DNA from: Candidatus Woesearchaeota archaeon | GTDB taxonomy: Archaea; Nanobdellota; Nanobdellia; Woesearchaeales; GW2011-AR9 | NCBI GenBank assembly: GCA_945861715.1 | Contig: CAMAVK010000002.1 | Coordinates: 260,440-324,439, forward strand | Length of the DNA: 64,000 nt | Direction of reading: 5' to 3' | Shown: in pieces, positions 1 to 64,000 of the stretch | Numbering within the stretch: the first letter of the stretch is position 1 | Layout of the letters: every line of letters starts with the position of its first letter | Program-made: the position numbers and the translations under genes | Notes under the pieces: model-generated | The model's database searches: none | What the model was told of the DNA's origin: nothing | Seen by the model: only the letters and a program-made list of their open reading frames with translations

Positions 1-259
1 TTCTCCCTTCAACGATGATGATATTTGATCGTTCATCTTTTTGTAGAGCTAACCTGGCGACTTGATTGTCTATCTCCTTGTCAATGGATGGGTTTTTTTG
101 TGCTTCATCAATATATTGTTGTAGTGTTTTGTTTTGTTTTCTTGCATTCTCACGCATTATTTGTCCAACGTAGATTCGTTCTGCTTTAAGGTCGCGTTCT
201 AGAATTTTTGCGATGGTGCTTTTGCCTGAACCGGGAGTTCCTGAAATAGTAATTATCAT
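1..259 (-). CDS. cmk: Cytidylate kinase, archaeal type (3' end missing)
   Basis: The first 86 codons of a P-loop nucleoside monophosphate kinase run off the left edge. The N-terminus reads MIITISGTPGSGKST, a Walker A loop (GxPGSGKS) at residues 7-15, followed by a helix and RIYVGQIMRE, which matches the (d)CMP-binding region of archaeal cytidylate kinases (the family phosphorylates CMP/dCMP for pyrimidine nucleotide supply). The ATG at 257-259 is preceded by the purine-rich ribosome site AGAGG. Adenylate kinase-like family members are the alternative, but the short spacing from the P-loop to GQIMRE favours CMP kinase. It was recognised by manual translation of the minus strand. Confidence 0.8.
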   Translation of the reverse strand, partial: MIITISGTPGSGKSTIAKILERDLKAERIYVGQIMRENARKQNKTLQQYIDEAQKNPSIDKEIDNQVARLALQKDERSNIIIVEGR

Positions 260-417
260 CTTTTCCTCTTTTACTGAGAGCTTAGCATATTTGCAAAGGT
301 CTCAACTGTATATGCTATTAGGTAGGTCGTATTTATTGTTTGTTGTAGTGTAGAATGCAGAATTGATGTCTTAATATGGATTTTTCGGGTTTGTTGAGAT
401 AATGAGTTCTTTTATTT

Positions 418-3400
418 TTATTCGAAGTCTACATCAAATGAATTTTCTACTAACATGATGTCTCCTTTGTAGATTCTCGCAATTACTTTATGAGGACCGT
501 GGTATTGTGATTCTTGGTAGGATAGTTGTTGTGCGAAAATAAATGATTGTTTTTCTTTTAAATCATATGGTCCGTATAAATCTGAAAATGCGGTTTTGGT
601 TTCAGGTTGGTTTTTGGTGAATGTTTTGCTGATGCTAAAGAGTCCCGGCATTGAAGCTGGGTTCTTATTCTGAATGTCTGTTTGGATGACGGGGTTAATT
701 TGCAGTTCGAAAAAGAACTGATCTGGTGTTTTAATATCTGTAACGGCTCCACCAGTAATCTTGTTGGATTCTTTGGCATAATACTCTTCTAATTTTTCGG
801 TAAGGTCAGCTGGAACAAATAAGGCGTAGATATCAATTACATTTTTGTCTGTATCTAAATCAATAGCTGTTCCGGTAAATGATTTTTTTTGTGCTTTTTC
901 TGTCAAGTCTTCTTCAAATACATTTTCTCCCAGCGTGGTGAATTGTATTTTGATTTGTTTTGGGGAACCTAGTCCTTCTTTGATTTCTATTTTTTTGTTT
1001 ATCTTTTCACCAGGTTGCAAGATAATTTGTTCTGGATTTACGACTGTTGCTTTGAGAAGTCGGCCTGCTATAGGATCGTTTGAATAACTGATTTTGGATA
1101 TTTTTTCTGATAAGGATCCTTTTGTTGCTAGTGTTTTTTTGGTTACGATATAATATGGGTCGTCTATATCTTGAAATAATTCAGGTAAGAGTCGCATCTC
1201 TTTTGTTCCAGTATTTTCAAATTGAATTTGAACTTCGAGACTTTTTGTATCTAGTCTTGCGGAGCTGATTTCGCGTTTCAGGAATTTATTTGTGTCAGAT
1301 GCTGTGTATATTTCTTGTGTTGTTTCTTTCGTGTTTTCAGAGGTTTGGTGATTCTTATTTTCAGTTTGTGGTGCTGCTGGTGCAACTGCCGGGGTTTCAG
1401 CTGGTGCTGCTATTGCTGCTGCTGAACTACTACTGCTTCCGCCTCCACTTGTTGTGCTGCTTGAGGGTGCACCCACTTGGACTTCAGTGACGCAGGTTTG
1501 AATTTTTGGTCCGAAATCTTGCGCGAAACCTGCTATTTTAGTACTTACGGTGCTGTTCATTGGGTAGTCTGTACCTGATAAATTTGTATCGGCGTATCCA
1601 TCGCCGTTGTTGTCTTTACCTTTATTACAGTAGTCGTCATATGCGTTTCCACGTGTGGTAATATTTACGCTCCAATTTTGAGTGAGGTTGAATGAGTTGG
1701 TGATGTTTCGAATGTAGTCAGCTTGTGATCCGGGATCATTTGGTCCGCCGTAGTAACTGATGTGATATGTGCTACTGTCTGAGAATGTGTTGTTGTATAT
1801 GATTGTTTCATTGGAACGAATTTGTTCCCATCCGGATGCAAATCGAATTCCCGCAGTGTTATCGTCAAAAGTGGAGTTGGTTATGTTCATGCGGTCACTG
1901 TGATCTAATTCTAGGGCATAGTTACCACTGTTGTCTTCAAATCTGTTATTATGGATGAAGGCATCGTGTGAGATGTAAAAATAGAGAGTTGAGGCTGAGA
2001 ATGAATTGTTTTGGATGTATGCATTGTTTGATAGACTTATTTCGATACATCTTTTGTAATCATATGTTCCCCAAAGGCTGTAGCCACAATTTGAAAATGT
2101 GTTATTTTGTAGCATGATCCCGTCGCTTACATAGCCATACAGGGCACGTGCGTAACCGGAGATACCACAGCCAATTATTCCAATGTTGGTTTTTTGTCCG
2201 GATGATACAATTAATTCTGATGTGCTTGATGGTGCAACAAAGTTAGTTGAGAGGCATGTTAGGTTTATTGAGCTAGCGGTAAATTGCATATTTTCAGTAT
2301 TATACGAACCTGGGCAGAGAGTGGTACTTGAGCTGATTTGCATACCTGTACTTGGGATAATACAGTCAAGCGCGAGGTATAAGTATGGTTCAGTATTATT
2401 TGCAGAAGTCAAATTGGTATATGTGTTGTTAATTGGGTTATTTGAGCCGGCGCTGATAAAGCCAGTTATGGTGTGTGGCGTGAGGTTCATGAATCCTGTT
2501 GAATTCCATTTTGCTTCTTTTAGTTGGATGTATGCAATTCCATTTGAACCTGTTGTTGCTTGTGAATCAAAGGTAGATGTGAGATTAAAGGTACCGTTGA
2601 TTGTTGCTCCTTGGAGTGGTATTGTTGTTCCCGAGATGAGGACGTGCACAGTTGATATCCAACTTCTAAACACATTTGCTAAGCCGGAAATTGATACATT
2701 ATTTTGAGTTATTGTTGCATTTAATAGGGTATTATTGGTTTCTTGTGTACTTATGGCAAGCGTACTCCATGAGTTGTTTGCAAAGTGGGGGCTTTTGACT
2801 GTATTTTGTTTTGAATTATTGAACACGATTGCATAGGTGTTATTGGTGTAGGTTGCGTTGGATATGTTGGAATAATTTGCGTTGAATATATGTATGCCCG
2901 TTGTGAAGTTTCGAATGTGAAGAAGGTTTATATTTAATCCGGACCGATTTTGAATGTCTAGTCCAACTCCATTTTGTTTTCCATATATTGAGAAATTATT
3001 TCCATCAATTGTGAGGTCACTCGCATTTAAATGTAGCCCGTTATTTTCACAATACAAGTTTTCACCCATAATAAAATCACTGGTGATTGTATCGCCACAA
3101 CTTACTTGACCAAGGGTAATGTTGATGAAACCTAAATTTGAAGTTACATTTCGGAGGTTGGCTGTTGTACTGTTTTTTGTAAATCCTCCTTTGAATGCGC
3201 GGATAGTATGTGTAGTTAAGATATAGTTGATATTACTTTCTTTGTATTGCTCTGATAATAGGAGGCGAGCAGTTCCATCTGTGCCGGTAAGATTACTGTA
3301 ATCTAGTGATCCATTAAATAGATATGCTGAGACATTGGCTCCAATTATAGGGGCACCATTGCTTCTATTGGTGATGTTTACATCGATGTACCATTGTAAG

Positions 3401-6318
3401 AACGATTTGGTCATGGTGCCCGATCTACTTTCTGTTTTATTATAGGATGAGTTAGCAAAATAGTATGTGTCTCCTTTTAGGCTACCTGTGAGATTAAGAT
3501 CATAGGTATTTCGTGAGAAATTGGAATTGTACCACGTATTGCCTAAATTTGGTTGGTTCATTGTTAGGAACATCATACCAAGTGTGTTTATGTAGTTTGT
3601 AACACCTGCAGTGTTGTTGGTGATAGTTTCTTGACTAAAATTATTGTACCCCGATGTTCCACTAAAGAAATATACTTTTGAGTTATTTTGGTAGAAATTG
3701 TTATTGAAACTGTTTTGTGAAGCTCCACTAAAATATACTCCTATATCAATACTTCCTTTAATAGAATTGTTTAAAATTGAGTTGCCAGATGAACTGATGC
3801 CGAGTCCATTAGTGTTGTTGTGTAGCGTGTTGTTTGCTAGGGTGTTATTTTGTGTTGAAATATACACTGCGTATCCGTTGTTGGTGCCAAGATTGTTTAA
3901 TAATATATTATTGTTGGTAGATATATAAAATCCCATTGAACTCGAATTTGACGCATTGTTATATTGGATGAAGCTTTCAGTTGCTCCCCACCCTAATTGT
4001 AATCCGTATTGGCCGGATCGTACTCGGTTTGAAATGGCTCTTGAAAAGGTGGATCCCTCGATATAGATTAAATTTAAACTTTGATTTTCTATGGAGTTGT
4101 TCGTGATATTTGTGTAATCGCTACTTGAGAGTACACTTACTCCCGTTGAGCTCATGGAGAAAATATTGTTTGAATCAATTAAGTTTTGTGGGCTGCCCGT
4201 GATATAAACTCCGTTGGTTGCGTTCTTTAGTGTGTTTTGGGAGATGTTTAGGTTGGGGGAGCCTGTTGCATAAATCCCTTTATTTAGGTAAATATATTGT
4301 GTATTATTGTACGAATTTTGATTTATTGTGAGGTTATGTGAGTTTTCAATTTGTACCCCTATATAATTGTCAGCTGTTGAGCTGTATTTGAGGCTGCTGG
4401 TATTTGAGTTGTAAAAGAATACACCATAATAGTTTCCTGCAGAGGCGTTTATGTTTGATATATTAATATTGGATGAGTATGTGATATACACATTACCAGT
4501 GTTATTGGTTTGATTTATTACTTCATTTGCTCTTTGGAAGAAATAGGTGAGGTATCGACTATTTACTGTGGTGTTTTCAATTGTTTGGTTGTAAAGGTTG
4601 TAATAATCCGTTGATGAACTACTACTTATTCTAAAATTGTAGGTGTGATTTGAGATTGTAATCGTTGAGAGATTGTTTTTTGGACTAGATTCGACGTAAA
4701 GTCCAGTGATGTTGTTTGATGTAATTGTTACATTGTTTGTTTTTGTTCCAGTTGCGTTTAGTAAATGCAAGCCTTCTTGAGTGTTTAAGGTAAGTGTCAC
4801 ATTTCGAAGGGTTGTGTTTCCACTTGCTTCTAGGAGCATTCCCGTATATGATGTGTTAATCGTCACATTTGTTATATTGGTGTTGTTTGAGAAGTATAGG
4901 TATGTTGCATAGTAGGTGCTTTGACCGAGGCTAATGTTTGCGATTTGGGTGAAATGTGAGTCAATAAGATAAATCGTTGCGGGATCTACGGTTTGGTTTA
5001 TGATGGAGTTGTTTATTTGATACCTGTAGAAAATAGGTTTGCCATTTATCGTATTTGTTTCAGTGATGTTGTTGTTGAAATTAGCTGGCCATTCAATATT
5101 TTTTGAGAAGTATAATGCATACGTGTTGTCGGTGAAATTATTGTAGGATAAATTATGGTGTGCTCCGCATCCATTACAAAATCCAGCACCAAAGTAGTCA
5201 TAAAACCCATACCTACTATTTCTTATTGTATTGTTATAAAATGTGTAATATCCATCGTTGCTTAGTTGGATTGCGTATTGTGATGCGTTATCAATTGTGT
5301 TTTGGTGAATATAACTTATTGGGTATAATGCTGCGTATCCATTTGCAAATAGCAGGCCATCTTGAGTTCGGTTAATTATGTTTAAACTGATATTGTTTCC
5401 CCAAGCATTTTGTGCATTTATGGCGCTGTTTGATATGTTAAATAAACTATTATTAGTAATGTTATTGTATCGAGAGTAATCTTTTAAGTAAATACCATGG
5501 TTTGAGTGTTGAATGGTATTGTTTGCAATTGTGTTGTAATTACTGAGGCTACCGTTTGAAGTGAATACACCTGAGAGAAGCATGTTTATTCCATAGGTGG
5601 TGTATCCATTTGTTGCAAATAGCCGGTTGTTAATTATTCTATTAGAATTTGAGTTTTGTAATGCAATCCCGTAAGATACATTTGTTGCATTGTTGTTTGT
5701 TATATTTGCAAATGTCGTTCCAGTTAGTGTGATTCCACGGCCATATCCGTTAAAATTGCAGTTTTTGATTACAATATTATTTCGAGATTCTGATGCAATT
5801 CCACTATACCCATTGCTCGCTGCTCCACCACTTGAAATATTGTATCCATTACAATTAATTGTAATATCGCTTGCTCCGACTTCAAGGCCGTGTCCATTAC
5901 ATCCACCTAAGTTGCTTGTCATGGTTATGGATGCTGTGACACTTGCACCGCAGGTACATGGCCAAGCACTACATCCTGCTTGGATGCCTATTGGAGAAGG
6001 TAATTGCGTTGTTTGATTTGATATGCTTGGTTGAGTAGAAGGATTGAGGGTTATTGGAAGTGGGATATCTTGGGGTGGGGTTTGATTGATAGTTGCGGGT
6101 GGTTGTGTTATGTTTTCTTGGGGGAGTATTATGGTTGTTTGGTTTGGTATTGCAATTTCATTTTCAGTTGGGATCGCTAATTGCATGGTTGGTGCTATTG
6201 CAAATCCAGTAATGGAATTTTCCATGTTAGGGTTTAGAAATTGAGTTAGACCTAGAATAAATAAGGCAGTAAATACAACTGTTAGAACTATTGTTGCACT
6301 TATTCTCCTCTTTTTCAT
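418..6318 (-). CDS. Giant beta-helix surface protein (NosD/PbH1 type), membrane anchored
   Basis: This 1966-aa protein begins with KKRR and a hydrophobic segment (about residues 9-28), a signal peptide or anchor, followed by SITGFAIAP. Residues about 110-900 and 1000-1550 consist of NosD/PbH1-type parallel beta-helix turns, seen as many N-N-x-I, N-I-T-N-N and G-I-x-x motifs. They are interrupted by carboxypeptidase-regulatory/Ig-like inserts (GAPIIGANVSAYLFNGS, PLQGATINGTFNL). A calcium-loop-like NNGDGYAD lies near residue 1570. A Ser/Gly/Ala/Pro linker then leads to a C-terminal domain of about 330 residues. NxS/T sequons are extremely dense, so heavy N-glycosylation is likely. Beta-helix proteins of this type serve as adhesins, S-layer-like proteins or polysaccharide-binding proteins; the ligand here is unknown. 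A TATA box 23 bp upstream supports a leaderless start at the ATG. Confidence 0.85.
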   Translation of the reverse strand: MKKRRISATIVLTVVFTALFILGLTQFLNPNMENSITGFAIAPTMQLAIPTENEIAIPNQTTIILPQENITQPPATINQTPPQDIPLPITLNPSTQPSISNQTTQLPSPIGIQAGCSAWPCTCGASVTASITMTSNLGGCNGHGLEVGASDITINCNGYNISSGGAASNGYSGIASESRNNIVIKNCNFNGYGRGITLTGTTFANITNNNATNVSYGIALQNSNSNRIINNRLFATNGYTTYGINMLLSGVFTSNGSLSNYNTIANNTIQHSNHGIYLKDYSRYNNITNNSLFNISNSAINAQNAWGNNISLNIINRTQDGLLFANGYAALYPISYIHQNTIDNASQYAIQLSNDGYYTFYNNTIRNSRYGFYDYFGAGFCNGCGAHHNLSYNNFTDNTYALYFSKNIEWPANFNNNITETNTINGKPIFYRYQINNSIINQTVDPATIYLIDSHFTQIANISLGQSTYYATYLYFSNNTNITNVTINTSYTGMLLEASGNTTLRNVTLTLNTQEGLHLLNATGTKTNNVTITSNNITGLYVESSPKNNLSTITISNHTYNFRISSSSSTDYYNLYNQTIENTTVNSRYLTYFFQRANEVINQTNNTGNVYITYSSNINISNINASAGNYYGVFFYNSNTSSLKYSSTADNYIGVQIENSHNLTINQNSYNNTQYIYLNKGIYATGSPNLNISQNTLKNATNGVYITGSPQNLIDSNNIFSMSSTGVSVLSSSDYTNITNNSIENQSLNLIYIEGSTFSRAISNRVRSGQYGLQLGWGATESFIQYNNASNSSSMGFYISTNNNILLNNLGTNNGYAVYISTQNNTLANNTLHNNTNGLGISSSGNSILNNSIKGSIDIGVYFSGASQNSFNNNFYQNNSKVYFFSGTSGYNNFSQETITNNTAGVTNYINTLGMMFLTMNQPNLGNTWYNSNFSRNTYDLNLTGSLKGDTYYFANSSYNKTESRSGTMTKSFLQWYIDVNITNRSNGAPIIGANVSAYLFNGSLDYSNLTGTDGTARLLLSEQYKESNINYILTTHTIRAFKGGFTKNSTTANLRNVTSNLGFINITLGQVSCGDTITSDFIMGENLYCENNGLHLNASDLTIDGNNFSIYGKQNGVGLDIQNRSGLNINLLHIRNFTTGIHIFNANYSNISNATYTNNTYAIVFNNSKQNTVKSPHFANNSWSTLAISTQETNNTLLNATITQNNVSISGLANVFRSWISTVHVLISGTTIPLQGATINGTFNLTSTFDSQATTGSNGIAYIQLKEAKWNSTGFMNLTPHTITGFISAGSNNPINNTYTNLTSANNTEPYLYLALDCIIPSTGMQISSSTTLCPGSYNTENMQFTASSINLTCLSTNFVAPSSTSELIVSSGQKTNIGIIGCGISGYARALYGYVSDGIMLQNNTFSNCGYSLWGTYDYKRCIEISLSNNAYIQNNSFSASTLYFYISHDAFIHNNRFEDNSGNYALELDHSDRMNITNSTFDDNTAGIRFASGWEQIRSNETIIYNNTFSDSSTYHISYYGGPNDPGSQADYIRNITNSFNLTQNWSVNITTRGNAYDDYCNKGKDNNGDGYADTNLSGTDYPMNSTVSTKIAGFAQDFGPKIQTCVTEVQVGAPSSSTTSGGGSSSSSAAAIAAPAETPAVAPAAPQTENKNHQTSENTKETTQEIYTASDTNKFLKREISSARLDTKSLEVQIQFENTGTKEMRLLPELFQDIDDPYYIVTKKTLATKGSLSEKISKISYSNDPIAGRLLKATVVNPEQIILQPGEKINKKIEIKEGLGSPKQIKIQFTTLGENVFEEDLTEKAQKKSFTGTAIDLDTDKNVIDIYALFVPADLTEKLEEYYAKESNKITGGAVTDIKTPDQFFFELQINPVIQTDIQNKNPASMPGLFSISKTFTKNQPETKTAFSDLYGPYDLKEKQSFIFAQQLSYQESQYHGPHKVIARIYKGDIMLVENSFDVDFE

Positions 6319-6340
6319 GTGTGTTGGGAGTGGTTGGACA

Positions 6341-6348
6341 TTTATAAA
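6341..6348 (-). promoter_or_regulatory. TATA box for the beta-helix surface protein
   Basis: Read on the minus strand, TTTATAAA lies about 23 bp before the ATG at 6318. The spacing matches the archaeal TATA-to-start distance, so the mRNA is probably leaderless. Confidence 0.7.
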
Positions 6349-6445
6349 GATATTTATTGGTGTAATTTTGAATTGGTTTATTTTTCAGATACTTTTTTAA
6401 AGAGTTCAAGATATAGGTTTTTGACCATTAAATCTAAACTACTGC

Positions 6446-6498
6446 GGATGTGCCGGTGAGAAAAAATGCGAAGTGTGCATTTTTGAACCGTCACATCC
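6446..6498 (+). ncRNA. Long three-segment hairpin in the tRNA-Leu leader
   Basis: GGATGTG (6446-6452) pairs perfectly with CACATCC (6492-6498). CGGT (6454-6457) pairs with ACCG (6487-6490). AAAAATGC (6462-6469) pairs with GCATTTTT (6477-6484). The helices are separated by a C/T mismatch and a GAGA/GA internal loop that resembles a kink-turn. An ACA follows directly (6499-6501), and the tRNA starts 8 nt later. A TATA-like TTTTTTAAAG near 6392-6401 would place the transcript start upstream of the hairpin. It may be a processed leader, a small RNA or a degenerate H/ACA-type RNA; the normal guide pocket is missing, so function is open. Confidence 0.4.
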
Positions 6499-6506
6499 AC
6501 AACAAC

Positions 6507-6635
6507 GCGGACGTGCCGGAGTGGTCAAACGGGATGGGCTTAGGTTAAGGGTATTGAGTACCTTTGCAGTGATGCAATCATTAGAAGATACCCATTGGCT
6601 TAGTGCCTACGCAGGTTCAAATCCTGTCGTCCGCA
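6507..6635 (+). tRNA. tRNA-Leu (anticodon UAG) with one intron
   Basis: Acceptor stem GCGGACG/CGTCCGC is followed by discriminator A. The D-stem is CCG/CGG. The anticodon stem is ATGGG/CCCAT, with anticodon TAG at 6541-6543. A 15-nt long variable arm contains CTTAGTG, as expected for leucine tRNA. The T-arm is GCAGG-TTCAAAT-CCTGT. A 45-nt intron (about 6545-6589) sits at the canonical 37/38 site and contains two small hairpins. The T-loop is uninterrupted, unlike three other tRNAs in this window. Confidence 0.92.
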
Positions 6636-6639
6636 TAAA

Positions 6640-6671
6640 GCGGGGAATTTTCCCCGCTACTATTTTTTATA
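6640..6671 (+). terminator. Hairpin plus T-run downstream of tRNA-Leu
   Basis: GCGGGGAA (6640-6647) and TTCCCCGC (6650-6657) form a perfect 8-bp stem with a 2-nt spacer, so the tip must open somewhat. A T-rich run follows (about 6659-6670). It looks like an intrinsic terminator. The T-run alone would be enough in archaea. Confidence 0.6.
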
Positions 6672-6939
6672 ATGTATTTGGTTTTTTATAATGTATTTGG
6701 TATTTTTTTGTTCATCTGCTGTGATTTAACTTTGCTGATTGTCATATGGGTGTGACTGTTTTAGTTATTCAAACTGAAGCGTGCTTATTCTCATTGTAAT
6801 CATATAGTCTTTAATCAGAGCGAGGGGATGCATTTAATGGCGATTAGAAGGCATATTTCTTTGATGTGTTTTTGGTTTGCTATTTTGAAGCTATGGTCTT
6901 CGTTGATTATTGGGAATTGGTGTGCCTGGTCCCGAAAGC
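6672..6939. other. Intergenic stretch without a recognised gene
   Basis: Between the tRNA-Leu terminator and the rpl21e promoter there is AT-rich sequence with no convincing gene or RNA. A short open frame starting near 6828 runs through the promoter into rpl21e and was rejected. Confidence 0.5.
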
Positions 6940-6949
6940 TTTATAAATT
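6940..6949 (+). promoter_or_regulatory. BRE/TATA promoter of the rpl21e operon
   Basis: CGAAAG (BRE-like) is followed by TTTATAAAT centred near 6944, about 26 bp before the rpl21e ATG at 6970. Transcription would begin essentially at the start codon (leaderless mRNA). Confidence 0.8.
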
Positions 6950-6969
6950 ACCCTTAAATCTGTGTTTGT

Positions 6970-7263
6970 ATGACACATAGAATCGGTTCACGACGCAGAA
7001 AGACGCGTTATATGCTCACTCGTTCCGTTCGGGATAAGGGTAAAGTTCCTTTAAGTAAATTTTTTGCTACGTTTGTTGAGGGTGATAAGGTTAATTTAAA
7101 GACTAATTCAAATATTGCTTTTGGGCAATTTTTTAGACGATTTTACGGAATGACTGGTACTATCACGGGTAAGATGAAGGGTACTTGTTATGAAGTAAAA
7201 ATTAACGATATGAATAAGGCTAAAATCTTGTTTGTACATCCAATTCATATGACCAAAGGATAG
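6970..7263 (+). CDS. rpl21e: Ribosomal protein eL21 (L21e)
   Basis: This 97-aa basic protein matches archaeal/eukaryotic ribosomal protein L21e of the large subunit. The N-terminus MTHRIGSRRRKTRYML and the central GDKVNL...FFRRFYGMTGTI are family hallmarks, and length is normal. It opens the conserved archaeal cluster rpl21e-rpo4-DUF655. The start is an ATG about 26 bp downstream of a strong TATA box, so it is probably translated from a leaderless mRNA. Confidence 0.95.
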   Translation: MTHRIGSRRRKTRYMLTRSVRDKGKVPLSKFFATFVEGDKVNLKTNSNIAFGQFFRRFYGMTGTITGKMKGTCYEVKINDMNKAKILFVHPIHMTKG

Positions 7264-7343
7264 ATTTTTCCAGATTTTAGGTAGGTTTATGGTTGTATCT
7301 TTGGATTTGTTAAGAGTTTGTTTAAGTTCGTTTGGGGATATTC

Positions 7344-7694
7344 ATGACTGCTGCAAAATTAATTGAGAGTAAATCAGTTTCATTAGTTCATGTTAAGGCA
7401 GCGCTAGATTCCATGCAAAAACGTGACTCGGAGTTAGGTTATCGAGCTGCTAAAGTAAAGGATTTTTTAGAGTCGTTCCCACCAGTTTTGAGTACTAAAC
7501 AGCGTGATGATTTGTGTAAGAAACTTGAACATTTGGAACTTACTCGAATAAAAGAAGAGCAAATAATGAAAATCGTTGATTTTCTTCCTAAATCTGTGGA
7601 AGAACTTCGCGTAGTTCTTGCGGCATACCCTCTGAGCTTGCCCAAAAAAGACCAAGACGCAATTGTTAGCGTTGTTGGTGAATTTTTAAAGTAG
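7344..7694 (+). CDS. rpo4: RNA polymerase subunit Rpo4 (RpoF)
   Basis: This 116-aa protein matches archaeal Rpo4/RpoF. Rpo4 pairs with Rpo7 to form the polymerase stalk that assists open-complex formation and RNA binding. The HRDC-like helical C-terminus (RIKEEQIMKIVDFLPKS and the segment after it) is visible. I chose ATG 7344 (MTAAKLIES) over an upstream in-frame TTG at 7332 because GGGGAT precedes it by about 6 nt and archaeal homologues start near here. It is second in the rpl21e-rpo4-DUF655 cluster. Confidence 0.9.
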   Translation: MTAAKLIESKSVSLVHVKAALDSMQKRDSELGYRAAKVKDFLESFPPVLSTKQRDDLCKKLEHLELTRIKEEQIMKIVDFLPKSVEELRVVLAAYPLSLPKKDQDAIVSVVGEFLK

Positions 7695-7736
7695 ACCAAC
7701 GCCGGAATTTTTATTAACTCGGCGGATATCCTTCTT

Positions 7737-8309
7737 ATGATGACCACAGACCAAAACGGAATTGAACAGCGTGAAGATCAAGCTATTGTATTAGATTTCT
7801 TGCCACATGGGTACGCGTCTGAGTCGGGTGGACTAAAAACTCCTATTTGTCAAGCCTTAGGGATTACTCATTTGGCACTTCTTGAACTTGTCCCGAAGAA
7901 AGATATCTTTTTACAGCCTCAAGAGGAGGTTTATATTGGTGAAGGAAGACGGGACGAGATTCATCATATTAAGGGTAAGATTGGACCTGATAAATTGACA
8001 AGTACGGCTGCGCATGAGCTTGAACATGCAATTGAGTTTGTTGTTGAGAGTCAACCTGCACGGTTTTTAGAGTTTTTCAATAAATGTCAACCATTGTCGA
8101 TGAGAATGCATCAACTGGAGTTACTTCCTGGGTTAGGTAAGAAGCATATGTGGGAAATTTTGGATGCTCGGAAAAATAAGCCATTTGAGAGTTATGACGA
8201 TTTACGTGCGCGTGTTAAGTTAATGCCTGAACCGAAACAAATTTTAGTTAAACGAATTATGTCTGAGATTGATGGTAAAGAGAAACATCGATTATTTGCT
8301 AAACTATAG
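7737..8309 (+). CDS. DUF655 family protein with helix-hairpin-helix
   Basis: This 190-aa protein belongs to the archaeal DUF655 family. An N-terminal OB-like region has VLDFLPHGY and KIGPDKLTSTA. A C-terminal helix-hairpin-helix segment (LLPGLGKKHMWEILDARK, about residues 134-151) resembles nucleic-acid-binding HhH motifs. The family is nearly universal in archaea beside rpl21e and rpo4, often with ksgA, which suggests a role in RNA or ribosome metabolism; no activity is established. Two adjacent ATGs (7737, 7740) are possible starts. Confidence 0.88.
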   Translation: MMTTDQNGIEQREDQAIVLDFLPHGYASESGGLKTPICQALGITHLALLELVPKKDIFLQPQEEVYIGEGRRDEIHHIKGKIGPDKLTSTAAHELEHAIEFVVESQPARFLEFFNKCQPLSMRMHQLELLPGLGKKHMWEILDARKNKPFESYDDLRARVKLMPEPKQILVKRIMSEIDGKEKHRLFAKL

Positions 8310-8365
8310 TTTTTGTTTTCTTTTTTTGTCGTCTTTTACGTTGGTTCTTTTTTGGTAAAGGAATG

Positions 8366-8374
8366 TTTAAATAG
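8366..8374 (+). promoter_or_regulatory. TATA box of the DNA ligase gene
   Basis: TTTAAATAG lies 22-30 bp before the ATG at 8396. It supports a leaderless start there and argues against the in-frame TTG at 8387. Confidence 0.65.
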
Positions 8375-8395
8375 ATTTGTTCTTCTTTGTCGTTT

Positions 8396-10096
8396 ATGGA
8401 ATTTATGAAGGTTGCATTGCTGTTTGAAGAGCTTGAGAAAACAGCATCCGGTAATGATTTGCGTGATTTGCTTTCTGCTTTTTTGAAGGATTTGTCTGAG
8501 GAGGAAATTTCTGTTGTGGTGTATCTTTGTTTGGGTCGTTTGGGTCCTGAGTATGATGATATAGTATTAGGGTTTGCTGAGAAGACAGTCTTGAAGGCGC
8601 TTTCTCGGGCGAGTGGGGTGAGTGAGAAGAAAGTTGATTCGTTGATGGTAACGCTTGGGGATGCGGGGCTTGTTGCAGAGCAGGTTTTGGCTCGCAAGTT
8701 AACTACACTCGTGCCGGTTGAGTCTCTAACTATTCATGATTTGTATGCTGGTTTGATTAAGATTTCTCATGTTAGTGGGTCTCGAAGTGTTGAAGCGAAA
8801 AGTGATATTTTGGTATCGCTACTTGGTCGATGTAGCGGTGTTGAATGCAAGTATGTTGTTCGTATTGCGCTTGGAACTATTCGTTTAGGTATTGCTGAAA
8901 TGACTGTTGTTGATTCTCTTGCAATTGCATTTATTGGTTCAAAGAAAGATAAGGTAGATGTTGAACGGGCGTATATGGTGTGTCCTGATTTGGGATATAT
9001 TGCATCTGTATTACAATCGCAGGGTGTTGGTGGGCTTTCTAAGATTACTGCTACTGTTGGACGGCCTGTGAAGATGATGCTTGCACAGCGAGTTACAGAT
9101 TTAGATCAAATTGAAGAGAAGATGCCGGGGTCTGTGTTGGTGGAAGCAAAATATGATGGTGAGCGGGTTCAAGTTCATAAGTTAGATTCAGGGGTGGTGC
9201 GTTTATTTTCTCGACAATTGCAAGATATTACGTTGCAGTTTCCGGATTTAGTTGCAGCTGTTTCTACTCATTTGAAATGTTCATCTTGCATCGTGGAGGG
9301 AGAAATTTTGGCTCTTGGTGAAAATGGTAGGCCACTTGCATTTCAAACGTTGATGCAGCGACGACGTAAGAATGATATTGCTGATTATGTTTCTAAAATT
9401 CCGGTGGTGTTGAAATTATTTGATGTGTTGCTTGTTGATTCTGTCGTTGTTATGGGTCATCAATTGGTTGAGAGAAAAAAGTGGTTAAATGCAATTGTTT
9501 TGCCTGGTGGAGCGATGGAGCTTGCTACAAATATGGTCATGGATGATGTGTATGAAATTGATACCTATTTTCGTTCTATGTTGGATGCTGGTTATGAAGG
9601 AGTCATTGTGAAAAGTCTTGATGGATCGTATCAAGCGGGTCATCGAGGATGGAATTGGATCAAATGGAAGAAGGATTATGCTGGTGAGTTAGTTGATACG
9701 TTTGATGTTGTGGTGATTGGTGCGTTTCATGGGAAAGGCAAACGTAAAGGTGGGTATGGTGCATTGCTTTGTGCGGTGTATGATTCGGGTTCTGAGAAAT
9801 TTTTATCGTTTTGTAAGTTGGGTACTGGTTTAACGGATACGGTGTTAGAGGGATTGAATACTGTGCTTGATGGTAATAGGGTGAAAGAGAAGCCTAAGAA
9901 CGTTGAGAGTGGTGTTATTGCTGATGTGTGGTTTTCGCCAATTGTGGTGTGTGAAATATCGGGTGCGGAAATTACTCGTAGTCCATCACATGCGTCGGGA
10001 TTTGCATTGCGGTTTCCCCGGTTTTTGAAATTTCGGGAGAAGAAGGCTACGGATGCCACAACACTTGTTGAAGTAAAAGAGATGGGTGTTAAGTAG
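8396..10096 (+). CDS. lig: ATP-dependent DNA ligase
   Basis: This 566-aa protein is an archaeal/eukaryotic ligase-I-type enzyme that seals nicks in replication and repair. An N-terminal helical DNA-binding domain (about residues 1-210) precedes the nucleotidyltransferase core. The adenylated lysine lies in motif I, EAKYDGERV (K252). Motif III (LFSRQLQDIT), motif IIIa (LKLFDVLLVD), motif IV (EGEIL), motif V (EGVIVKSL) and WIKWKKDY are all present in order, followed by the OB domain. Length is typical (about 560-610). It has its own promoter and is probably expressed separately from the upstream ribosomal cluster. Valine, glycine and TTG codon usage looks like that of its neighbours. Confidence 0.95.
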   Translation: MEFMKVALLFEELEKTASGNDLRDLLSAFLKDLSEEEISVVVYLCLGRLGPEYDDIVLGFAEKTVLKALSRASGVSEKKVDSLMVTLGDAGLVAEQVLARKLTTLVPVESLTIHDLYAGLIKISHVSGSRSVEAKSDILVSLLGRCSGVECKYVVRIALGTIRLGIAEMTVVDSLAIAFIGSKKDKVDVERAYMVCPDLGYIASVLQSQGVGGLSKITATVGRPVKMMLAQRVTDLDQIEEKMPGSVLVEAKYDGERVQVHKLDSGVVRLFSRQLQDITLQFPDLVAAVSTHLKCSSCIVEGEILALGENGRPLAFQTLMQRRRKNDIADYVSKIPVVLKLFDVLLVDSVVVMGHQLVERKKWLNAIVLPGGAMELATNMVMDDVYEIDTYFRSMLDAGYEGVIVKSLDGSYQAGHRGWNWIKWKKDYAGELVDTFDVVVIGAFHGKGKRKGGYGALLCAVYDSGSEKFLSFCKLGTGLTDTVLEGLNTVLDGNRVKEKPKNVESGVIADVWFSPIVVCEISGAEITRSPSHASGFALRFPRFLKFREKKATDATTLVEVKEMGVK

Positions 10097-10197
10097 TTTT
10101 TTTGATGCGAAAAGTTGGTTTTTCTTTGTTAAGGGTTTAAATAGGTTTTGTTTTGGTGTTTTTTGCACGTGAAAATGGATGTTGTTAAAAAGTAATG

Positions 10198-10206
10198 TTT
10201 ATAAAG
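10198..10206 (+). promoter_or_regulatory. TATA box of the first pilin-like/effector cassette
   Basis: TTTATAAAG lies 22-30 bp upstream of ATG 10228. It falls inside an in-frame upstream extension (ATG 10195), which shows that the extension is not translated from this promoter. Confidence 0.7.
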
Positions 10207-10227
10207 GGAAATGAGCTTATTTTAGTT

Positions 10228-11055
10228 ATGTACCAACGAGGTCAGGTGACGGTGTTTGTAGTTATAGGTCTATTAGTTCTAGGAGTCTTTGTTGGAGTGT
10301 ATTTTTTGGTTTCTTCAGGTGTGACTTCATCCGTTGAGGGTGAGACGGGTGGGAGTGATGTTTCTTCATCTAAAGATTCAGTTGTGAAGTTTGTTGAAAA
10401 ATGCATTAATGAGCAATTAATTCTCGCTCTTGATGCTACCTCTCGTCATGGAGGTACATTATTTCATGTTGATGGTGATTCCGTTCTTCTTTCTGATAAT
10501 TTTGTGAAATATGCTTATTCTTCAACAATGAAAAATGTGGATAAGGTGATGTTTGAGGAATCTATTGCATTATATGTGGATATGTCTTTGCCTTCTTGTG
10601 TTGGTAATTTTTCTTCTTTTTCTTCTACATCGGTTGGAGTTGTCTCCCTTGGTGTTAATAGTAAACATGACATGGCCTTTTTGCAAACTCAAGGTTTTTT
10701 GCCATCAGATTTTAAAAGCCAAAGTAAAGTACAAATTAGTCCCAACTCAGTTCGAGTTGATACTGTTTTTCCTCTTGAGATTAAGCAGGGAGATGATGTT
10801 TCTAGAATAGAGTCTTTTACTACCAGTGTTCAGTCGCCATTAGGGTTAGGTATTGAACAAGCAAATGAAGTTGTTTCTTCGCTATCTCAGTCGAAAAAAT
10901 TGGATTTAGCGGTACTCGCTCAAAATAAGGGTTATACTCGTTTGATGTCGATTGGAAATGAAAAGTATATTCTGAGTTTTTATTTTGAGGATAATTCTGT
11001 TCCTTCATATATGTTGTTTGCAATTGATGGTTCTTCATGGGGTGATTCTTCATGA
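10228..11055 (+). CDS. Pilin-like membrane protein with GQVTVF N-terminus, partner of the giant protein
   Basis: This 275-aa protein starts MYQRGQVTVFVVIG, followed by a single hydrophobic helix (about residues 9-30), then an extracellular domain of about 245 residues. The RGQVTVF start resembles archaeal class III (type IV pilin-like) signal sequences of the form [KR]GQ-(I/V)S but lacks the usual Glu at +5. Two Cys residues (KCINEQ and PSCVGN) could form a disulphide. The start is set by the TATA box at 10198. Its stop codon overlaps the giant gene's ATG (ATGA), so the two are translationally coupled. An equivalent gene (25410) precedes the second large exported protein. No catalytic motif is visible; a role as assembly or anchoring partner is inferred. 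Confidence 0.75.
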   Translation: MYQRGQVTVFVVIGLLVLGVFVGVYFLVSSGVTSSVEGETGGSDVSSSKDSVVKFVEKCINEQLILALDATSRHGGTLFHVDGDSVLLSDNFVKYAYSSTMKNVDKVMFEESIALYVDMSLPSCVGNFSSFSSTSVGVVSLGVNSKHDMAFLQTQGFLPSDFKSQSKVQISPNSVRVDTVFPLEIKQGDDVSRIESFTTSVQSPLGLGIEQANEVVSSLSQSKKLDLAVLAQNKGYTRLMSIGNEKYILSFYFEDNSVPSYMLFAIDGSSWGDSS

Positions 11056-14000
11056 AGTTAAGGGGGGGGGGATATGGAATTATTTTGGTTCTACTTATTC
11101 TGTTCTCTTTTGCCTTTGTTAGTTTTGGTGATGTGGGAACGGGTGCTGTTGATAATCCAAATGCAAATGCCGGATCTGATTCATTTGGTAATGAGGTGTT
11201 TAATACACCAACTAATCAGTGGACAGCACAAGACGTGTTTAAAGCATTTAGTGATCCAAATATTGATCGATCGAAATTATTTCAAAATTTAGTTCAGCGT
11301 CCGGATTTGATTAAGGAGAATGCCGATGCACTTGTCCAATTTATGGATGATGATCCGGGTATGTATATTGATCCAAATTTTCGTCAAGTAGCAGATACTG
11401 TATTTCAAGATAGTACTCAGGGAACTAAGCAATTAGCAAAACGCGCCAATATGGCAAAAAAGGCTTTTTCTCAGTCTGTTAAGCGTCAAACAAATAAGAA
11501 TGTAAACGTTGAGAAAACTGAGGTTCAATCATATGACCCTGTTAAAGAGCAAGTTGTCGCGGCAAATAAAAAAGTATCATTAACCCAATTTAAACAAGAT
11601 GATACGGTGGAATATTCAGAGCAGGTTGTTACAATCAAAGAAGCAACTGGAAATGAGATTTCTATAGGTGGTACTGGTGAGGCGTCCATTGATAAAGTTG
11701 AGACAACTGTTGAAGGTGCACCTAGTGAGTATGAGGTTCATGAAGGTAAGAGTTGTGCTGATACTGAATTATCTGATGAAGAGCGGTCATTAGGCTGTAG
11801 TCAAGGTTCTATGCATACGTTTCAATTTGAGCAAAGGGTGGGTGGAATTGGTAGTGGTTCTGGTGATTCTGTCGATGTAGATTTGTCGCCTGGTGCGATT
11901 AAGGTTAAAGGAAAGGTTAGGGGAAGTACAACGCTTGCTGATGGTACTGATATTTCGTATAATTCTCGTTCTGGATCGGTAACGGTTGAAAGTTCTGGGG
12001 ATGTGAAAGCTGATGATGCTACTATAAGGGTTGTTCGTAAGGAAGGAGAATCTGAGCGGATGCTTCATCTTGATGGGCGATTTGAAACTAAAGGAAATGA
12101 CGTATTGCTAGAAAGTTATGATGGTAAAGAATCTAAAGTAAGTATTGTTGAAGAAGGAAGTGAAAAGGCGTTTTCGGTTTCATCTCAGGGAGGGAAAGTA
12201 GCATTTTATGATAATAGTTTACCAACTGACTCAGTATTTGGGCGAAAAAGTGGTGGAGTGGATTCATTTTCTGATTCCGAACTTACAGGTCGAGTTTATA
12301 GGCAGGAATATGCTGGTTCGACAATTATTGCTACTCGGGGTATTGCAGAGTCCCATGTATCACATGTGGATTCAATGGGTATTCCATTTGGTACCTCGCT
12401 TGATCTTCCGTCTGTAACCGGTAAGGGCTCTGAATTTAAAAGTGATGTTCGGGTAGAAGCAGGTCGGGTGGAGTATGATATTTCTGGCCGTGGTGTTGTT
12501 GAGGATAGTTCCAAGGTCATTGAAACGAAACAAAAAGGTGTACATATTAGTCAGGCAAGGTCATCTACTCTTGATGTACTCAAAACAGAATGTAGTGGGT
12601 GTGGAGTTGGGGATTCTCTTCTTACAGTCTCTACAAAAACACTTGCCTCTGAAACAGAGATTGGTTTTATTCCCGCCATTGGTGGAGATAGGGGGATCAC
12701 CGCCGGTGTTGTAGGCGGTTCTGTTACAGTTGATTATGTAATGGGTAGTGATTCAAAAATACATCCGCAAGTTGATTTTGATGATATTGCTCAAGCACAG
12801 GAGAATAATGTTATTACGCCCACAATTGTTTGTTATGGGGGAGATACTTGTGGTGGAGTTATTGATGGTCAAATCGTATATGAGACATCTCAAAATGGTG
12901 TGCTGCAAGCAGCTGCTGTGACTACGAATCCGGTGCAAGGCTTGGGAAGAGAGTATCTTGTGGTAGAGGATGATACAACTGAAAAGGCCTATACACTGTT
13001 TGAAGATTTTATACAACGCGGCGGGGTTTTAGATTCTCCAGTAAGTGATCCTCAAGTAATTGGGTTGGTTGCGAAGATATCTGGTATTGATTTGAATGAG
13101 TATCAAGGAAATGAAAATTATAAATTGCATTTGCAGAAGTCTATTTCACTTTCTTCTGTTCAAGTTCCTGGCCTACAAAATTCTCTTATCGATAATGGTA
13201 TAGTGGTTGATGCTCAGGGTGCGTGTCTTAGTGTTGAGTGTTCTGTAATAGTTGCTGAGTTGGATACAAGTTCTGATCAATATAGAGATCTTGTTGCGCT
13301 TCGAGCTAGTAGTGCTCGTGTGCGTTTGGAGATGATAGCAGCTGAGATGGCATTACGTGAAGCAAATGGTAAAGATACAAGTGATTTGAAACAGGTGTAT
13401 GATCATGAAGAAGCACTTACTTTGTCAGATCAAATTGAAAGTCGAAAGCTTGGCATTGAGCGCTTGCAACAGTATGCTTATACTCCTGAAGAAGAAATAG
13501 TGCTTTCTGAAGCCGAAGAAATCGGTACACTGCAAAAAAAGGCGGCTCAGGATAGAGCTATTGCTCAAGCCGAGATTAGTGATTATGAAGCACGTTATCA
13601 AAAGATGGAGAAGTCAGCACGTTTAAGTGCGGAACTTAGGATGGGTGCTAATTGGGCTAAAATTAGTGAGGATGAGAGAAAACTTGCAACGTTGCGGGTG
13701 TTGAGTGATGACAATAGTTGGCGAGAAGGTGTGGAGAATCCAGAAGATTTGCGAAATATGATCCATTTTGCAAAGAATCGTTATAACCATGCCAATGAAC
13801 AATTAGGAAAATTACAGATTAGGCGGGATGCTCTTGCTTTACAAACACAAGATGAGTTGTTAAAAGCAGAAATGTTGCGAATATCTGGTGATGCTGCTGG
13901 TGCTACAAAAGTTTATCAAAAATTACAATCTGATTTAGAGGCCGATGAGGGTTTAGAAATTTCTTTAGGTGGTGTTACAAAGTTAGATGCTGTTTCAAAG

Positions 14001-17000
14001 CAAAAGTTTGCTGCTGCTATGGGATTGAGTATGGTTGAGGCAGGATATTTGGATCAAGCTGCTCAGGTGGTTGAGGGTCTTGATGTTACTATTCCAGAAG
14101 TTAGAAATCTTAAGTTAAAGGTTCGGGATGTTGAGATAGATTCAGATTACGTTACAGAGTTGAAATTATCTGCTTCTCGAGATCGGATGGATGCTGTTGA
14201 TAATGCAAATACTCTTGAAGGTCAAATTGCTATGGGTCATTGGAAGGAAGCCGAGGCCATGGCCAATAAAGAAGGGTTATCGGTTGGTGAAATTATTGTT
14301 CGCGAGGGATGGGCAGGTGCTCAACGCCTTAGTTTTACGTTATTAGCGGATTGGATTGGTGAAAATGAAAATGAAAGAGCTCATAATGGAAAATTAGCTA
14401 ATGCTGCTCAAATGGAAGGATGGACTTCTGAGTGGGAAGGCTGTCGAAAAAACATTGATTGTAACATTCGTGAAACTAGTTTATACAAAGAATATGCACC
14501 TTATCGGTGTAAGTTAGATAAGGTTGATTGTTTTGAAGGTAAGGCGCAAGAAGTGGCTATCAAATCAAAGCAACAAACAAGTTTTCAGACGGCTGATGAT
14601 TTAAAACAACTATCAAATACCTTAAATTATGGTTCAGGAGTTAATGCCAAGAAAGAGGATAGAGAAAAAGCTCTTGCTATTTATAAAAAAACTCTCGATG
14701 AGGGTGCTGGTGATTATATTGCTCGAGTGGGGTTAACGGGTGTTGAAGTTGCAAGTGTTGCATTAGCTCCTATGTTTGGTGAAAAGTTTATTGCTCAAGG
14801 TGTTGAGGAGATTCCATTTGCAATTAAAAATTGGGTGGGTGCGGGTAAGGTAGGACTTGAAGATATTGCTGCAACTCGTCGTTTGATGAAGGCTGAAAAA
14901 GCAGTGCGGGAAACTGAACGACTTATTGATGTGGCAGCCGATAGTTCTATTCGAGCACGCCAGCTTGAGAATGCAGTTAATGCGCGAGTTGAGTTATCTA
15001 GAGCAGAAATAGCGTTTGATCAATTAAAAGAAGTACGTAGAGTGTCTGAACGTGCAGAAGTCGATGCAGCAGTGGAACATGCGCTTCGAAGTGCTGAAAG
15101 AGTTAATTTTTGCGAAGGGGGTGTATGTAGAACACTTAAAGATGATATTAGACAGAAAACTCAAGGTTTGGTGAAGGATCCCGCCGTTTTACGTAAGCAA
15201 GCAACGGAGGCAGAAACAGCTGGTCGTGTTGATTTGGCAGAGGGATTACGTAGGAAAGCAGAGTTTTACGAGGTAGAAAAAGTAAACGCAAGGGCATTAG
15301 AGGCTCAAGCAAAAGCGATTGCTGAGGCGTCAAAGGCAATTCGAGTGGCTCAGGGGTTAAGTGAAAAACCTAGTCTTCGGGAACGTGTTGTTTCTGTTTT
15401 TTCAGTACCAAGCCCAGACTCGCAGGTTGTGACGGTGGTTAAACAATCTGATGAAGTACGTAGCAAAGCTCAAGATATGTTAGGTTTAGCAACTGATGTT
15501 GAAAGTATTGACTCTTCTTTAGCAACTAAGTTAAGAGAAGAAGCGAGTCAACTTGCTATTCAAGCTGTACGTATTGAACAAAAGGCCGGTGTTACTCCAA
15601 CTGATTTATCAAGGAATATGGATTCCATTACTGCACAATCTACGTTGGCTCGTTCTATTAATTTAAATGAAGCAGCAATTGCCAATTTAGAACAGTTCAG
15701 TTCTGATATGCGTACGAAATTGCAATCTTCTGGGTCGGTTAAAGAAGTTACTCGAGAAGTATCGGATAATTTGGTGAAACAAGGATTTAATTCTTTAGGT
15801 GATGTGGATGCGGAAGTTGCGCTGTTGCGCAGTCATTCAGCTGAATTAGGAGTAGAACTTGAAAGAATAAATTTGAATGTGGATAAAAATATTGAGGTAC
15901 AATCGGCTAGCTCACTTGCTACCTCGGATGCGTTATCATCGCGTGCGGTGGGTTCATTTAGTGATTGTCCTTTGAGAGTTGTGAGTGCTGGTGTTGCATT
16001 ATCTGGTACTGCAATCTCAGTTGGCATGGCTGATGCTTTGCCCGTGCCTTGTAATGATCCACCTGTAAGTGTCATACTTCGACCTAGGAATTTAATGTCT
16101 GCAGTAGCTATTGAAGGAAATAGTGCCGCTGTTTTAGTGCCTCGATTACCCGAAGAAAAATTTCCTATTGTTAGGCCACGTGGTGCTGAGCGTGTTTCGG
16201 GAGAAAGAACGAATGTTGTTGCTTTTAAACAACCTATTGATAAGGTTGATAATGGGATTACTCCAAGGGTTGAGGGGTTAGCTCCAGAAGGGTTTGATTC
16301 GAGTGTTGCTGATAGTTTGGATTCTCGTTTAGATAATATTGATGGTCCTCCAATTCGTTCATCGGATAGTTTTCCTGATGAGGTTACGGGTTCTGATTTT
16401 TCTCTTGTTGAACCGATTACTCACAAAGAAGTATTAGCTGCTCGGGATCGTAATTTTAGACCACTTCAATTAAGTGCTGAGGGTGGTTCTATTGAACAAT
16501 CTACTGCTCATTTTGTTTTAAGAGATAATCAGCTTGTTCCTATCACATCTGAAGCTGAACTTGCAGGGTTGAAAGATGGTCAACTTTTATTTAGTGCATT
16601 GTTAGATTATGATGGGCATGTTTTTGGTTATTCTCCTGCGATTATCCGGGATGGAACATTAGTTCGAGGCCCGGAAGCGGCTAGTGCTATTTCATCAGGG
16701 TCTGGTGTTGTTGAGAATAAAATTGTTCTTCAAAGATTTAGCGAGTTAAATTCAGAAGTTTCTAGTCCTATGACCGATACTGAATCTGTTTTGGCTGGTG
16801 TTGCACCGTGGAAAGATGAGTTTGCGATCCAACCAACATTAGGTTTGGCTGATTTGGATGCAGCAAGGGTTCGTGTGTTTGATCCAATTGGTGCTCAGGT
16901 GGATGTGCTTGGAGCGGCTGGCGATAAGGCTGCGTTTGCAAATGCATATACTCCTATTAATACAAGGTTACGTTTAATTGATTCTGATATTCAAAAGACG

Positions 17001-20000
17001 GCTGAGGAAATTGCGCGTCTCAAAGAAGGTGGTAATGTTGATGTTGCTCGAGTTCTTGCACTTGAAAATAAAGTTCGTGAGTTGAAGGCACAGAAAATGA
17101 GTGATATCAATGCGTTGTATGAACTTGATTTTAAAGGAATGGTTAAGCAAGGAATTATTCCTGAAGGAGTAGCTACTGAGTTAGATAAGTTGCGAGTAAC
17201 TGCGGCTCGTGATGTCATTGATGATTTATTGTTGCATGATCCAGTTGTAGTTAATAAAATTGTAAATTCACAGAAGTTTAGAGAATTGAAATTGTTGAAT
17301 CCTAAGATGTCTGATGATGCACTGCTTGTAAGGTTTGCGAAGGATAATATTGAAATTAAAAAAATAGGGTCTGATGGACTGCCTAGCGATGCAGATATAA
17401 ATTTAATTGGTCCTGATTCGGTATTGACAGATGTATTTCCTACGTTGCGTGATAGATTTAGATCGATTGTTAAGACAGAAGGTCCGCAATTAGAGTTATT
17501 ACCTTTGTCTAAGAATGGTCTTGATCCTACAAAGGTTGCTTCAAATAGACTTGATGGGGCTTCTCTTCTTAATCCTGAGGTTATGCCAAACGCTCGAGAG
17601 TGGTTGTATCGACTCAATGGTCAGAAGGCAGAGATATCATCGGAAGATGCACTTTCACAATTATTGTATCATATGACAGGGTTTGAAAAAACTGAAGATT
17701 TACGAACAAAATCTAAGTATTATGTCAGAGCTATGTCTGAAAAGTTTCGTGTGAATGCGGAGCTGGATGCATTGCGAAATACATTAACTTCCCAAGCATT
17801 TGATCGTGCGGCTAAAAATGGTGTTATTGGTGTTCCACCTGAAGTAGCTGATTATTCTATTGATTTAGCTGTTGCTGAAGTTGCAAGAGCTAAAAATATT
17901 ATTGGGGAAGATGAGTTTACCACATTTAAAAAGGCTCATCAAATCTATAAAGGGGATGGTGCTGCAGCGCTTGAAGGGTTGAATAAAGAAGCATTTGTTA
18001 CCCAGATGTCTTCTGATATGAATCGATTTATTGATTCTCCAGATATGTTATCTACTTGGCGTAGCTTGAATGCTCCACTTGACACAAACTTGGAAAGTAT
18101 TGTATCTGATGCTCGGCGTGCGCTTTCTGATGGGTCTGATACTGGAAGTCGTGCGTTTGTTGCACGATATGATCAACATACTCGTGATTATTTGATTTCG
18201 AAATTTGAGCAAGCGGGCGTGACTCCTGATGGTGCTCGTAGATTGGCTGATCATAGTTTTGAAGAATTATTAGAAGCTGAGTCGGATATGGATTTATTTT
18301 TGCTTGGGAATGATCTTGGGGCTGTTGATGGTGATAGAATCATGGCTGTTCTTGCTGATGCTAATGAAGATTTCAAGGCGTTGAATTTTCGAGTTCAAAA
18401 AATCAAGTATGAGAAAGCAAGTGGGAAGAGTTTGGATGAATTAGTTACTGCTGTTCCAACGCCTGTACGTGATACGGTTGAAATTCCTGCTGTGAAGTTC
18501 CCCGTGCGAGGGGTAGTTGATGGTGGCGCTGTTTCTACTGCTGTTCGAAATGAGCAGATTGTTGTTGATTTGAAAGCGCGAAGTAAGGATTTAGGAATAG
18601 AAGTGTCAATTGGTTCTCAGGGAGAAGTTGTTGTGAGAGTTGCACCTGGTTCTCAAGGTATACGCCCTGAAGTTCGAAGTGCTCTTGATGAACTTTCATT
18701 AAATGGGGAGAATGTACAGGTGAGTGGAGATGTCGGTCCAGTTGCGATGCGAGGTACGCCGGTTGCTGATCTTAGTAGTGGCGGCAGAGTTGTTCCTGTA
18801 TCAGGAGTTTCTGTAACACCTGGTGTGCGGGATGTTCGAAATTTAGAGTTTAGTCGTTTTGGCGGAAGGAATACCATTGATGGTGAGAAGGCACAAGAGG
18901 TGTTGAATTTTGTTCACGATATTCCTGCTTCACAGCAAGCGAAATTGCATGTGAGTCGCGATAAGAAATTGCTGATTATCGAGGTGAATAATCCCGGGAC
19001 GTGGGAGAGTAAATTATCAGTAGGAGCTAGACAAACTTTGCGGGAAGCAGGTGTGACGGAGATTCAATTCAAGAGTCCGGGTGATGGTGTTCTTCGTGAA
19101 ATGAAATCTGCTACGGGTGCTAAGAGTTTAGATAAGAATGTTCCGTTACAGGGTCTATTTGGCCAATTTGGTTTAAGTGGTACAGAAAAGAGATCTTTAA
19201 TTGATTCTTCCCTTGCACCTGGGCTTGAGGCGAAAGTGAATGGCTTTGATTCTGTTGCCCAAGTGAGTGGTGATGGATCCAAGGCTAGAATAGGTGTTGT
19301 GGATCCAGTTGCGCTGCGTGGAGCACCTATAGCTGAGAGTGGATCTCCGAGGGTGTTACCGGTAGTCGGTGAGAAGACTATTGTAAAATCTGTTACTCCA
19401 CAAAGTCGAGTGGATCATAATATTCAGAGTTTTAGTGCGGATGATTTTTGGACTGTTCATTCTGATACTGTAAATTCTGTGACTGGTTCGCGTTATGTTC
19501 AAGTTGACGTTGATAGCCATGGTCAATTGTTGCCTGTTGGTCAGGATGGGTTTAAGGTGACATTACGAAATGATTTGAAGACCGGTCAGTTTGTTGTAGT
19601 ATCTGATGCGTCGTCACGGGGTTTGAGTGCTGAAGCGAGAAAGGTACTGGACGATACTGTTGTTGGTCTTACTGAGAGTGGGGTTGGGAAGGTTGAAGTT
19701 CCAGTTGTGGTGCCAGTTGCAGTTCCTCCGGTTGCACTTCGTGGTGTTCCTGTAAATTCACCTGGGCGAGTAACACAACCAGGTATTCCATCCACTGTTC
19801 GGAACGTAGATGCTCTTGGTGATTCATCTTCTCAAATACGTACTATTGTTCTGACAGGTACATCAGAGCGAAATTTAGAGGATGCAATCAGTACTAAATT
19901 GTATCAACGTCAGGTACAGAGTCAATCAAATCAGAATTTTGTTGGTTCCTATGTTAAGGTCAAAGTTGATGAATTAGGTAATGTGGTTGATAATGGAAAA

Positions 20001-23000
20001 TATAGTGTCAGTCTTATTGATGATATTGTCCCTGGTCAGTTTAGGGTTGCTGTTGATGATGGAATGCCTCAATCTGTTCGAGGTAGGTTGGATGAGTCGC
20101 TTGCTATGGTGAATAGGAATAGAGTGGCGGTTTCTGAAGTTGATGCCGTTGTTACAGTTAAAAAAAGTCCTCCTCCGTTGCCTGAGAATGCTAAGATACA
20201 TGAAGTAACAGATATTGATGTTGTGTCATCTGAGTCATTATTACCGGCTGTTGCTAGTCCTGAACAGCTTGCAGTAACAGCACCACCTGCTGCTAGTTAT
20301 GATGATTTGTCAGGAGTTCAAGGTTTTGATTTACCCATTGTGTCTCAGAGCGAAGCGGAAAATATTGAGAAGTATGTTCGTTTCATGAGTTCACGTGGTA
20401 TTACAATACATGTAGGTGAAGTGGATGGTGTTCCTACCATTGAATATTGGGTTCCTAATACTATTGCGAGTGAGGATGGATTGCAATCTGCGCTTGGGGT
20501 TGTTCGAAAAAATCATGATGATCAGTTTGCTCATAAGTTTAATGCTGTTGTTCTCGAGCAGAAGGGGAATGGAGTTCCTGAGGATACACAAATATTAAAC
20601 GGTGTAGAGTTAGTTAAGGATGGGTCATCAGCGGTTGAAGCATTGGGTTTGAAAACAGTGTCTGATCGAGCGGTATTAGAGAGTGCACTTGCACAGGCGA
20701 GGGATGGCATTGTAACTGGTGTTAAAGGTGCTGATGCTGCTGCTGAGAAGTTTGCTGCTAAGTTGAGCCAGTTGAATCGCTATGAAGCCTATCAGCAGAA
20801 AGGTGCTTTTGGTAAGTGGTGGGAGAGAAGGTGGAGTGGAGAACCAGTTAAACCGTCAGTTGTTGCCGAAGGAGAGTTGGAGAAGATATTATTGGGGGAT
20901 GCCAAGGTTGCTGTGGCATCGGTAAGTGAGATTGGTGTTGATGCTGGTAAGATTGACCATAGTGTTGTTGCTGGGGTAAAAGGTGATTTTAGTTCTGAGG
21001 GTGGTCTTGTAACACCTGAAGGATTGATTGATGCTAATACATTAAATATTCCTGTCTCTTCTGAGCGACATGTTGCCGATGTGGTTCCAGGTATAGACCC
21101 ACTACCATCAAGTATAGTGGTTCAGGCACCTGTTGCTGCTTCGATAAGTCCTTCATGTTCAGTTGGATTTGTTGGTAATGCTGTTGGTCGTCAGTGTGGA
21201 ATTAATATGAAATTGCCTGATGGGTTAGATGTTGAGAGTGGATCTCTATGTACATTTAATCTAGTTGATGGGACATCTCCTACCTTTATTTATTCTGCAG
21301 TAACCGACGAAGGCATTATCATTCGTGATGCTAATGGTAAGTTATTTCCAATCGATTCAAATAGTATTTTGTCTGTTGATGTGCTGGATATGGAAAAGGC
21401 TCGTACGCCGGCATATGGTGAGAAGGTTCATGTTGTTCATTCGGATGGTACTGTTTCAGAGGGATATTTCTTGGATGAGGATGCTGCTGGGATCACTATT
21501 AATATAATCCCCCCTAAGCAAGGTGGTGCTCTTTCTATGCAACGTATTGCTAATAAAGATGTTTCAACGGTTCGATTTGGTAATGAATTAAAAACAGGGC
21601 CACATGAAGTTGGTGCAAATGTTGGTCCGTCTGAATCAATTGCTGGTGGTGAATCAATTTCCAGTGGGACGTCAGGTCAATCTCAAGTGGATGTTACGCT
21701 AGAGCCAGAAGCTACAGCAAACATTGCAGTGGATGGAAGTGTTGGTGGGTCTTTACATGTCGGTGGAAAAGATTTTAGTTCAACTGTGGTAATGGATTTC
21801 TCTGCTAACCCTGATTTAGCTCCGGCGAAAGTTCTTGGTGGTATGAATAAGGATACACCTATTCGGTTTACCGTTGATGGTAGGGTTATCGAAGGTAAAT
21901 TTGGTGGGGTTAGTGGAGATAAATTATTGTATACTAATGAGAGGGGTCAAGCTGCTGTTGCACGTGTGAGTAGAATTGATGCGGGGTCAGTTACTGAACT
22001 TTCTATTTATGAATCAAACTTAGGATTTGCTAAAAATAGTCCGGTTTCCGTTTCAACACCAGAGGGAGTTATATCTGGACGTTATTTATCTGAGGATGAT
22101 ATTTTTGTTTATATTAAAGGGTCGGATAATCAATTACATTCTGTTCCTAAAGTTGATATTGCCTCAGGTAGGTATTCTATTTCTGGTTCTGTTGAAGCTG
22201 AGACGGTGGTCTTAGATTTGTCGTTAAGTACCAATCGCGCTAAGGTAGCAGGCCTACCTAGTAGAACGGTTGACTCGGCAGTTTCTTCGTCTGTTATATT
22301 TACAATGCCTTCTGGAACACAAGGAAGGTTTCCCGTTGTGTTTAGAATGGAAGATAGAGACTTTGCAGTTGCAAACAATTTGATTCGTGAAAATCCGAAT
22401 CTTGGTTCATTGGAGCGTGGTGCGAGTTATAATTATGTGGTGTTGGATGATGGGACGGTTGTTGTTGGTAAGGTAAGTGATGATTTAGAATTTGGTGTGA
22501 AACATCTTCATTTAGCTAATGGTCGGCCGGTTACGGTAGCAGGTGAGTTGAAGGTTGGAATGGATGGGAAACTCACTTATAATTTGAATAGTAATACATT
22601 TATGAATCCTCTTATTCGAGAAGGAGGATCAACTGAGGCTGGAGCTCGCAAGGCATTTGAAGCTATTGTGAAAGATCAGATTGGTGTTATACCCTCGTTT
22701 GAAACGTCTACGCTCCTTCCTCATGGGCCACCTTCTACTATTCAATTAGATGAGTTGTGTGCTGGTCATTTCCTTAATTCGAATGTTGGGTTATGTGGGC
22801 TTTTGGGTATTGGTCAAAGTAAGGCAAAGAAAGTGTCTAGTATTGATGATTTAGTAACAAATAATCGTGATATTTTCGTTGTTCAATCTCAAGGCCATAT
22901 TCAAGCGGCTGATATGACCAAAGGAGTTCGCTTAACTGATGGTTCAGTTCAGCAGATTGTATACACCTTAGCAGATCGAGAATTTGCACGTTCTCGTGGG

Positions 23001-25379
23001 AAATTGTATGAGAAAGTGTTACCGTCATCTCTTCCACGCGGAAAATCATATACTTATGTTGTTTTAGAAGATGGAACGATGGTGTTTGGTGAAGTGGAAA
23101 ATGGGTTGGAGTTTGGGGTCAAGCATTTCCATTTAGCAAATGGCAGAAAGGTAAAGGCAGCGGGTGAATTACAAATCGCTGCTGATGGCTCATATGAAGC
23201 AAATTTACTTTCGGGTACATTTTCGAAACCACTGGTTGATTTTTATGGCATTCCTGAGCGCGATTTAGAAGCACGTGTACTTTCTGTATTTGAGTCTGAC
23301 GCGCGGATGGGACAAGGAACGATTGTGAAAAAAGATTTGCTGCCTTCACGTGCACCATCGCTTGAGGAGTTTAAATCTGTTTGTTCATCTTCTGTATTTG
23401 AGTTGAATCGAGGTGTATGTGGTGGGGTGATGCCTCAAACACCATTAATTACAAAGATGGAGATATCCGTGCCGATTGATGGAGCTGTGCAGGTGGATTT
23501 GTTTGATTCTCTTTCAATACGTGCTCGTGCTGCCGGTAATGCAGAGCTAGCAGACGAGTATTTACGAATGAAGATAATTGCGCAAGATAAAATGTCCGAA
23601 GGATTCTTTGCTCGGACCAAGAGGAAGTTGTTTGGTGGTGAAGATGTACCTACAACTCTTGTTATTGATGATCCTGCTTTGTTTAAGACTGCTCAGGACT
23701 CTGTTAGTAAGCGAGGTATTACGTGGGTTACTAATGAGCCTCCACGAATAATGCAAAAGAAAGGAGATATAGCAGTTGGGTTTAAGGATTCAAGAGGAGT
23801 GGTTGAGATATTTGTGCCTGCTCATTTAGACTGGGCAAAAGTACGTGCTGACATAAATGCTTTGTTAAAAGAAAATCCAACGATTTCCAGGGAGGAGTTT
23901 GCTTCGAAAGTTCGTGCGATGGGATGTACTACTCCTGGATTACCAGTTGGAGGGAAGGCATATGTTGGGAAAGCAGATGAGTCTTGTGCGATCATTGGGG
24001 TTACATCTACTGATTCAGTTACGAAAGTAGTAGATTCTGCCAATGGTGCTTCTGAACAGGGAATTATGAGAATTGGTGTAGATCGAATTGGTGTAGATCG
24101 AATTGGAATTAATCCTGAGGTGGTCGATTTGAACACCAAACAATTAATTGAACGTCCTCCTGAGGTTGGTGTTTCTTCTACTATTAAAGTTAATGGGGCG
24201 GGTCTGGTAACTCCTTCTGGTACACATGAGGTTGAAGTAGTTGCGGGGGCGGATGGAAAGATTATTTCTATTAGTTCTGCTGGTTCTGTTGAGAGAAATG
24301 GTGTTAATGCGGTTACGGTTCATTTGCCTAATTCTGCATCGGATTCAGATCGTATTTTGGCGTTTACTGCGGTTGCGGCTATTGTTGGTGGTGGTGTTGT
24401 GTTGTCTTCGGATGAGATGGTTGATGAGATTCGTGAGCAGGTTCCGTGTGTGGGTGATATTTCGCAAGGGTGTGAGGTACTTGATATTGATGTGATAGAA
24501 CCTGATACCTCTTCTTCTTCTATGCTTGGAGTTAATGAGGAGATTGTGAGTATTCCTGTGAAAGTTTCTACTGGTACTCCTAATTTAAGACAACCGGTGA
24601 GCTTTTCTGTTTCTGGTAGCAAAGTTGCAAACACATTGAGTTCTATTACTAGTTCAGTTGCTGCAAAAAGTAATTTTGCTGGTAAATCTTTTGTGACTCA
24701 GTTGAGTGGTAATGAGAAGCGTGATGTTGAGTTTTATGTTCCGATGGGAGTCGATTTTGCGAAACCAGTTAATATTGTGTATTTGTTCCATGGTCTTGGT
24801 GATGTTGAGCGAACTGCAAAAGTAACGCTTCCGAATGGGATTTCGGCTGTTGAGTCTTCGGCTAATACTATTTTAGTATATCCAGTTAGTGCGGGTAAAC
24901 GAGGTACGGGTGGAGGAGACGGTGAGTGGATGAGTGGTAAGGGTGGACCGAATTCCATTTCGGCTTTACACACAGATACATTGAATGTTCTTCGCGAAAT
25001 GAGTCCAGTTCCATTTACAGAAGGGAAGGTGAATATTGTGTGTCATAGTGCTGGTGGTCAAGCATGTCGTAATATGGTTAGTAGTGGTGGTTTAAAAAGT
25101 ATTGATTCAGTTAGTGGCAAGTCTACTGCTGATATTCCAGTTCATTACTATATGGCTGATTCATGCTATGGGAATTGGTGTGGTGCGACTGTTGAGGGTT
25201 CTCGTTCCATTGATACTGTTGCAGTTCATTATAATTCGGTGGGGGTTACTGGAACAAAGAATGGTGGGGACGCGGTTAGTTCGGATGGTAAACGAGTTTT
25301 TGTTGAAGGTACGAATGAGGGTCATTTAGATTTTATTTTGGATACTTCTGAAGTTATCCTTGCGCAGAGTGAGAGTTAG
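11052..25379 (+). CDS. Giant 4775-aa exported multidomain protein with C-terminal alpha/beta-hydrolase
   Basis: This is one unbroken frame of 14.3 kb. A signal peptide or anchor occupies about residues 8-26. A helical N-domain and beta-rich repeats (about 40-700) follow, then long coiled-coil/TPR-like helices (about 730-1620). Three VA(L/M)RG(T/A/V)P modules lie near 2563, 2752 and 2893. About four SH3-like beta modules lie at 3395-3720. Two copies of a domain containing EFGVKH(L/F)HLANGR and AGEL lie near 3812 and 4019. The C-terminal domain (about 4540-4775) has FHGLGD, the nucleophile box CHSAGGQ (Ser4666), a candidate Asp4703 and GHLDF (His4758), as in esterase/depolymerase-type alpha/beta-hydrolases. 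A hydrophobic segment lies at about 4436-4452. The start overlaps the upstream stop (ATGA). Polymorphic-toxin-like or adhesin function is inferred; the substrate is unknown. Confidence 0.8.
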   Translation: MKLRGGGYGIILVLLILFSFAFVSFGDVGTGAVDNPNANAGSDSFGNEVFNTPTNQWTAQDVFKAFSDPNIDRSKLFQNLVQRPDLIKENADALVQFMDDDPGMYIDPNFRQVADTVFQDSTQGTKQLAKRANMAKKAFSQSVKRQTNKNVNVEKTEVQSYDPVKEQVVAANKKVSLTQFKQDDTVEYSEQVVTIKEATGNEISIGGTGEASIDKVETTVEGAPSEYEVHEGKSCADTELSDEERSLGCSQGSMHTFQFEQRVGGIGSGSGDSVDVDLSPGAIKVKGKVRGSTTLADGTDISYNSRSGSVTVESSGDVKADDATIRVVRKEGESERMLHLDGRFETKGNDVLLESYDGKESKVSIVEEGSEKAFSVSSQGGKVAFYDNSLPTDSVFGRKSGGVDSFSDSELTGRVYRQEYAGSTIIATRGIAESHVSHVDSMGIPFGTSLDLPSVTGKGSEFKSDVRVEAGRVEYDISGRGVVEDSSKVIETKQKGVHISQARSSTLDVLKTECSGCGVGDSLLTVSTKTLASETEIGFIPAIGGDRGITAGVVGGSVTVDYVMGSDSKIHPQVDFDDIAQAQENNVITPTIVCYGGDTCGGVIDGQIVYETSQNGVLQAAAVTTNPVQGLGREYLVVEDDTTEKAYTLFEDFIQRGGVLDSPVSDPQVIGLVAKISGIDLNEYQGNENYKLHLQKSISLSSVQVPGLQNSLIDNGIVVDAQGACLSVECSVIVAELDTSSDQYRDLVALRASSARVRLEMIAAEMALREANGKDTSDLKQVYDHEEALTLSDQIESRKLGIERLQQYAYTPEEEIVLSEAEEIGTLQKKAAQDRAIAQAEISDYEARYQKMEKSARLSAELRMGANWAKISEDERKLATLRVLSDDNSWREGVENPEDLRNMIHFAKNRYNHANEQLGKLQIRRDALALQTQDELLKAEMLRISGDAAGATKVYQKLQSDLEADEGLEISLGGVTKLDAVSKQKFAAAMGLSMVEAGYLDQAAQVVEGLDVTIPEVRNLKLKVRDVEIDSDYVTELKLSASRDRMDAVDNANTLEGQIAMGHWKEAEAMANKEGLSVGEIIVREGWAGAQRLSFTLLADWIGENENERAHNGKLANAAQMEGWTSEWEGCRKNIDCNIRETSLYKEYAPYRCKLDKVDCFEGKAQEVAIKSKQQTSFQTADDLKQLSNTLNYGSGVNAKKEDREKALAIYKKTLDEGAGDYIARVGLTGVEVASVALAPMFGEKFIAQGVEEIPFAIKNWVGAGKVGLEDIAATRRLMKAEKAVRETERLIDVAADSSIRARQLENAVNARVELSRAEIAFDQLKEVRRVSERAEVDAAVEHALRSAERVNFCEGGVCRTLKDDIRQKTQGLVKDPAVLRKQATEAETAGRVDLAEGLRRKAEFYEVEKVNARALEAQAKAIAEASKAIRVAQGLSEKPSLRERVVSVFSVPSPDSQVVTVVKQSDEVRSKAQDMLGLATDVESIDSSLATKLREEASQLAIQAVRIEQKAGVTPTDLSRNMDSITAQSTLARSINLNEAAIANLEQFSSDMRTKLQSSGSVKEVTREVSDNLVKQGFNSLGDVDAEVALLRSHSAELGVELERINLNVDKNIEVQSASSLATSDALSSRAVGSFSDCPLRVVSAGVALSGTAISVGMADALPVPCNDPPVSVILRPRNLMSAVAIEGNSAAVLVPRLPEEKFPIVRPRGAERVSGERTNVVAFKQPIDKVDNGITPRVEGLAPEGFDSSVADSLDSRLDNIDGPPIRSSDSFPDEVTGSDFSLVEPITHKEVLAARDRNFRPLQLSAEGGSIEQSTAHFVLRDNQLVPITSEAELAGLKDGQLLFSALLDYDGHVFGYSPAIIRDGTLVRGPEAASAISSGSGVVENKIVLQRFSELNSEVSSPMTDTESVLAGVAPWKDEFAIQPTLGLADLDAARVRVFDPIGAQVDVLGAAGDKAAFANAYTPINTRLRLIDSDIQKTAEEIARLKEGGNVDVARVLALENKVRELKAQKMSDINALYELDFKGMVKQGIIPEGVATELDKLRVTAARDVIDDLLLHDPVVVNKIVNSQKFRELKLLNPKMSDDALLVRFAKDNIEIKKIGSDGLPSDADINLIGPDSVLTDVFPTLRDRFRSIVKTEGPQLELLPLSKNGLDPTKVASNRLDGASLLNPEVMPNAREWLYRLNGQKAEISSEDALSQLLYHMTGFEKTEDLRTKSKYYVRAMSEKFRVNAELDALRNTLTSQAFDRAAKNGVIGVPPEVADYSIDLAVAEVARAKNIIGEDEFTTFKKAHQIYKGDGAAALEGLNKEAFVTQMSSDMNRFIDSPDMLSTWRSLNAPLDTNLESIVSDARRALSDGSDTGSRAFVARYDQHTRDYLISKFEQAGVTPDGARRLADHSFEELLEAESDMDLFLLGNDLGAVDGDRIMAVLADANEDFKALNFRVQKIKYEKASGKSLDELVTAVPTPVRDTVEIPAVKFPVRGVVDGGAVSTAVRNEQIVVDLKARSKDLGIEVSIGSQGEVVVRVAPGSQGIRPEVRSALDELSLNGENVQVSGDVGPVAMRGTPVADLSSGGRVVPVSGVSVTPGVRDVRNLEFSRFGGRNTIDGEKAQEVLNFVHDIPASQQAKLHVSRDKKLLIIEVNNPGTWESKLSVGARQTLREAGVTEIQFKSPGDGVLREMKSATGAKSLDKNVPLQGLFGQFGLSGTEKRSLIDSSLAPGLEAKVNGFDSVAQVSGDGSKARIGVVDPVALRGAPIAESGSPRVLPVVGEKTIVKSVTPQSRVDHNIQSFSADDFWTVHSDTVNSVTGSRYVQVDVDSHGQLLPVGQDGFKVTLRNDLKTGQFVVVSDASSRGLSAEARKVLDDTVVGLTESGVGKVEVPVVVPVAVPPVALRGVPVNSPGRVTQPGIPSTVRNVDALGDSSSQIRTIVLTGTSERNLEDAISTKLYQRQVQSQSNQNFVGSYVKVKVDELGNVVDNGKYSVSLIDDIVPGQFRVAVDDGMPQSVRGRLDESLAMVNRNRVAVSEVDAVVTVKKSPPPLPENAKIHEVTDIDVVSSESLLPAVASPEQLAVTAPPAASYDDLSGVQGFDLPIVSQSEAENIEKYVRFMSSRGITIHVGEVDGVPTIEYWVPNTIASEDGLQSALGVVRKNHDDQFAHKFNAVVLEQKGNGVPEDTQILNGVELVKDGSSAVEALGLKTVSDRAVLESALAQARDGIVTGVKGADAAAEKFAAKLSQLNRYEAYQQKGAFGKWWERRWSGEPVKPSVVAEGELEKILLGDAKVAVASVSEIGVDAGKIDHSVVAGVKGDFSSEGGLVTPEGLIDANTLNIPVSSERHVADVVPGIDPLPSSIVVQAPVAASISPSCSVGFVGNAVGRQCGINMKLPDGLDVESGSLCTFNLVDGTSPTFIYSAVTDEGIIIRDANGKLFPIDSNSILSVDVLDMEKARTPAYGEKVHVVHSDGTVSEGYFLDEDAAGITINIIPPKQGGALSMQRIANKDVSTVRFGNELKTGPHEVGANVGPSESIAGGESISSGTSGQSQVDVTLEPEATANIAVDGSVGGSLHVGGKDFSSTVVMDFSANPDLAPAKVLGGMNKDTPIRFTVDGRVIEGKFGGVSGDKLLYTNERGQAAVARVSRIDAGSVTELSIYESNLGFAKNSPVSVSTPEGVISGRYLSEDDIFVYIKGSDNQLHSVPKVDIASGRYSISGSVEAETVVLDLSLSTNRAKVAGLPSRTVDSAVSSSVIFTMPSGTQGRFPVVFRMEDRDFAVANNLIRENPNLGSLERGASYNYVVLDDGTVVVGKVSDDLEFGVKHLHLANGRPVTVAGELKVGMDGKLTYNLNSNTFMNPLIREGGSTEAGARKAFEAIVKDQIGVIPSFETSTLLPHGPPSTIQLDELCAGHFLNSNVGLCGLLGIGQSKAKKVSSIDDLVTNNRDIFVVQSQGHIQAADMTKGVRLTDGSVQQIVYTLADREFARSRGKLYEKVLPSSLPRGKSYTYVVLEDGTMVFGEVENGLEFGVKHFHLANGRKVKAAGELQIAADGSYEANLLSGTFSKPLVDFYGIPERDLEARVLSVFESDARMGQGTIVKKDLLPSRAPSLEEFKSVCSSSVFELNRGVCGGVMPQTPLITKMEISVPIDGAVQVDLFDSLSIRARAAGNAELADEYLRMKIIAQDKMSEGFFARTKRKLFGGEDVPTTLVIDDPALFKTAQDSVSKRGITWVTNEPPRIMQKKGDIAVGFKDSRGVVEIFVPAHLDWAKVRADINALLKENPTISREEFASKVRAMGCTTPGLPVGGKAYVGKADESCAIIGVTSTDSVTKVVDSANGASEQGIMRIGVDRIGVDRIGINPEVVDLNTKQLIERPPEVGVSSTIKVNGAGLVTPSGTHEVEVVAGADGKIISISSAGSVERNGVNAVTVHLPNSASDSDRILAFTAVAAIVGGGVVLSSDEMVDEIREQVPCVGDISQGCEVLDIDVIEPDTSSSSMLGVNEEIVSIPVKVSTGTPNLRQPVSFSVSGSKVANTLSSITSSVAAKSNFAGKSFVTQLSGNEKRDVEFYVPMGVDFAKPVNIVYLFHGLGDVERTAKVTLPNGISAVESSANTILVYPVSAGKRGTGGGDGEWMSGKGGPNSISALHTDTLNVLREMSPVPFTEGKVNIVCHSAGGQACRNMVSSGGLKSIDSVSGKSTADIPVHYYMADSCYGNWCGATVEGSRSIDTVAVHYNSVGVTGTKNGGDAVSSDGKRVFVEGTNEGHLDFILDTSEVILAQSES
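11062..11071 (+). repeat. 10-G homopolymer in codons 4-7 of the giant gene
   Basis: Ten consecutive G residues encode the end of Arg4 and three glycines just before the signal helix. In this AT-rich sequence such a tract is unusual. A change of length by slippage would shift the frame of the whole 4775-codon gene, as in bacterial contingency loci. An assembly or base-call error is also possible. Confidence 0.8.
24069..24108 (+). repeat. 15-bp direct repeats inside the giant gene
   Basis: The unit GAATTGGTGTAGATC occurs in tandem twice, followed by a partial third copy. It encodes RIGVDRIGVDRIGI. The repeat is in frame (5 codons), so copy-number change would not disrupt translation. Confidence 0.7.
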
Positions 25380-25380
25380 G

Positions 25381-25390
25381 TTTATATATC
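25381..25390 (+). promoter_or_regulatory. TATA box of the second pilin-like/effector cassette
   Basis: TTTATATATC begins two bases after the giant gene's stop codon and lies 20-29 bp before ATG 25410. The second cassette therefore has its own promoter and probably a leaderless mRNA. Confidence 0.7.
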
Positions 25391-25409
25391 TCAAAATGTA
25401 CGTTTGGTT

Positions 25410-26798
25410 ATGTTGGAAAAGGGTGTTATGTTTCAAAAAGGGCAGGTGACGGTGTTTATTATCATAGGTATCTGTATTCTTGCGTTATTTGGTGGTATTT
25501 ACTTTTTAACGGATTTATTTTCTCATTATATAGACTCGTCGGTTGATGTTGAGTCATTTAACAATGTACAATTGTTTATTGATTCTTGTCTTGCGACGAG
25601 CTCTGAACATGGTGTTCGTGAGGTATTGGCACAGGGGGGATATGGTGATGTTCTTGAAGCTGGTTCGGTTCTTAAGTTTCCTCAGGGTGGCGATGATGTT
25701 TTAGTTCTCCCTGCTTATTTTGATGCTGGATTTGTTCGCGTTCCAACTTTAAGTGAGATTCAACATAATGCCGAAGAGAGGGTTGCACGGGATTTTTTAC
25801 GTTGTGTGGATTCTTTTGAGACGCTTAAGATGCAAGGGTATACCATTGAAGCGTCTGACCCTTTGGTACGATTGCAATTTGAGTCGAGTGCAACAAAAGT
25901 CTTTTTGCAATATGTTCTTGTTGTTACACTAGGTAGTTCAACCAAAGAGTTAAATAATTTTGAATATACTATGTCTTTTGCGTTTCCACAAACATATAAT
26001 GCAGTTCGGCAGTTTTTAGTTAATCAGAGTATGGTTCCTTCTGAGTTTTTGGTTACTGGGTTATCAGATGCAGTTTTGAACACAAGTGGTTCTTTTGGTT
26101 TTTCTCAAACAGGCGATCAAGGTCGTGATGTGTTGGTGCAGTTTAGAACCGCGGTTGATAATCCTATTGTATATCAGTTTGGATTAACATATGATTTTGA
26201 TGAGGATGAGTTGGTAGAGGAGAAGATTAAACCTATTTTAAGTGATAATAGTGGTTTGATCGATCGATCTGTGATTGAAATGGATTTTCTTCCCGAGTGG
26301 AATATTTCAAAGAATGGTGTGTTTCATTATACCCCAACGGTTCGAGGAGAAGGTTTGAGTTATTCTTTGGATACAAAAGCAATAGAGATTGATGCTGTTA
26401 CTGGGGAAATGACGGCGTATTCATCGAAGTTGCCTAATGATGAGTATGAGTTCATTCTTACGGTTGAAGATAAGTTTCATTCCATTGCGTCTCAGCCGTT
26501 GTATTTGAATGTTCGAGTGGTAAATGAGACGGTTCCGGCTATTGTTCCTATCTCTCGACAGATAGTTGAGCGTGGGACGAGGTTACAAGTTCCAGTTGTA
26601 TTACATCGTCAAGTTGCGGATATTTTTGAAGAGGCGGTATACAGCGTTGATGCGCCTCCCATTTTTGTAATAGATAGTGCGACTGGGGTATTGACTGCTC
26701 GCGCAATTGGTGAGGATGCGGGGAATTATTCTGTGCGAGTTAATGCGTATACTTCTAGCTGGAATACGTGGTATCGTTTTGAGGTGGAGTTCAAATGA
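25410..26798 (+). CDS. Pilin-like membrane protein with Ig/cadherin-like domains, partner of the caspase-like protein
   Basis: This 462-aa protein begins MLEKGVMFQKGQVTVFIIIG, then one transmembrane helix (about residues 13-36) and a long exported part. KGQVTVF is nearly identical to the start of the 10228 protein. Residues about 280-462 contain two Ig/cadherin-like (He_PIG type) beta-sandwich units: EIDAVTGEMTA followed by YEFILTVED, and VIDSATGVLTA followed by YSVRVNAY. I chose ATG 25410 over the in-frame TTG 25404 because it sits about 25 bp after a TATA box. The stop overlaps the next gene's start (ATGA), repeating the architecture at 10228/11052. The paralogous N-terminus suggests both act as membrane tethers or pseudopilins for the downstream partner (inference). 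Confidence 0.75.
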   Translation: MLEKGVMFQKGQVTVFIIIGICILALFGGIYFLTDLFSHYIDSSVDVESFNNVQLFIDSCLATSSEHGVREVLAQGGYGDVLEAGSVLKFPQGGDDVLVLPAYFDAGFVRVPTLSEIQHNAEERVARDFLRCVDSFETLKMQGYTIEASDPLVRLQFESSATKVFLQYVLVVTLGSSTKELNNFEYTMSFAFPQTYNAVRQFLVNQSMVPSEFLVTGLSDAVLNTSGSFGFSQTGDQGRDVLVQFRTAVDNPIVYQFGLTYDFDEDELVEEKIKPILSDNSGLIDRSVIEMDFLPEWNISKNGVFHYTPTVRGEGLSYSLDTKAIEIDAVTGEMTAYSSKLPNDEYEFILTVEDKFHSIASQPLYLNVRVVNETVPAIVPISRQIVERGTRLQVPVVLHRQVADIFEEAVYSVDAPPIFVIDSATGVLTARAIGEDAGNYSVRVNAYTSSWNTWYRFEVEFK

Positions 26799-28930
26799 AA
26801 AAGTTCCATCATATATTTTTCTTTGTAGCTTTGTTGTTTGTGGGTAGTGTACTATTCAGTAGTATGGTTATTGCAAATGGTGAAGAGGTTGCTTCACAAA
26901 TTGAGCAAGGTCAGGTGAGTGATTATAGTCAAATTCCAACGCAAGATATGGTAGAAGCTTTGCGAATGCATCCGGAATTGGCTTCAAAGTTGCCTGATGC
27001 TGATTTTATTCGTGCACTTAATTCTGATCCGTCCCTTATGGAGTCGACAGTGTTTATGACTGATGTTGGAATTCCCAATGGAGTGTTTTTTGAGTTGAAT
27101 GAACGTGTTAAGAAGGATCCTACCATTTTGAATCAAAATGTGGATGTCAAACGGAAATGGTTTTCGGTATATGGTATTGCGGATGATGATAAGAGTGGTG
27201 GTGCGGTCATTGAGCAGTATGATGGTACGCGTGTGCGAACGGGGGGTACTAATGGGATGACTTTTGATGTTGCGTCATTTCCTGGTGCGAAAGTTTTGCG
27301 TGATGGTAGCCTTGTATTTCAAGATAAGACTTTTTCTGGATGTAAGTCTTTGATTACGAGTAAAGAAGATGGTCATGATGTTATCTATATGGAATCCGGT
27401 GAGGTTGTCGTACCTGAAAGTAAAGGGTTAGGGAAGGCAAGTTATTCTTTGGTTGTGAGTGAGACTGGTACTGCAGTTGTGAAGCATAAGGATAATGGAA
27501 GAGATGTAACACAGGTTAATTATATTGGTGGCGTAACTTTGGAAGGGTCATCAATTGGGTTATTGGTTACTCCTCTTGGTAAATCATTTCGGCGTGATGT
27601 TGATGGCGGTGATGTGGGTTTTTCTTCATCAGAGATATTTGGACGTATTCTTGAGCCCAAGAAAGCAAAATCAGGTGAGTTTATCATGCTTGGGTCTGGA
27701 AAGATTGTCGGTGATGATGGTGGTAATGTTGTTGAGATTACGGGCAGTAGTAAGAATAGTAAGACCTATTATACTGAGGAACCTTCACGAAGTGCGGGAA
27801 CTTTTTGTAAAAAAGATGGAGCTTGTGTTGTGAATACCCCTGTTCCAGGTGATGTTCTTGTGAGGTCAAGGTTGGCTATTAGCGGCGTTAAGGCGGGGAA
27901 TTCTGTGCGAGTTCGAAGTTCTTCCTATTATTTTAATGCTGAGTTTGAGAATATTGAGGGTGATGCATATTTTGATTCGTATCCTTATGATTTAGGTACG
28001 GGTACTTGGGGTGCTTCAAAATCATCCATTCATGTTCATCAAGGTGATGTTGGTGTTCAAGGAGTATTACGCGATTCTTTTGCGGGAAGAGTTGATGTCG
28101 TAGTTCCCAAGGATTCGTCGTGTTCTGGGTCGAATTGTCCAACTTTATTGAAACATTGGTCCTCAGATGGGTTTCAAAAGGATTTGACCAGGCAGTATTT
28201 TAGTACGCCAAATGATCATTTTGTAACGTGTGAGCGAGGAGTGAATTGTTTAAGTTTACTTGCGCAAAATTTTGGGAAATTGGTTGGACCTCCTTCGAAG
28301 CCAATTTCGAAGGTGATTATTGTTGGTGGGGATAATGCGGGAGTTGCGCAAAGTATACAACAAGGAGATTGTCGTGTTGAGAGGTGTGCAATTATCCATA
28401 GTCGGGATGTTCCTCCCGAAATTGATTCAACGGTGACCTCGATGGTAATAACTGGTCATCATGATGAAGCAGCTGATAGTATTTGGCATGATGCACCAAA
28501 TATGGGGGCCGGTCATAATGCGCGAGATAGGATTTATTTTGGTAGAGTACCTGCCGGATCGAATTTTGATTCATTGCCTAATGCTCCTAATGTGAAGACG
28601 GTTAGTTTTAGTGCGTGTAATTCAGTTTTACCTCCATCTTATGAGTACCCGGGGATGCAAAGTTTATTGAGCAGATATCCAAAGGTTGTGATTTTTCAAG
28701 GGTGGACCGGCAAAGCAAGTTTGCATGAGTCTCTTAGTTCTACGATTACTTCAGCAAGTCAAATCCCTTCTCGAGTTGCAGTTAATAGAAATTGGGATTA
28801 CGGTCATCGAGCATTTTTAGTTAAAAATGAAGATGGGAAATGGATTTATTGGGATGGTATGGGTGAGAAACAGGAGTATACTGCACATCCTAAGGTTGCA
28901 TCAACGGGGCCGGGTATGGGGCCGGGTTAG
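26795..28930 (+). CDS. Exported protein with C-terminal caspase/CHAT-like cysteine peptidase domain
   Basis: This 711-aa protein has a signal peptide (about residues 1-27) ending near IANGEE. A helical N-domain (about 35-110) holds repeated motifs such as LRMHPELASKL, and beta-rich repeats run from about 115 to 430. The C-terminal domain (about 500-700) carries MVITGHHDE (His555) and VSFSACNS (Cys608), 53 residues apart. This is the order and spacing of the His-Gly and Ala-Cys catalytic elements of caspase/CHAT-fold (clan CD) peptidases. VVIFQGWTG and a final GPGMGPG follow. Start and stop overlap couples it to the upstream pilin-like gene. The peptidase assignment is from motifs only; a structural relative lacking activity cannot be excluded. 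A target or processing role for the giant neighbour is speculative. Confidence 0.7.
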   Translation: MKKFHHIFFFVALLFVGSVLFSSMVIANGEEVASQIEQGQVSDYSQIPTQDMVEALRMHPELASKLPDADFIRALNSDPSLMESTVFMTDVGIPNGVFFELNERVKKDPTILNQNVDVKRKWFSVYGIADDDKSGGAVIEQYDGTRVRTGGTNGMTFDVASFPGAKVLRDGSLVFQDKTFSGCKSLITSKEDGHDVIYMESGEVVVPESKGLGKASYSLVVSETGTAVVKHKDNGRDVTQVNYIGGVTLEGSSIGLLVTPLGKSFRRDVDGGDVGFSSSEIFGRILEPKKAKSGEFIMLGSGKIVGDDGGNVVEITGSSKNSKTYYTEEPSRSAGTFCKKDGACVVNTPVPGDVLVRSRLAISGVKAGNSVRVRSSSYYFNAEFENIEGDAYFDSYPYDLGTGTWGASKSSIHVHQGDVGVQGVLRDSFAGRVDVVVPKDSSCSGSNCPTLLKHWSSDGFQKDLTRQYFSTPNDHFVTCERGVNCLSLLAQNFGKLVGPPSKPISKVIIVGGDNAGVAQSIQQGDCRVERCAIIHSRDVPPEIDSTVTSMVITGHHDEAADSIWHDAPNMGAGHNARDRIYFGRVPAGSNFDSLPNAPNVKTVSFSACNSVLPPSYEYPGMQSLLSRYPKVVIFQGWTGKASLHESLSSTITSASQIPSRVAVNRNWDYGHRAFLVKNEDGKWIYWDGMGEKQEYTAHPKVASTGPGMGPG

Positions 28931-28943
28931 AGTTTAGTTGTTG

Positions 28944-29013
28944 TTATTCTATTTTTATTATTCTATTTTTATTATTCTATTTTTATTATTCTATTTTTAT
29001 TGTTCTATTTTTA
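28944..29013. repeat. Five tandem 14-bp T-rich repeats, probable terminator
   Basis: TTATTCTATTTTTA is repeated four times exactly and once with one change, immediately after the caspase-like gene. Read on the plus strand each copy supplies a T5 run, so the array is likely a multi-site archaeal transcription terminator. The convergent L,D-transpeptidase gene ends just beyond it. Confidence 0.75.
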
Positions 29014-29024
29014 TTATTTGATTG

Positions 29025-29882
29025 TTAAGGTACAATGATTACTTTTGTTTTTTCTATTCGTTTTCCTTGAGGGAAGTAACATCCGGTTTTGATTAAATTT
29101 ATTTTCGGGTCAAGTAATTCATCTAGTGCGTCACTGCTTGGAGCAATGCATCCCCATGTCCAATTGTCGGATGGGTTTCCACCGGCACCATGGATTTGAA
29201 CTTCGTTTCCAAGAGGCGTGTCTGCCGGTGGAGTGGTGCAGTTTTCGTATGCTTGTTTTATTTGTTTTACTTGCGCAGGTGTTACAAATTTTGTTGTTTG
29301 GTTTCCGGTGCTATCTTTTATGTTGCATTGTTTTCCATCTATGGCTTGAGCGGGTGAGGGGTAACTTATGCGCATTGCTGCATGGAATTTTGACTTTCCT
29401 GGTTGTTTTATTTTGGTGATGTAGAATTCACCTTCGGGGGTTTTGAAATCACCACGACATTGCTTATCTCCGACGGGGTTATAACCTAGTGATACGGGAT
29501 ATACTTTTAGGGCCGTACACCGAGGGTCGTTTTGAGGTGTACTAATTGCAGAGGGTATGTTTGGATTGATACACATGTAGGTTGTGAGGGTTCTGTTGGA
29601 TTTTTCTATGTAGAGTACGGGTTGGGTTAGGCCTGGGTGTTGTTGTTTGTATTGAGTTACAAGGGTTAGTAATGGAATAGATTCGTTTAAGTACGGTACG
29701 TTTTCTATTTCAGGTGTGCCTAGGGTTACTTCTGCTTGGAGGTATTTCTGGTCTGTAATTTTGAATGTTGGTTGTTGAGATTTGATTTGCATGATGTTAT
29801 GGGCAGCAGAATTATACTCGGGAGCACTGCAACCAATTGCGGCAGTTAGAAGAAATGTTAATCCTCGTGAAGTGTTGTGCAT
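29025..29882 (-). CDS. L,D-transpeptidase (YkuD) lipoprotein
   Basis: This 285-aa protein has a lipoprotein signal with lipobox AAIGC (Cys18). Its C-terminal part is a YkuD/ErfK catalytic domain: YIEKSNRTLTTY, then GDFKTPEGEFYI, then IHGAGGNPSDNWTWGCIAP with the catalytic His231 and Cys245 in the HGxG...GC pattern. YkuD enzymes cross-link or attach proteins to bacterial peptidoglycan, a polymer archaea are not expected to make. The protein is therefore either acquired and repurposed, or acts on the wall of another organism. A TATA box (29904-29912) supports the leaderless ATG at 29882. An inverted repeat upstream of that box may be an operator. Confidence 0.88.
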   Translation of the reverse strand: MHNTSRGLTFLLTAAIGCSAPEYNSAAHNIMQIKSQQPTFKITDQKYLQAEVTLGTPEIENVPYLNESIPLLTLVTQYKQQHPGLTQPVLYIEKSNRTLTTYMCINPNIPSAISTPQNDPRCTALKVYPVSLGYNPVGDKQCRGDFKTPEGEFYITKIKQPGKSKFHAAMRISYPSPAQAIDGKQCNIKDSTGNQTTKFVTPAQVKQIKQAYENCTTPPADTPLGNEVQIHGAGGNPSDNWTWGCIAPSSDALDELLDPKINLIKTGCYFPQGKRIEKTKVIIVP

Positions 29883-29903
29883 ACCTTATTAAAGTGCGTG
29901 TTA

Positions 29904-29932
29904 TTTATAAATGTTTGTCACTATTAAGTGAC
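29904..29932 (-). promoter_or_regulatory. TATA box plus GTCACT-N4-AGTGAC inverted repeat
   Basis: TTTATAAAT (29904-29912) lies 22 bp before the transpeptidase ATG. Five bp further upstream is a perfect inverted repeat, GTCACT-atta-AGTGAC (29917-29932). The same half-site and spacing recur upstream of the metallophosphoesterase gene at 51221-51238. Confidence 0.6.
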
Positions 29933-30078
29933 TTAATTCTTGTGGTGTGTTTATAATTATGGTGTATTATCTCGGTGATGTTAATATTTGGGTGGCCTAT
30001 TTGATGAAAGTAATAATGAGAAGGGATATAAATTGGTGAAGATTAAGAAAAGTTAAGAAAATAATTAAAATAGTTGTT

Positions 30079-30276
30079 TTATCCTTTTTTGAACTCGCCT
30101 GCGATGTCAATTAATTCTAAGTGACCCATATAGATTGCTCGGCAGCAGTAGCGAGTTAGGCCAATTGCGTCAAGGGTTTTTTTCATGGTTTCGCCTTTTT
30201 CTTGGCGTTCTTTGAATTCTTCTATTAAGTGACCTACTGGTTTTCCACAAGAAAAACAGCGTATGGGTATTATCAT
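30079..30276 (-). CDS. rpo10: RNA polymerase subunit Rpo10 (RpoN)
   Basis: This 65-aa subunit matches Rpo10/RPB10, a zinc-binding assembly subunit of archaeal and eukaryotic polymerases. The zinc ligands are Cys7, Cys10, Cys44 and Cys45 (IPIRCFSCGK and RYCC), in the family's atypical CX2C...CC pattern. It is last in the rps13-to-rpo10 operon, preceded by a GGAGG ribosome site 9 nt before the ATG and by an AT-rich inverted repeat that may reduce readthrough from rps9. Confidence 0.96.
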   Translation of the reverse strand: MIIPIRCFSCGKPVGHLIEEFKERQEKGETMKKTLDAIGLTRYCCRAIYMGHLELIDIAGEFKKG

Positions 30277-30301
30277 GGGGGTTCCTCCGAGTCGGGGTTT
30301 T

Positions 30302-30337
30302 GAATACTTTTTCTTTTAAAAAAGAAAAAAAATATTC
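30302..30337 (-). terminator. AT-rich inverted repeat between rps9 and rpo10
   Basis: GAATA...TATTC arms enclose T-rich and A-rich blocks, so this 36-nt stretch can fold into a long AT hairpin. On the minus strand it contains T8 and T6 runs downstream of rps9, as in archaeal terminators. It may attenuate expression into rpo10, which has its own ribosome-binding site. Confidence 0.5.
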
Positions 30338-30350
30338 TCCAGATGTTGAA

Positions 30351-30743
30351 CTATCTGTATGATTTTTGTCTTGAAGCACGAGCTTTGGAATCGTTTGGTT
30401 TACGTGATTCTTTGCGTCGTACGTCGGGGATTAATAGTAGCCGATCGTATTCAGTGAAGACTTTTTTAAGTGTCGGGTCGTGTGCTACAAGTGCTCGCGC
30501 AATTGCTACTCGACTTGCATCAGTTTGACCATTTACTCCACCGCCTTGTACGAGGATGTCAATATCGACTTTTTGTGCTGTAGCGCCAGCCAAAATCATT
30601 GGTTCACTGATTCGAAGTTGAGCTGATTTACTTTGGAAATCGCGTAAGTAAATTTTATTGATGGTTACTTTTCCTTTTCCAGCACTTAGCGTTGCTCTAG
30701 CTACTGCTTGCTTCCTGGTTCCTTGGGTATTGATAGTTTTCAT
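30351..30743 (-). CDS. rps9: Ribosomal protein uS9
   Basis: This 130-aa small-subunit protein uS9 carries TQGTRKQAVARATL near the N-terminus, GGGVNGQTDASRVAIARAL in the middle, and the conserved basic tail ending KSYR that reaches the P-site tRNA. I start it at MKTINTQG (30743), whose ATG overlaps the rpl13 stop (ATGA) and has AGGAGG upstream. A longer frame beginning at 30767 would extend into rpl13 without homology. Confidence 0.95.
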   Translation of the reverse strand: MKTINTQGTRKQAVARATLSAGKGKVTINKIYLRDFQSKSAQLRISEPMILAGATAQKVDIDILVQGGGVNGQTDASRVAIARALVAHDPTLKKVFTEYDRLLLIPDVRRKESRKPNDSKARASRQKSYR

Positions 30744-31165
30744 TGTTTGCCTCCTACTGCTCGGCATAATTCTCCAATAGTGATGTAGTTCAAGTTTGGT
30801 AATTTATGCATACTCGCATCTTTTACAACTATTGGTGTTTGCTTTGGCACGTCATCTGGGGCTGAGCTTCGATGGCAAATGACTCGTTTGAAGGCAATTT
30901 TTCCTCGGTTGATATGCCATGGGAGCATTCCTCGAACTGCACGTCTTACGACTCGCTCGGGCATTCGTGAATGATGTTGACTTTTCAGAGGATATCCTAC
31001 GCGTTCTCTTTTGTCTTGTTGTCGTTCAATAGTGTTTTCTCGTCGTCCGCTAATCATTACTTTTTCGCAGTTGATGATATGTACTTCTTCTCCCATAAGA
31101 GCGTCTTTTGCAACTAGTGTTGCAAGTCGACCCATAATAATTCCTTCACCGTTGTAGATTTTCAT
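30740..31165 (-). CDS. rpl13: Ribosomal protein uL13
   Basis: This 141-aa large-subunit protein uL13 shows IIMGRLATLVAKDAL, HIINCEKVMISGRR and RMPERVVRRAVRGMLPW, all diagnostic of archaeal L13. The start MKIYNGEG (31165) is preceded by GAGGT. The longer frame starting at 31255 overlaps rpl18e and is not used. It is coupled to rps9 by a 4-nt overlap. Confidence 0.95.
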   Translation of the reverse strand: MKIYNGEGIIMGRLATLVAKDALMGEEVHIINCEKVMISGRRENTIERQQDKRERVGYPLKSQHHSRMPERVVRRAVRGMLPWHINRGKIAFKRVICHRSSAPDDVPKQTPIVVKDASMHKLPNLNYITIGELCRAVGGKQ

Positions 31166-31175
31166 TGGTAGGACC

Positions 31176-31535
31176 TCATCCCAAAATCCGCACTTTTTTG
31201 CCTTGCGGATTTTGTTGTAGTAATTCAGTGATGCTGAGCACTTTTCCTTTTGCATCAGTAATTTTCTTTTTTGCTTCTGATGAAAAGGTAAATGCTGCTA
31301 CATCTACTTTTTTTGTAATGTCTCCTGTTGCTAATACTTTTCCAGGGATGATTACTGTTTCTCCTTCGAGTGCGTATAAGTTTATTTTATACACATTTAC
31401 AGTTCTGCGTGCTCGTGTAGGTTTTTGTAAATCATCACTGATTCGTCGCCAAAGATCGCTCTTTTTAGCATGTGGTTCAATTTCAGCGATGAGTTGCTGT
31501 AGTTGGTAGTTTGTTGGACCGGTTCGCTTTGTCAT
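31176..31535 (-). CDS. rpl18e: Ribosomal protein eL18 (L18e)
   Basis: This 119-aa archaeal/eukaryotic large-subunit protein L18e is recognised by RRTVNVYKINLYA, TVIIPGKVLATGD and the C-terminal GKKVRILG. Length is normal. It starts one base after the rpo3 stop codon and precedes rpl13 closely, as in most archaeal operons. Confidence 0.95.
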   Translation of the reverse strand: MTKRTGPTNYQLQQLIAEIEPHAKKSDLWRRISDDLQKPTRARRTVNVYKINLYALEGETVIIPGKVLATGDITKKVDVAAFTFSSEAKKKITDAKGKVLSITELLQQNPQGKKVRILG

Positions 31536-31536
31536 T

Positions 31537-32310
31537 TTAGATCATACTCTCCATTTCTTCAATTTTTTCAATTAGGATATCAGCGGATTTAGCTAGAATT
31601 TCTTTGCAGGGAAGTGCGCCCCAACTTTCAAGGTGAAATACTATTTTGTCCGTAAATTCTAAGGTTATTCCGCTATCAAGGTCCGCGTATAGTTCAAGGA
31701 GTTGGCTATTTTTTACTTTGTCTTCATTTACTTCTAGTTTCTTTCCTTTTAATGTGAAGACACCGTCAGTACATTTCTCCATGACTTTTTCTGGATCTTC
31801 CACTTTGCCAACTTTTAGTACAGGTTCTGCGTAGTAGTATGCCCAGCCAGGAGCCCATTTGATATGATCTTTGCCAATTCCTAGTACTGCGGTCATGGTG
31901 ACATCAAGTTTTTGTTTTGCTAGAAGCTTAACTACTGGCATTCTGGGGAACACAAATGTACATTTTGGATCGGTGCTTACTGCTTCTTCAGCGAATACAT
32001 ACCCTTTTTTGTTTGCTTTAAGGGTGATTTGAAGTTGGCATTGAGCGCATCCGGCACCAGCACATTTGCATTTTCCAGGTAAGTTATAACTTTTCAGATC
32101 TGTTTTTATGGGGATGAGGCCAAGGCGTAATGCGACCATTTCGTCATAGAGGGCCGACGAATTGTCTTTAAACTCTAGGTCTTCTACGGCTAAGGTTGGA
32201 ACATCCTCCAAAATGATACGTCGTATTGTATTTGCAAAAACTTCTTCTGTTGCGATGAGTAGCGAGAGTTTTCCCGCCTTTTTATCTTCGGAGAGTTTTT
32301 CTATTTTCAT
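31537..32310 (-). CDS. rpo3: RNA polymerase subunit Rpo3 (RpoD)
   Basis: This 257-aa protein is the archaeal alpha-like subunit Rpo3 (RPB3/AC40 homologue). It dimerises with Rpo11 to nucleate polymerase assembly. ANTIRRIILEDVPTLAVEDL is the conserved alpha dimerisation motif. The insert domain carries CKCAGAGCAQC (about residues 79-89), four cysteines able to bind zinc or an Fe-S cluster, as in several archaeal Rpo3 proteins. The C-terminal helix (WGALPCKEILAKSADI) completes the fold. It is fourth in the ribosomal operon. Confidence 0.95.
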   Translation of the reverse strand: MKIEKLSEDKKAGKLSLLIATEEVFANTIRRIILEDVPTLAVEDLEFKDNSSALYDEMVALRLGLIPIKTDLKSYNLPGKCKCAGAGCAQCQLQITLKANKKGYVFAEEAVSTDPKCTFVFPRMPVVKLLAKQKLDVTMTAVLGIGKDHIKWAPGWAYYYAEPVLKVGKVEDPEKVMEKCTDGVFTLKGKKLEVNEDKVKNSQLLELYADLDSGITLEFTDKIVFHLESWGALPCKEILAKSADILIEKIEEMESMI

Positions 32311-32349
32311 GGTTTGACCTGTTGTGAAGCGTTGTTGTTATTGAGAGAC

Positions 32350-32793
32350 TTATACACGTCGTCCTCGTCTTCCGCCTTTCATGCGACAGCCGTTATGTGG
32401 CTCTGGTGTCACTTCTTCGATTTTTCCAATTCGCATGCCAATTCTTGCGAGAGCTTTGATTGCAGCTTGTGCACCTGGACCTGGATTTTTTGATCCATTG
32501 TGGCCACCTTGTGCTCTTACTCGAATGTAGAGGCCGTTAATTCCTTTTTCGCGGCAAATTTCTGCTACTTTTTTAGCTGCTCCCATGGCTGCAGCGGGTG
32601 AACTTTCAAGTCGGTCTTGTTTTACAATTTGTCCACCACTTGATCTTGCGAGTGTTTCAGTTCCGGTAATATCGGTTACGGTTATAATTGTGTTATTATA
32701 AGAGCTGTAGATATGAGCAACTCCCCAACGCATTTTGGTTGCAGTTATTGGTGCGTGTCCTCTTTCTTCTACTTGCATTTTGTCGAGTCTCAT
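32350..32793 (-). CDS. rps11: Ribosomal protein uS11
   Basis: This 147-aa protein is uS11 of the small-subunit platform. [19 protein letters not shown], the [11 protein letters not shown] block and the basic C-terminus [12 protein letters not shown] are diagnostic. The start codon overlaps the rps4 stop (ATGA), giving translational coupling. MQVEERGH a few residues in could be an alternative start. Confidence 0.95.
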
Positions 32794-33407
32794 TTTCCAC
32801 CTCTCTCTTTGCCTCGAGATCCTTGTTTAGGTCGGTCTGAGTATGTTGATGGTCTTGGTTTTACGGCAGCAGCTTCTGCGTGAACTTCTTTTACGATGTT
32901 TACTCGCTCTGGGTGTTCAACATTTCCAAGAGATGAATTTGGTTTGAAGGCAATGACAGATTCTTCAGATACGAGTACCATATATGACGGAGCAGTTACT
33001 TGTGCTCCGGAAATGGTAATGTGTCGATGTGTTATGAATTGTCTTGCCTGATCGATACTTCGTGCAAAACCAAGTCGTACAACTTTTGTTTGCAATCTGC
33101 GTTCCATGACATCTTTTAATTCTAAATTTAAGATGTTATCCAATTTTGAGCCAGCAGGAAGAAAGCCTAATCGTTCTAATTTTTCAAGAACTTGCTTTTT
33201 TTCAACTTCTGCTTGTACGGTCTTTGTTGCGATAAGTTTTTTTGCTATATCCTTGTATTTCTTCAGGAAAGTGTTGGCAAGATAAATTTCTCGCTTGTTT
33301 TTTAGACCGTACTCTTTCATGATGATTTTTTCAGCATCAATAGTTGGCTTATGCCACGGTTTTAATGGAGTATTGTACTTATTTTTTAATTTTCGAGGGT
33401 CACCCAT
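32790..33407 (-). CDS. rps4: Ribosomal protein uS4
   Basis: This 205-aa protein is uS4, a primary 16S rRNA-binding protein. [19 protein letters not shown] is the archaeal N-terminus. [20 protein letters not shown] and [14 protein letters not shown] are the S4 RNA-binding domain. The C-terminal tail (after about residue 170) is Lys/Arg/Ser-rich. It lies between rps13 and rps11 in conserved order. Confidence 0.95.
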
Positions 33408-33421
33408 GATTATTCACCTGT

Positions 33422-33961
33422 TTACTTCTTATCCCCTTTTTTGGGTTCAGATTTCTTCTTTACGCCAACAACTTTACCTTTGTTACGTCGGAAGTTTGAT
33501 CTTGTTCGTTGACCACGCACGGGTTGGCCATGAATATGTCTAATCCCTCGAAGAGTTTTGATTTTCTTGAGTCTTTTTAGATCATTTTCTTGTGTGAAAT
33601 TGAGAGTGTTCGTTACGAGATGTTTGTCTTCACCAGTCTCAAAATCTTTTCGTCTATTTGCATACCAAACAGGAATAGAATTTTTAAGTGGATTTAGAAG
33701 AATGGTGTTAATTGCTTCAATCTCTTTATCAGCGAGGTTCCCCGCTTTGGTATCGCGACTAATGTGTGCGATGTTACAAATGGCGTCTGCAAAATTTATG
33801 CCCACGCCTTTTATGTCAGTGAGCGCCCAACGGATTTGTTTATTTCCGGGGATATCGACGTTTACAACACGAACAATGTGTCGAAACTGTTTGTTTTCAA
33901 CTTGTTTTTCTACCATTTTTGTCAATTTTTTAACGAATGTGTATTCTCCAAGAATAAGCAT
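33422..33961 (-). CDS. rps13: Ribosomal protein uS13
   Basis: This is uS13 of the small-subunit head: WALTDIKGVGINFADAI (HhH-like), LKRLKKIKTLRGIRH and GQPVRGQRTRSNFR are diagnostic. It is first in the operon. The frame starts at 33961, but the family usually begins near MVEKQVENKQFRHIVRV, so ATG 33916 is a strong alternative; no clear ribosome site decides between them. A TATA box at about 34055-34064 implies an untranslated leader of about 75 nt (or about 120 nt with the shorter start). That leader contains a 14-bp palindromic AT stretch and could hold an autoregulatory site. Confidence 0.92.
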   Translation of the reverse strand: MLILGEYTFVKKLTKMVEKQVENKQFRHIVRVVNVDIPGNKQIRWALTDIKGVGINFADAICNIAHISRDTKAGNLADKEIEAINTILLNPLKNSIPVWYANRRKDFETGEDKHLVTNTLNFTQENDLKRLKKIKTLRGIRHIHGQPVRGQRTRSNFRRNKGKVVGVKKKSEPKKGDKK

Positions 33962-34054
33962 AGAAGGTAGGTAACAGGACTTATTATTAATAATATTCTG
34001 TACTTTGGTCCTATGCGCGTTAACTTGGACTTAGATGGTAAAAACTGAGGTTTA

Positions 34055-34064
34055 TTTATAAAAG
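34055..34064 (-). promoter_or_regulatory. TATA box of the rps13-rpo10 ribosomal operon
   Basis: CTTTTATAAA on the minus strand is followed by a purine/pyrimidine start region near 34036. It is the only good TATA element between the operon and the PP2C gene. Confidence 0.7.
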
Positions 34065-34111
34065 TTTTGGTTTTTGAGGGGAACGCTTTGTTTTGGGATT
34101 AGGTTCTTCTA

Positions 34112-34161
34112 TTAATGGACTTAGGTAATTAATGGATTTAGGTAATTAATGGACTAGGTGG
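34112..34161. repeat. Three tandem 17-bp repeats
   Basis: TTAATGGACTTAGGTAA is repeated about three times with single changes, between the rps13 promoter and the end of the PP2C gene. No function is apparent. Confidence 0.65.
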
Positions 34162-34175
34162 GATTAATTACGGAA

Positions 34176-35045
34176 TTAGGTTGTTCTTTTCAGTATTATC
34201 GCTGTGGCGTTGTCATCAGTGCAATCCTCGGCGATGTTTATTATCAGTCTTGTTGCTTCAGAAGATGTAATGTTACGAATAAGGTCGCCAAGAGTAGCAC
34301 GTTTATTTCGAAATCCTTCATAAGCTCCATCTGTTAGGAGGGCAAGTGTATCACCTTTATCTATGATTGCTGGAGTTGGTATTTCGTATATTTTTTCGTC
34401 GAGATCATGTCGCATGAGATATCCAATGGATTTGGTTAATCGGGATGTTGCAGGTATAAGGTTTCCTTTTAGGTGAATAAATTCGATTTCTTCGGGGTCA
34501 TCCCAAAAGTCAATGTTTTCTGGTTTTTCTAGTGCTTGGATTCCTGCCTCTTCTTGCATTATTTGCCGTTGGTAATTGTGATCGCGGGTGAGGAGATGTA
34601 CGTCGTTTGTTTTTTTGGGAATAAAATATAATCGGGTATCTCCAATATAACCCATATGCAGTTTTTCTTCACTGTCAATTAGACATACAAGGGCAGTGGT
34701 TGCACCGTGTTCAATATGTTTTATTCGTGCATATGACCTTAAATTAAAACGTTCAATAGCTGAGTTCTTGCTCGTTGTTTGGTTTTCAATTATTTCTCGG
34801 AAAAGATCGATAGTTAATTGAGAAGATTGATCCCCGTTCTGATGCAATCCGTCACAGAGAATTGCGCCGGCGATGTATCTAGGGGGTTTGGTTAATGTAC
34901 ATGTTTGTTGATTGTGGTTTGTTAAAGTTGATTGAAAATGTAGTTTTTCATTGCGGTAGGTGAACGCAAGTGCGCTATCCTGATTGCTTTTTCTTTGATT
35001 TTGAATACTTGCAAGACTGACTTCGTATTGAGAATTTGTAGTCAT
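34176..35045 (-). CDS. PP2C-family protein phosphatase
   Basis: This 289-aa protein carries the PP2C/PPM motifs in order: NQDSALAF, ILCDGLHQNGDQ (DG metal-binding motif, with LHQ instead of the usual MGG), GATTALVC, GYIGDTRLYF, LLTRDHN, LLTDGAYEGF and DDNAT. The Asp residues that bind two Mn/Mg ions are retained, so Ser/Thr phosphatase activity is likely. No transmembrane segment is seen, so it should be cytosolic. No kinase gene lies next to it. It sits near a sigma-factor-like gene, which recalls bacterial partner-switching circuits, but no anti-sigma gene is visible. Confidence 0.85.
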   Translation of the reverse strand: MTTNSQYEVSLASIQNQRKSNQDSALAFTYRNEKLHFQSTLTNHNQQTCTLTKPPRYIAGAILCDGLHQNGDQSSQLTIDLFREIIENQTTSKNSAIERFNLRSYARIKHIEHGATTALVCLIDSEEKLHMGYIGDTRLYFIPKKTNDVHLLTRDHNYQRQIMQEEAGIQALEKPENIDFWDDPEEIEFIHLKGNLIPATSRLTKSIGYLMRHDLDEKIYEIPTPAIIDKGDTLALLTDGAYEGFRNKRATLGDLIRNITSSEATRLIINIAEDCTDDNATAIILKRTT

Positions 35046-35241
35046 GGTGAGATTTCCTGAGGTTGTGTGTTTATCTTTTTAGTTTAGGTGAGGATGGGGT
35101 TTTCGGGTATTTTCTTTATTAAGGTGTTGGTTTTGAGTGTTAGTTTTGAGAATAGGTTTTGAGCGTTAGTTTGTTGTGAGAGTTATTTTTGTTTAAATTT
35201 TGAGGTAATTCTAATAAACTAGAAGATTCATACGCTACATT

Positions 35242-36060
35242 ATGAAATCTTTGCGGTATGTTGATGTTCATTGTCATGTTAATTCAAAGTTGTTTAAAAA
35301 TGATTTTGAAGAAACATTGATGCGTGCGCAAGCTGTGGGTGTAAAGTCTATTGTGTTATCTGGGGTTAATCCAGAAGCAAATCGTGAAGTTTTGAAGTTG
35401 TGTTCTCAGTATCCTATGTTGAAGGCGTCTCTTGGTATTTATCCTATTGATGCTATTGGTTTGCCATGTGATGGGACGGGTCTTCCTCGACATGATGGAC
35501 CAATTGATTTGGATTCCGAATTTGCGTTTATTCGTGCAAATCTAGATCATGTTGTGTCTGTAGGTGAAGTGGGGATGGATTTTCATTGGTCTAAGAAGGA
35601 GGAGGAACATGTTTTACAAGAGGATAATTTTCGACGAATTATTCGCTTTGCTATATCAATTCAAAAACCTCTTGTGATTCATTCTCGTGCAGCGGAGAAA
35701 GAATGTATTCGTGTTTTAAGTGAGGAAATTAAGAATAAAGAAATATTTGTGGTTAATCATTGTTTTTCTGGTGGTAAAAAGGTGATTATTGAAGCAGCGG
35801 GGCTAGGTCATTTTTTTTCTATTCCTGCAAATATTGTGAAAAGTGAGCAATTTCAAATGCTTGTTGGTATGGTTGATTTAAATCAATTGCTTACAGAGAC
35901 TGATTCGCCATGGTTGGGACCTGTACCTGGCGAGCGTAATGAACCTGCCAATGTTGTTGAAAGTGTTCGCATGATTGCGCAGATAAAGGGAATTTCAATT
36001 GAGGCGTGTGCACAAGCTATTTGGAACAATTACATTCGAGTGTTTGGTAAGGATGCGTAG
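35242..36060 (+). CDS. tatD: TatD-family metal-dependent hydrolase/DNase
   Basis: This 272-aa TIM-barrel protein has the TatD metal-binding motifs: VDVHCHVN (HxH), VSVGEVGMDFHW (Glu), VIHSRAAEKE (His), VNHCFSGG (His) and LLTETDSPWLGPVPG (Asp). The motif TDSPWL...RNEPANV is typical of TatD enzymes, which are 3'-5' exonucleases or deacylases (D-Tyr-tRNA deacylase activity is reported for some). Length is normal. It is followed by the sigma-like gene on the same strand with a 118-bp gap. Confidence 0.9.
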   Translation: MKSLRYVDVHCHVNSKLFKNDFEETLMRAQAVGVKSIVLSGVNPEANREVLKLCSQYPMLKASLGIYPIDAIGLPCDGTGLPRHDGPIDLDSEFAFIRANLDHVVSVGEVGMDFHWSKKEEEHVLQEDNFRRIIRFAISIQKPLVIHSRAAEKECIRVLSEEIKNKEIFVVNHCFSGGKKVIIEAAGLGHFFSIPANIVKSEQFQMLVGMVDLNQLLTETDSPWLGPVPGERNEPANVVESVRMIAQIKGISIEACAQAIWNNYIRVFGKDA

Positions 36061-36178
36061 TTGTGTAGTTTAGTTGCAATCGTTTTTTGTTGTATGTTTT
36101 GCAAATTATTATTGGAACTAATTATTCATTTTTGTTGGTTGTAATCGGGTTGATTGATAGGTGGGGGATTATGCTTTT

Positions 36179-36895
36179 ATGGCTGATAATTATCAAGAAT
36201 TAATTCGGGAGCATGTTCGTTTACCATATTCTGTTGCATGGACTCTTGCACGAAAATATCCTGCTTCTGTTGATGTTGAGGACATGCGAAGTGCAGGCAT
36301 TATTGGTTTGATTGAAGCGGCAATGAAATATGATACGGGTCGGGGTATTGATTTCCGACCGTTTGCTATATTTCGAATTCGGGGTTCTATTCTCGATGAA
36401 TTGCGATCACTTAGTTTTATTCCTCGTACTGTTCTTGATCGTAGGAAATCAGCTAAGGTGATGAGAGAAAAATTAGGTCGCGATGCTGTGCTTTCAGGTA
36501 GGTCAATTTATGATGTTACAGATTTTGATGTTGCAGAGGCTCTTGGAGTTGAAATTGGAAAGGGAAATTATCTGGATTATTTTGCAGAAGCAACGATTTT
36601 TAGTTTAGACCACGGTGTGGATTTTGAGGAGGGAACTTTTGAATCTAATCTAGAGGATGCAAGCCAGATTTATTTTGGGACACTTGAAGGAACTCGTAGG
36701 CCTATTGAGGATTACTTGTATGTATCATATGTTTTTGATTGTATTGATCACCTTCCAAGGCGGGATCGACAATGTTTCTATGATTATTATTTGCGCGACC
36801 TTGAGATGAAAGATATTGGTACTTCATTAGGGATTTCTGAGAGTCGGGTGAGTCAGATTCTATCTCGAAGTTTAACAGGGATTTTACAGAAGTGA
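36179..36895 (+). CDS. Bacterial-type sigma factor, sigma-28/FliA-like
   Basis: This 238-aa protein has sigma-70 family organisation. Region 2 (about residues 8-85) contains VEDMRSAGIIGLIEAAMKYD, RGIDFRPFAIFRIRGSILDE and LRSLSFIPRTV, the FliA/WhiG signature with core-binding and -10 recognition helices. A region-3-like helix has FDVAEALGVE. Region 4 (about 190-238) has LPRRDRQCF, LEMKDIGTSLGISESRVSQILSR, a complete -35-type helix-turn-helix. I chose ATG 36179 because GGTGGGGG lies about 10 nt upstream; GTG 36161 is an alternative. Archaea use TBP/TFB, so a sigma factor is unexpected. It may be a repurposed DNA-binding regulator or a recent transfer; the region shows no obvious assembly break. 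Confidence 0.85.
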   Translation: MADNYQELIREHVRLPYSVAWTLARKYPASVDVEDMRSAGIIGLIEAAMKYDTGRGIDFRPFAIFRIRGSILDELRSLSFIPRTVLDRRKSAKVMREKLGRDAVLSGRSIYDVTDFDVAEALGVEIGKGNYLDYFAEATIFSLDHGVDFEEGTFESNLEDASQIYFGTLEGTRRPIEDYLYVSYVFDCIDHLPRRDRQCFYDYYLRDLEMKDIGTSLGISESRVSQILSRSLTGILQK

Positions 36896-36940
36896 TGATA
36901 GTAGTTTATTTTAAGATTTGTTTTAGATGATTTATTTAAT

Positions 36941-37126
36941 TTATTTTTTGGATGGTATTTTGTCTGCTACAAAGAATATGCCAATATACTGACAATCTGC
37001 GCATTCCAACACATTGTTAATCATTGGGGGCAGGTTTATCATGCTATCCCCAATCATTGTGGAATTGGGAAATTTCCAATTCAAACTTTTGCATTTTGGG
37101 CAAATGTGGAGCTCTGTTTTTTGCAT
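36941..37126 (-). CDS. Small zinc-ribbon protein
   Basis: This 61-aa protein carries two knuckles, ICPKCKS and ECADCQY, spaced about 30 residues apart, which would form one zinc ribbon. Small proteins of this kind are common in archaea; none is specifically recognised. It lies between the sigma-like and HD genes on the minus strand. Confidence 0.7.
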   Translation of the reverse strand: MQKTELHICPKCKSLNWKFPNSTMIGDSMINLPPMINNVLECADCQYIGIFFVADKIPSKK

Positions 37127-37156
37127 TGTTTTTGGTTATCCTTCTTTTTGGTAGGG

Positions 37157-38356
37157 TTATTTTTGTTTTAATCTCCTTTTTTTTGTTAAATCTGTATGTG
37201 TAAATTTTGCAATAAAGTAGTTTTCATCATACAGTAAATGTGCAATTACCTCTTTTAGGGAGTAGGCATCTTTGTAGTCAATAATTGCTTTAATCTGGTC
37301 CGAGGTGTATGTTTCTTGCTTAAAGAAATTGGTCACAAATGTATTCTCTTCCTTTTTTCGGTTTTCAAATATTTCCCATTCGTGGTGAAGTCTAGCATCC
37401 CATTTTCGAACAATTCCTTGATACAGTCTTGTGAGGTGAGGGTCTTTTTTATTTACTTCAGTAACTGCCCATAAGCCGCTCTCTTCTAGCGCGTATTTTT
37501 TGAAAGCAAGTTGTAACATGGGTACAATTTGCATGATGCCTTTGGATTGGGTAAGATGTAGTAGGGTTAAAAATGCGACATATGTTGATTTAGAACATTT
37601 GTTGAAGAGTCGTTCAATATGTTCGATTTCTTGTGTATCTTCTTTGATTACTTTTTTTGCTCTTTTTAGTTTTCTTTTGTTTTCTTGGAGATATTTTTTG
37701 GTATTATTTAAGATAAACAAATTTTTGAAACATTGGAACAATCTTGCTTCTTCGTTGTATCCTTCTATACACAGAATATTGTGCGTTCGATCTGCTAGTT
37801 TTACTTGGATGGCAATTCTTTTGCTTTGTTCGTCTTTGGAATCAAAAATTCCTGAAATTGAGGCGTAGTAATAGTCGCGTTTGTGCCTGGTAAGAAGTCG
37901 GATTGAGCTGATTATGAGGTTCGTTTCTTTTGTATTTAGCTGATACTTCTTGGTTAGGTATTGTATTTCTGTTTTTAATTTTTGGATGCATTGCTCCTCA
38001 TATTCATCTAGAAGTATAATCCCTTCTTCTTTTTCTTCAATTCCACTTTCTTTTTTATACAAATCTACTTGTTCTTCAATGTAATCATGTAACAAACCAA
38101 CACAGATGATTATGGGGCTTTGTATACCTGATTTTTTAAGAAAATTGATAATGTTTATTGGGTGAATAAATGGGTGTTCCCCGTTTTTTCTTTTTGGTAA
38201 TGATTGATAGAGATGTTCTGTTTTATGGTACATTTCTTTCATCAATTCAAAATAGGGATTGTCCTTAGAAATGATGTTTTCAGGGTTGAGAATTTTTTTT
38301 GTAGGTTGCCATAATTCTAAGATTTCGTATGCTTCTTGGGTACTTTTTTTGATCAT
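37157..38356 (-). CDS. HD-domain protein resembling the RelA/SpoT hydrolase domain
   Basis: This 399-aa protein has a SpoT/MESH1-like HD domain. RKNGEHPFIHPINI corresponds to the (R)KSG-PYI-HP motif, VGLLHDYIEEQ supplies the HD pair, and QVKLADRTHNIL matches the KLADR.HN motif. This domain hydrolyses (p)ppGpp in bacteria. The synthetase and TGS/ACT domains are absent; the C-terminal half (about 200-399) is helical and lysine-rich with no recognised domain. It may hydrolyse ppGpp or another nucleotide. A TATA-like TTTAAAA about 25-30 bp upstream supports a leaderless ATG at 38356. Confidence 0.75.
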   Translation of the reverse strand: MIKKSTQEAYEILELWQPTKKILNPENIISKDNPYFELMKEMYHKTEHLYQSLPKRKNGEHPFIHPINIINFLKKSGIQSPIIICVGLLHDYIEEQVDLYKKESGIEEKEEGIILLDEYEEQCIQKLKTEIQYLTKKYQLNTKETNLIISSIRLLTRHKRDYYYASISGIFDSKDEQSKRIAIQVKLADRTHNILCIEGYNEEARLFQCFKNLFILNNTKKYLQENKRKLKRAKKVIKEDTQEIEHIERLFNKCSKSTYVAFLTLLHLTQSKGIMQIVPMLQLAFKKYALEESGLWAVTEVNKKDPHLTRLYQGIVRKWDARLHHEWEIFENRKKEENTFVTNFFKQETYTSDQIKAIIDYKDAYSLKEVIAHLLYDENYFIAKFTHTDLTKKRRLKQK

Positions 38357-38457
38357 GAGGTGATATATTTCTTTTGGTTTTTTAAATTGTACTTTTTTCT
38401 ATTTTTTTCTTAAATGCTGTTTTGGTCTTTTTGATAAATCATATTATTTGGATAAGG

Positions 38458-39450
38458 TCATCTAATATTGTCTAGAATTGAGTGACTGTCTTGTGTGGTG
38501 AGAAGGGTTGTTATGATTTTCGCATCTTTGTGGCTTAGAAATTTAGTTGTGAGAATTCTTTTTTCTTCATTTGTGATTCTAGCTAGTTGGTCGATTTTAA
38601 TTAGTCCGTAGGGATAGCCTGGGAATGTTGCATCATTACTTACAACTGACAGTTTGCAGATGTGTTCTATTGCTCCTTCTGCTCTGAATATATGGTTGCT
38701 TTTTTCGTGCAATTTTGTGAAATGCAGTGTTGGTGTTATGGAGTATGTCCAGGGTTGTGTTGGTCCATGCTTTTTAAGGAATACGTTGATGGATTCGTTT
38801 GTGGTGGTTAAGAGGGTAGATGATTTGGCGATGGAGCATGTGGTTGCTGAGAGTCTTTTAATATATTCTAATTCAAATGGGTAGGAGGGTGTTAAGGTTC
38901 CATCGAGCACGAATATATTTGATTGTTCTGTATAGGTTGATTGAAGATCAATGGTTAGTTGGAGTTCTGCGAGTCGTCTTGCGAGATCTATTATTTTTGT
39001 TGGAGGTGCTTGTGATATTCCTTGTTTAATTGATTCGTCAGTGGTTTTTAGTTGAAGGTGAGAAACGTTTAGTGGTGGGCTTGACTTAGATAGGGTGTTT
39101 TTGTGTTCAAAAATGTGGTTTTCAAAGAGAAATTCATTTTGGATATATTTTGGAAGAGTTAAAAGAAAAAACTCTCGAACTTGAAATGTTTGTGTGGATG
39201 TTGGTGTGGATTGTGTATATGCTGCGATGCGGATGAAACTTAATGAAAATGTTGCGCCGCTTGCGAGTATGGCAGAACCTCCATCGATGTAGGTTATTGT
39301 GTTTGCATTGGACTCGGTTGTATTTTGAATAAGAGAAAATTTATGTGAGTCAAATAGATAGAAGGTGTTATTTATTTGAAGTTGTACGGGTTTTTTTGAG
39401 TTTTCAAGTTGTTCTTGGTTGTTTAGAATGTGATGAATTTTGCTGAACAT
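38458..39450 (-). CDS. NurA-domain protein
   Basis: This protein of about 330 aa has two NurA-like acidic motifs: TYIDGGSAIL (near residue 60) and IFVLDGTLTPSY (about 190), each with Asp-Gly in a beta strand. Downstream are conserved segments such as FLKKHGP and HEKSNHIFRAEGA. NurA is a 5'-3' nuclease acting with HerA in archaeal recombination. HerA is not nearby, and in DPANN these proteins are often stand-alone. I start it at MFSKIHHIL (39450), because the longer frame from 39609 runs through the tRNA-Thr gene on the same strand. Confidence 0.72.
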   Translation of the reverse strand: MFSKIHHILNNQEQLENSKKPVQLQINNTFYLFDSHKFSLIQNTTESNANTITYIDGGSAILASGATFSLSFIRIAAYTQSTPTSTQTFQVREFFLLTLPKYIQNEFLFENHIFEHKNTLSKSSPPLNVSHLQLKTTDESIKQGISQAPPTKIIDLARRLAELQLTIDLQSTYTEQSNIFVLDGTLTPSYPFELEYIKRLSATTCSIAKSSTLLTTTNESINVFLKKHGPTQPWTYSITPTLHFTKLHEKSNHIFRAEGAIEHICKLSVVSNDATFPGYPYGLIKIDQLARITNEEKRILTTKFLSHKDAKIITTLLTTQDSHSILDNIR

Positions 39451-39501
39451 GGGGTTTTGGATATTTTGAGGTTTTGTGGTAAGTTGTAAAAAAGAAAAAT
39501 A

Positions 39502-39633
39502 AGCCCCTGACGAGACATTCGCACTGTCGTTCGATTTAATTCGGGCGACAATATTTGAACTCGTGACCTTGTCCTGTTTGTTGCACTTGTTTTTGCATAC
39601 CAAGGACACGCTCTACCACTAAGCCACAGGGGC
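39502..39633 (-). tRNA. tRNA-Thr (anticodon GGU) with two introns
   Basis: Acceptor GCCCCTG/CAGGGGC with discriminator T fits archaeal tRNA-Thr. The D-arm is GCTT/GAGC. The anticodon stem is TGTCC/GGACA with loop TTGGTA-A and anticodon GGT at 39599-39601. A 22-nt intron (39576-39597) lies at 37/38. The T-stem is ACGAG/CTCGT. Its loop TTCAAA|T is interrupted by a 38-nt intron (39516-39553) at 59/60, closely related to those of tRNA-Leu(UAA) and tRNA-Lys. A TATA box (about 39656-39666) lies upstream. Confidence 0.88.
39516..39553 (-). other. T-loop intron of tRNA-Thr (59/60)
   Basis: This 38-nt insert begins TATTGTCGCCCGA and ends with GAATG before T60. TGTCG/CGACA forms the intron helix. GAA can pair with TTC of the T-loop, leaving 3-nt bulges (AAT and TGT), consistent with cleavage by the archaeal splicing endonuclease after the second base of each. 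Confidence 0.75.
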
Positions 39634-39745
39634 ATAAGATGGTTTGGTTCTGTTGGTATTTAAAAAGTTTTGTATGTGGTATGCTTCTGATTTATTGTTT
39701 ATTTGGTTTGGGAGTTTTTTTAAAGAGGTTTTTCTTTTTGATGGT

Positions 39746-40273
39746 ATGGATGATTTGTGGTTGAATTGGATGAAAGATGCTCTTTTAAGTGAAGGAGTAA
39801 TTGTTGAAAAGGATAGTCTTCAGATTAAGTTAGATTCCTCATCGTTTTTTAGGATTGATGAGAAATTGTCATATTCTGCGGCAGCGGTGTATTTGGGCAA
39901 GTCAGTGAGTGCAACTCGAGGTTATGTTCATCGATATGGACTTCATTCTAAAGGTGGTGTTAGTGCAGCTCATGTTCTTAAACTAACACGATTACCAAAA
40001 GTTCAGTCTACTATTGCCTCGTTTGATTTGAGTGAGATAGTGACTCTTTTTGGTGTTCCACGGGAGCATCAGAAGGATTTATGGCAAAATGGTTTGATGA
40101 GATATGATACTTGTTGGTATAGCGCAGTTGATGTTGCGAGGCATCGTGGTTCTCAGTTGAAGAATTATTTTGAGGTGTTTGATGCAACCTTAGATTTTAT
40201 GGTTCGTGATCATAGTAGATGTTCCATTTCAATTGAAGATCTTGATGCCTTGGCTCGTATTTTAGGTACTTGA
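39746..40273 (+). CDS. Protein with two HTH-like modules, function unknown
   Basis: I do not recognise a named family. From MDDLWLNWMKD (39746) the product is about 175 aa. It contains two similar modules of about 65 residues: SYSAAAVYLGKSVSATRGYV followed by HRYGLHSKGG, and LSEIVTLFGVPREHQKDLW followed by WYSAVDVARHR. Each looks like a winged/excisionase-type helix-turn-helix. The open frame extends back to 39644, but that part overlaps the divergent tRNA-Thr promoter and is Phe/Trp-rich without homology, so it is probably not translated. A DNA-binding role is inferred. Confidence 0.5.
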   Translation: MDDLWLNWMKDALLSEGVIVEKDSLQIKLDSSSFFRIDEKLSYSAAAVYLGKSVSATRGYVHRYGLHSKGGVSAAHVLKLTRLPKVQSTIASFDLSEIVTLFGVPREHQKDLWQNGLMRYDTCWYSAVDVARHRGSQLKNYFEVFDATLDFMVRDHSRCSISIEDLDALARILGT

Positions 40274-40326
40274 GCCTTTTTGGTTTTTTATATATAATTG
40301 TGATAGAAAAAGTGCCGGGGAGGAGA

Positions 40327-40365
40327 CATTCTCATTGTCGTTCGACAAGTTGTCGGGCGATAATA
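40327..40365 (-). other. T-loop intron of tRNA-Leu(UAA) (59/60)
   Basis: This 39-nt insert begins TATTATCGCCCGA and ends TGAGAATG. It differs from the tRNA-Thr insert mainly in the apical loop. The same ATCG/CGA(C)A helix and the same exon-intron bulges can form. Confidence 0.75.
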
Positions 40366-40397
40366 TTTGAACTCCTGAACCCACTAAGAGACAGGAT

Positions 40398-40426
40398 TGC
40401 TTATACCCACATAATATGGGCGGTCT
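40398..40426 (-). other. Anticodon-loop intron of tRNA-Leu(UAA) (37/38)
   Basis: This 29-nt intron lies between G37 and A38. It contains the hairpin CCCATATTATGTGGG. Confidence 0.75.
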
Positions 40427-40441
40427 CTTAAGTCCTGCACA

Positions 40442-40477
40442 TATAGTCTAGAATCTCACGTTTTGGTTGAGTTTCTA
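40442..40477 (-). other. D-arm intron of tRNA-Leu(UAA)
   Basis: This 36-nt insert separates the D-loop (ending CAAA) from the 3' D-stem TGT. AGAA-ACTCA pairs with TGAGATTCT with one mismatch, giving an internal hairpin. The exact boundary (near 22/23) could shift by a few bases. Confidence 0.6.
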
Positions 40478-40534
40478 TTTGACCAGGCTTTGTTACCCCG
40501 GCAAGTATGCAGTGAGTAGGATTTCCTGCTCGTA

Positions 40535-40544
40535 GTATATAAAA
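40535..40544 (-). promoter_or_regulatory. TATA box of tRNA-Leu(UAA)
   Basis: TTTTATATAC on the minus strand lies 33-42 bp before the mature 5' end, giving a 5' leader of roughly 15 nt. Confidence 0.65.
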
Positions 40545-40646
40545 TTAACTTTTGAATTGGTGAAAAACCAAACCGATGAGGTGAAAAACCTAAAAGAAGA
40601 ATAAAATTAGTAGGTTTAGCGCTCTTGTTTTTAATTGGTTACAAGT

Positions 40647-41600
40647 TTAGGGTAGAGTATACACCACTCGACCAAGGTTGTGTATCGAGCTTACCATGCG
40701 ATTTAGTCGTGTGGTAACTTTTGCGAGTCCATCAACTTTCATGATGTCTTTTTCAAGTTTTTCAATATCTAGATCTATACTTTGTTTTTCGTCGCTTAAT
40801 TTTAACGCAAGTGTGGTATCTTGGTTATAATATGCTTTAAGGGTTTCGAGGTATAGGTTGTTTAATTTGTTAAATATGTTTTCGACTTCTTTTCTTTTTT
40901 CCGCTGTGAGTTTTAAGGCTCTTGCAAATCTTGCGGTACGTCTCACTTCGTCAGCTATTGCTTCGATGTGGAATCCAGCAAATTTCATACGTAATAGGTC
41001 AATTGCTTTTAGGTGAAAGTTTTTAATTGCTTTAGATGGATTATCGAGATTGTATAACACTGAACGGTAAAGAAGAAAGTATAATCTATTTACGTCTCTA
41101 TCTCGATCATTCATGTTTTCATAATTGTCCTCTTGAAATATAGTCGTTAAGTCTTTTAACATGATTCGTGTTACGACATCCATTTTCCGGATTAATTCAG
41201 TAATTGATACTTTATCCATGTTAAGAAAATCTTTTGCAACCATGGAATCTGAGGTTTGTTCCATAATTTCAAGTGCAATCATGTTTTGAATGATATTTTG
41301 GAGATCGCGAATTTTGGTTTTAAGTTCGTTTCCTTTAAGTACGATTTTTCGATGGTTTAGAATGTAGGCGGAAACAACTTCTCTTGCTATGTATACGACA
41401 CTTTTTTTGTCAACAATGATGGTTATTTCTTTTTCTATTTCATCTTTGTCCATTTCTTTTTTCGATAGAACAAGATTGGTATCAGCTTCGGTAACGCATA
41501 CTACATCACCTTTTACAAGTTTGTTTTGAACGACCCATGTTTTTGGAATGGAAATAACAAAACTGTTTTTTCCAAATGAGATTAATTTTCTGTATTCCAT
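40647..41600 (-). CDS. PhoU-domain regulator with N-terminal AbrB/SpoVT domain
   Basis: This 317-aa protein opens with a swapped-hairpin AbrB/SpoVT DNA-binding domain (MEYRKLISFGKNSFVISIPK, about residues 1-48), followed by two PhoU-like helical repeats (about 85-310) including GFHIEAIADEVRRTARFARAL. Archaeal proteins with this fusion are annotated as phosphate-uptake regulators. No pst transporter gene is in the window, so the target is unknown. GGAGG lies a few nt before the ATG, and a TATA box (TTTATATAAG, near 41657-41668) lies upstream. Confidence 0.85.
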   Translation of the reverse strand: MEYRKLISFGKNSFVISIPKTWVVQNKLVKGDVVCVTEADTNLVLSKKEMDKDEIEKEITIIVDKKSVVYIAREVVSAYILNHRKIVLKGNELKTKIRDLQNIIQNMIALEIMEQTSDSMVAKDFLNMDKVSITELIRKMDVVTRIMLKDLTTIFQEDNYENMNDRDRDVNRLYFLLYRSVLYNLDNPSKAIKNFHLKAIDLLRMKFAGFHIEAIADEVRRTARFARALKLTAEKRKEVENIFNKLNNLYLETLKAYYNQDTTLALKLSDEKQSIDLDIEKLEKDIMKVDGLAKVTTRLNRMVSSIHNLGRVVYTLP

Positions 41601-41796
41601 ATATGTGCCTCCTTATACCCAGATATTAAGTATAATCCAACTATACATTTATGTAATCTTATATAAATATGGTGGTGTAATTTAGTATTATTCAAAATAT
41701 TGATTAGAAGCTTTGATTTGTTATGGTTTGTTTGTTTGTTTGTTTGTTTCGTTAAATCTATATATTCAAAGCTTTTTCTTTAGTATAGTATTCTGA

Positions 41797-42579
41797 ATGA
41801 TATCACTAAGGAACATATATCGGGGACGTTTTAGGTTTCTTTTACTTCACGTTTTAGCGCACATGATTTTGTTCGGTCTTGCTTTATTTATTGTGATATG
41901 GTTTGTTAATCAAGCCATGAGTATATTATCATCGGACAATCTGGGCGGGGCACAAGATCTTGTTGTTCATGTAGGTACGGTTTCTGTTCTTGGTTTTGTG
42001 GTTTTATTGTTGTTTGGTGATAGTGCACTAGTTACCATTATGCGTTGGAAGCTTTTGAGTGTGAAATATGCGAATAAAATAGATCATAGCTCTGATTACT
42101 CTAAGAATAGTCATTATTCTGATAAGAATAAGAGTTATTTGAATTCTGATAAAAATATGAGGTATTTGAAGTTATATCTATTTCAAATAATATATGTTGC
42201 GGTGGTGTTGGTATTATTTGTAGGGATATTTTGGTTTTTTGGCTGGTCAAACTCAAATTGGATGTCACTTGAAGCAGATGCTGATTCTTCAATATTGTTT
42301 GTGCCCATTATGTTCTGGTTGATACTGTTATTTCTGATGTTGTGGCTGAGTGTGGGTTTTGATGTTCAACGAATTCGCAAGGTTAGATTTTGGGTTGTTT
42401 ATTTGGTGTCTTTTTTGCTTGTAGGTGCTGTTTTAACTTCGTTGGTTTATCTCCACTTGTTTTTGTTTGATATGGGTTTTGTGTTGTTATCTCTTGGAGT
42501 TGTGCTGTTTGGTATTATTTGGTTTGTTTTGGTTCGCTGGGGTTATTTGTATTTGTCTTATCATGGTGAAGATAAATGA
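41797..42579 (+). CDS. Polytopic membrane protein of unknown function
   Basis: This 260-aa protein has about six predicted transmembrane helices, near residues 13-40, 58-80, 125-150, 165-190, 200-222 and 228-250. A polar loop rich in Asn/Ser/Lys/Tyr (about 90-122) looks lengthened by short repeats (SDKN). No family motif is recognised. Its last codon overlaps the start of the PIN gene (ATGA), so the two are probably co-translated. Confidence 0.6.
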   Translation: MISLRNIYRGRFRFLLLHVLAHMILFGLALFIVIWFVNQAMSILSSDNLGGAQDLVVHVGTVSVLGFVVLLLFGDSALVTIMRWKLLSVKYANKIDHSSDYSKNSHYSDKNKSYLNSDKNMRYLKLYLFQIIYVAVVLVLFVGIFWFFGWSNSNWMSLEADADSSILFVPIMFWLILLFLMLWLSVGFDVQRIRKVRFWVVYLVSFLLVGAVLTSLVYLHLFLFDMGFVLLSLGVVLFGIIWFVLVRWGYLYLSYHGEDK

Positions 42580-42962
42580 TATCTGGGGTCAAACGCATTA
42601 TAGTAGATACGAATGCGTTAATGGCAATTACAGAGTTAGGAATTGATGTATTTGGTGTTATTGCGTCTGAGTGTTTGTTTGCACATAAAGTGTATGTTTT
42701 ATCAGGTACGATTGGTGAGTTGGAGAAGATACGTGATACGCAATCTGGAGCTTTTAAGACCGGTGCTAAAGTGGCTTTGCAGGTTCTTGCGAAGTCTGGT
42801 GTTACGGTTATTCCATCATTAGAGGATAATGTGGATAATGAGTTGGTTATCTGTTCACAAAAAGGAGATATGGTATTAACGCAAGATCGTGAATTGAAGA
42901 AAAGATTGGTAAAACCTTATCTCACCATTCGTCAGAGAAAAAGGTTGTTGGTTGTTGATTAA
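42576..42962 (+). CDS. PIN-domain ribonuclease, Fcf1/VapC9-like
   Basis: This 128-aa protein has acidic residues of a PIN nuclease: RIIVDTNALM (Asp near residue 11), TIGELEKIRD (Glu), DNELVIC and MVLTQDRELKKRL (Asp near 105). The compact archaeal form resembles Fcf1/Utp24-like proteins, which act in rRNA processing. The motif LTQDRELKKRL and the basic C-terminus RQRKRLLVV match that subgroup. No VapB antitoxin gene is adjacent; the upstream coupled gene is a membrane protein, so a toxin-antitoxin role is not favoured. Confidence 0.82.
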   Translation: MISGVKRIIVDTNALMAITELGIDVFGVIASECLFAHKVYVLSGTIGELEKIRDTQSGAFKTGAKVALQVLAKSGVTVIPSLEDNVDNELVICSQKGDMVLTQDRELKKRLVKPYLTIRQRKRLLVVD

Positions 42963-43023
42963 AAATTTATTTGTGGTGTTTGTTAGTTATGTCAAGTTTG
43001 TTTCTACTTATGTCTGATCTTGA

Positions 43024-43692
43024 TTATACTTCTTCTTTTTGTATTTTTGCGCAGACAAAAACAGGATAAAAAAGGGGTCCGAAGGCCAGACGGTAATTTT
43101 CATGCATTAAAGTTATTCCATTAAATGCTTTTTTACATGTATCTTCCTCTTGATCGTCAGCATTTGTTTCTTCTTCTTCTTTTGGTATTTTTATGTATTT
43201 GTTTGTTTCTATGTTCCATGCTTTTAGAAGTTCACTGTTTTGTAGATTGGAGAGTAATGTGCTGATTCTGTTGAAAATATAGTTTATGTCTATGTTATTT
43301 TTGAATTTGACGAGAATTTTGTTGTCGAATTCATATATTATTTCATCGGGTGCTATTGTTGTTGGTGTTGGTATTCGGACGTTCTGTAAAAATGTGGTTG
43401 CAGATTGTTGTGATTTTGCTTGACAAAAGAATACGCCACGACGTTGTGTACTCTCCTTGAGTAATTGAGGGTATATGAAGTCACCGTTTTCTTTTTTTTC
43501 GTGCAGGACGTCAGAGAGTTCTAATGGTTGGAACCCTTCGTCTAGTATCATGGCGTCGTCGAGAATGAAAAATGTGCTATTTCGAAATATGGCAGAACAG
43601 TATACTGTTGGGAGGATGAGTTTAGTTATTTTTTGCTTTCGCTGTGTTAAATGGATTACTTGACGCGTTTGTTTTGTTTTTTTAGTTGACAT
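43024..43692 (-). CDS. Hypothetical protein
   Basis: This 222-aa protein is mostly alpha/beta, with strands such as IIYEFDNKILVKF and an acidic run EEEETNADDQEED near residue 175. No signal peptide, membrane helix or catalytic motif is visible, and I do not recognise a family. It lies just downstream of the Fis-type HTH gene on the same strand. Confidence 0.5.
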   Translation of the reverse strand: MSTKKTKQTRQVIHLTQRKQKITKLILPTVYCSAIFRNSTFFILDDAMILDEGFQPLELSDVLHEKKENGDFIYPQLLKESTQRRGVFFCQAKSQQSATTFLQNVRIPTPTTIAPDEIIYEFDNKILVKFKNNIDINYIFNRISTLLSNLQNSELLKAWNIETNKYIKIPKEEEETNADDQEEDTCKKAFNGITLMHENYRLAFGPLFYPVFVCAKIQKEEV

Positions 43693-43765
43693 TTTTATTG
43701 TTGTTTGTTGGAGTTGAGGCTTTGTTTGAGTTAGCTTTAGGAATCTTTAGGAAGGTGATTTGTTG

Positions 43766-44434
43766 TTATTGTATTTTTTCTAAATTGCGAATTTGTAACT
43801 CCCTTATTTTTCGGTATAATGTCTCTGCTCTGAGGCCAAGGTCTTTAGCAGTATTAGATATGTTGCCATGGTGTTCTTTTATTGCGTGGTTAAAAAACTG
43901 ACGTTCGAATTCATCCTCGGCGTCTTTCCAGGTCATTACTTCTTGAGGCAATATTTGTGCGATATTACGGGATAGTTTTGGTAGCGCATCGTAGAGGAGC
44001 TCCATTTTTTCTGGGTGAATTATTTGTTTGTATTGCTCTAATTTAGATCGTATGGCGGTGTCAACGAAATGCTCTAATTTCTGGTCGTCTAATTCTAAGC
44101 GGTTGCGCATTGTTTCCATGTCAATATCGAGTTCTTTTATGGTGCGATGAATTGATCTTCGGTCCATACCAAGCATTTTAGCTAGTTCGGATACATTACC
44201 AATGTGACGTCTTAGTTCGCGAGTCAAGAATTCTTTTTTAAACGTTTTTTTAGCATCTTTAAAGGGTAGGGTTAATGGTATGTAGAGATGCAAGGCTGGT
44301 TTTGAGAGCTGATCGGTTATGTCTGACTCAATTTGAGGAATTGTGAGACCCCATGTTTTGGACATTGTTTCAAGTACGAGGGGTTGAACTTTTTCTTTGA
44401 TGGTTGATTCTAAATCTCCTCGCTTTTTTTCCAT
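43766..44434 (-). CDS. Regulator with two Fis/NtrC-type helix-turn-helix domains
   Basis: This 222-aa protein contains two copies of the HTH_8 (Fis) fold: LTRELRRHIGNVSELAKMLG with MDRRSIHRTIKEL (about residues 70-105), and FNHAIKEHHGNISNTAKDLG with LRAETLYRKIREL (about 180-216). Each is preceded by a short strand/helix (PFKDAKKTFKKEF, TWKDAEDEFERQF). In bacteria this domain is the DNA-binding end of sigma-54 enhancer-binding proteins; the AAA+ and receiver parts are absent here. It probably binds DNA using both HTHs within one chain. Similar stand-alone proteins occur in DPANN archaea as far as I recall. Confidence 0.8.
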   Translation of the reverse strand: MEKKRGDLESTIKEKVQPLVLETMSKTWGLTIPQIESDITDQLSKPALHLYIPLTLPFKDAKKTFKKEFLTRELRRHIGNVSELAKMLGMDRRSIHRTIKELDIDMETMRNRLELDDQKLEHFVDTAIRSKLEQYKQIIHPEKMELLYDALPKLSRNIAQILPQEVMTWKDAEDEFERQFFNHAIKEHHGNISNTAKDLGLRAETLYRKIRELQIRNLEKIQ

Positions 44435-44479
44435 AAGCCAGTAAAGTGGGTTGGGTTTAAGAATTTGACGAAAATTGTC

Positions 44480-45562
44480 TCAGATTTTATTTAATACATT
44501 ATTATTCAATAGGTTTTTCTTTTTTTCTTTTACTAATTTAATATTTGATTTGAATTGATTCATGAATAATGGCCATGATTCAATTTTTATAACTGCTCCG
44601 CAGGCGTTTGGATGGCCACCTGCATGTCCTTGAACATTCTGCATTGCTAATTGAATGAGTGGTTCTATCGCAAATTGTGCACGTAGACTGGCTTTCATTT
44701 CGTCGTCCTTTTTTCTAGTAATAATAATTACTTTCTTTGGGAACCTTACAGTTAATTCGTTTGCAAGGTTAGTTGTAAATGACCATTTAGAGTCAGAATA
44801 TTCGTAATATAATATGGGTGATCTTGTTACTTGTTTTAATACGTCTTGAAGTATTTCGTTGTATTTTTCGTTGATTCCAGTAAAGCGTCGATGGAGGAAT
44901 TTTCCTTGTGGTGTTGATTCTTCAAATATTTCAGATGGTTCTTTTATTTTCATGAGAACTTTTAAGGCGTCGCGTACGTCTTGTGTTTGTCCTTTAAGTA
45001 TGAAGAAGAAAAATTTTACGAGAAGTCCTGTTTCTGATGTAAACAGTATTTTTGGGAGTGTCGTTTGTTTTTTGAGGAATTGTGGGTACATTTTTGAGAA
45101 TTCTTTAATGTATGGTGGTAAATAATAATCAGCTAAGGCGCCCGCGGTGGCAATCCACAGATATTTTGGGTCTTGAGAAATTTCATATGCCATTGCGGTT
45201 GTTGGATAGTATGCGGCGTTGTCAATAAGTCGAGGATTTATGTAGGTCACTTTTGATCTTATTTTTGGTTCGTGGTGATCCATCCATATTATCGGGCAGC
45301 TGAATGCGTCTAGAAACTCTTGTTCTACTTCGGGGAGATCAAGTATGAATATGGCATCTGGGTGATATTGTTTTATGGTTTGTGCGTGCGATGCGTCTAG
45401 ACGTCTTGAGCCTTTTGGGATGAAATTGCGACCTTCATGGTTGATATGATATAAGACGAGAAATGAACATAATCCATCGGCGTCATCATCATGGATGAAT
45501 AATGGCGTCTTGGCATTTTGGAGTGTAGTTCTTGCGAATGTAATTTGTTCAGGTGTAAGCAT
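44480..45562 (-). CDS. DHH-family phosphoesterase (RecJ-like)
   Basis: This 360-aa protein has the DHH motifs: FIHDDDADGLCSFL (motif I), AIFILDLPEV (II), IWMDHHEP (III, the DHH signature) and ADYY (IV). The DHHA1-like C-terminal domain ends in GHAGGHPNACGA. Relatives include RecJ/GAN nucleases and c-di-nucleotide or oligoribonucleotide phosphodiesterases. The sequence resembles archaeal RecJ-like proteins; the substrate cannot be chosen from sequence alone. It is monocistronic by spacing and followed downstream by the Fis-type gene on the same strand. Confidence 0.85.
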   Translation of the reverse strand: MLTPEQITFARTTLQNAKTPLFIHDDDADGLCSFLVLYHINHEGRNFIPKGSRRLDASHAQTIKQYHPDAIFILDLPEVEQEFLDAFSCPIIWMDHHEPKIRSKVTYINPRLIDNAAYYPTTAMAYEISQDPKYLWIATAGALADYYLPPYIKEFSKMYPQFLKKQTTLPKILFTSETGLLVKFFFFILKGQTQDVRDALKVLMKIKEPSEIFEESTPQGKFLHRRFTGINEKYNEILQDVLKQVTRSPILYYEYSDSKWSFTTNLANELTVRFPKKVIIITRKKDDEMKASLRAQFAIEPLIQLAMQNVQGHAGGHPNACGAVIKIESWPLFMNQFKSNIKLVKEKKKNLLNNNVLNKI

Positions 45563-45709
45563 GTGGGGGATATTTAGGTTGTAGACTTTTAAAGGCTTGT
45601 GTTTTGATTTCTATTTTACGGGGTTTTCGCTGTGTTTTGGAAGGTTCGTTTTTTGTTATTTTGGATATGAAAAGAAATCTTTTTAAATATGGAACGTCTT
45701 TGTTCATTT

Positions 45710-46222
45710 ATGTCAGAAATCAAAGGAGAAATGTGTCATTTTTGTGGGGAAAAGAAGTTATCTCTTCGTGAAGAGGATATTAACATTCCTTATTTTGGAA
45801 AAGTTTTTGTTTTGACAATGGAATGTCTTGGTTGTGGTTATCGAAAAGCTGATGTTGAACCTGCTGAGAAGAAAGAGCCTTGCAAATATGTATTTGAAGT
45901 AACTTGCGAAGCGGATTTATCTGTTAAATTGGTGAAGTCTGGTGACGCTACCGTTAAAATTCCTCATATAATTACTATTGAACCCGGTCCTGCTTCGGAA
46001 GGGTTTGTTACAAATGTTGAAGGTTTGCTTGAGCGGGTTCGTAAGATGGTTGAGTCCTCAATTGATGGTGAAGAAGACGATACTATCAAGAAAAAAGGTA
46101 AAACTATGTTGAAAAAGTTGACAAATGTTATGCTTGGTCGTGAGTCTCTCAAAATTATTATTGAAGATCCAACTGGGCATAGTGTTGTTGTATCGGACAA
46201 AGCAGTGAAGAGTAAGATTTAG
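45710..46222 (+). CDS. ZPR1-type zinc-finger protein
   Basis: This 170-aa protein has one ZPR1 zinc finger: MCHFCGEKKL and MECLGCGYRKADV give a C4 site with about 30 residues between knuckles, followed by the beta-rich ZPR1 domain with a helical insert (EGLLERVRKMVESSID). Eukaryotic ZPR1 chaperones eEF1A; archaeal forms have a single copy, and the same role is inferred. I prefer ATG 45710 over 45689 because TTTTTAAAT lies at about 45678-45686, giving leaderless spacing to 45710 and overlapping the longer start. Confidence 0.85.
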   Translation: MSEIKGEMCHFCGEKKLSLREEDINIPYFGKVFVLTMECLGCGYRKADVEPAEKKEPCKYVFEVTCEADLSVKLVKSGDATVKIPHIITIEPGPASEGFVTNVEGLLERVRKMVESSIDGEEDDTIKKKGKTMLKKLTNVMLGRESLKIIIEDPTGHSVVVSDKAVKSKI

Positions 46223-46260
46223 TTCGTTGTCGTTTTCTATTGACTAACTTGTGTTATTTT

Positions 46261-46650
46261 TTAAGGGTGGTCTGATGTATAGAAGCTGCTTTCCCAATAT
46301 TTCTTCATAGGGGTTCCGAGGGGATCGAATAGTTCTTGACAATTAACTTTTGTTACTATTCGTCCTTTTTTAAAAAGTTCAGGAGTGTTATTTGTGATTA
46401 ATTGGCTCCATTGGCCATTTTGTCGGAGATAGTCAAAGGTTCCATCATAGTTTTGATCGATTAATTCTGTGTCAGGTTGTAGGCTAGAACCCTTGTATGA
46501 ACGGTAATAATGAAAAATTCCGTTTTCACTTTCACATATTGTTTCTATAATTAGTTCGGGTGTATGTTTTATTTCTTTTGTGATTTGTTGTGCAGAACAT
46601 GAGGTTACCAGTGCTGCGATTGAGAATACGGATGAAAATATCTTGTTCAT
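46261..46650 (-). CDS. Small secreted lipoprotein
   Basis: The 129-aa product starts MNKIFSSVFSIAALVTSC; the lipobox LVTSC predicts lipid attachment at Cys18. The mature part has DQNYDGTFDYLRQ, a short repeat-like motif seen in EF-hand or FG-GAP-like lipoproteins, and two further Cys residues. Function is unknown. I chose ATG 46650 because the longer frame (46710) lacks a signal peptide at its start, and because TTATAAAG (about 46674-46681) lies at leaderless distance. Confidence 0.6.
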   Translation of the reverse strand: MNKIFSSVFSIAALVTSCSAQQITKEIKHTPELIIETICESENGIFHYYRSYKGSSLQPDTELIDQNYDGTFDYLRQNGQWSQLITNNTPELFKKGRIVTKVNCQELFDPLGTPMKKYWESSFYTSDHP

Positions 46651-46706
46651 TGATTTTGTAGTTATAAGATGTGCTTTATAATTATTTTGACACTGAAGAG
46701 AACATT

Positions 46707-46935
46707 GCATAATTTATATACGCATGGCAAAGTGAAGAAAGATTGTTATCTTTCTGCACATGAAATCTCTGGATTTTCTTGTTATCAAAGCGCACTTTGC
46801 AACTGCCCAGTTTAATTTTATTTTTGCACCTCGTGGTGCAATTAAATTATGACATACTGCTTCACAAGAAAGGATATTCTTCCTTTCTGTGCACAAATAA
46901 GGTCGCTGCTTTATTTTGTGTTTGCAAAGTGCTCT
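46707..46935. ncRNA. Structured RNA candidate with nested inverted repeats
   Basis: This 330-bp intergenic stretch lacks a good gene but folds well. AGAAAGAT pairs with ATCTTTCT (46736-46755), AGAAAGGA with TCCTTTCT (46867-46888), and TTTGCACC with GGTGCAA (around 46825-46841). An 11-bp helix GCACTTTGCAA (46792-46802) pairs with TTGCAAAGTGC (46922-46932), closing the last two hairpins into a branched structure. TTTATATA at 46713-46720 could be a plus-strand promoter. The strand is uncertain, and it does not match SRP or RNase P RNA by eye. Confidence 0.45.
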
Positions 46936-46981
46936 GAAGAAATTTATGTGAATTAAGTAATTATTAAAGAAAAGTCAATAT

Positions 46982-47374
46982 TTATAGTTTGTCTTCAGCT
47001 TCTTCTTTTATAGTTTTGAAAGCTTGACCCAAGTCAATCATGTATTTGCCTTCGTCAATTTTTATGATCAGTGGATCCTTTTTGAAGAGGTGAACTAAAT
47101 CAAGTTCATATTTCCCTGGTCCTACAACTCTTATGGATTCGAATTCGAGGATAACTGGTCTGTCTGCATCAACATCCATATGAAGGACTTCTTTTACATC
47201 GTGCTCCATCTGAATTTTTTCATCATCGGAAAGGTTTGAGGCTACTTCTTTTGCTTCTTTTATGTGTTCACGTTTGACGAAGAAGAATAATCTACACCCA
47301 CAGGGACAGCCTTTTAATATTTCTTCTGAACCATCAGGATAGAATTTGTTACAGCGAACACATTGGTGGGGCAT
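46982..47374 (-). CDS. OapC/ArvC-like zinc-ribbon protein (DUF2072)
   Basis: This 130-aa archaeal protein has a zinc ribbon at the N-terminus (HQCVRCNKFYP, then GCPCGCRLFFFV) and a C-terminal domain with DRPVILEFESIRVVGPGKYELDL. It matches the DUF2072 (OapC/ArvC) family. The gene order Era-like GTPase, DUF2073, DUF2072 is conserved across archaea, and the three probably act together; biochemical function is not established. It lies 6 bp after DUF2073 with its own short ribosome site. Confidence 0.85.
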   Translation of the reverse strand: MPHQCVRCNKFYPDGSEEILKGCPCGCRLFFFVKREHIKEAKEVASNLSDDEKIQMEHDVKEVLHMDVDADRPVILEFESIRVVGPGKYELDLVHLFKKDPLIIKIDEGKYMIDLGQAFKTIKEEAEDKL

Positions 47375-47380
47375 TTTGTT

Positions 47381-47791
47381 TTACCTTTTTCTTTGTTGAT
47401 TTTGTTGAGTTATTTGAAGAAGTGATGCTTCTTTTGTTAGAAGTTCAATTTTGTCAGGATTTTTTTCAATCTTTTTCACAATTGATGCTGGTCCTATAAT
47501 AGTGAGGCCTTGGCGATTTCCAAGCAATATACTTGTTACGACATCTTTAACTTTTGTTAATGCGTCTTTACTACCTTTTTCAGGATAGATGACACTTAAC
47601 TCGATGCCTTTGAAGCGGGGACCAATTTCACCCATGGTCATGGCGATGAGTTCGCATTCTTCTTCTTTTTTTAGCCGACCTTCCATTATTACGATGCGGT
47701 TGTCTTTTACAATGTTAAGAAGTTTGTTTATGCGTTTAGCAGAGGGTAGCTCTACAATGTCTTGATATGGAACAAACTGAAATGTGACCAT
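47381..47791 (-). CDS. OapB/ArvB-like protein (DUF2073)
   Basis: This 136-aa protein contains DNRIVIMEGRLKKEEECELIA and FKGIELSVIYPE, matching the DUF2073 (OapB/ArvB) family, a KOW/SH3-like small protein found in archaea beside an Era-like GTPase. A bacterial relative, OapB, binds OLE RNA, so RNA binding is plausible but inferred. The C-terminal tail is Gln-rich. Confidence 0.85.
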   Translation of the reverse strand: MVTFQFVPYQDIVELPSAKRINKLLNIVKDNRIVIMEGRLKKEEECELIAMTMGEIGPRFKGIELSVIYPEKGSKDALTKVKDVVTSILLGNRQGLTIIGPASIVKKIEKNPDKIELLTKEASLLQITQQNQQRKR

Positions 47792-47897
47792 GCTCTACCT
47801 CTTTTTTCTGATATATATTATGGAATGTTTTTATTCGAGTATTTATGTGTTACTATTTTCAATATTGGGTGTTCTTTGACGTGAAATTGTTTTTTAT

Positions 47898-48536
47898 TTA
47901 TTTTACAAGGTTAAATAATTGTTCATAAAAGTCTTCAATATTTTTCCCATACTTAGCTGATATACCAACGACAGGATATTGTGGAAATGCTGCTTTAATG
48001 ACGTCGATATTTGCTTTACGTAAATCAACTTTATTTGCTACTATAAGAACGGGGATTTTCCGAGCTTGAAGGTTTCCCATTATTGTTATGTTTACTTGAC
48101 TGTAGGGGTCAGTTGTTCCATCTAGGACGACAACAACTGCATCCATGTTGTCTAACCATTTTATTGAATCGATAACTCCTTTCGTTGCTTCTTTTGCACG
48201 TTTTTTAGCGTCAAGTTTGTTTAAGCCTTTTCTCAAGAAGTCTTCGTAATCAATTTTTGTTGCAATTCCTGGGGTGTCAACGAGTGAGAAGGTAAGTTCT
48301 TTATTTTTTTTATTTTTTATTGTTACTTGTTCTTTAATAGTTATTTCTCGTGTTTCGTGTGCTACATGTGATACGGTGGACATTTCTTCGCCTAGCCAGT
48401 CCATGCATATGCGGTTTGCTAATGTTGATTTCCCTCCATTTGGAGGACCGTATAGACCTAGCTTTAATTGAGAACGTTTTGCGAACGGATTAAGATTAAG
48501 CTTGCTTAATATATTGCTCCAGAATGATCCGGCCAT
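47898..48536 (-). CDS. Era-like GTP-binding protein
   Basis: This 212-aa GTPase has G1 GPPNGGKST, G3 DTPG, G4 NKVD and G5 SAKYG in order. A short N-terminal helix FWSNILSKLNLNPF precedes the domain. It belongs to the archaeal Era-like clade encoded with DUF2073 and DUF2072; lack of a KH domain separates it from bacterial Era. The start MAGSFW (48536) has AGAGGTGT 10 nt upstream; an ATG 12 nt earlier is less likely. Confidence 0.9.
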   Translation of the reverse strand: MAGSFWSNILSKLNLNPFAKRSQLKLGLYGPPNGGKSTLANRICMDWLGEEMSTVSHVAHETREITIKEQVTIKNKKNKELTFSLVDTPGIATKIDYEDFLRKGLNKLDAKKRAKEATKGVIDSIKWLDNMDAVVVVLDGTTDPYSQVNITIMGNLQARKIPVLIVANKVDLRKANIDVIKAAFPQYPVVGISAKYGKNIEDFYEQLFNLVK

Positions 48537-48655
48537 ATGAGAGTACACCTCTTTGAATTGAAATGGTAAGAAGCTTGGTTCTTAAAGTTTTTGGTGGTGG
48601 AGATGAGGGATATGACTAGGATCGATTAAATAGAGTTGGATTTAATCTTGAAAAG

Positions 48656-48799
48656 ATGGAACTATTTTGGATAGAAAACAAGCAACGTCTTGTTTTCATG
48701 CTCCTTGCAGCTAAATTTGGTTGGGATTTTTGCTTATTGAGACCACAAGCTTTATTATTGCTCGGGTTGTTATTCGGTTTATGGGTGAGCGGTATTTAG
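48656..48799 (+). CDS. Small hydrophobic protein, leaderless, coupled to the next gene
   Basis: This 47-codon open frame was found by hand. The ATG lies 23 bp after GATTAAATAG (48624-48633), the spacing seen for leaderless starts here. The product is MELFWIENKQRLVFMLL followed by a Leu-rich C-terminal stretch (LLLLGLLFGLW), so it is probably a single- or double-span membrane peptide. Its end overlaps the start of the next gene (48781) by 19 bp, implying translational coupling. There is no homology to judge by, so it is tentative. Confidence 0.45.
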   Translation: MELFWIENKQRLVFMLLAAKFGWDFCLLRPQALLLLGLLFGLWVSGI

Positions 48800-49293
48800 T
48801 TATTGATCGGCTTAAATTAAGTTATGAAGGACTCTTTAATTCTGCTGAAGTGTATAATATTATTGCGGCCTTTTTTTATGAAAAAGGGTGGGATTGGTAT
48901 GAGAAGTTTAATGAGGAACAGGTAACATCGCAGGGGAAACAGATTAAGATGGTGTTTGCACCGTGGAAGAGTGCGAGTGATTATTATAAAATTTCAATTC
49001 AGATTCGCCTTAATATGACTGATGTGCGTGATGTTGAAGTTGAAGTGGATGGGAAGTCGGTTAAGGTGAATCATGGTGTTGTCCATATAATGTTTGATGG
49101 ATATGTTATTTCGGATAGAAAAGATAAGTGGTCCAGTACACCCTTGTTGTGGTTTGTATCTGTTTTGATGGATAAATACTTTTTTAGACAACATTACGCA
49201 AAATTTGAGACATGGGTTAAAAGTGATGTCGACGATTTACATAACAAACTTAAAACGTACTTTAATATGTTTAAATATAATTATCATCAATGA
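48781..49293 (+). CDS. Hypothetical protein, first of a tandem paralogue pair
   Basis: The 170-aa product starts MGERYLVIDRLKLSYEGLF, aligning with MGENTLVINHRELNYKGIF of the next gene. Shared later motifs are GVVHIMFDGYV / GSVHIIFDGWV, a following W-rich stretch, and DKYFFRQ / NKYVYRW. It is alpha/beta with amphipathic helices and no catalytic signature. The family appears in archaeal genomes as a conserved hypothetical, without known function. I chose ATG 48781 over the open frame's upstream start because of this alignment. Confidence 0.65.
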   Translation: MGERYLVIDRLKLSYEGLFNSAEVYNIIAAFFYEKGWDWYEKFNEEQVTSQGKQIKMVFAPWKSASDYYKISIQIRLNMTDVRDVEVEVDGKSVKVNHGVVHIMFDGYVISDRKDKWSSTPLLWFVSVLMDKYFFRQHYAKFETWVKSDVDDLHNKLKTYFNMFKYNYHQ

Positions 49294-49347
49294 GTTGAGG
49301 TCTATGAAACTTTTGTGTTTGTTAGAATTATATAAGGTGAAGGTCAA

Positions 49348-49950
49348 TTGGGAGAAAATACACTTGTTATTAATCATCGGGAATTGAACTATAAGGGGAT
49401 TTTTAGATCAGAAGATATTTTTCAATTGGTTAATAAGGTTCTTGCTGATAAGGGGTATTCTAAGAATGAAAAAAGGTCTGAGGAAATTAATACAGATGAA
49501 GGTCGTCGGTTTTTAGTAGAACTTCGACCATCGAAAGTGAAAGCGACCTATTTGAAATTGGAGATGAGGATGAGAATAAGTTTAGATAATGTTACTTCAG
49601 TTGTTGAGGAGCGTGTTGGCGGAAAACAACGTTTTGAGCTAGGTAGTGTTCATATTATTTTTGATGGATGGGTTAAGACTGATTATCAGAATCGATGGAC
49701 ACAGAACCCGTATACATTCTTTTTTAAGGCGTGGATTAACAAGTATGTTTATCGTTGGAAATTGGATGATGGGTATGCAAACGAAATATTTTCAGATACG
49801 GCGTTTATGTATGGGCAGCTTCGGTCATTGTTTGATTCATATGCTCCAAAGACGGCTTATAAAGGAAATGAGAAAGATGTTATGGGTAGTGTTCTAAAGG
49901 ATGTGGAAAAAGAAGTTGAGTTAGCTCGTCATGAGAAAAATTCAATTTAA
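49348..49950 (+). CDS. Hypothetical protein, second of the tandem paralogue pair
   Basis: This 200-aa paralogue of the 48781 product is about 30-35% identical by eye over the first 160 residues, and it has an additional charged C-terminal helix (KDVMGSVLKDVEKEVELARH). The start is TTG 49348, supported by GGTGAAGG 6-13 nt upstream and by the conserved MGE N-terminus. Function is unknown. The pair may form a heterodimer. Confidence 0.65.
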   Translation: MGENTLVINHRELNYKGIFRSEDIFQLVNKVLADKGYSKNEKRSEEINTDEGRRFLVELRPSKVKATYLKLEMRMRISLDNVTSVVEERVGGKQRFELGSVHIIFDGWVKTDYQNRWTQNPYTFFFKAWINKYVYRWKLDDGYANEIFSDTAFMYGQLRSLFDSYAPKTAYKGNEKDVMGSVLKDVEKEVELARHEKNSI

Positions 49951-49958
49951 CGTTGAGA

Positions 49959-51170
49959 TTATTGTCGCTGGTATCGTTTTAGATCATTGGTGCTTATTTG
50001 TCCTGGTGTGATGATTCCTGTTGGTCTTGGAGCTGGTTGTTGTTGGTTTGGTTGCGGTGGTCTTGGTTCTTGTCCGGGCAGGATGATTTTTGATGATGGT
50101 GCACCTGTTTGTTGAATTGGAGGTAGATTGAGGCCATAGTTTGATGATTGGTTGATTTGAATATTTCTATATCTTACATTTGGTCCGTCTACTTCCATGA
50201 GGCCACATTGATTCATGTCGAGGCAGCCACTGTTCCATAGTAGGTTGTTTGTCCATTCGTTTTGCTTTAGAGGTTGGTCGTCAGTTGTGTGTGATCGGTG
50301 TCCTGCTTCGTGGATGTGGCCATTGATTGCTCTTGTAATGCCGTGTTTTTGGTAGAAATCTCGGAGATCTTCATTTCCTACATTGTCAATTTGAAGTTGG
50401 ATGCCATTTTGAAGTGCGATTTGATATATTTCTTCTCGTGTTGGATCACGATTGGCTTGTTTTCGGACGTGGTCTATGATTTGTCTTTCAAGAACTATGC
50501 CTGGAATAATTGCGCCGTTCTGTTGACGGCCAAAGTAGGCAACGTCCACTCCGTATTGCTTGTTATTTGATTTACTTGGAACGTGACAGATAGCGATGGT
50601 TTTTGCACCATCTCGAATATATTTTGCGAGGTCGTTTGGGTTGATAATGTAGCGCTGCTGCGATTGGCCGGGATGCATCAAGTTGAGAAGTTCATCAGTG
50701 AGGTCATCTAAACCGATTCCAATTGGTCGTGTCTGTTTTTGTATTGGATCTGGGACTAGGAAATATGGTCCTGAGGGTAGTTCAGTGGTAATTTGGAACT
50801 CTCCAGTGTTTAAGGAGTCAGAACCGGGGATGAAAAGGAGGTCGTGATTATCTCCTTGGAGGAAGGGTTGGTCAATGGTAAAGTGTAGATTTCCATATTG
50901 TTTTTGTAGTTCTCTTATTACTGGAAGGATTGTTGCCATGCGTTCGTGGCTGCCTGGTTGGAAGTAGAAATCGATACCCGTTTTTGCTAGAGTTTGTATT
51001 GTGGTACGTAAATTGTTTTGAGATTGTCGAATGGATTTTGTTTCATCGACTGCGTCGCCATTAAAAATAAGTTTTTGTGCGCCATTAGCTATGAGGGCGT
51101 CTACTGCAGTAGCTACGTGTTCTGGGTGTTCGTGTACATCTGAAATTATACCATAGATTGTTGATGCCAT
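49959..51170 (-). CDS. Metallophosphoesterase with Pro/Gln-rich tail
   Basis: This 403-aa calcineurin-like phosphoesterase carries GIISDVHEHPEH (DxH), LIFNGDAVDE (GDxxD), FQPGSHER (the GNHE position with Ser for Asn), AICHVPS and INGHIHEAGH (GHxH). All metal ligands of the bimetal site can be assigned except that Asn is replaced by Ser, which may alter activity. Residues about 350-403 are Pro/Gln-rich and probably disordered. I start it at MASTIYG (51170); the longer frame to 51239 runs through a TATA box (51199-51207). An inverted repeat lies upstream. Confidence 0.8.
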   Translation of the reverse strand: MASTIYGIISDVHEHPEHVATAVDALIANGAQKLIFNGDAVDETKSIRQSQNNLRTTIQTLAKTGIDFYFQPGSHERMATILPVIRELQKQYGNLHFTIDQPFLQGDNHDLLFIPGSDSLNTGEFQITTELPSGPYFLVPDPIQKQTRPIGIGLDDLTDELLNLMHPGQSQQRYIINPNDLAKYIRDGAKTIAICHVPSKSNNKQYGVDVAYFGRQQNGAIIPGIVLERQIIDHVRKQANRDPTREEIYQIALQNGIQLQIDNVGNEDLRDFYQKHGITRAINGHIHEAGHRSHTTDDQPLKQNEWTNNLLWNSGCLDMNQCGLMEVDGPNVRYRNIQINQSSNYGLNLPPIQQTGAPSSKIILPGQEPRPPQPNQQQPAPRPTGIITPGQISTNDLKRYQRQ

Positions 51171-51198
51171 CTCTTTTAGGCTTATTTTGTGAGAGAAG

Positions 51199-51238
51199 TA
51201 TTTAAAGATTGCGGTTAATTTGTCACTTACCAGTGACA
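51199..51238 (-). promoter_or_regulatory. TATA box plus TGTCACT-N4-AGTGACA inverted repeat
   Basis: CTTTAAATA (51199-51207) lies about 30 bp before ATG 51170. The perfect 7-bp inverted repeat TGTCACT-tacc-AGTGACA (51221-51238) is 13 bp further upstream and matches the repeat before the L,D-transpeptidase gene. Confidence 0.6.
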
Positions 51239-51310
51239 TTCAATTTATTTTTATAGGGCTATTTGTGTTGATGTGGGATTTGAAGAATGTGGTACTAATA
51301 AGGATTAGAT

Positions 51311-51952
51311 TTATGCAGCTTGTCTTTCATCTCTTGGTTTTGGTTTGACAACTTTGTATTTTGGCATGAATTGTTTTAGGATTTGGTCAGCTACGCTTCC
51401 TTCATCGTGATGTACTTGAAGCATGGTTGTTGCTTCTCGCAAGTCAACGTTTTGTACTTTTCCCTCAAGTCCTGTATATTTGATTATATCGTTAATGTTA
51501 GACTCATTGAGGTGGGAGCCAGCTGCTGCATATATTTGTCCTCGGACAGCTTTGGAAAATTCTGCGCTTTCTTCTTGCCATCTACCGTGGTTAAATTGCT
51601 TTCCGTATTGACTAACTGTTTTTGTTAGTTGACCTTCAGTTATACCTGCGTAGGCTTGGAGTAAAAGTTCTCGTTCCATTTTATTTAGGTTTTTTTGAGG
51701 ATCAATTTTGTATTGTGCTCGAGCTTTGGTGATATAGAACTCAGTCATTGTTTTTGCGAAATCTAATTGAGTTTTGGAGTCTTCTAACTTTTCAAAGTTT
51801 ACAAGACCATCATCCATTAAATGTTTATCAATTGCGGAATTATATGCTTCAGCGTGGTATTTGCTTTGTGTATCTAGAAATTTTTTGGCGTAGGTAAAAT
51901 GTTTTTTGTGTTCTGTGATGTACTCTGGGATCTTAGGTTTTTCATCAGCCAT
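51311..51952 (-). CDS. Helical hypothetical protein, paralogue of its neighbour
   Basis: This 213-aa, almost entirely helical, charged cytosolic protein has no recognised family. YNSAIDKHLMDDGLVNFEKLEDSK aligns with the same region of the 52063 product (YLSAVNTTLDANGMVDLSILDDPK, shared Y-SA, G-V, L-D), so the two arose by duplication. The start ATG 51952 has no ribosome site, but TTAATAAA lies about 25 bp upstream, suggesting leaderless expression. Confidence 0.6.
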   Translation of the reverse strand: MADEKPKIPEYITEHKKHFTYAKKFLDTQSKYHAEAYNSAIDKHLMDDGLVNFEKLEDSKTQLDFAKTMTEFYITKARAQYKIDPQKNLNKMERELLLQAYAGITEGQLTKTVSQYGKQFNHGRWQEESAEFSKAVRGQIYAAAGSHLNESNINDIIKYTGLEGKVQNVDLREATTMLQVHHDEGSVADQILKQFMPKYKVVKPKPRDERQAA

Positions 51953-52062
51953 GTTTAGTTAGGAAGAATTAATGTTTATTAAGGTTTGCGGTTTTGGGAC
52001 TCAGAACCTGAGCTTGTTTTGATTTTTTTTAGAAAAAAGAGAAAAATAAATACAAATGGTAT

Positions 52063-52653
52063 TTAGGCTACTTTTAGTAATTGTTCTAATGTTTTTGGTG
52101 GAATGACGCCATTCGAATCAAAAATATCAACTACTTGAGCTAGTGCACGTGGGTCTGACACACGTGGGCGTACTTTTGCTTGGTCTTCAGGTTTGGTGAT
52201 TCCGCAGTATTCTAGTGCTTTATTGATATCTTCAGGAGAAGTTCCTAGATATTGAATTGGAAAACTTCTTCGAAAGTTCAGTGCATCGTTAAATTGTTCA
52301 TCTTCTTGTAGGCCTTTGAAGTATGATTGTGGACTAACGTTACCACTTGAAAAGTATCTTGTTAGAAATGACTTTGTAATCCCCATTTTAGCACGTACAA
52401 GTTGGGCTATGTGTAGGGTATTATCAGTTGAAGATTTAAACGCCTTTTTTACTGTTGCAACGAGAGAATCATACGCAATGGTACCTGCTTTTTCGGCATT
52501 TTTTGGGTCATCCAGTATTGATAAGTCAACCATACCGTTGGCGTCTAGGGTTGTATTAACTGCACTTAAGTATGCTTGTTGAAGATTGAAATTTGATGTA
52601 TCAGTCTCTTTCTGTGTATCTTTTTTTCCTGCTAAATATTCTGTTACTCCCAT
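52063..52653 (-). CDS. Helical hypothetical protein, paralogue of its neighbour
   Basis: The 196-aa product is mainly helical with short loops (SDPRALAQVVDIFDSNGV, PPKTLEQLLKVA). It is paralogous to the 51311 product over the N-terminal 100 residues. I chose MGVTEYL (52653) because AAGGAGG lies about 10-16 nt upstream, whereas the ATG 9 nt earlier directly abuts it. Its 5' leader contains a small hairpin and the promoter lies beside an inverted repeat. Function is unknown. Confidence 0.6.
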   Translation of the reverse strand: MGVTEYLAGKKDTQKETDTSNFNLQQAYLSAVNTTLDANGMVDLSILDDPKNAEKAGTIAYDSLVATVKKAFKSSTDNTLHIAQLVRAKMGITKSFLTRYFSSGNVSPQSYFKGLQEDEQFNDALNFRRSFPIQYLGTSPEDINKALEYCGITKPEDQAKVRPRVSDPRALAQVVDIFDSNGVIPPKTLEQLLKVA

Positions 52654-52682
52654 GTTGTTCATCCTCCTTTTTGATTTCTATT

Positions 52683-52700
52683 GAACGATTTTTTTCGTTC
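52683..52700 (-). promoter_or_regulatory. Hairpin in the leader of the 52653 gene
   Basis: GAACGA and TCGTTC form a 6-bp stem around an A/T-rich loop between the transcription start and the ribosome site. It might influence translation or mRNA stability. Confidence 0.4.
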
Positions 52701-52734
52701 TTAACTATGAATATTGGGTTAAAAGTGGGGCTAG

Positions 52735-52772
52735 TATATAAACCTATTGTCTCTGTCAAGTAGTAACTTGAC
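52735..52772 (-). promoter_or_regulatory. Promoter with GTCAAGT-N4-ACTTGAC inverted repeat
   Basis: GGTTTATATACTAG (52735-52748) read on the minus strand is the TATA region for the gene starting at 52653. The perfect 7-bp inverted repeat GTCAAGT-agta-ACTTGAC (52755-52772) lies 6 bp upstream, between divergent promoters. Half-sites resemble those at 29917 and 51221. Confidence 0.6.
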
Positions 52773-52810
52773 TGGTTTTGGTTTTGGTGATTTTGTTTTG
52801 AGCTTGATAA

Positions 52811-52820
52811 TCTTTATAAA
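52811..52820 (+). promoter_or_regulatory. TATA box of the 52843 gene
   Basis: TTTATAAATT lies 23-32 bp before the ATG at 52843, indicating a leaderless start. Confidence 0.7.
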
Positions 52821-52842
52821 TTAAGTTCAGGACTATTTTCTT

Positions 52843-53445
52843 ATGGTTGAATTTAAATGTAATGATGATGTATTATTAAATGTTCTTGCTGGTCAATTGC
52901 TTAAGTCCTTGCCTGATCTTGAGCGAAGTCGGCTTGTTGATGCTCTCGAAGCACGTTTAGTGTGGGGAGATGGTCCTCGAACCATACAACGGTTAGTGGT
53001 GGAGAAGGCGGAGCATACACCTGATTTGGCTAAGAATCCATTGGCTTGGAATGCGTATGAGATGATGCTTTTACATGGTAATTGTGCATACACCTGGATT
53101 GGTTGTGAATCGAATAAAGATAATTTGAAAGTAAATGTTTGTTTTGATTTTGATATTCGATTTGATGTGCCAATTAATCCGGTCAGCTTTCTTTCGAATG
53201 CTGCGTTTTATCGTCTTCGCGAGGCTTTCTCATTTGTTGTTGAAGATAAAATTCCTACTCTTAAAGTCAATGGTAATAGTTTCTATTGTGGGGATGATAA
53301 AGCGATCAATTTGCAAGCATTGGCGAATTTGTTGAGAGGCTATATTGGAAAAGGGCATGTCCGTTCGCCTGCTAATTATACTAAATCTCCGTTTGGTTTA
53401 CCAACAAATCCGTATGTATTACCATCACAACCTAAAAATCAATAA
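52843..53445 (+). CDS. Hypothetical protein
   Basis: This 200-aa protein has no recognised motif. The N-terminus (MVEFKCNDDVLLNVLAGQL) is helical, the centre has strands (LKVNVCFDFDIRFDVPINP) and the last 30 residues are Pro/Asn/Ser-rich. There is no signal peptide or membrane helix. It is expressed divergently from the 52063 gene, sharing the regulatory interval with the inverted repeat. Confidence 0.55.
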   Translation: MVEFKCNDDVLLNVLAGQLLKSLPDLERSRLVDALEARLVWGDGPRTIQRLVVEKAEHTPDLAKNPLAWNAYEMMLLHGNCAYTWIGCESNKDNLKVNVCFDFDIRFDVPINPVSFLSNAAFYRLREAFSFVVEDKIPTLKVNGNSFYCGDDKAINLQALANLLRGYIGKGHVRSPANYTKSPFGLPTNPYVLPSQPKNQ

Positions 53446-53679
53446 ATTTTTTGTCTTTGTGATTTTCTTCTTTTGTGAATGGAGTGTGGCAGAAATGTCT
53501 CAGGGGGTGGGTGAAGTATTTTATGTATAACTATCCTATATTAGGTAGATATTACTGAAATGTCGCAGAGAATAAGTAATTGCTTTCATTAATTTGATGG
53601 GCAGTTCTATTTGTTGTGAGGTTTTTGTATTATTTGATTGTTATTGTATTAATATTATCATTTTAATGGGGGAAATTAT

Positions 53680-55773
53680 ATGGCAAAACCAAAGGCGGTT
53701 AAATCTGTTGCAGCGAAGAAAATTACACCGGTAGCTCAAACAAAGGAGCTTATTGAAAGTCCTGATTTGAATTCTGTTACGCCTCCGGGGATGCCTAAAT
53801 TACCTCCTGAAGTTGAGAAGAAATTGAAGGCAATTAAGGAAAAATTAGATTTGTTTAAATCGAGAGTTCTTGAGAAGTTTGGTGATTATATTGTGGGTAT
53901 TGCGTTGCTTCCTCCTGAGCAAATGCCACCTGGCGGTGCGGGAATAGCTGGTGCTGCTGGTCCTGGTATGATGCCTGCTGGTATGCCAGCGGGTATGGTT
54001 CCACCTGGTGTGGGGCCTAGTGTTGGGATGGGTCCAGGATATGTTCCAATGCCTTCTCCTGCTGGTGCAAGTGGTGCTGTTCATGCTGCGGTTCCTGTAA
54101 TGGCTGGACCTATTGCGGGTGGTCAACCTACTGGAAAAGCAGGGGAGAAAGTTGGTGAAGAAAAAATTCAGATTCTGGTTGTTGTTGATGATACCACCAG
54201 TACGAAGATGACCAAGGATGAGTTATATCAAAAGTTTTCTACTATTATTAAACAAATTGGAGAAGATGTTGACAAGGATATGATGTGTCAGAGTATGTTG
54301 CTTACTGATTTGTGGCAGAATTGTTATGATGCTAAATATGATTTGAATCGATTGATATCTCTTGCTGCTCCGATTTATGATACAGGTATGCTTGCTGCGA
54401 TTAAAATTGCAGAAATTCATAAGACGATGGTTCTTAAGAAGTTTGAAAAATATATCTTAAGTTATGTTCTTGCTGGATCACTTACGCAAGGTAAGGCAAC
54501 ACATAGCTCAGATATTGATGTTTGGATTGTTATTGATGATACTGATGTTAAGAAGATGACTCGCTTAGAGTTGAAGGATAAGTTGCGTTCCATTATCATT
54601 GGTATGGGTGTTGAAGCAGGTGAGATGACCGGTATTAAGAATAAACTAAATATTCAAGTTTATATTTTGACGGATTTCTGGGAGTCGCTTAAGGAAGCCA
54701 ATCCAATTATTTTTACATTACTTCGTGATGGTGTACCATTCTATGATCGCGGTATTTTCATGCCATGGAAACAGTTACTTCGGATGGGTCGAATTAAGCC
54801 AAGCCGTGAAGCAATTGATTTGTTTATGAGTACGGGGGATCAGAGTATTCAACGTGTTAAATTACGTCTTAAAGATATGGCTATGGAAGATGCATATTAT
54901 GCGATATTAACTCCCTCGCAAGCAGCTATTATGTTATATGGGCTACCTCCACCTACGCCACGGGAGACGCCTGATGTCCTTGAAGAGATTTTTGTTAAGA
55001 AAGAGAAGTTGCTAGAACAGGAATATGTAGATATTTTACGTCGCAATGTGAAGGTTCGTAAAGGTATTGAACATGGGGATGTTAAGGAGTTTTCTGGAAC
55101 TGAACTTGATACTCTGCTTACTGATGCTGAGAAATTTTTAGTTCGTATTCGGGAATTGTTTAAAGAGATTGAACAACGTTGGGATGAGAAGAGTGTCGTT
55201 ATACTTTATGATGAGGTGTTAACTATTATTCGCGATGTTTTGAAGGTTGAAGGAATTGAGCGCGCATCAGATGATGCAATTATTTCGATATTTGAAAAAG
55301 AACTTGTAAGTACGGGTAAAGTTCCGGCTCGGTTTGTTCGAGATTTGCAAGAAATTGTGGATGCGAAGAAGAAGTTTGATCAGAAAAAGCTAACAAAAAG
55401 TGATATTGAAATCGCTCGTAAAGGTTCGGGTGGGTTGATTAAGTTCTTAGTTGAATATTTGCAACGTAAACGTGGTCGTGATTTAGAGCGGGCTCGCATT
55501 CGTGTCAAACATGGTGAGAAGTTTGGTGAGATTTATTTGCTCGATAAAATAGCGTTTGTCTTTAATGATATTGATTCCAAGGAACCTAAAATTGAGAAAG
55601 CAAAGATTAACCAGGATGGGTCACTTGGTCCACTTGCAGATGCAACTCTTGAAGAATTTGAGAAAGCAATTGCAGGTATGATTGTTCCTGCTCGGGTATT
55701 TATTAAAGAGCCAATTTTTGATGATATCAAGAATATCTTTGGGCGGGATGTTGAGATTTTAGTTAATAATTAG
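53680..55773 (+). CDS. Nucleotidyltransferase-fold protein with Gly/Pro/Met-rich insert
   Basis: This 697-aa protein appears to contain two nucleotidyltransferase-like units. The first (about residues 40-220) is split by a Gly/Pro/Met/Ala-rich insert (about 84-148), and the VVVDDTTS strand lacks the full GS signature. The second (about 250-370) has AGSLTQGKATHSSDIDVWIV: G266/S267 and D278/D280 are the NTase motif. The helical remainder (about 380-600) may be HEPN-like, and a basic C-terminal domain follows. DPANN genomes often carry this protein. The transferred group and target are unknown. GGGGGAAATTAT precedes the ATG. Confidence 0.75.
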   Translation: MAKPKAVKSVAAKKITPVAQTKELIESPDLNSVTPPGMPKLPPEVEKKLKAIKEKLDLFKSRVLEKFGDYIVGIALLPPEQMPPGGAGIAGAAGPGMMPAGMPAGMVPPGVGPSVGMGPGYVPMPSPAGASGAVHAAVPVMAGPIAGGQPTGKAGEKVGEEKIQILVVVDDTTSTKMTKDELYQKFSTIIKQIGEDVDKDMMCQSMLLTDLWQNCYDAKYDLNRLISLAAPIYDTGMLAAIKIAEIHKTMVLKKFEKYILSYVLAGSLTQGKATHSSDIDVWIVIDDTDVKKMTRLELKDKLRSIIIGMGVEAGEMTGIKNKLNIQVYILTDFWESLKEANPIIFTLLRDGVPFYDRGIFMPWKQLLRMGRIKPSREAIDLFMSTGDQSIQRVKLRLKDMAMEDAYYAILTPSQAAIMLYGLPPPTPRETPDVLEEIFVKKEKLLEQEYVDILRRNVKVRKGIEHGDVKEFSGTELDTLLTDAEKFLVRIRELFKEIEQRWDEKSVVILYDEVLTIIRDVLKVEGIERASDDAIISIFEKELVSTGKVPARFVRDLQEIVDAKKKFDQKKLTKSDIEIARKGSGGLIKFLVEYLQRKRGRDLERARIRVKHGEKFGEIYLLDKIAFVFNDIDSKEPKIEKAKINQDGSLGPLADATLEEFEKAIAGMIVPARVFIKEPIFDDIKNIFGRDVEILVNN

Positions 55774-56029
55774 GTTTTGTAATTGGTTTAATTTCTTTTT
55801 TCTTTTTGGTTTTAAATTTGAATGTGCTCCATTTTTTCTTTTTAGGTGATTCTTTTGTTGATTTTGAGGGTGGTATGTTTCTTGCTTGGTGAAGGATTAT
55901 CTGTTCAAATCAAGCTTTGTAAAGTATGAGGGGGTTATTTTTGCTTTATTTGAAAGTTTGTAAATAAGTATGCTTTTAAAGAAAGGTGTTTGCTGAAAGG
56001 TTGGAAAAAACACATGGAGGTGTGTACAA

Positions 56030-57277
56030 ATGAATAATATTGCACAGAAGTTTGTTGGTATCGGTGTGCTCATGCTTTTTGTTATGAGCATTGTTCCGTT
56101 GGCTTTAGCAGTATCAGATGATTCAGGTGTTGATGGATCAGATTCTGATGGTGTTGGAGTGGGAGTTGGGGTAGATGTTAGTACTACTCTTGATGGTGAT
56201 GATGTGGCAGTTAATGCAAGTGCTTCATCAGAAGTGGAACGGGGACGAATGGGTGTTCGAGCTGAAATGCGAGATCAAAGAAAAGATGCTCGTGAAGATA
56301 TAAAGGATGCTCGTGAAAATGTTCGTGAAGTTCGTTCTGAAGTGAAAGGTGCTCGTATGGACATACGAGAGTCTCGAATATTGTTTCATGAAGAACGAAA
56401 AGTTGCTCGTGAAGAGATGAAAATTAATCGGGATGAAATTCTAGCACTTAAGGGAGAATATAAAAAATGCTCTGGTGTTGTATGTGATGAACTAAAGGTG
56501 AAGTTTAATCATGGTGTTAAGAATCATGTTAAAATGCTTTTAATCCAAATTGATAGAAGTTTTGAACAATTAAAAGAAAGAGTAGAAATTTCTGGGGCAC
56601 TTCGAGCTGAAGATAAGACGCAAATATTAGCTGATATTGCTGTGCTTGAAGAGAAAATTGCGGCTAAGAGGATTGAAGTTGAAGCATTTCCAGAAAATGC
56701 AACAAAAGAAGAATTAAAAGTTGCTGTTAAGGAGCTTCAACAATTTGTTATTGATGTACGTCAAGAACAACGAAAGGTTGTCGTAATGCTTATTAGCTCG
56801 AAAGTTGATAGTATGATTGTACGACAAGATGCTCTTGCTGCTGCTATGCAGTTAAAGATTGATGGGATTACTTCCGCTGGTGGTGATGCGTCTAAACTCA
56901 TTGAATTAAGAGCTACGTTTGTTGAACAAACTGCTACCATTAAAAATGATCAGGATGATGCTCGTGCTGCTTGGTTAGTTGCTGAGTCAAAATCAGATAA
57001 GCATGATATTTGGGTTAAAGCACATGGTAAAGTAAAAAATGGATTTGAAGAGTCTCGTGATGTATTACGGGAGTTCATGCAAGTTTATAAAGGATTGAAG
57101 AGTCATACTACTCAATCAAGTGAAGCGGTTGATAATGTTGAAGTAAATGCTTCAACAGAAGCTGACGTTAATGTAACCTTGCCTGAGGTAAATACTTCAG
57201 TTAACACTTCCGTAGATACTTCGGTTGATACTTTGGTGAATGCAAGTGTTAATGTTACGGCTGAGGCTTCACAATAA
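56030..57277 (+). CDS. Secreted coiled-coil protein
   Basis: This 415-aa protein has a signal peptide (residues 1-27, ending LALA-VSDD) and then a short Asp/Ser/Gly/Val-rich tract. A long charged coiled coil (about 70-360) has repeated D-A-R-E-x-(I/V) heptads (RKDAREDIKDARENVREV), and a Thr/Ser/Val/Asn-rich C-terminus has many NxS/T sequons. No enzyme motif is present; it could be a cell-surface fibre or spacer. GGAGGTG sits 7-13 nt upstream, and a TATA box (TTTTAAAG, about 55973-55981) gives a leader of about 30 nt. It is followed 14 bp later by the lipoprotein gene, a likely operon. Confidence 0.75.
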   Translation: MNNIAQKFVGIGVLMLFVMSIVPLALAVSDDSGVDGSDSDGVGVGVGVDVSTTLDGDDVAVNASASSEVERGRMGVRAEMRDQRKDAREDIKDARENVREVRSEVKGARMDIRESRILFHEERKVAREEMKINRDEILALKGEYKKCSGVVCDELKVKFNHGVKNHVKMLLIQIDRSFEQLKERVEISGALRAEDKTQILADIAVLEEKIAAKRIEVEAFPENATKEELKVAVKELQQFVIDVRQEQRKVVVMLISSKVDSMIVRQDALAAAMQLKIDGITSAGGDASKLIELRATFVEQTATIKNDQDDARAAWLVAESKSDKHDIWVKAHGKVKNGFEESRDVLREFMQVYKGLKSHTTQSSEAVDNVEVNASTEADVNVTLPEVNTSVNTSVDTSVDTLVNASVNVTAEASQ

Positions 57278-57291
57278 GTGGTGGTGATTTC

Positions 57292-57528
57292 ATGAAATTC
57301 GGTTTTATTTTACTTGCGGTTGCAGCTCTTGCATTAGTGGTTATAGCTGGTTGTAGTAAGGGAACACCTGAACAAGGTGCTTCTTTCACTACTCCTGCTA
57401 CAGCAACAGATGTGAGTGATGCTGATTTGAGCTCCGGTGTTGATGATTTGTCTGATTTGGAAGATATGAGTGCAGAAAATGATGCAATGTTTGATGATTC
57501 CAGTTTAGATCAAATGACACTGCAGTAA
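57292..57528 (+). CDS. Small acidic lipoprotein
   Basis: This 78-aa precursor has lipobox VIAGC (Cys21). The mature peptide of about 58 residues is Asp/Ser/Thr-rich (DLSSGVDDLSDLEDMSAEND) and probably unstructured. It lies directly after the secreted coiled-coil gene and may be membrane-tethered with it. Function is unknown. Confidence 0.65.
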   Translation: MKFGFILLAVAALALVVIAGCSKGTPEQGASFTTPATATDVSDADLSSGVDDLSDLEDMSAENDAMFDDSSLDQMTLQ

Positions 57529-57600
57529 GAATTTGGTTTAATAGAGTTTTTTTTTCTTTTTATTTTCGTTGTCAAATTTTATTTATTTCTGTAAGTATGT

Positions 57601-57610
57601 TTTTTAAAGA
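57601..57610 (+). promoter_or_regulatory. TATA box of the 57632 gene
   Basis: TTTTTTAAAG lies 22-31 bp before ATG 57632, again pointing to a leaderless start. Confidence 0.6.
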
Positions 57611-57631
57611 AATGTTTGTTTTTTTAGGTCT

Positions 57632-58069
57632 ATGAAATACACGGTGCTCAGTTATTTTAATAATCAATTTGGTCGTCGAAGTCCAATGGATGTATGCATC
57701 TATTCTGAAGGTACTCCCGTTCGAGGGTTATTTGTGGCAATGTTGCAATCTGCATATGATATGGATGGGGTATCTGCTTTAGGTGGTCTCGGGTCTATTG
57801 GTAGTCCTTGCGAGCTTAGTGCTAAAGAAGCGATGAAATATGTTCGTTTTGGGGAGGAACGTTCAATTTTTGATTCAGTATTATCGCGCACGGATAATCG
57901 AATTCCAATAGGCATTAGTGCAGATTATGTACTGGGGCGAGCCATAAATATGTTTGTTAGGCAATCTAAAGAGGATTCATTACGTTATGATTGGTTTACA
58001 ATTGCCTTTTCTAATAATGTTGGTTCGGTGGATGAGTTATTTAATCGTGTGAAACAAAGATTAGAATAA
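57632..58069 (+). CDS. Hypothetical protein
   Basis: This 145-aa cytosolic alpha/beta protein is not recognised. Segments include MDVCIYSEGTPVRGLFVAM, GSIGSPCELSAKEAMKY and ADYVLGRAINMFVR. There is no signal peptide. It is oriented toward the SRP RNA gene on the opposite strand. It has its own promoter. Confidence 0.55.
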   Translation: MKYTVLSYFNNQFGRRSPMDVCIYSEGTPVRGLFVAMLQSAYDMDGVSALGGLGSIGSPCELSAKEAMKYVRFGEERSIFDSVLSRTDNRIPIGISADYVLGRAINMFVRQSKEDSLRYDWFTIAFSNNVGSVDELFNRVKQRLE

Positions 58070-58129
58070 TCATTTTTATTTTTTTGAAGTCTCTGGTTTT
58101 CTGAGAATCCTTTTTTGTATGAGAAAGGG

Positions 58130-58409
58130 ATTAGGGGCACACCCACATTTCGACAACATCAGACCAAAGTAGTTTGATCCTTATAGACTCTCAGCAATGC
58201 GACCCTCCAAACATGGTGATTGACGGTTAAGGCTGCTTCATTCCTGATCTGACCTGGTTCCCGACAAGACCATCCTAGAGGACACTGCGTCGACGAGTTG
58301 AATAAGGACTACTCCGACCTGATACGGCCTGGATATGGGTTTCGGCTCTGTGTGAAGTCCGTTCACAGTAACAACGCAGGACTAGCGCGCCAGCCTAGCT
58401 CTCCCTCAG
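58130..58409 (-). ncRNA. ffs: Signal recognition particle 7S RNA
   Basis: Read on the minus strand, the 280-nt region contains the helix 8 signature GGTCAGATCAGGAATGAAGC followed by AGCC, matching the Srp54-binding GGUCAG...GGAA...AAGCAGCC motif. It also has a closing helix with AGGG near the 5' end and CCCCT at the 3' end, plus a long internal helix 5. Length fits archaeal 7S RNA (about 300 nt). A TATA box lies 25-30 bp upstream of the inferred 5' end. It targets nascent exported proteins to the membrane with Srp54 and Srp19. End points are approximate to 10-15 nt. Confidence 0.9.
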
Positions 58410-58426
58410 TGTTTTAGGAGTAGGGT

Positions 58427-58438
58427 TTTAATATAAAG
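58427..58438 (-). promoter_or_regulatory. TATA box of the 7S RNA gene
   Basis: TTTATATTAAAA on the minus strand lies about 27 bp upstream of the 7S 5' end near 58409. Confidence 0.7.
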
Positions 58439-58565
58439 ATTTGGGTTCTTTCTGTTTTTTGAGCGTTATTTCAATTCTATTGTTTAATGTTGATTTTAAT
58501 TCTATTTTTTAATGCTGATTTGTTTCCACAATTCTTTTAAGGTTGAGTGCGTGTGATATTTGTGC

Positions 58566-60137
58566 ATGGCTCTAGATAAATCTACTCTTCTTCGGTACTA
58601 TAAACGTAAGGATGTGCAGGATGCGCTGGTTGCGCAGGCGTGTGATAAGGAGATTGGGTTTCGGTATGGGGAGGGCTTTGGTAAACGACCTGATGTGTTA
58701 ACGTATCCTCGTGATGCTCTTGAAGTGGTGATGCGAGGAGGTACTTCGTTTCATGCAAGTTGTGAGTTGTGGAAGAATCCATTGGCACTTAATAACGAGA
58801 TGAAACGTGCTGATCAGGATGCGTTGCGTTCAGGTTGGGATTTGTTGCTTGATATTGATTGTAGCGCGGTTGAATATTCTAAAATTTGTGCTGAACTTGT
58901 ATGTGCATTTTTGACGTTTTGTGATTGTGAGACGTTTAGTGTTAAATTTTCAGGTAATAAAGGATTTCATATTGGTATTCCATTTGAAGCATTTCCTGCA
59001 CGGTTGCCTACACGAAATGGTGAGCTCGAGACTAAGTCGTTGTTTCCGGAAGCGCCGCGCAAGATTGCGTTTTATGTTAAAGAAAATATCAAAGAGGCGC
59101 TTGCTCGTAAAATTTTAGAATTTGAGGGTGGTGATATTTCTCGCGTTGCGGCTAAAGTTGGGTTGAGTGTTTCTGAAATTATTATTTCTCTGAGGAATGC
59201 TGATGGCGGTGCGGTTGGGGTTTTGAATGTTGAGAAATTTTTAGAAATTGATACTGTATTGTTGTCGTCTCGTCATTTATATCGCTTGGCGTATAGTTTA
59301 CATGAAAAATCAGGTCTTCTTAGTTTACCACTTACTGTTGCGCAGCTGAAAACGTTTGAACGTAACATGGCGAGTCCTGATGTACTTGGGACTATGTTGT
59401 TAGGGTTTATGGATCGGGGGGCGGTTCGAGCTGATAGTGCACGACGTTTACTTACATCAGCATATGATTTTGAAGTGAAGTTCTCACTTGGGTCAGTTGA
59501 TGATATGAATGAGGAAATACGGAATCTTCGAGAAAAAGAGAAAAAAGATTTGTTGCAAACAGTTGCTATTCCTGTTGATTTTTTCCCTCCTTGCATGAAG
59601 AGAATTAGTGAAGGTTTAGAGGATGGTAAAAAAAGGGCACTGTTTTGTGTCATGCCTTATTTAGGAAAAATTGGGTGGAGTCGAGAGCAAATTGATGTGT
59701 GGGTAAAAGATTGGAATAGTCGTCAAAGAGAACCTTTGCGAGAAGTATATTTGAAGGGTCAGTTTGCGCATTTTGTACCTGGTGAGAAGATGGGTCCGAA
59801 TTGTGAAGCTGAAGCGTATTACAAAGGGATTGGTGTATGTCATCCTGATTCTTTTTGTCATCGTATAAAAAATCCGGCTAACTATAGTTTGTTTAAATTT
59901 AGGATGTATGAAGAACAGCGTGAAGAGTTGGAAAAAGAGGAAGCTAAAGAGATTAAACGGATTGAAAATGAACGAAAAAAAACGGAGAGAGAGAAAAGAA
60001 AAGGAGTTAAATTACAACTGGAGAAAATGAAAGAAGAGAAAATAGAACCAGAGAAGGTGCAACAAGTAAAGGTTCAGGAGGAAAACAAGGTAGATGAAAC
60101 AGAATTAGTGCCACATAAGAAAATATTTGATGAGTAA
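58566..60137 (+). CDS. priSL: Fused DNA primase with PriS-like and PriL-like domains
   Basis: This 523-aa protein joins both archaeal primase subunits. The N-terminal PriS part has LLLDIDCSA (metal-binding Asp96, Asp98), VKFSGNKGFHIGI (SxNxGxH) and LSSRHLYRLAYSLHEKSG (nucleotide-binding segment). The C-terminal PriL iron-sulphur domain has FPPCMKRI (Cys343), PNCEAEAYY (Cys413), GVCHPDSFC (Cys425, Cys431) and RIKNPANY. A Lys/Glu-rich tail ends the protein. Primase starts RNA/DNA primers in replication; most archaea encode two subunits, whereas Nanoarchaeum has a comparable short fusion. I chose ATG 58566 over TTG 58560. Confidence 0.9.
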   Translation: MALDKSTLLRYYKRKDVQDALVAQACDKEIGFRYGEGFGKRPDVLTYPRDALEVVMRGGTSFHASCELWKNPLALNNEMKRADQDALRSGWDLLLDIDCSAVEYSKICAELVCAFLTFCDCETFSVKFSGNKGFHIGIPFEAFPARLPTRNGELETKSLFPEAPRKIAFYVKENIKEALARKILEFEGGDISRVAAKVGLSVSEIIISLRNADGGAVGVLNVEKFLEIDTVLLSSRHLYRLAYSLHEKSGLLSLPLTVAQLKTFERNMASPDVLGTMLLGFMDRGAVRADSARRLLTSAYDFEVKFSLGSVDDMNEEIRNLREKEKKDLLQTVAIPVDFFPPCMKRISEGLEDGKKRALFCVMPYLGKIGWSREQIDVWVKDWNSRQREPLREVYLKGQFAHFVPGEKMGPNCEAEAYYKGIGVCHPDSFCHRIKNPANYSLFKFRMYEEQREELEKEEAKEIKRIENERKKTEREKRKGVKLQLEKMKEEKIEPEKVQQVKVQEENKVDETELVPHKKIFDE

Positions 60138-60316
60138 AATTTGCTGTTGTATGAGGGGAGAAGTGTAAATATTGTGTTGCACTTTAAGAAGTAACAAGAT
60201 AAGTCTGATATGTTGTAATATAATAAGATAGATAAAGTAGGGCATGTTCTAATATAAGAAGGTCCAAATTATTGGATAAAAGAATTTTCTTAGATTTTGG
60301 ATGAAGGAATCCGAAA
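60138..60316. other. Intergenic stretch without a recognised gene
   Basis: AT-rich sequence between the primase gene and the tRNA-Asp promoter. No gene, RNA fold or clear repeat is evident to me. Confidence 0.5.
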
Positions 60317-60326
60317 CTTTTATAAA
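60317..60326 (+). promoter_or_regulatory. TATA box upstream of tRNA-Asp, tRNA-Lys and the rpo5 operon
   Basis: ACTTTTATAAAG spans this position. Transcription would start near 60347, leaving a leader of about 70 nt before tRNA-Asp. No other clear TATA box occurs before rpo5, so the tRNAs and polymerase genes may share a transcript. Confidence 0.6.
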
Positions 60327-60418
60327 GAAACTACGGTTTTTATCGCTTGGATGGCAGAGTATATTCTACAAATAGTCGTATTTAGCTAAAATAACTATAG
60401 TAGGTTGTACGCTGCGAT

Positions 60419-60534
60419 GCCTTGGTGGTGTAGCTCGGCCTAGCATGAAGCCCTGTCGATATGCAGAGCGACTTCGGAAGTTCTTTTTGCAAAACAAAAA
60501 GGCTTCGACCCGGGTTCGAATCCCGGCCAAGGCG
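60419..60534 (+). tRNA. tRNA-Asp (anticodon GUC) with one intron
   Basis: Acceptor GCCTTGG/CCAAGGC has discriminator G, as expected for tRNA-Asp. The D-stem is GTG/CAT. The anticodon stem is AAGCC/GGCTT with anticodon GTC at 60455-60457. A 41-nt intron (60459-60499) lies at 37/38. The T-arm CCGGG-TTCGAAT-CCCGG is intact. Confidence 0.9.
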
Positions 60535-60544
60535 TTTTCCATTT

Positions 60545-60699
60545 GGGCCGGTAGCTTAGCCTGGTATAGCGCCTGACTTTTAGTCGAAGTGCAGTTGCAG
60601 ATAATGTAATTGCAGTTAGCAGACATCAGGCGGTCGCGAGTTCGAATTTGTCGTATAAGTGTTCGTCATTTATTGACAAGGAATGTCTCGTCCGGCCCG
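60545..60699 (+). tRNA. tRNA-Lys (anticodon UUU) with two introns
   Basis: Acceptor GGGCCGG/CCGGCCC has discriminator G. The D-arm is GCT/AGC. The anticodon stem is CCTGA/TCAGG with loop CTTTTA-A and anticodon TTT at 60579-60581. A 42-nt intron (60583-60624) lies at 37/38. The T-stem is GCGAG/CTCGT. The loop TTCGAA|T is interrupted by a 39-nt intron (60647-60685) related to those of tRNA-Thr and tRNA-Leu(UAA). It lies 10 bp after tRNA-Asp. Confidence 0.88.
60647..60685 (+). other. T-loop intron of tRNA-Lys (59/60)
   Basis: This 39-nt insert begins TTTGTCG and ends GACAAGGAATG before T60. TTGTC pairs with GACAA. GAA can pair with TTC of the T-loop, giving the same two 3-nt bulges (AAT, TGT) as in the other two T-loop introns, though the apical loop is different. 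Confidence 0.75.
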
Positions 60700-60791
60700 T
60701 TTCCCTTTATTTGAAGTGATAGAGTTGAGTGAAGATAATTTGAAGTATATTCCTTTGGAGCCTTGTGTCCTCTGATTGGTTATGCTTGAAA

Positions 60792-60883
60792 CACCAGCAC
60801 AAATGTGCACGGTGATGTGACCGCAGGAGTATTGCTGTGGTCGGTACATATGAGTAGTACTCATATTGTATAGGCTTGAAGCC
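60792..60883 (+). ncRNA. Series of four hairpins in the leader of the rpo5 operon
   Basis: Consecutive stems are: CACC/GGTG with GCACA/TGTGC (60792-60814); ACCGCAG/CTGTGGT (60820-60841); ATATGAG/CTCATAT (60848-60866); and GGCT/AGCC (60873-60883). They lie between tRNA-Lys and the rpo5 ATG, 25 bp downstream. Dense local pairing in AT-rich DNA suggests a structured leader or a small RNA, possibly an autoregulatory element of the polymerase operon. It does not look like a tRNA. Confidence 0.4.
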
Positions 60884-60907
60884 CCGGAAATCCCCCCTGG
60901 TAAAATT

Positions 60908-61144
60908 ATGGCACTTGATATACCCAAACATACATTAGTTCCAGTGCATTCTAAAGTAAGTGACAATGAGAAAGAGAAAGTACTTTCTGCTCTACAGGCA
61001 ACAACAACTCAACTTCCTAAGATCTACAAGGATGATGCTGCGCTTGTAAAACTTGCGGTTAAAGCAGGTGATATTATTAAAATTGAAAGGAAGAGCCCGA
61101 CCGCGGGTGTTAGCTTCTACTACAGGGTGGTTATCGATGGTTAA
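60908..61144 (+). CDS. rpo5: RNA polymerase subunit Rpo5 (RpoH)
   Basis: This 78-aa protein is Rpo5/RpoH, the homologue of the RPB5 C-terminal domain. HTLVPVHSKVSDNEKE and LPKIYKDDAALVKLAVKAGDIIKI match the family, and the C-terminus SFYYRVVIDG is typical. The ATG at 60908 is the only start consistent with homologues; the open frame upstream (from 60866) lies in the hairpin leader. The last codons overlap the start of rpo2''. Confidence 0.95.
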   Translation: MALDIPKHTLVPVHSKVSDNEKEKVLSALQATTTQLPKIYKDDAALVKLAVKAGDIIKIERKSPTAGVSFYYRVVIDG

Positions 61145-62621
61145 TACAGAAAGATCCGTTCTAGTTCGAAAATATTTTGAAGAGAAAAAATTCGTTGATA
61201 GCTCTATTGCTTCGTTTAATAACCTTATTGATAAAGGGATGCAAGAAGTTATTGAAGAGAATAAAGAGGCAGAACCGGCTATTATTCCGCATAATATTGA
61301 GAAATTCAAGATTAGGTTTGGACGAATTACTGTTGGTAAACCTGAAATTACTGAGGCTGATGGATCAAAGCGACCAATTTATCCAATGGAAGCACGGTTG
61401 CGAAAGATTTCTTATCATGCTCCTATATTTTTAGAAGTGAGTTCTTATATTAATGATATACAACGAGAAAATTTTATTGCAGAAATTGGTAAGATGCCAA
61501 TTATGTTAAAGAGTAAGTATTGTCATTTATCTGGTTTATCTCGAGAAGATCTCATTAAACGCGGAGAAGATCCAACGGACCCTGGTGGATATTTTATTAT
61601 CAACGGAACAGAAAGGGTTATTATTAACGTGGAAGATTTGGCACCTAATAATTTCATGGTTGAAAGTGATGGTCCAGGACAAGCTACTGGTCGTTATTTT
61701 GCGTCAAGAGGATCATATAAGATTCCACATTCAATTGAGAAGAAGAAGGATGGAATGTATTACTTGTCTTTTACTCGAGCTAAACAGATGCCACTTATTG
61801 TGGTGTTGAAAGCGCTTGGTATGATCAAAGATGAAGATATTATGAAGTCTATTTCAACTGAGAAAACATATGATGAAATAATTCTTAATTTGTTTGAATT
61901 CGTTGAGATTAAAAATCAAGAAGATGCTATTGATTTTGTTTCGAAGCGAGTGGGAATTGCTCAAGCACGAGAAATTCGAATTGAGAGAACGCGTGAGCTC
62001 ATTGATAAGTTTTTGTTGCCTAACATTGGTATGGATGCATCGTTTAGAGCTACTAAAGCACGGACACTATGTAAAATGTTAAAAAAATACATTGACGTTG
62101 CAAGTGGTGCTCGTGAAGGAGACGATAAAGATCATTATATGAATAAACGTATTCGTATGAGTGGAGACTTGTTGCTTGATTTGTTTAGGGTTAACTTTAA
62201 AGTTTTAGTAGGAGATATTTTGTATAATTTCCAACGAATTATCAAGCGTGGTAAGTTACCTTCGATTAAAGTTATTATTCGAGATAAATTGCTTACGTCT
62301 CGGTTGTATAGTGCAATGGCAACAGGTGAGTGGGTTGGTGGACGTCAAGGAGTATCCCAACGTATGAGTAGAACTAACTTTTTGGATATGGTATCACACC
62401 TTCAAAGAGTTGCAAGTCCGTTGTCTACAACGCAAGAAAATTTAGATGCTCGTGCATTACATTGTACTCATCTTGGTCGTTTGTGTCCACTTGAAACTCC
62501 GGAAGGTACGAACATTGGTCTTCGTAAGAATATGGCAATGTTATGTAGTTTGTCTCAAGCGTCTGATGAAAATGAAGTTCTGGCTAAATTAAAAACTGCT
62601 GGTTTAAGAGAGGTAGCATAA
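61137..62621 (+). CDS. rpo2'': RNA polymerase subunit Rpo2'' (RpoB2, N-terminal half)
   Basis: This 494-aa protein is the N-terminal half of the split second-largest subunit. Markers are RKISYHAPIFLEVS, PIMLKSKYCHLSG, DPGGYFIINGTERVI and, near the end, ALHCTHLGRLCPLETPEG, which continues into Rpo2' in unsplit polymerases. It starts at MVNTERS (61137), overlapping the rpo5 stop by 8 nt. Split Rpo2 is found in several Euryarchaeota and in DPANN groups; the break after the LCPLETPEG region is the usual one. Confidence 0.95.
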   Translation: MVNTERSVLVRKYFEEKKFVDSSIASFNNLIDKGMQEVIEENKEAEPAIIPHNIEKFKIRFGRITVGKPEITEADGSKRPIYPMEARLRKISYHAPIFLEVSSYINDIQRENFIAEIGKMPIMLKSKYCHLSGLSREDLIKRGEDPTDPGGYFIINGTERVIINVEDLAPNNFMVESDGPGQATGRYFASRGSYKIPHSIEKKKDGMYYLSFTRAKQMPLIVVLKALGMIKDEDIMKSISTEKTYDEIILNLFEFVEIKNQEDAIDFVSKRVGIAQAREIRIERTRELIDKFLLPNIGMDASFRATKARTLCKMLKKYIDVASGAREGDDKDHYMNKRIRMSGDLLLDLFRVNFKVLVGDILYNFQRIIKRGKLPSIKVIIRDKLLTSRLYSAMATGEWVGGRQGVSQRMSRTNFLDMVSHLQRVASPLSTTQENLDARALHCTHLGRLCPLETPEGTNIGLRKNMAMLCSLSQASDENEVLAKLKTAGLREVA

Positions 62622-62622
62622 A

Positions 62623-64000
62623 ATGGTTGATGTATATCTAAACTCCCGGTATGTTGGTACCGTTGATGATGCAAAATCATTTGTTGAAGATGTTAAAGAT
62701 TTGCGACGCAAAGGAACTCTTGCTGATGATGTAAACGTCTTTACTGATGTGGCATCTAATGAAGTGTATATTATGTGTGATGAGGGTCGAGCTCGCAGAC
62801 CATTAATTATCGTTCGTAATGGAAAACCACTTTTAACAGATCGTCATATTAAACAACTTGAAGATGGTGAGATTACATGGACAGATCTTGTTCATCAAGG
62901 CGTTATTGAGTATCTTGACGCTGCTGAAGAAGAGAATGCACTTGTTGCCTATAGTGATGAGTTTTTAACTCAAGATCATACTCACTTGGAAATTACTCCT
63001 GGCTCCATTAGTGGTGTTACTGCTGCTCTTGTTCCGTATGGAAATTATAATCCGTCTTCACGGTTGATTATTGGATCAAAACATCAGAAACAGTCTCTTG
63101 GGTTTTATGCTGCCAATTTCCATTTACGTATGGACATGGATGCTAATATTCTTCATTACCCTCAGATGCCTCTTGTTAAAACGAAAATTCACGATGTTAT
63201 GAATTATCATGAACATCCAAGTGGGCAGAATCTTGTTGTTGCAATTATGTGTTATGATGGATACAACATGGAAGATGGAGTTATCTTGAATAAGGGTTCC
63301 ATTGAGCGTGGACTTGCTCGAAGTACATATTTTAAACCAGTTGCCGCTGAAGAATTACGATATAGCGGTGGATTAGTTGATGAGATTTGTGTTCCTGATA
63401 AAGAAGTAAAAGGATTTCGTACAGAAACAGATTATCGATTCCTTGAGGGAGATGGAATTGTGTATCCTGAAGCGAAAGTACGTGATGGTGATGTTATTAT
63501 AGGTCGAACGAGTCCTCCTCGGTTTTTATCTGGGTCTGATGAATATAATTTATCTGCTGGAACCCGTCGGGAAAGTTCAATTGTTTTGAAGCATGGAGAT
63601 AGAGGGGTTGCTGATTTTATTGTTCTCTCAGAGAATGATGAAGGTAACCGTCTTGTTCAAGTGCGACTTCGTGAAGAAAGAATTCCTGAAATTGGGGATA
63701 AATTTACGTCACGACACGGTCAGAAGGGAGTTATGGGTATAATGGTAAGTCAAGGCGATGCTCCATTTTCAACTTCTGGAGTTGTTCCTGATTTAATCTT
63801 TACTCCGCACGGAATTTCATCGCGTATGACGTTATCACATTTGATTGAAATTGTGGGTGGAAAGATGGCTGCTCTTCAAGGTCGATTTGTGGACGGTACA
63901 TTATTTGAAGCAGAACCTGAAGAGAAACTTCGTGAGGAGTTACTTAGCTTAGGTATGCGTGATGATGGCAAGGAAGTGTTCTACGACGGTCGTACTGGTA
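62623..64000 (+). CDS. rpo2': RNA polymerase subunit Rpo2' (RpoB1, C-terminal half), 3' end cut
   Basis: The first 459 codons are present and the frame is open at the right edge. MVDVYLNSRYVGTVDD is the start, one base after the rpo2'' stop. HYPQMPLVKTK, AIMCYDGYNMEDGVILNK and GDKFTSRHGQKGV are the catalytic and hybrid-binding signatures of the beta/RPB2 C-terminal half. PDLIFTPHGISSRMT follows, then GGKMAALQGRFVDGT. Together with rpo2'' it forms the complete second-largest subunit. Rpo1 genes would be expected just beyond the window. Confidence 0.95.
   Translation, partial: MVDVYLNSRYVGTVDDAKSFVEDVKDLRRKGTLADDVNVFTDVASNEVYIMCDEGRARRPLIIVRNGKPLLTDRHIKQLEDGEITWTDLVHQGVIEYLDAAEEENALVAYSDEFLTQDHTHLEITPGSISGVTAALVPYGNYNPSSRLIIGSKHQKQSLGFYAANFHLRMDMDANILHYPQMPLVKTKIHDVMNYHEHPSGQNLVVAIMCYDGYNMEDGVILNKGSIERGLARSTYFKPVAAEELRYSGGLVDEICVPDKEVKGFRTETDYRFLEGDGIVYPEAKVRDGDVIIGRTSPPRFLSGSDEYNLSAGTRRESSIVLKHGDRGVADFIVLSENDEGNRLVQVRLREERIPEIGDKFTSRHGQKGVMGIMVSQGDAPFSTSGVVPDLIFTPHGISSRMTLSHLIEIVGGKMAALQGRFVDGTLFEAEPEEKLREELLSLGMRDDGKEVFYDGRTG

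What the first reader, a model, noticed from the sequence alone, without database searches (positions are those of the whole stretch)
11052..25379. 4775-residue protein with toxin-like repeat domains and terminal hydrolase
The protein is about 1.5% or more of a small DPANN proteome in length terms. Two copies (about 207 residues apart) of a domain with LANGR(P/K)V..AGEL and a following N-rich/SGTF segment resemble, from memory, domains near the C-termini of bacterial polymorphic toxins (LAxGxxVxAAGE...SGHY). The final hydrolase has an apparently intact Ser4666-Asp4703-His4758 triad.
Basis: inference. Interest (0 to 1): 0.75.

Follow-up and report, generated by a model that had tools for sequence, protein, structure and literature searches.

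The report
Giant archaeal protein with swappable toxin-like modules
A tiny archaeon encodes a 4,775-residue exported protein of a family whose front end is conserved while its rear modules are swapped between species; one rear module is related to the warheads of bacterial toxins used in fights between cells, which suggests a weapon or host-attack system in these little-known microbes.

Summary
The ORF, the 207-residue duplication and the C-terminal hydrolase are all present as described. A genome-wide scan found the duplicated domain at the extreme C-terminus of a CdiA-like protein of Pseudomonas grimontii. That protein's tail then found it at the C-terminal ends of Rhs and LXG polymorphic-toxin proteins.

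The domain is not toxin-only: it also occurs in apparently cytosolic HEAT-repeat proteins of other DPANN archaea. The giant's copies keep one conserved His but lack the SGHY His of the bacterial tips. No fold match was found.

The last about 235 residues are a CE1-type esterase. Ser4666 and Asp4703 are invariant among 6 aligned relatives; His4758 lies in a badly predicted stretch. Relatives of this esterase sit on secreted peptidoglycan-hydrolase proteins.

The wider finding is a family of giant exported proteins. The N-terminal scaffold occurs in 12 of 49 genomes of this archaeal family, and C-terminal modules are swapped. Cys-bracketed Gly/Ala hairpins lie at module borders more often than chance. 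The gene follows a pilin-like gene in 10 of 10 loci.

I read it as a polymorphic-toxin-like multi-module effector. Toxicity, translocation and immunity are not shown.

The parts
11052..25379 (+). giant exported protein, 4,775 aa (P0001)
   Evidence: homologous giants in relatives
11052..11138 (+). N-terminal hydrophobic signal/anchor segment (aa 1-29)
   Evidence: hydropathy scan
11142..13499 (+). conserved N-terminal scaffold (about aa 31-816)
   Evidence: profile A4 finds it in 12 of 49 genomes of the same archaeal family
15966..16052 (+). Cys-bracketed small-hydrophobic segment, aa 1639-1667, at the end of the N-terminal part
16371..18854 (+). module shared with the 7,646-aa giant of G015 (aa 1774-2601), with nucleotidyltransferase-like motif SDADxNxI at about aa 2112-2118
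   Evidence: E 1e-47; motif by eye; no PDB match
22335..22799 (+). duplicated domain, copy 1 (aa 3762-3916), His3818, SNTF, closing Cys pair 3903/3915
22956..23423 (+). duplicated domain, copy 2 (aa 3969-4124), His4025, SGTF, closing Cys pair 4111/4123
   Evidence: model m81b8cd57d6a1
24348..24413 (+). hydrophobic segment aa 4433-4454, possible membrane segment
   Evidence: hydropathy scan
24669..25376 (+). C-terminal alpha/beta hydrolase, CE1-type esterase (aa 4540-4775); Ser4666, Asp4703, His4758
10195..11055 (+). 286-aa pilin-like (RGQVTVFVVIG) membrane protein, overlapping the giant's start by 4 nt
   Evidence: same arrangement in 10 of 10 loci with upstream sequence
25404..26798 (+). 464-aa second pilin-like protein (KGQVTVFIIIG)
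   Evidence: related to the 286-aa protein, E 8e-9
26795..28930 (+). 711-aa small paralogue: same N-terminal scaffold, C-terminus with TGHH...SACN (caspase/clan-CD-like, by eye)
   Evidence: scaffold match E 2.5e-70 (this protein was itself one of the rows of the profile); conserved motifs
29025..29882 (-). YkuD (L,D-transpeptidase) lipoprotein-like gene
   Evidence: Pfam E 6e-8; YkuD also beside the giants of G035 and G011

Best explanation
The gene encodes an exported, surface-presented multi-module effector with polymorphic-toxin-like organisation. A signal segment and an about 800-residue scaffold, followed by helical regions, carry a series of exchangeable modules. The modules here are a nucleotidyltransferase-like region, two copies of a bacterial toxin-tip domain, and a terminal CE1-type esterase. 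The pilin-like protein encoded just upstream probably anchors or presents it. On contact with a host or prey cell the esterase, together with separately secreted peptidoglycan hydrolases, would open the envelope, and modules would act on or in the target. Shown: the family, module exchange, hairpin positions, homology of the duplicated domain to CdiA, Rhs and LXG C-termini, esterase fold and conserved Ser/Asp, pilin-gene pairing. Inferred: export, contact delivery, entry of modules into a target, toxicity, and the role of the hairpins as junctions or membrane-inserting elements.
For: Scaffold in 12 of 49 family genomes, in frames of 629-7,663 codons. Giants of G029 and G067 are 74.6% identical over residues 1-1886, then unrelated apart from a module at 45%; G012 and G017 share a C-terminal module at 59% and only a short weak match elsewhere. 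Cys-bracketed hairpins: 23 observed vs 0.37 in shuffles, maximum 3 in 500, and near module borders more than chance, 12 of 40 vs 3.5, P 0.0025. Duplicated domain at the C-terminus of CdiA-like, Rhs and LXG proteins. Other modules in relatives look like kinases (Pkinase E 0.0013; PDB kinase E 0.0008) and an ADP-ribosyltransferase (Tox-ART-HYD1 E 0.09). Esterase: E 4e-5; feruloyl esterases ranked first. Same esterase on M23, SLT, M15-like and GDSL proteins. Pilin-like gene directly upstream in 10 of 10 loci.
Against: No gene in the position of a cognate immunity gene; two bacterial immunity-position proteins have no match in this genome (where an empty answer says little). SGHY His lost in all giant copies. 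The duplicated domain also occurs in HEAT-repeat proteins without sign of export. Kinase, ART and nucleotidyltransferase calls rest on weak scores or motifs. No experiment, and no evidence of a secretion route other than the N-terminal hydrophobic segment. The window's own hairpin is a marginal example of the motif (it failed the stricter cut-off).
Confidence: 0.55

Rival explanations
1. A giant envelope-attack or adhesion protein without intracellular toxins: the scaffold binds a partner cell, the terminal esterase deacylates cell-wall or matrix polysaccharide together with peptidoglycan hydrolases, and the middle modules are structural or binding.
For: Terminal CE1-type esterase. Its relatives sit on M23, SLT, GDSL and M15-like secreted proteins, also in this genome (C1:525728). 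YkuD genes nearby. Reported peptidoglycan-degrading, predatory-looking Woesearchaeota (PMC9723730) and SPEARE attachment/invasion giants of Nanohaloarchaeota (PMC6642349).
Against: Does not explain module swapping, the CdiA/Rhs/LXG tip domain, or the kinase-, ART- and metalloprotease-like modules of the relatives.
Confidence: 0.25
2. The duplicated domain is a non-toxic binding or regulatory domain that bacterial toxins, DPANN giants and HEAT-repeat proteins all use for another purpose.
For: Occurs in proteins with HEAT repeats (Pfam HEAT_2 E 4e-9); SGHY His absent in giants and HEAT proteins.
Against: In three unrelated toxin scaffolds it is the terminal segment, with a small ORF starting at or just after its end, the place of toxin and immunity gene in such loci.
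Confidence: 0.3
3. Artefact: chance ORF or misassembly.
For: Genome is a draft of 8 contigs.
Against: Conserved protein family with independent giant ORFs in other genera and consistent operon order.
Confidence: 0.01

Closest known systems
Bacterial polymorphic toxins (CdiA/CDI, Rhs, LXG)
   Same: conserved N-terminal part with exchanged C-terminal modules, a sequence motif near the junction, and one homologous C-terminal domain
   Different: archaeal; several modules in one chain instead of one tip; no TPS, Rhs or LXG scaffold (no Pfam match); Cys-bracketed hairpin instead of VENN; no immunity gene seen; paired with a pilin-like gene
SPEARE proteins of Nanohaloarchaeota (PMC6642349)
   Same: giant DPANN proteins, mostly outside the cell, proposed for attachment and invasion
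   Different: SPEAREs carry laminin-G, serine protease and restriction-enzyme-like domains with, mostly, a transmembrane segment near the C-terminus; none of these was recognised here (no Pfam match)
CE1 feruloyl/acetyl-xylan esterases
   Same: profile and fold match of the last about 235 residues
   Different: attached to a giant exported protein of an archaeon; relatives linked to peptidoglycan hydrolases; substrate unknown

Membership tests
Polymorphic toxins | conserved N-terminal delivery region with exchanged C-terminal modules | tested here: met
   G029/G067 and G012/G017 comparisons
Polymorphic toxins | C-terminal domain homologous to known toxin tips | tested here: met
   CdiA-like, Rhs and LXG C-termini; here the domain is internal and duplicated, not terminal
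Polymorphic toxins | cognate immunity gene next to the toxin end | tested here: inconclusive
   next gene is pilin-like; no match of two immunity-position proteins in the genome, which shows little
Polymorphic toxins | known trafficking domain (TPS/ESPR, Rhs, LXG, PT-VENN) | tested here: not met
   no Pfam match, whole or in pieces
Polymorphic toxins | toxic enzymatic activity in a target cell | not testable with these tools
   needs expression
CE1 esterase (alpha/beta hydrolase) | fold and sequence profile | tested here: met
   5cxu E 4e-5; 1jt2 E 4.7e-4
CE1 esterase (alpha/beta hydrolase) | Ser-Asp-His triad | tested here: inconclusive
   Ser and Asp invariant in 6 sequences; His conserved in the closest relatives but in a region with pLDDT under 50
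SPEARE proteins | laminin-G and type III restriction-like domains | tested here: not met
   no Pfam match to either

The most novel reading that the evidence does not exclude
A previously undescribed archaeal weapon or host-manipulation system: giant exported proteins that string several exchangeable effector cassettes between Cys-bracketed hydrophobic hairpins, presented by a dedicated pilin-like partner, and used by DPANN archaea against host or prey cells.
Probability: 0.35. Interest if true: 0.88.

Novelty: new variant of a known kind. Interest (0 to 1): 0.72.

Why it matters
How DPANN archaea interact with their partners is largely unknown. A family of giant proteins with a fixed front and exchanged effector-like modules, one of them shared with bacterial CdiA, Rhs and LXG proteins, would link archaea to the polymorphic-toxin arms race and give concrete proteins to test. 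It would also show where long proteins in reduced genomes earn their cost.

Tried and rejected
Pfam and NCBIfam on the whole protein and on pieces gave no useful annotation. Weak hits such as DUF848 and diol dehydratase were discarded as chance. tblastn of the duplicated domain against plasmids found nothing directly; only the Pseudomonas homologue bridged to Rhs and LXG proteins. PDB profile search of the duplicated domain: none. Foldseek best E 0.08; VIA-align best Z 6.8 (phosphohistidine phosphatase), below the level at which a match means more than a common arrangement, so not used. Nucleotidyltransferase and caspase-like calls have no PDB profile support and stay motif-level. The first structure job on residues 3750-4775 was mostly low confidence (mean pLDDT 50). 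The key earlier review of archaeal polymorphic toxins (PMC6509191) is not in the library, so novelty against it was not checked.

Full report
Observation. ORF 11052-25379 is open for 4,775 codons. The duplicated stretch is residues 3762-3916 and 3969-4124; LANGR lies at 3821 and 4028. Ser4666, Asp4703 and His4758 are as stated. The gene is about 1.1% of the 1.296-Mb genome. The protein has no Pfam match as a whole, and its pieces gave only weak sub-threshold ones.

A family of giants. Two relatives first showed the pattern: G035 shares the duplicated domain and G015 the hydrolase, the latter in a 7,646-aa protein. A profile of the N-terminal scaffold finds it in 12 of 49 genomes of the same GTDB-type family, in frames of 629 to 7,663 codons. 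In a sample of the order (287 genomes) it finds 9, three of them outside the family.

Exchange of modules. G029 and G067 are 74.6% identical over their first 1,886 residues. After that only one module (45%) is shared, plus short stretches. G012 and G017 share a C-terminal module at 59% and little else; G017 and G067 share an internal module at 52%. Segments of the form Cys, 10-30 small or hydrophobic residues rich in Gly/Ala, Cys recur: 23 in eleven giants vs 0.37 expected in shuffled sequences, maximum 3 in 500. Module borders lie within 40 residues of such a hairpin 12 times of 40, vs 3.5 for randomly placed hairpins, P 0.0025. The borders are not independent of each other and the hairpin definition was made after seeing examples, so this P is indicative. 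In the window's own protein the motif is marginal (residues 1639-1667).

The duplicated domain. It is rare in DPANN as such: profile A3 found it in 2 of 378 genomes of the class, and the single-sequence search had found G019 too. The genome-wide scan found a Pseudomonas grimontii protein with TPS, haemagglutinin repeats and PT-VENN, whose last about 110 residues hold the homologue (35% over 86 residues, E 1e-10 in a two-sequence comparison). That tail in turn found a Janthinobacterium RHS-core protein, where the match reaches to two codons of its end and the next CDS overlaps by 4 nt, and a Listeria innocua LXG protein, again at the end and followed by a small CDS. But a profile including these sequences also finds proteins of roughly 270-350 codons in other DPANN; two of them were checked by Pfam and have HEAT repeats. 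Across twelve sequences one His (3818 and 4025 here) is kept in nearly all, while the His of SGHY, present in the four bacterial sequences, is replaced in the giants by Thr or Ser. Homology to toxin tips is therefore shown; toxicity is not. The predicted fold (mean pLDDT 68) has no convincing match.

The hydrolase. A profile of six relatives matches ferulic acid esterase AmCE1 (E 4e-5), and the model's best Foldseek match is a feruloyl esterase (E 4.7e-4). The HG, the HS.GG around the serine, and the Asp four columns before a Tyr are invariant. His4758 falls in the poorly predicted last 59 residues. In this archaeal family the same esterase sits on secreted proteins with M23, SLT, GDSL or M15-like parts, including one at C1:525728 of this genome. 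This points to attack on bacterial-type envelopes, in line with published reports of peptidoglycan degradation in Woesearchaeota (PMC9723730) and of archaeal peptidoglycan hydrolases that kill bacteria (PMC12352652).

Other modules. In relatives there are kinase-like modules (Pkinase E 0.0013; PDB kinases E 0.0008 and 0.013; G-loop, Lys, DxHxxN and D(A/V)G motifs), a Tox-ART-HYD1-like module (E 0.09) and two HExxH modules in G029. ADP-ribosylglycohydrolase genes lie beside two giants. Each is weak alone; together they suggest effector enzymes.

Operon. A pilin-like KRGQ(V/I)T(V/I)F membrane protein is encoded directly upstream in all ten loci where the upstream DNA is held. In the window a second pilin-like gene and a 711-aa scaffold paralogue follow. 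YkuD genes are close in G000, G035 and G011.

Conclusion. The best reading is a multi-module exported effector organised like polymorphic toxins (0.55). A purely envelope-acting or adhesive giant (0.25) remains possible, and the duplicated domain may be a binding domain (0.30, not exclusive of the others). It should not be filed as a CdiA, Rhs or LXG toxin: those scaffolds are absent and no immunity gene is seen. The novelty claim is limited by the open-access library; the main earlier survey of archaeal polymorphic toxins could not be read.

Noticed in passing
36161-36895 (+): A bacterial-type sigma-70 factor (Pfam Sigma70_r4 E 5e-13, Sigma70_r2 E 2e-12) in an archaeal window that also carries archaeal ribosomal and RNA polymerase genes; 16 of 49 family genomes have a match, the best at E 2e-18, most weak. 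Archaea normally have no sigma factors.
   Followed up: partly
26795-28930 (+): 711-aa paralogue of the giant's scaffold whose C-terminus carries TGHH and SACN motifs, conserved in G035, G029 and G011, reminiscent of clan CD (caspase-like) peptidases; no PDB profile match.
   Followed up: partly
29025-29882 (-): YkuD (L,D-transpeptidase) gene beside the giant in an archaeon; also beside the giants of G035 and G011.
   Followed up: partly
L057:2694-3635, L053:12665-13615: ADP-ribosylglycohydrolase genes (Pfam E 3e-67 and 4e-72) next to giants in G010 and G017; possible self-protection or effector.
   Followed up: partly
L028 (G000 C1:525728): In the same genome a secreted M23 peptidase plus esterase protein is followed by a GDSL plus SLT protein: a peptidoglycan-degrading pair in an archaeon.
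   Followed up: partly
L069, L070, L073: Proteins of other DPANN archaea end in the same domain as bacterial toxin tips; HEAT repeats confirmed by Pfam in L069 and L073; role unknown.
   Followed up: partly
418-6318 (-): 1,966-aa right-handed beta-helix (NosD-like) surface protein with signal segment; a similar one lies upstream of the G015 giant.
   Followed up: no
43766-44434 (-): Protein with two Fis-type HTH domains, a bacterial-looking regulator in the archaeal window.
   Followed up: no

Follow-up and report, generated by a model that had tools for sequence, protein, structure and literature searches.

The window, a 64,000-nt stretch of the genome of a Candidatus Woesearchaeota archaeon, carries a gene which, judged by its sequence and context, is an authentic σ70 gene of the FliA/WhiG type that arrived by lateral transfer and has become resident. 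With a probability of roughly 45% we favor the reading that its product, in a minor and gene-specific capacity, initiates or regulates transcription by the RNA polymerase of the archaeon itself. σ region 2 would rest on the clamp helices common to archaeal and bacterial polymerases, regions 2 and 4 would read promoter DNA, and a small set of genes would be served in parallel with the usual TBP/TFB system. Directly observed are the protein itself, its archaeal location, the presence of only one polymerase in the genome, the retained residues and the conserved chromosomal slots.

σ factors on the one hand and TFB with TBP on the other mark the line that textbooks draw between transcription initiation in bacteria and in archaea. 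Both are initiation factors that bring the polymerase to promoters; the σ architecture is unrelated to that of TFB, which the genome studied here retains together with TATA-type promoters. Bacterial-type σ factors in DPANN archaea were reported by Rinke et al. in 2013 (as cited in PMC6126073). In the passages cited here, Castelle et al. (2021; PMC8204110, fam00359) described σ70 as prevalent in Woesearchaeota, excluded mis-binning, found no anti-σ factor and called the mechanism unclear. The initial annotation was right about a real FliA/WhiG-like σ factor in a true archaeal genome, but because of these two reports its claim of novelty was overstated. The presence of σ genes in such archaea is already known, and the window gene, which likewise has σ70 domains in an archaeal genome and is not mis-binned, adds an intact example. 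New relative to the cited passages of PMC6126073 and PMC8204110 are the SigA, FliA and ECF classes of archaeal σ factors, their recurrence in conserved slots with class swapping and empty slots, a shared N-terminal domain, and the state of the polymerase clamp. A lineage with σ genes in a third of the sampled genomes, one archaeal polymerase and TFB offers a natural test of σ function on an archaeal polymerase. The slots, the exchange of classes and the inventory of retained and missing contacts make this a concrete biochemical question rather than a mere annotation curiosity.

The σ gene and its archaeal surroundings

The open reading frame is intact on the plus strand and extends from GTG 36161 or ATG 36179 to 36895, which corresponds to 244 or 238 amino acids (Table 1). 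Both σ domains passed the curated Pfam cut-offs, Sigma70_r2 (PF04542) with E = 2.1e-12 (47.1 bits versus 24) and Sigma70_r4 (PF04545) with E = 4.7e-13 (48.9 bits versus 24.1). Sequence matches in the PDB covered almost the full length and included FliA of P. aeruginosa (E = 2e-28), FliA of E. coli (E = 4e-25) and WhiG (E = 7e-21). An AlphaFold model built on a 50-sequence alignment showed regions 2 and 4 as helical, their pLDDT averaged by block being mostly 80-96, and a disordered segment at residues 137-174; the best solved Foldseek matches of this model were σ28/WhiG structures. The assignment to FliA/WhiG-type σ factors with regions 2 and 4, made in the initial annotation together with the motifs IRGSILDELR and ESRVSQI, is borne out by these results. 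The protein shares with the FliA/WhiG σ28 factors (group 3 of σ70) the succession of regions 2, 3 and 4 as well as the motifs IRG.(I/M)LDELR and ESRVSQI. It differs from them in that W and D of the DW.PR motif are replaced and the host polymerase is archaeal. The NCBIfam model FliA_WhiG (TIGR02479) was the best family, yet the score of 136.5 bits remained below the cut-off of 189.6; because of this, 'σ28-like' is the right term on sequence grounds and 'FliA ortholog' is not. In a phylogenetic tree the protein grouped with bacterial FliA, apart from SigA (split supported at 100/100), its exact place being unsure on a branch 3.1 long. The best phage and plasmid matches were almost full length and showed 31.7-36.8% identity. 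A viral origin was considered and rejected: peptide patterns of the protein itself had no match in viral contigs (exact patterns detect close relatives only), and phage records matched at only 25-36%.

Table 1. Coordinates of the σ gene, its parts and neighboring genes within the window.
Feature	Position	Strand	Evidence or remark
FliA/WhiG-like σ70 family protein, regions 2, 3, 4	36179..36895	+	Pfam, PDB, AF2/Foldseek
σ region 2 (core binding 2.1-2.2; DNA melting/-10 recognition 2.3-2.4), incl. IRGSILDELR	36200..36412	+	PF04542, aa 14-84 of 244-aa ORF; residue table versus 80 bacterial FliA
σ region 4 (-35 recognition HTH), incl. ESRVSQI	36740..36874	+	PF04545, aa 194-238 of 244-aa ORF; AF2 pLDDT about 81-96
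Shine-Dalgarno-like GGTGGGG ahead of ATG 36179	36160..36166	+	Read from sequence
Archaeal S9, L13, L18e, Rpo3, uS11, uS4, uS13 cluster, defines slot A	30351..33961	-	ORFs, Pfam Rpo3; same order beside σ in G032/G033
PP2C-type phosphatase, neighbor	34176..35045	-	PF13672 E = 4e-6; Stp1 model E = 6e-14, below cut-off
TatD-family DNase, co-directional, about 118 nt upstream of σ ATG	35242..36060	+	PF01026 E = 1.6e-59
HD-domain protein, weak likeness to RelA/SpoT hydrolase end	37157..38356	-	HD_4 E = 0.011; PDB RelA/SpoT E = 0.006
Archaeal Rpo2 (B'' part); B' from about 62617	61053..62621	+	Pfam, PDB, sequence

The contig to which the window belongs is 332 kb long and comes from a 98% complete genome of 1.30 Mb; the σ gene resembles the neighboring genes and the host in base composition (GC 0.393, GC3 0.247). 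The archaeal surroundings of the same composition that had been described earlier were thus confirmed, with the ribosomal/Rpo3 cluster, Rpo2 and Rpo1' on one contig, the latter just past the end of the window and 28 kb downstream of the σ gene. Rpo2 gave its best PDB match with archaeal RNA polymerase (E = 8e-129); bacterial β reached only about 1e-23. The TatD gene adjoins a σ gene in G054 too, and homologs of the HD protein flank slot A in G032 and G033 (HD_4 E = 4.8e-7 for the G033 homolog). One polymerase with the PF04997 domain was present per genome in the source organism and in 56 of 60 relatives. The source genome has one RNA polymerase, which is archaeal, and one TFB locus, and a search of this genome for a second or a bacterial polymerase found none; it therefore encodes no bacterial core enzyme.

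A second σ factor is encoded on another contig (G000:C3:66219-68405; L032 16220-18406). It is a SigA-type protein of 728 amino acids whose long N-terminal part has no named domain. The initial annotation had missed this protein, as it had the conservation of the slots and the lack of docking residues in the clamp. The 728-aa protein matched MzaA, the σ70 protein of the MZA anti-phage system (NF041931), at E = 5e-69. Both are long, of the SigA type and extended by a large N-terminal portion, but the score of 233.9 bits lies far under the 800-bit cut-off of that family. No RsbW-type anti-σ kinase (HATPase_c_2) was found in the source genome, and partner switching with the neighboring PP2C phosphatase was rejected for this reason.

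Distribution and chromosomal slots of archaeal σ genes

σ region 2 was present in 40 of 60 relatives and, across the phylum, in 127 of 371 genomes; the corresponding number for the own family was 25 of 30 among the genomes listed. In the initial annotation, absence from all sister genomes together with a long-read assembly break had been regarded as a sign of contamination; σ70 proteins are present in these genomes, and in conserved archaeal gene order. The archaeal σ factors sort into three classes, namely SigA, FliA and ECF. Close relatives of the window protein are rare: within the order, 12 of 288 genomes gave a sequence match, the source genome among them, and the best other protein showed 33% identity. 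FliA-type and SigA-type proteins were separated at 100/100 in the tree. The archaeal FliA-type branches were very long and not gathered in one clade, and the archaeal SigA of G055 nested with a sequence encoded by a Cloacimonadota genome (100/97). Because of this scatter and the position of the G055 protein, several transfers of σ genes are likely from the tree, although long branches can be misleading. A dN/dS ratio of about 0.32 was obtained for one same-genus SigA pair, the only usable one; one G382/G427 pair was identical and the other not orthologous.

Two chromosomal locations were found repeatedly. In slot B, one or two σ genes are located directly upstream of and co-directional with the gene for IleRS in nine genera (G006, G008, G011, G013, G014, G016, G023, G033, G050), at a distance of mostly 24-94 nt (185 in G023). 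The far side is occupied in five of these nine genera by c2, whose product is a membrane protein that carries a winged-helix-like domain (DUF7343) at its C-terminus. The σ gene of this slot is FliA-type in G008 and SigA-type in the other genera; in the source genome, G010, G024, G029 and G034 the slot is empty, with c2 abutting IleRS. A 37-residue σ-like fragment upstream of IleRS in G009 (L278 1126-1236, E = 8e-4) is possibly a decayed σ gene. Slot A, next to the S13/Rpo3 operon, is shared by the window and two other genera. In the window, its FliA-type gene has TatD on one side and the HD gene on the other. In G033 the slot holds two SigA-type genes, flanked by uS13 and by a primase-Rpo11-HD-TatD stretch, and G032 has the G033 arrangement across a contig break. 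Since the slots hold differing classes or stand empty, σ genes appear to have been gained, lost and swapped between classes at fixed places. An intein-bearing primase-like gene (L041 7850-10666) adjoins the tandem σ genes of G033.

Many archaeal σ factors have gained extra N-terminal regions. A domain of about 150 amino acids is common to six of them, SigA-type as well as FliA-type (including L076, L077, L086, L042 and L036), and was found in no other protein among those compared. Its fold gave no significant PDB match, only insignificant MerR/wHTH-like ones (one model with a shallow alignment, pLDDT 72). Two unusual architectures were seen: (i) a 1550-aa protein (G012:C39, L037) with three σ modules (FliA-like, partial and SigA-like) and repeated wHTH/MerR-like stretches; (ii) a 1096-aa protein (G021:C33, L070) in which a σ module is fused to a helicase-like N-terminal part, where an assembly error is possible because of an unread base in the sequence.

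Contact residues, polymerase and promoters

Nine archaeal FliA-like proteins were compared with 80 bacterial FliA sequences. In regions 2.2-2.4 and 4.2 the archaeal proteins retained almost every conserved position. In the DW.PR motif that follows LDELR, W and D are present in 94% and 96%, respectively, of bacterial FliA; the window protein has F and S. W was lost in all nine archaeal proteins, D kept in eight. The 41 archaeal SigA-type proteins retained (i) the core contacts D403 (90%), E407 (83%), Q406 (71%) and N409 (68%); (ii) Y430 (83%) and W434 (85%), with W434/Y430/F427 within 83-85%; (iii) the -35 residues R584/E585/R588/Q589 (about 80%). Region 3.0 and the 3.2 finger were poorly kept in this class, the extended -10 residues H455/E458 being down to about 40% and the finger to about half. 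Retention of the region 2.2 core contacts was about on a par with that of the DNA-contact residues. Systematic loss of the core-contact residues of region 2 in relatives, which the initial annotation had named as an argument against its reading, was not found.

The clamp coiled coil of Rpo1' was almost invariant across 50 genomes, whether a σ gene was present or absent. An adaptation of the clamp in σ-bearing genomes was looked for and none was seen, in a comparison with only four σ-free genomes of the own family. In a gap-free alignment with checked numbering, residues R275, E295 and A302 of E. coli β' correspond to I, L and H in the archaeal clamp. Each of the single changes R275Q, E295K and A302D is reported to impair holoenzyme formation (PMC8321222). 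By sequence, nothing in the B' flap of the source organism corresponds to the flap-tip helix of bacteria, which holds region 4; archaea are said to lack this helix commonly (PMC8321222). Because the clamp is invariant and R275, E295, A302 and the flap tip are absent, the polymerase is not visibly adapted to σ.

Promoter motifs were examined by position in about 128 kb of the source genome, upstream of 74 genes with free upstream DNA. TTWAWA peaked at -30 to -26 of the ATG, with 20 occurrences versus about two to three per bin, which is the position expected of leaderless archaeal promoters. Matches to TTGACA/TATAAT and to FliA motifs were not more frequent on the sense than on the antisense strand upstream of these 74 genes, and exact consensus promoters numbered one in the genome and one in the control. 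The search for -35/-10-like motifs of a regulon, suggested in the initial annotation, therefore yielded no sense-strand excess. As the bacterial and FliA motifs were not in excess, the σ regulon, if any, is apparently small or uses another motif.

Possible functions of the σ factor

The three functions proposed earlier, i.e., action on the archaeal polymerase, DNA binding and action on the polymerase of a bacterial partner, were the right ones to weigh. Action on the polymerase of the archaeon itself is the function we favor, because region 2.2 and the DNA-reading parts are conserved to about the same degree. Further support comes from core- and DNA-facing residues kept together in fast-evolving proteins, from the lack of an encoded bacterial core enzyme and from the dN/dS ratio of the one SigA pair. 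The addition of the same N-terminal domain to both classes and the host-like composition argue in the same direction, as do slots that adjoin translation and RNA polymerase subunit genes (the order c2-σ-IleRS, and the S13 operon, where Rpo3 lies to one side of the σ genes and, in G033, Rpo11 to the opposite side). This role is weakened by the clamp without the three β' residues, the missing flap tip, the lack of excess of σ motifs, the poor retention of regions 3.0 and 3.2, and the lack of an RsbW-type anti-σ kinase in the genome. Tentatively, the σ factors may form part of a hybrid system: they would direct an unmodified archaeal polymerase to dedicated promoters beside TBP/TFB, docking without R275/E295/A302 and the flap tip, and their classes would be exchanged at fixed slots.

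A polymerase-independent regulator, in which regions 2 and 4 would bind DNA only and the inherited core-binding face would be idle, is somewhat unlikely; it ranks not far behind since the clamp residues are missing and the promoter signal is absent. The flap without its bacterial σ contact, the relaxed regions 3.0 and 3.2, and the N-terminal regions added to many archaeal σ factors, the one modeled giving insignificant MerR/wHTH-like matches, are also consistent with a DNA-binding protein. However, retention of the region 2.2 core contacts at about the level of the DNA contacts would be needless for an idle face, and free σ is usually a poor DNA binder.

We consider it improbable that the protein is aimed at the RNA polymerase of a bacterial partner. 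Bacterial-type core and promoter contacts are both kept while the own clamp is unadapted, and the life style of DPANN archaea is usually symbiotic, as stated in the cited passage of PMC8204110. Against this stand the housekeeping slots with IleRS and ribosomal genes and the lack of a delivery route among secretion signals judged by reading the sequence. Moreover, we know of no bacterial partner of the source organism. Little probability is likewise given to a transient, nearly neutral passenger, i.e., repeated entry, fast evolution and decay of σ genes. The patchy distribution, the very long branches, the several likely transfers, the rarity of close relatives, the empty slots and the possible remnant in G009 would fit such a history, but the reading frames are intact, functional residues are kept, dN/dS was about 0.32 in one pair, most genomes of the own family keep σ, and the same slots recur. 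A contaminating or chimerically assembled bacterial contig, which the bacterial FliA proteins as best matches outside the own genome (among those listed) might suggest, was rejected as highly improbable because the 332-kb contig has archaeal genes on either side and host-like GC3, σ genes occur in the same archaeal neighborhood in other genera and in over a hundred genomes of the phylum, and mis-binning of DPANN σ factors was ruled out independently (PMC8204110, passage cited).

The window contains further genes of note. A few genes downstream of the σ gene, positions 39644-40273 encode a 209-aa protein with the look of HTH units and no Pfam match. A 4775-aa open reading frame (11052-25379) presumably codes for a giant surface protein, and another large protein, with 1966 amino acids, is β-helix/NosD-like (418-6318, minus strand). 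The genes for the origin-associated proteins OapB and OapC lie side by side (46982-47791), which hints at a nearby replication origin.

Follow-up and report, generated by a model that had tools for sequence, protein, structure and literature searches.

The minus strand of the window, the 64,000-nt stretch of Woesearchaeal DNA analysed here, carries a tRNA-Leu(UAA) gene divided into four exon pieces by three introns (Table 1). Read from 40502 to 40313, the gene totals 190 nt, and joining the exons after removal of 36 nt in the D-loop, 29 nt at position 37/38, and 39 nt in the T-loop yields GCCGGGGTAACAAAGCCTGGTCAAATGTGCAGGACTTAAGATCCTGTCTCTTAGTGGGTTCAGGAGTTCAAATCTCCTCCCCGGCA, an 86-nt RNA that ARAGORN assigns to tRNA-Leu(taa). 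Both the ARAGORN call and the alignment with orthologues show a class II cloverleaf with a UAA anticodon after intron removal, in which the variable arm and the loops of the anticodon and T arms are intact. The variable region is 15 nt long and contains CTTAGTG, as does that of tRNA-Leu(UAG). An earlier note on this DNA had given the coordinates, the 190-nt length, and the 36-, 29-, and 39-nt inserts correctly, and the strand, which it lacked, is minus. Its identification of a tRNA-Leu(UAA) with three introns is borne out by the ARAGORN call on the spliced 86-mer and by the orthologues, and its comparison of the variable arm with tRNA-Leu(UAG), in length and in CTTAGTG, holds equally.

The earlier note also anticipated that standard tRNA finders may miss such a gene, and both programs did so. 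ARAGORN reports zero tRNA genes across the window, while the Rfam tRNA model finds two other window tRNAs at its gathering score and nothing tRNA-like at the tRNA-Leu(UAA) locus at E<=10. Since minimum-energy folding of the raw precursor did not recover the cloverleaf, orthologues were used instead. The plus strand of the locus folds well (z -4.9); this reading was rejected, and we take the fold to mirror that of the tRNA and its intron hairpins. No Rfam family matches the plus strand of the locus, and a search of a plasmid collection gave zero matches.

Table 1. Features of the tRNA-Leu(UAA) locus and of other RNA genes in the window.
Feature	Position	Strand	Basis or remark
tRNA-Leu(UAG), 45-nt intron at 37/38	6507..6635	plus	Rfam tRNA model
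tRNA-Thr(GGU), two introns (37/38, T-loop 59/60)	39502..39633	minus	decoded from searches
T-run CTTTTTC, terminator-like (putative)	40306..40312	minus	immediately 3' of the discriminator base; read by eye
tRNA-Leu(UAA) gene, three introns	40313..40502	minus	exons sum to 86 nt; CCA not encoded
T-loop intron, 39 nt	40326..40364	minus	from intron removal and orthologues
Anticodon-loop intron, 29 nt	40398..40426	minus	canonical 37/38
D-loop intron, 36 nt	40442..40477	minus	from intron removal and orthologues
TATA-box-like TTTTATATA (putative)	40536..40544	minus	upstream of tRNA-Leu(UAA), same strand; read by eye
PhoU-like protein gene, 317 aa (putative)	40647..41600	minus	neighbour used to locate the locus in relatives; name is our reading
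Archaeal SRP RNA	58134..58405	minus	Rfam RF01857, 100.5 bits
tRNA-Asp(GUC), 41-nt intron at 37/38	60419..60534	plus	Rfam tRNA model
tRNA-Lys(UUU), two introns (37/38, T-loop 59/60)	60545..60699	plus	directly after tRNA-Asp(GUC); below the Rfam gathering threshold

The exon-intron boundaries were examined for the bulge-helix-bulge (BHB) element, with the cut set between nucleotides 2 and 3 of the bulge, following solved complexes (PMC12397907). For the D-loop intron the best BHB placement is 21/22 (ATAGAAACTC...GACTAT; 40443-40478), one base 5' of the interval in Table 1, and the registers 22/23 and 23/24 give an identical exon product. Its central helix, GGTC/GACT, pairs at 4/4 bp and its inner helix has 5 bp, while the outer helix is absent (HBh'-like). 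The corresponding central helix in the relative L107 is GGCC/GGCT, a two-sided change. At 37/38 the central helix CTTA/TAAG is also paired at 4/4 bp and the anticodon stem serves as the outer helix, while the inner helix opens with a G.A mismatch (hBH-like). The T-loop intron has its BHB placement at 59/60 (40327-40365), again one base 5' of the tabulated interval, with a UUC/GAA central helix of 3/4 bp and the T stem as the outer helix. Thus, one part deviates from the strict hBHBh' form at each of the three sites, which makes them relaxed BHBs. Across the 28 introns of the genome, the central helix is paired at 92 of 112 positions, compared with 46.7 +/- 5.0 for shuffled introns (0/2000 as high); in this count the 37/38 and 59/60 placements of the other genes were fixed by tRNA numbering and not fitted to pairing, while the three tRNA-Leu(UAA) introns were placed at the best BHB of two or three equivalent registers, which introduces a small bias. 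The tRNA-Leu(UAA) introns are therefore of the archaeal BHB type in its relaxed form, with boundaries that carry the central helix far above chance.

Interrupted genes prevail among the tRNA genes decoded in this genome (1.3 Mb, 8 contigs, 98% complete). Introns, 28 in total, interrupt 22 of the 24 decoded tRNA genes, in an inventory that was built from searches, is incomplete (L018, L021, L022, L024, and L027 were left undecoded by the script), and tends to miss the genes with the most interruptions. At least six tRNA genes have a T-loop intron at 59/60: Leu(UAA), Thr(GGU), Leu(GAG), Lys(UUU), Ile(UAU), and Gln(CUG). Clear sequence similarity was seen only for Leu(UAA), Thr(GGU), and Leu(GAG), whose T-loop introns are alike at both ends; that of tRNA-Thr(GGU), for example, resembles that of tRNA-Leu(UAA) (ATTRTCGCCCGA...TCGAACGACARTG). 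This likeness suggests that the T-loop intron may have been copied between tRNAs within the genome. According to Fujishima 2010 as cited in PMC4090602, similar introns have spread in Thermoproteales at the same position among different tRNAs, and the likeness here would be of the same kind, at T-loop position 59/60 in a Woesearchaeon.

Several further observations concern the neighbouring and related genes. The tRNA-Thr(GGU) gene overlaps the start of an ORF at 38458-39609, so the GTG start of this ORF is probably placed too far upstream. The tRNA-Thr and tRNA-Leu genes flank a 209-aa ORF (39644-40273, plus), which is missing from L069 and L070, where they lie near each other. The tRNA-Leu(GAG) gene, at about 1470-1610 of L121 on the minus strand of that locus, has introns at 37/38 and 59/60 and was found only via its T-loop intron, being absent from the Rfam tRNA matches at E<=10. 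The tRNA of L018 (perhaps Arg) appears by eye to have D-loop and anticodon-loop introns.

Starting from the PhoU-like neighbour, we located the tRNA in related genomes, mostly named as Woesearchaeota, in which the orthologous tRNA-Leu(UAA) often lies near this gene. The 5' exon pattern matches 36 of the 49 genomes of the family and occurs exactly once in the window's own genome. A second, conventional tRNA-Leu(UAA), which the earlier note had held would count against the interrupted gene if the latter were also silent, was looked for with this pattern and among the decodable Rfam tRNA candidates, and none was found. In 33 parsed family members, tallied by hand with L113 taken as two introns by eye, the gene has no intron in 2, one in 13, two in 15, and three in 3 (this genome, L107, and L111). 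Both intronless orthologues, L074 and L091, are exactly 86 nt long. Sampling the order beyond this family added 27 Leu genes, with the anticodon UAA in most but not all: none in 7, one in 16, two in 1, and three in 3 (L221, L223, and L224). The introns of tRNA-Leu(UAA) range from 14 to 92 nt across relatives. In L107 and L223, which belong to two different families of the order, they lie at 21/22, 37/38, and 51/52 (T stem). The comparison of sister genomes at the same locus, which the earlier note had proposed, thus found this tRNA there with a smaller number of introns or with none at all. Judging from these genes, the introns vary between lineages, from 0 to 3 in the same tRNA, at a few positions that recur.

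Covariation across the introns is seen in the spliced exons. In 14 spliced orthologues, a set that omits L113 (two introns merged) and L099 and L100 (T-stem introns) because automatic splicing was off, 99.3% of cloverleaf pairs are standard. Two-sided changes occur at 9 of 20 cloverleaf pairs, compared with 3.9 in shuffles, none of 500 of which reached this count, and the covariation of the spliced cloverleaf was 0.295, against 0.135 +/- 0.016 when shuffled (0/500). G-C/A-U changes in the T stem covary across the T intron. Pair 10-25, whose two sides flank the D intron, is A-U in this gene and G-C in the others; such a two-sided change across the intron makes little sense if the spliced product serves no purpose.

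The genome contains one EndA gene and one RtcB gene. EndA has 217 aa, with PF02778 and PF01974 (N and C domains) in one protein, and its closest solved chains are 1a79_A (alpha-4) and 3iey_A of Nanoarchaeum equitans. It is a single gene (the alpha-4 type has about 180 aa) with both domains and, as read from the alignment, the Tyr/His/Lys triad. We therefore class it as a plain one-gene alpha-4 EndA, a putative homotetramer. No second EndA-like gene was found in the genome with a Woesearchaeal profile at E<=10, although a very divergent beta subunit could have escaped this search. A single EndA match was likewise present in 57 of the 58 genomes that have a match; the one other genome, G017, shows two fragments side by side. 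Alignments with PDB chains, on which the conclusion about loops is based, place a nine-residue gap at the Crenarchaea-specific loop (CSL) of the Aeropyrum pernix catalytic subunit 3p1z_B, and gaps at the ARMAN-specific loop (ASL) of ARMAN-2 4fz2. The other Woesearchaeal EndAs aligned lack the CSL as well. The AlphaFold model, built from a single sequence, had a pLDDT of 44 and was left unused. Residues 1-45 of the EndA of L028 form a variable lysine-rich N-terminal extension, which most EndAs of the family share and the M. jannaschii chain 1a79 lacks.

The earlier note had suggested looking for a splicing endonuclease of broad specificity (EndA type), whereas the only EndA found is of the one-gene type without CSL or ASL. 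Broad specificity has been tied to the CSL, the ARMAN loop, or the (alpha-beta)2 form, the one-gene EndA of M. jannaschii is listed as narrow, and a trend has been reported in which EndA loops and intron diversity occur together (PMC6379350). Broad specificity is also described for the N. equitans EndA (PMC6379350), whose chain 3iey_A, aligned with the EndA described here, is loop-free at the place of the CSL; however, that enzyme has a second subunit, and none was found here. Either there is an unrecognised subunit, or the one-gene EndA is broader than its type, or imperfect BHBs suffice. We tentatively propose, as a serious possibility short of an expectation, that a one-gene EndA without CSL or ASL processes relaxed-BHB introns at the D-arm, the anticodon stem, and the T-arm, in which case the rule that a loop or a beta subunit is needed would fail in Woesearchaeota. 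In that case broad specificity would have a different origin, perhaps, to speculate, in the lysine-rich N-terminal extension.

Could the introns be removed without EndA, by self-splicing or by an activity that has gone unrecognised? The lack of CSL and ASL in the only EndA found would fit this, yet the intron boundaries show the EndA recognition element far above chance, and the EndA and RtcB genes are both in the genome. Group I or II ribozymes need more than 14-92 nt, so the introns found across relatives are too short for either. Archaeal rRNA genes, those of Woesearchaeota included, can contain group I introns (PMC6125680). Taken together, removal independent of EndA is quite improbable. 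We give still less credence to a pseudogene in decay or a copy riddled with insertions and without function. The gene has ten differences from the family reference sequence, among the highest counts, and its BHB elements are imperfect; however, these differences keep the stems paired through two-sided changes, and the anticodon loop, the T-loop, and the variable arm are undamaged. Moreover, the searches turned up no further tRNA-Leu(UAA) gene to read the common UUA codons.

Errors of assembly or binning might be suspected, since most of the named relatives are metagenome-assembled genomes and the assembly analysed here comprises 8 contigs. However, the gene lies inside a 332-kb contig, and independent genomes of this and other families have introns at the same positions, some of them also three. 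We consider such errors a negligible explanation.

TTA makes up 29% of Leu codons in 28 ORFs of the window. With UUA codons this frequent and no further tRNA-Leu(UAA) found to read them, the gene is very likely functional. We are highly confident that this tRNA-Leu(UAA) gene works and is very likely essential, and that its precursor, with three BHB-type introns at 21/22, 37/38, and 59/60, would be spliced by EndA and RtcB. On folding of the precursor, a BHB-like element would arise at the two boundaries of every intron, EndA would cut it at six sites, and RtcB would ligate the four exons into the 86-nt tRNA. We infer that the gene is transcribed, that the cuts and the ligation take place, and in what order the introns leave. 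Against this reading stands the fact that all three junctions fall short of a perfect strict BHB, together with the listing of the M. jannaschii one-gene EndA as narrow (PMC6379350).

Introns in the D-arm and T-arm and triple introns have been described in tRNAs of other archaea (PMC4390854, PMC4090602, PMC12397907). Three-intron genes are known in Thermoproteales, namely tRNA-Glu(UUC) of Pyrobaculum calidifontis and tRNA-Pro(UGG) of P. islandicum (PMC4390854, PMC4090602), the latter with introns at 25/26, 37/38, and 56/57; noncanonical positions including 59/60 are already known (PMC4090602). The gene described here resembles those of Pyrobaculum in having three short introns, one canonical and two noncanonical, at positions of the same kind and with BHB-like boundaries. 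It differs in being another tRNA in another phylum (Woesearchaeota, DPANN). Pyrobaculum has a heterotetrameric EndA, and the CSL is described as conserved in crenarchaeal enzymes, whereas a single EndA gene without CSL is present here. ARMAN-2 (Micrarchaeum) is likewise an ultrasmall archaeon, and its EndA processes tRNA introns of diverse kinds (PMC12397907, PMC6379350), as is here predicted from the genes; however, its epsilon-2 EndA has 390 aa, three units, and the ARMAN-specific loop, while the present enzyme has 217 aa, one unit, and no such loop. The tRNA-Ile(UAU) of the red alga Cyanidioschyzon merolae (PMC9602550) is an unrelated gene of a eukaryote with another endonuclease complex. 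We found no report of tRNA introns in Woesearchaeota in the literature searched, which is weak evidence because subscription journals were mostly outside its coverage.

The mismatch between relaxed introns and a loop-free single EndA is the part worth testing, and the gene offers a direct test case for the proposed link of EndA loops to relaxed introns. The orthologues of this one tRNA, often at a shared locus, form a natural series of 0, 1, 2, and 3 introns in which to study intron gain and loss. Since such genes escape standard finders, the tRNA complement of Woesearchaeota may be underestimated. Our analysis extends three-intron tRNA genes, known from hot-spring archaea, to a widespread uncultured DPANN group.
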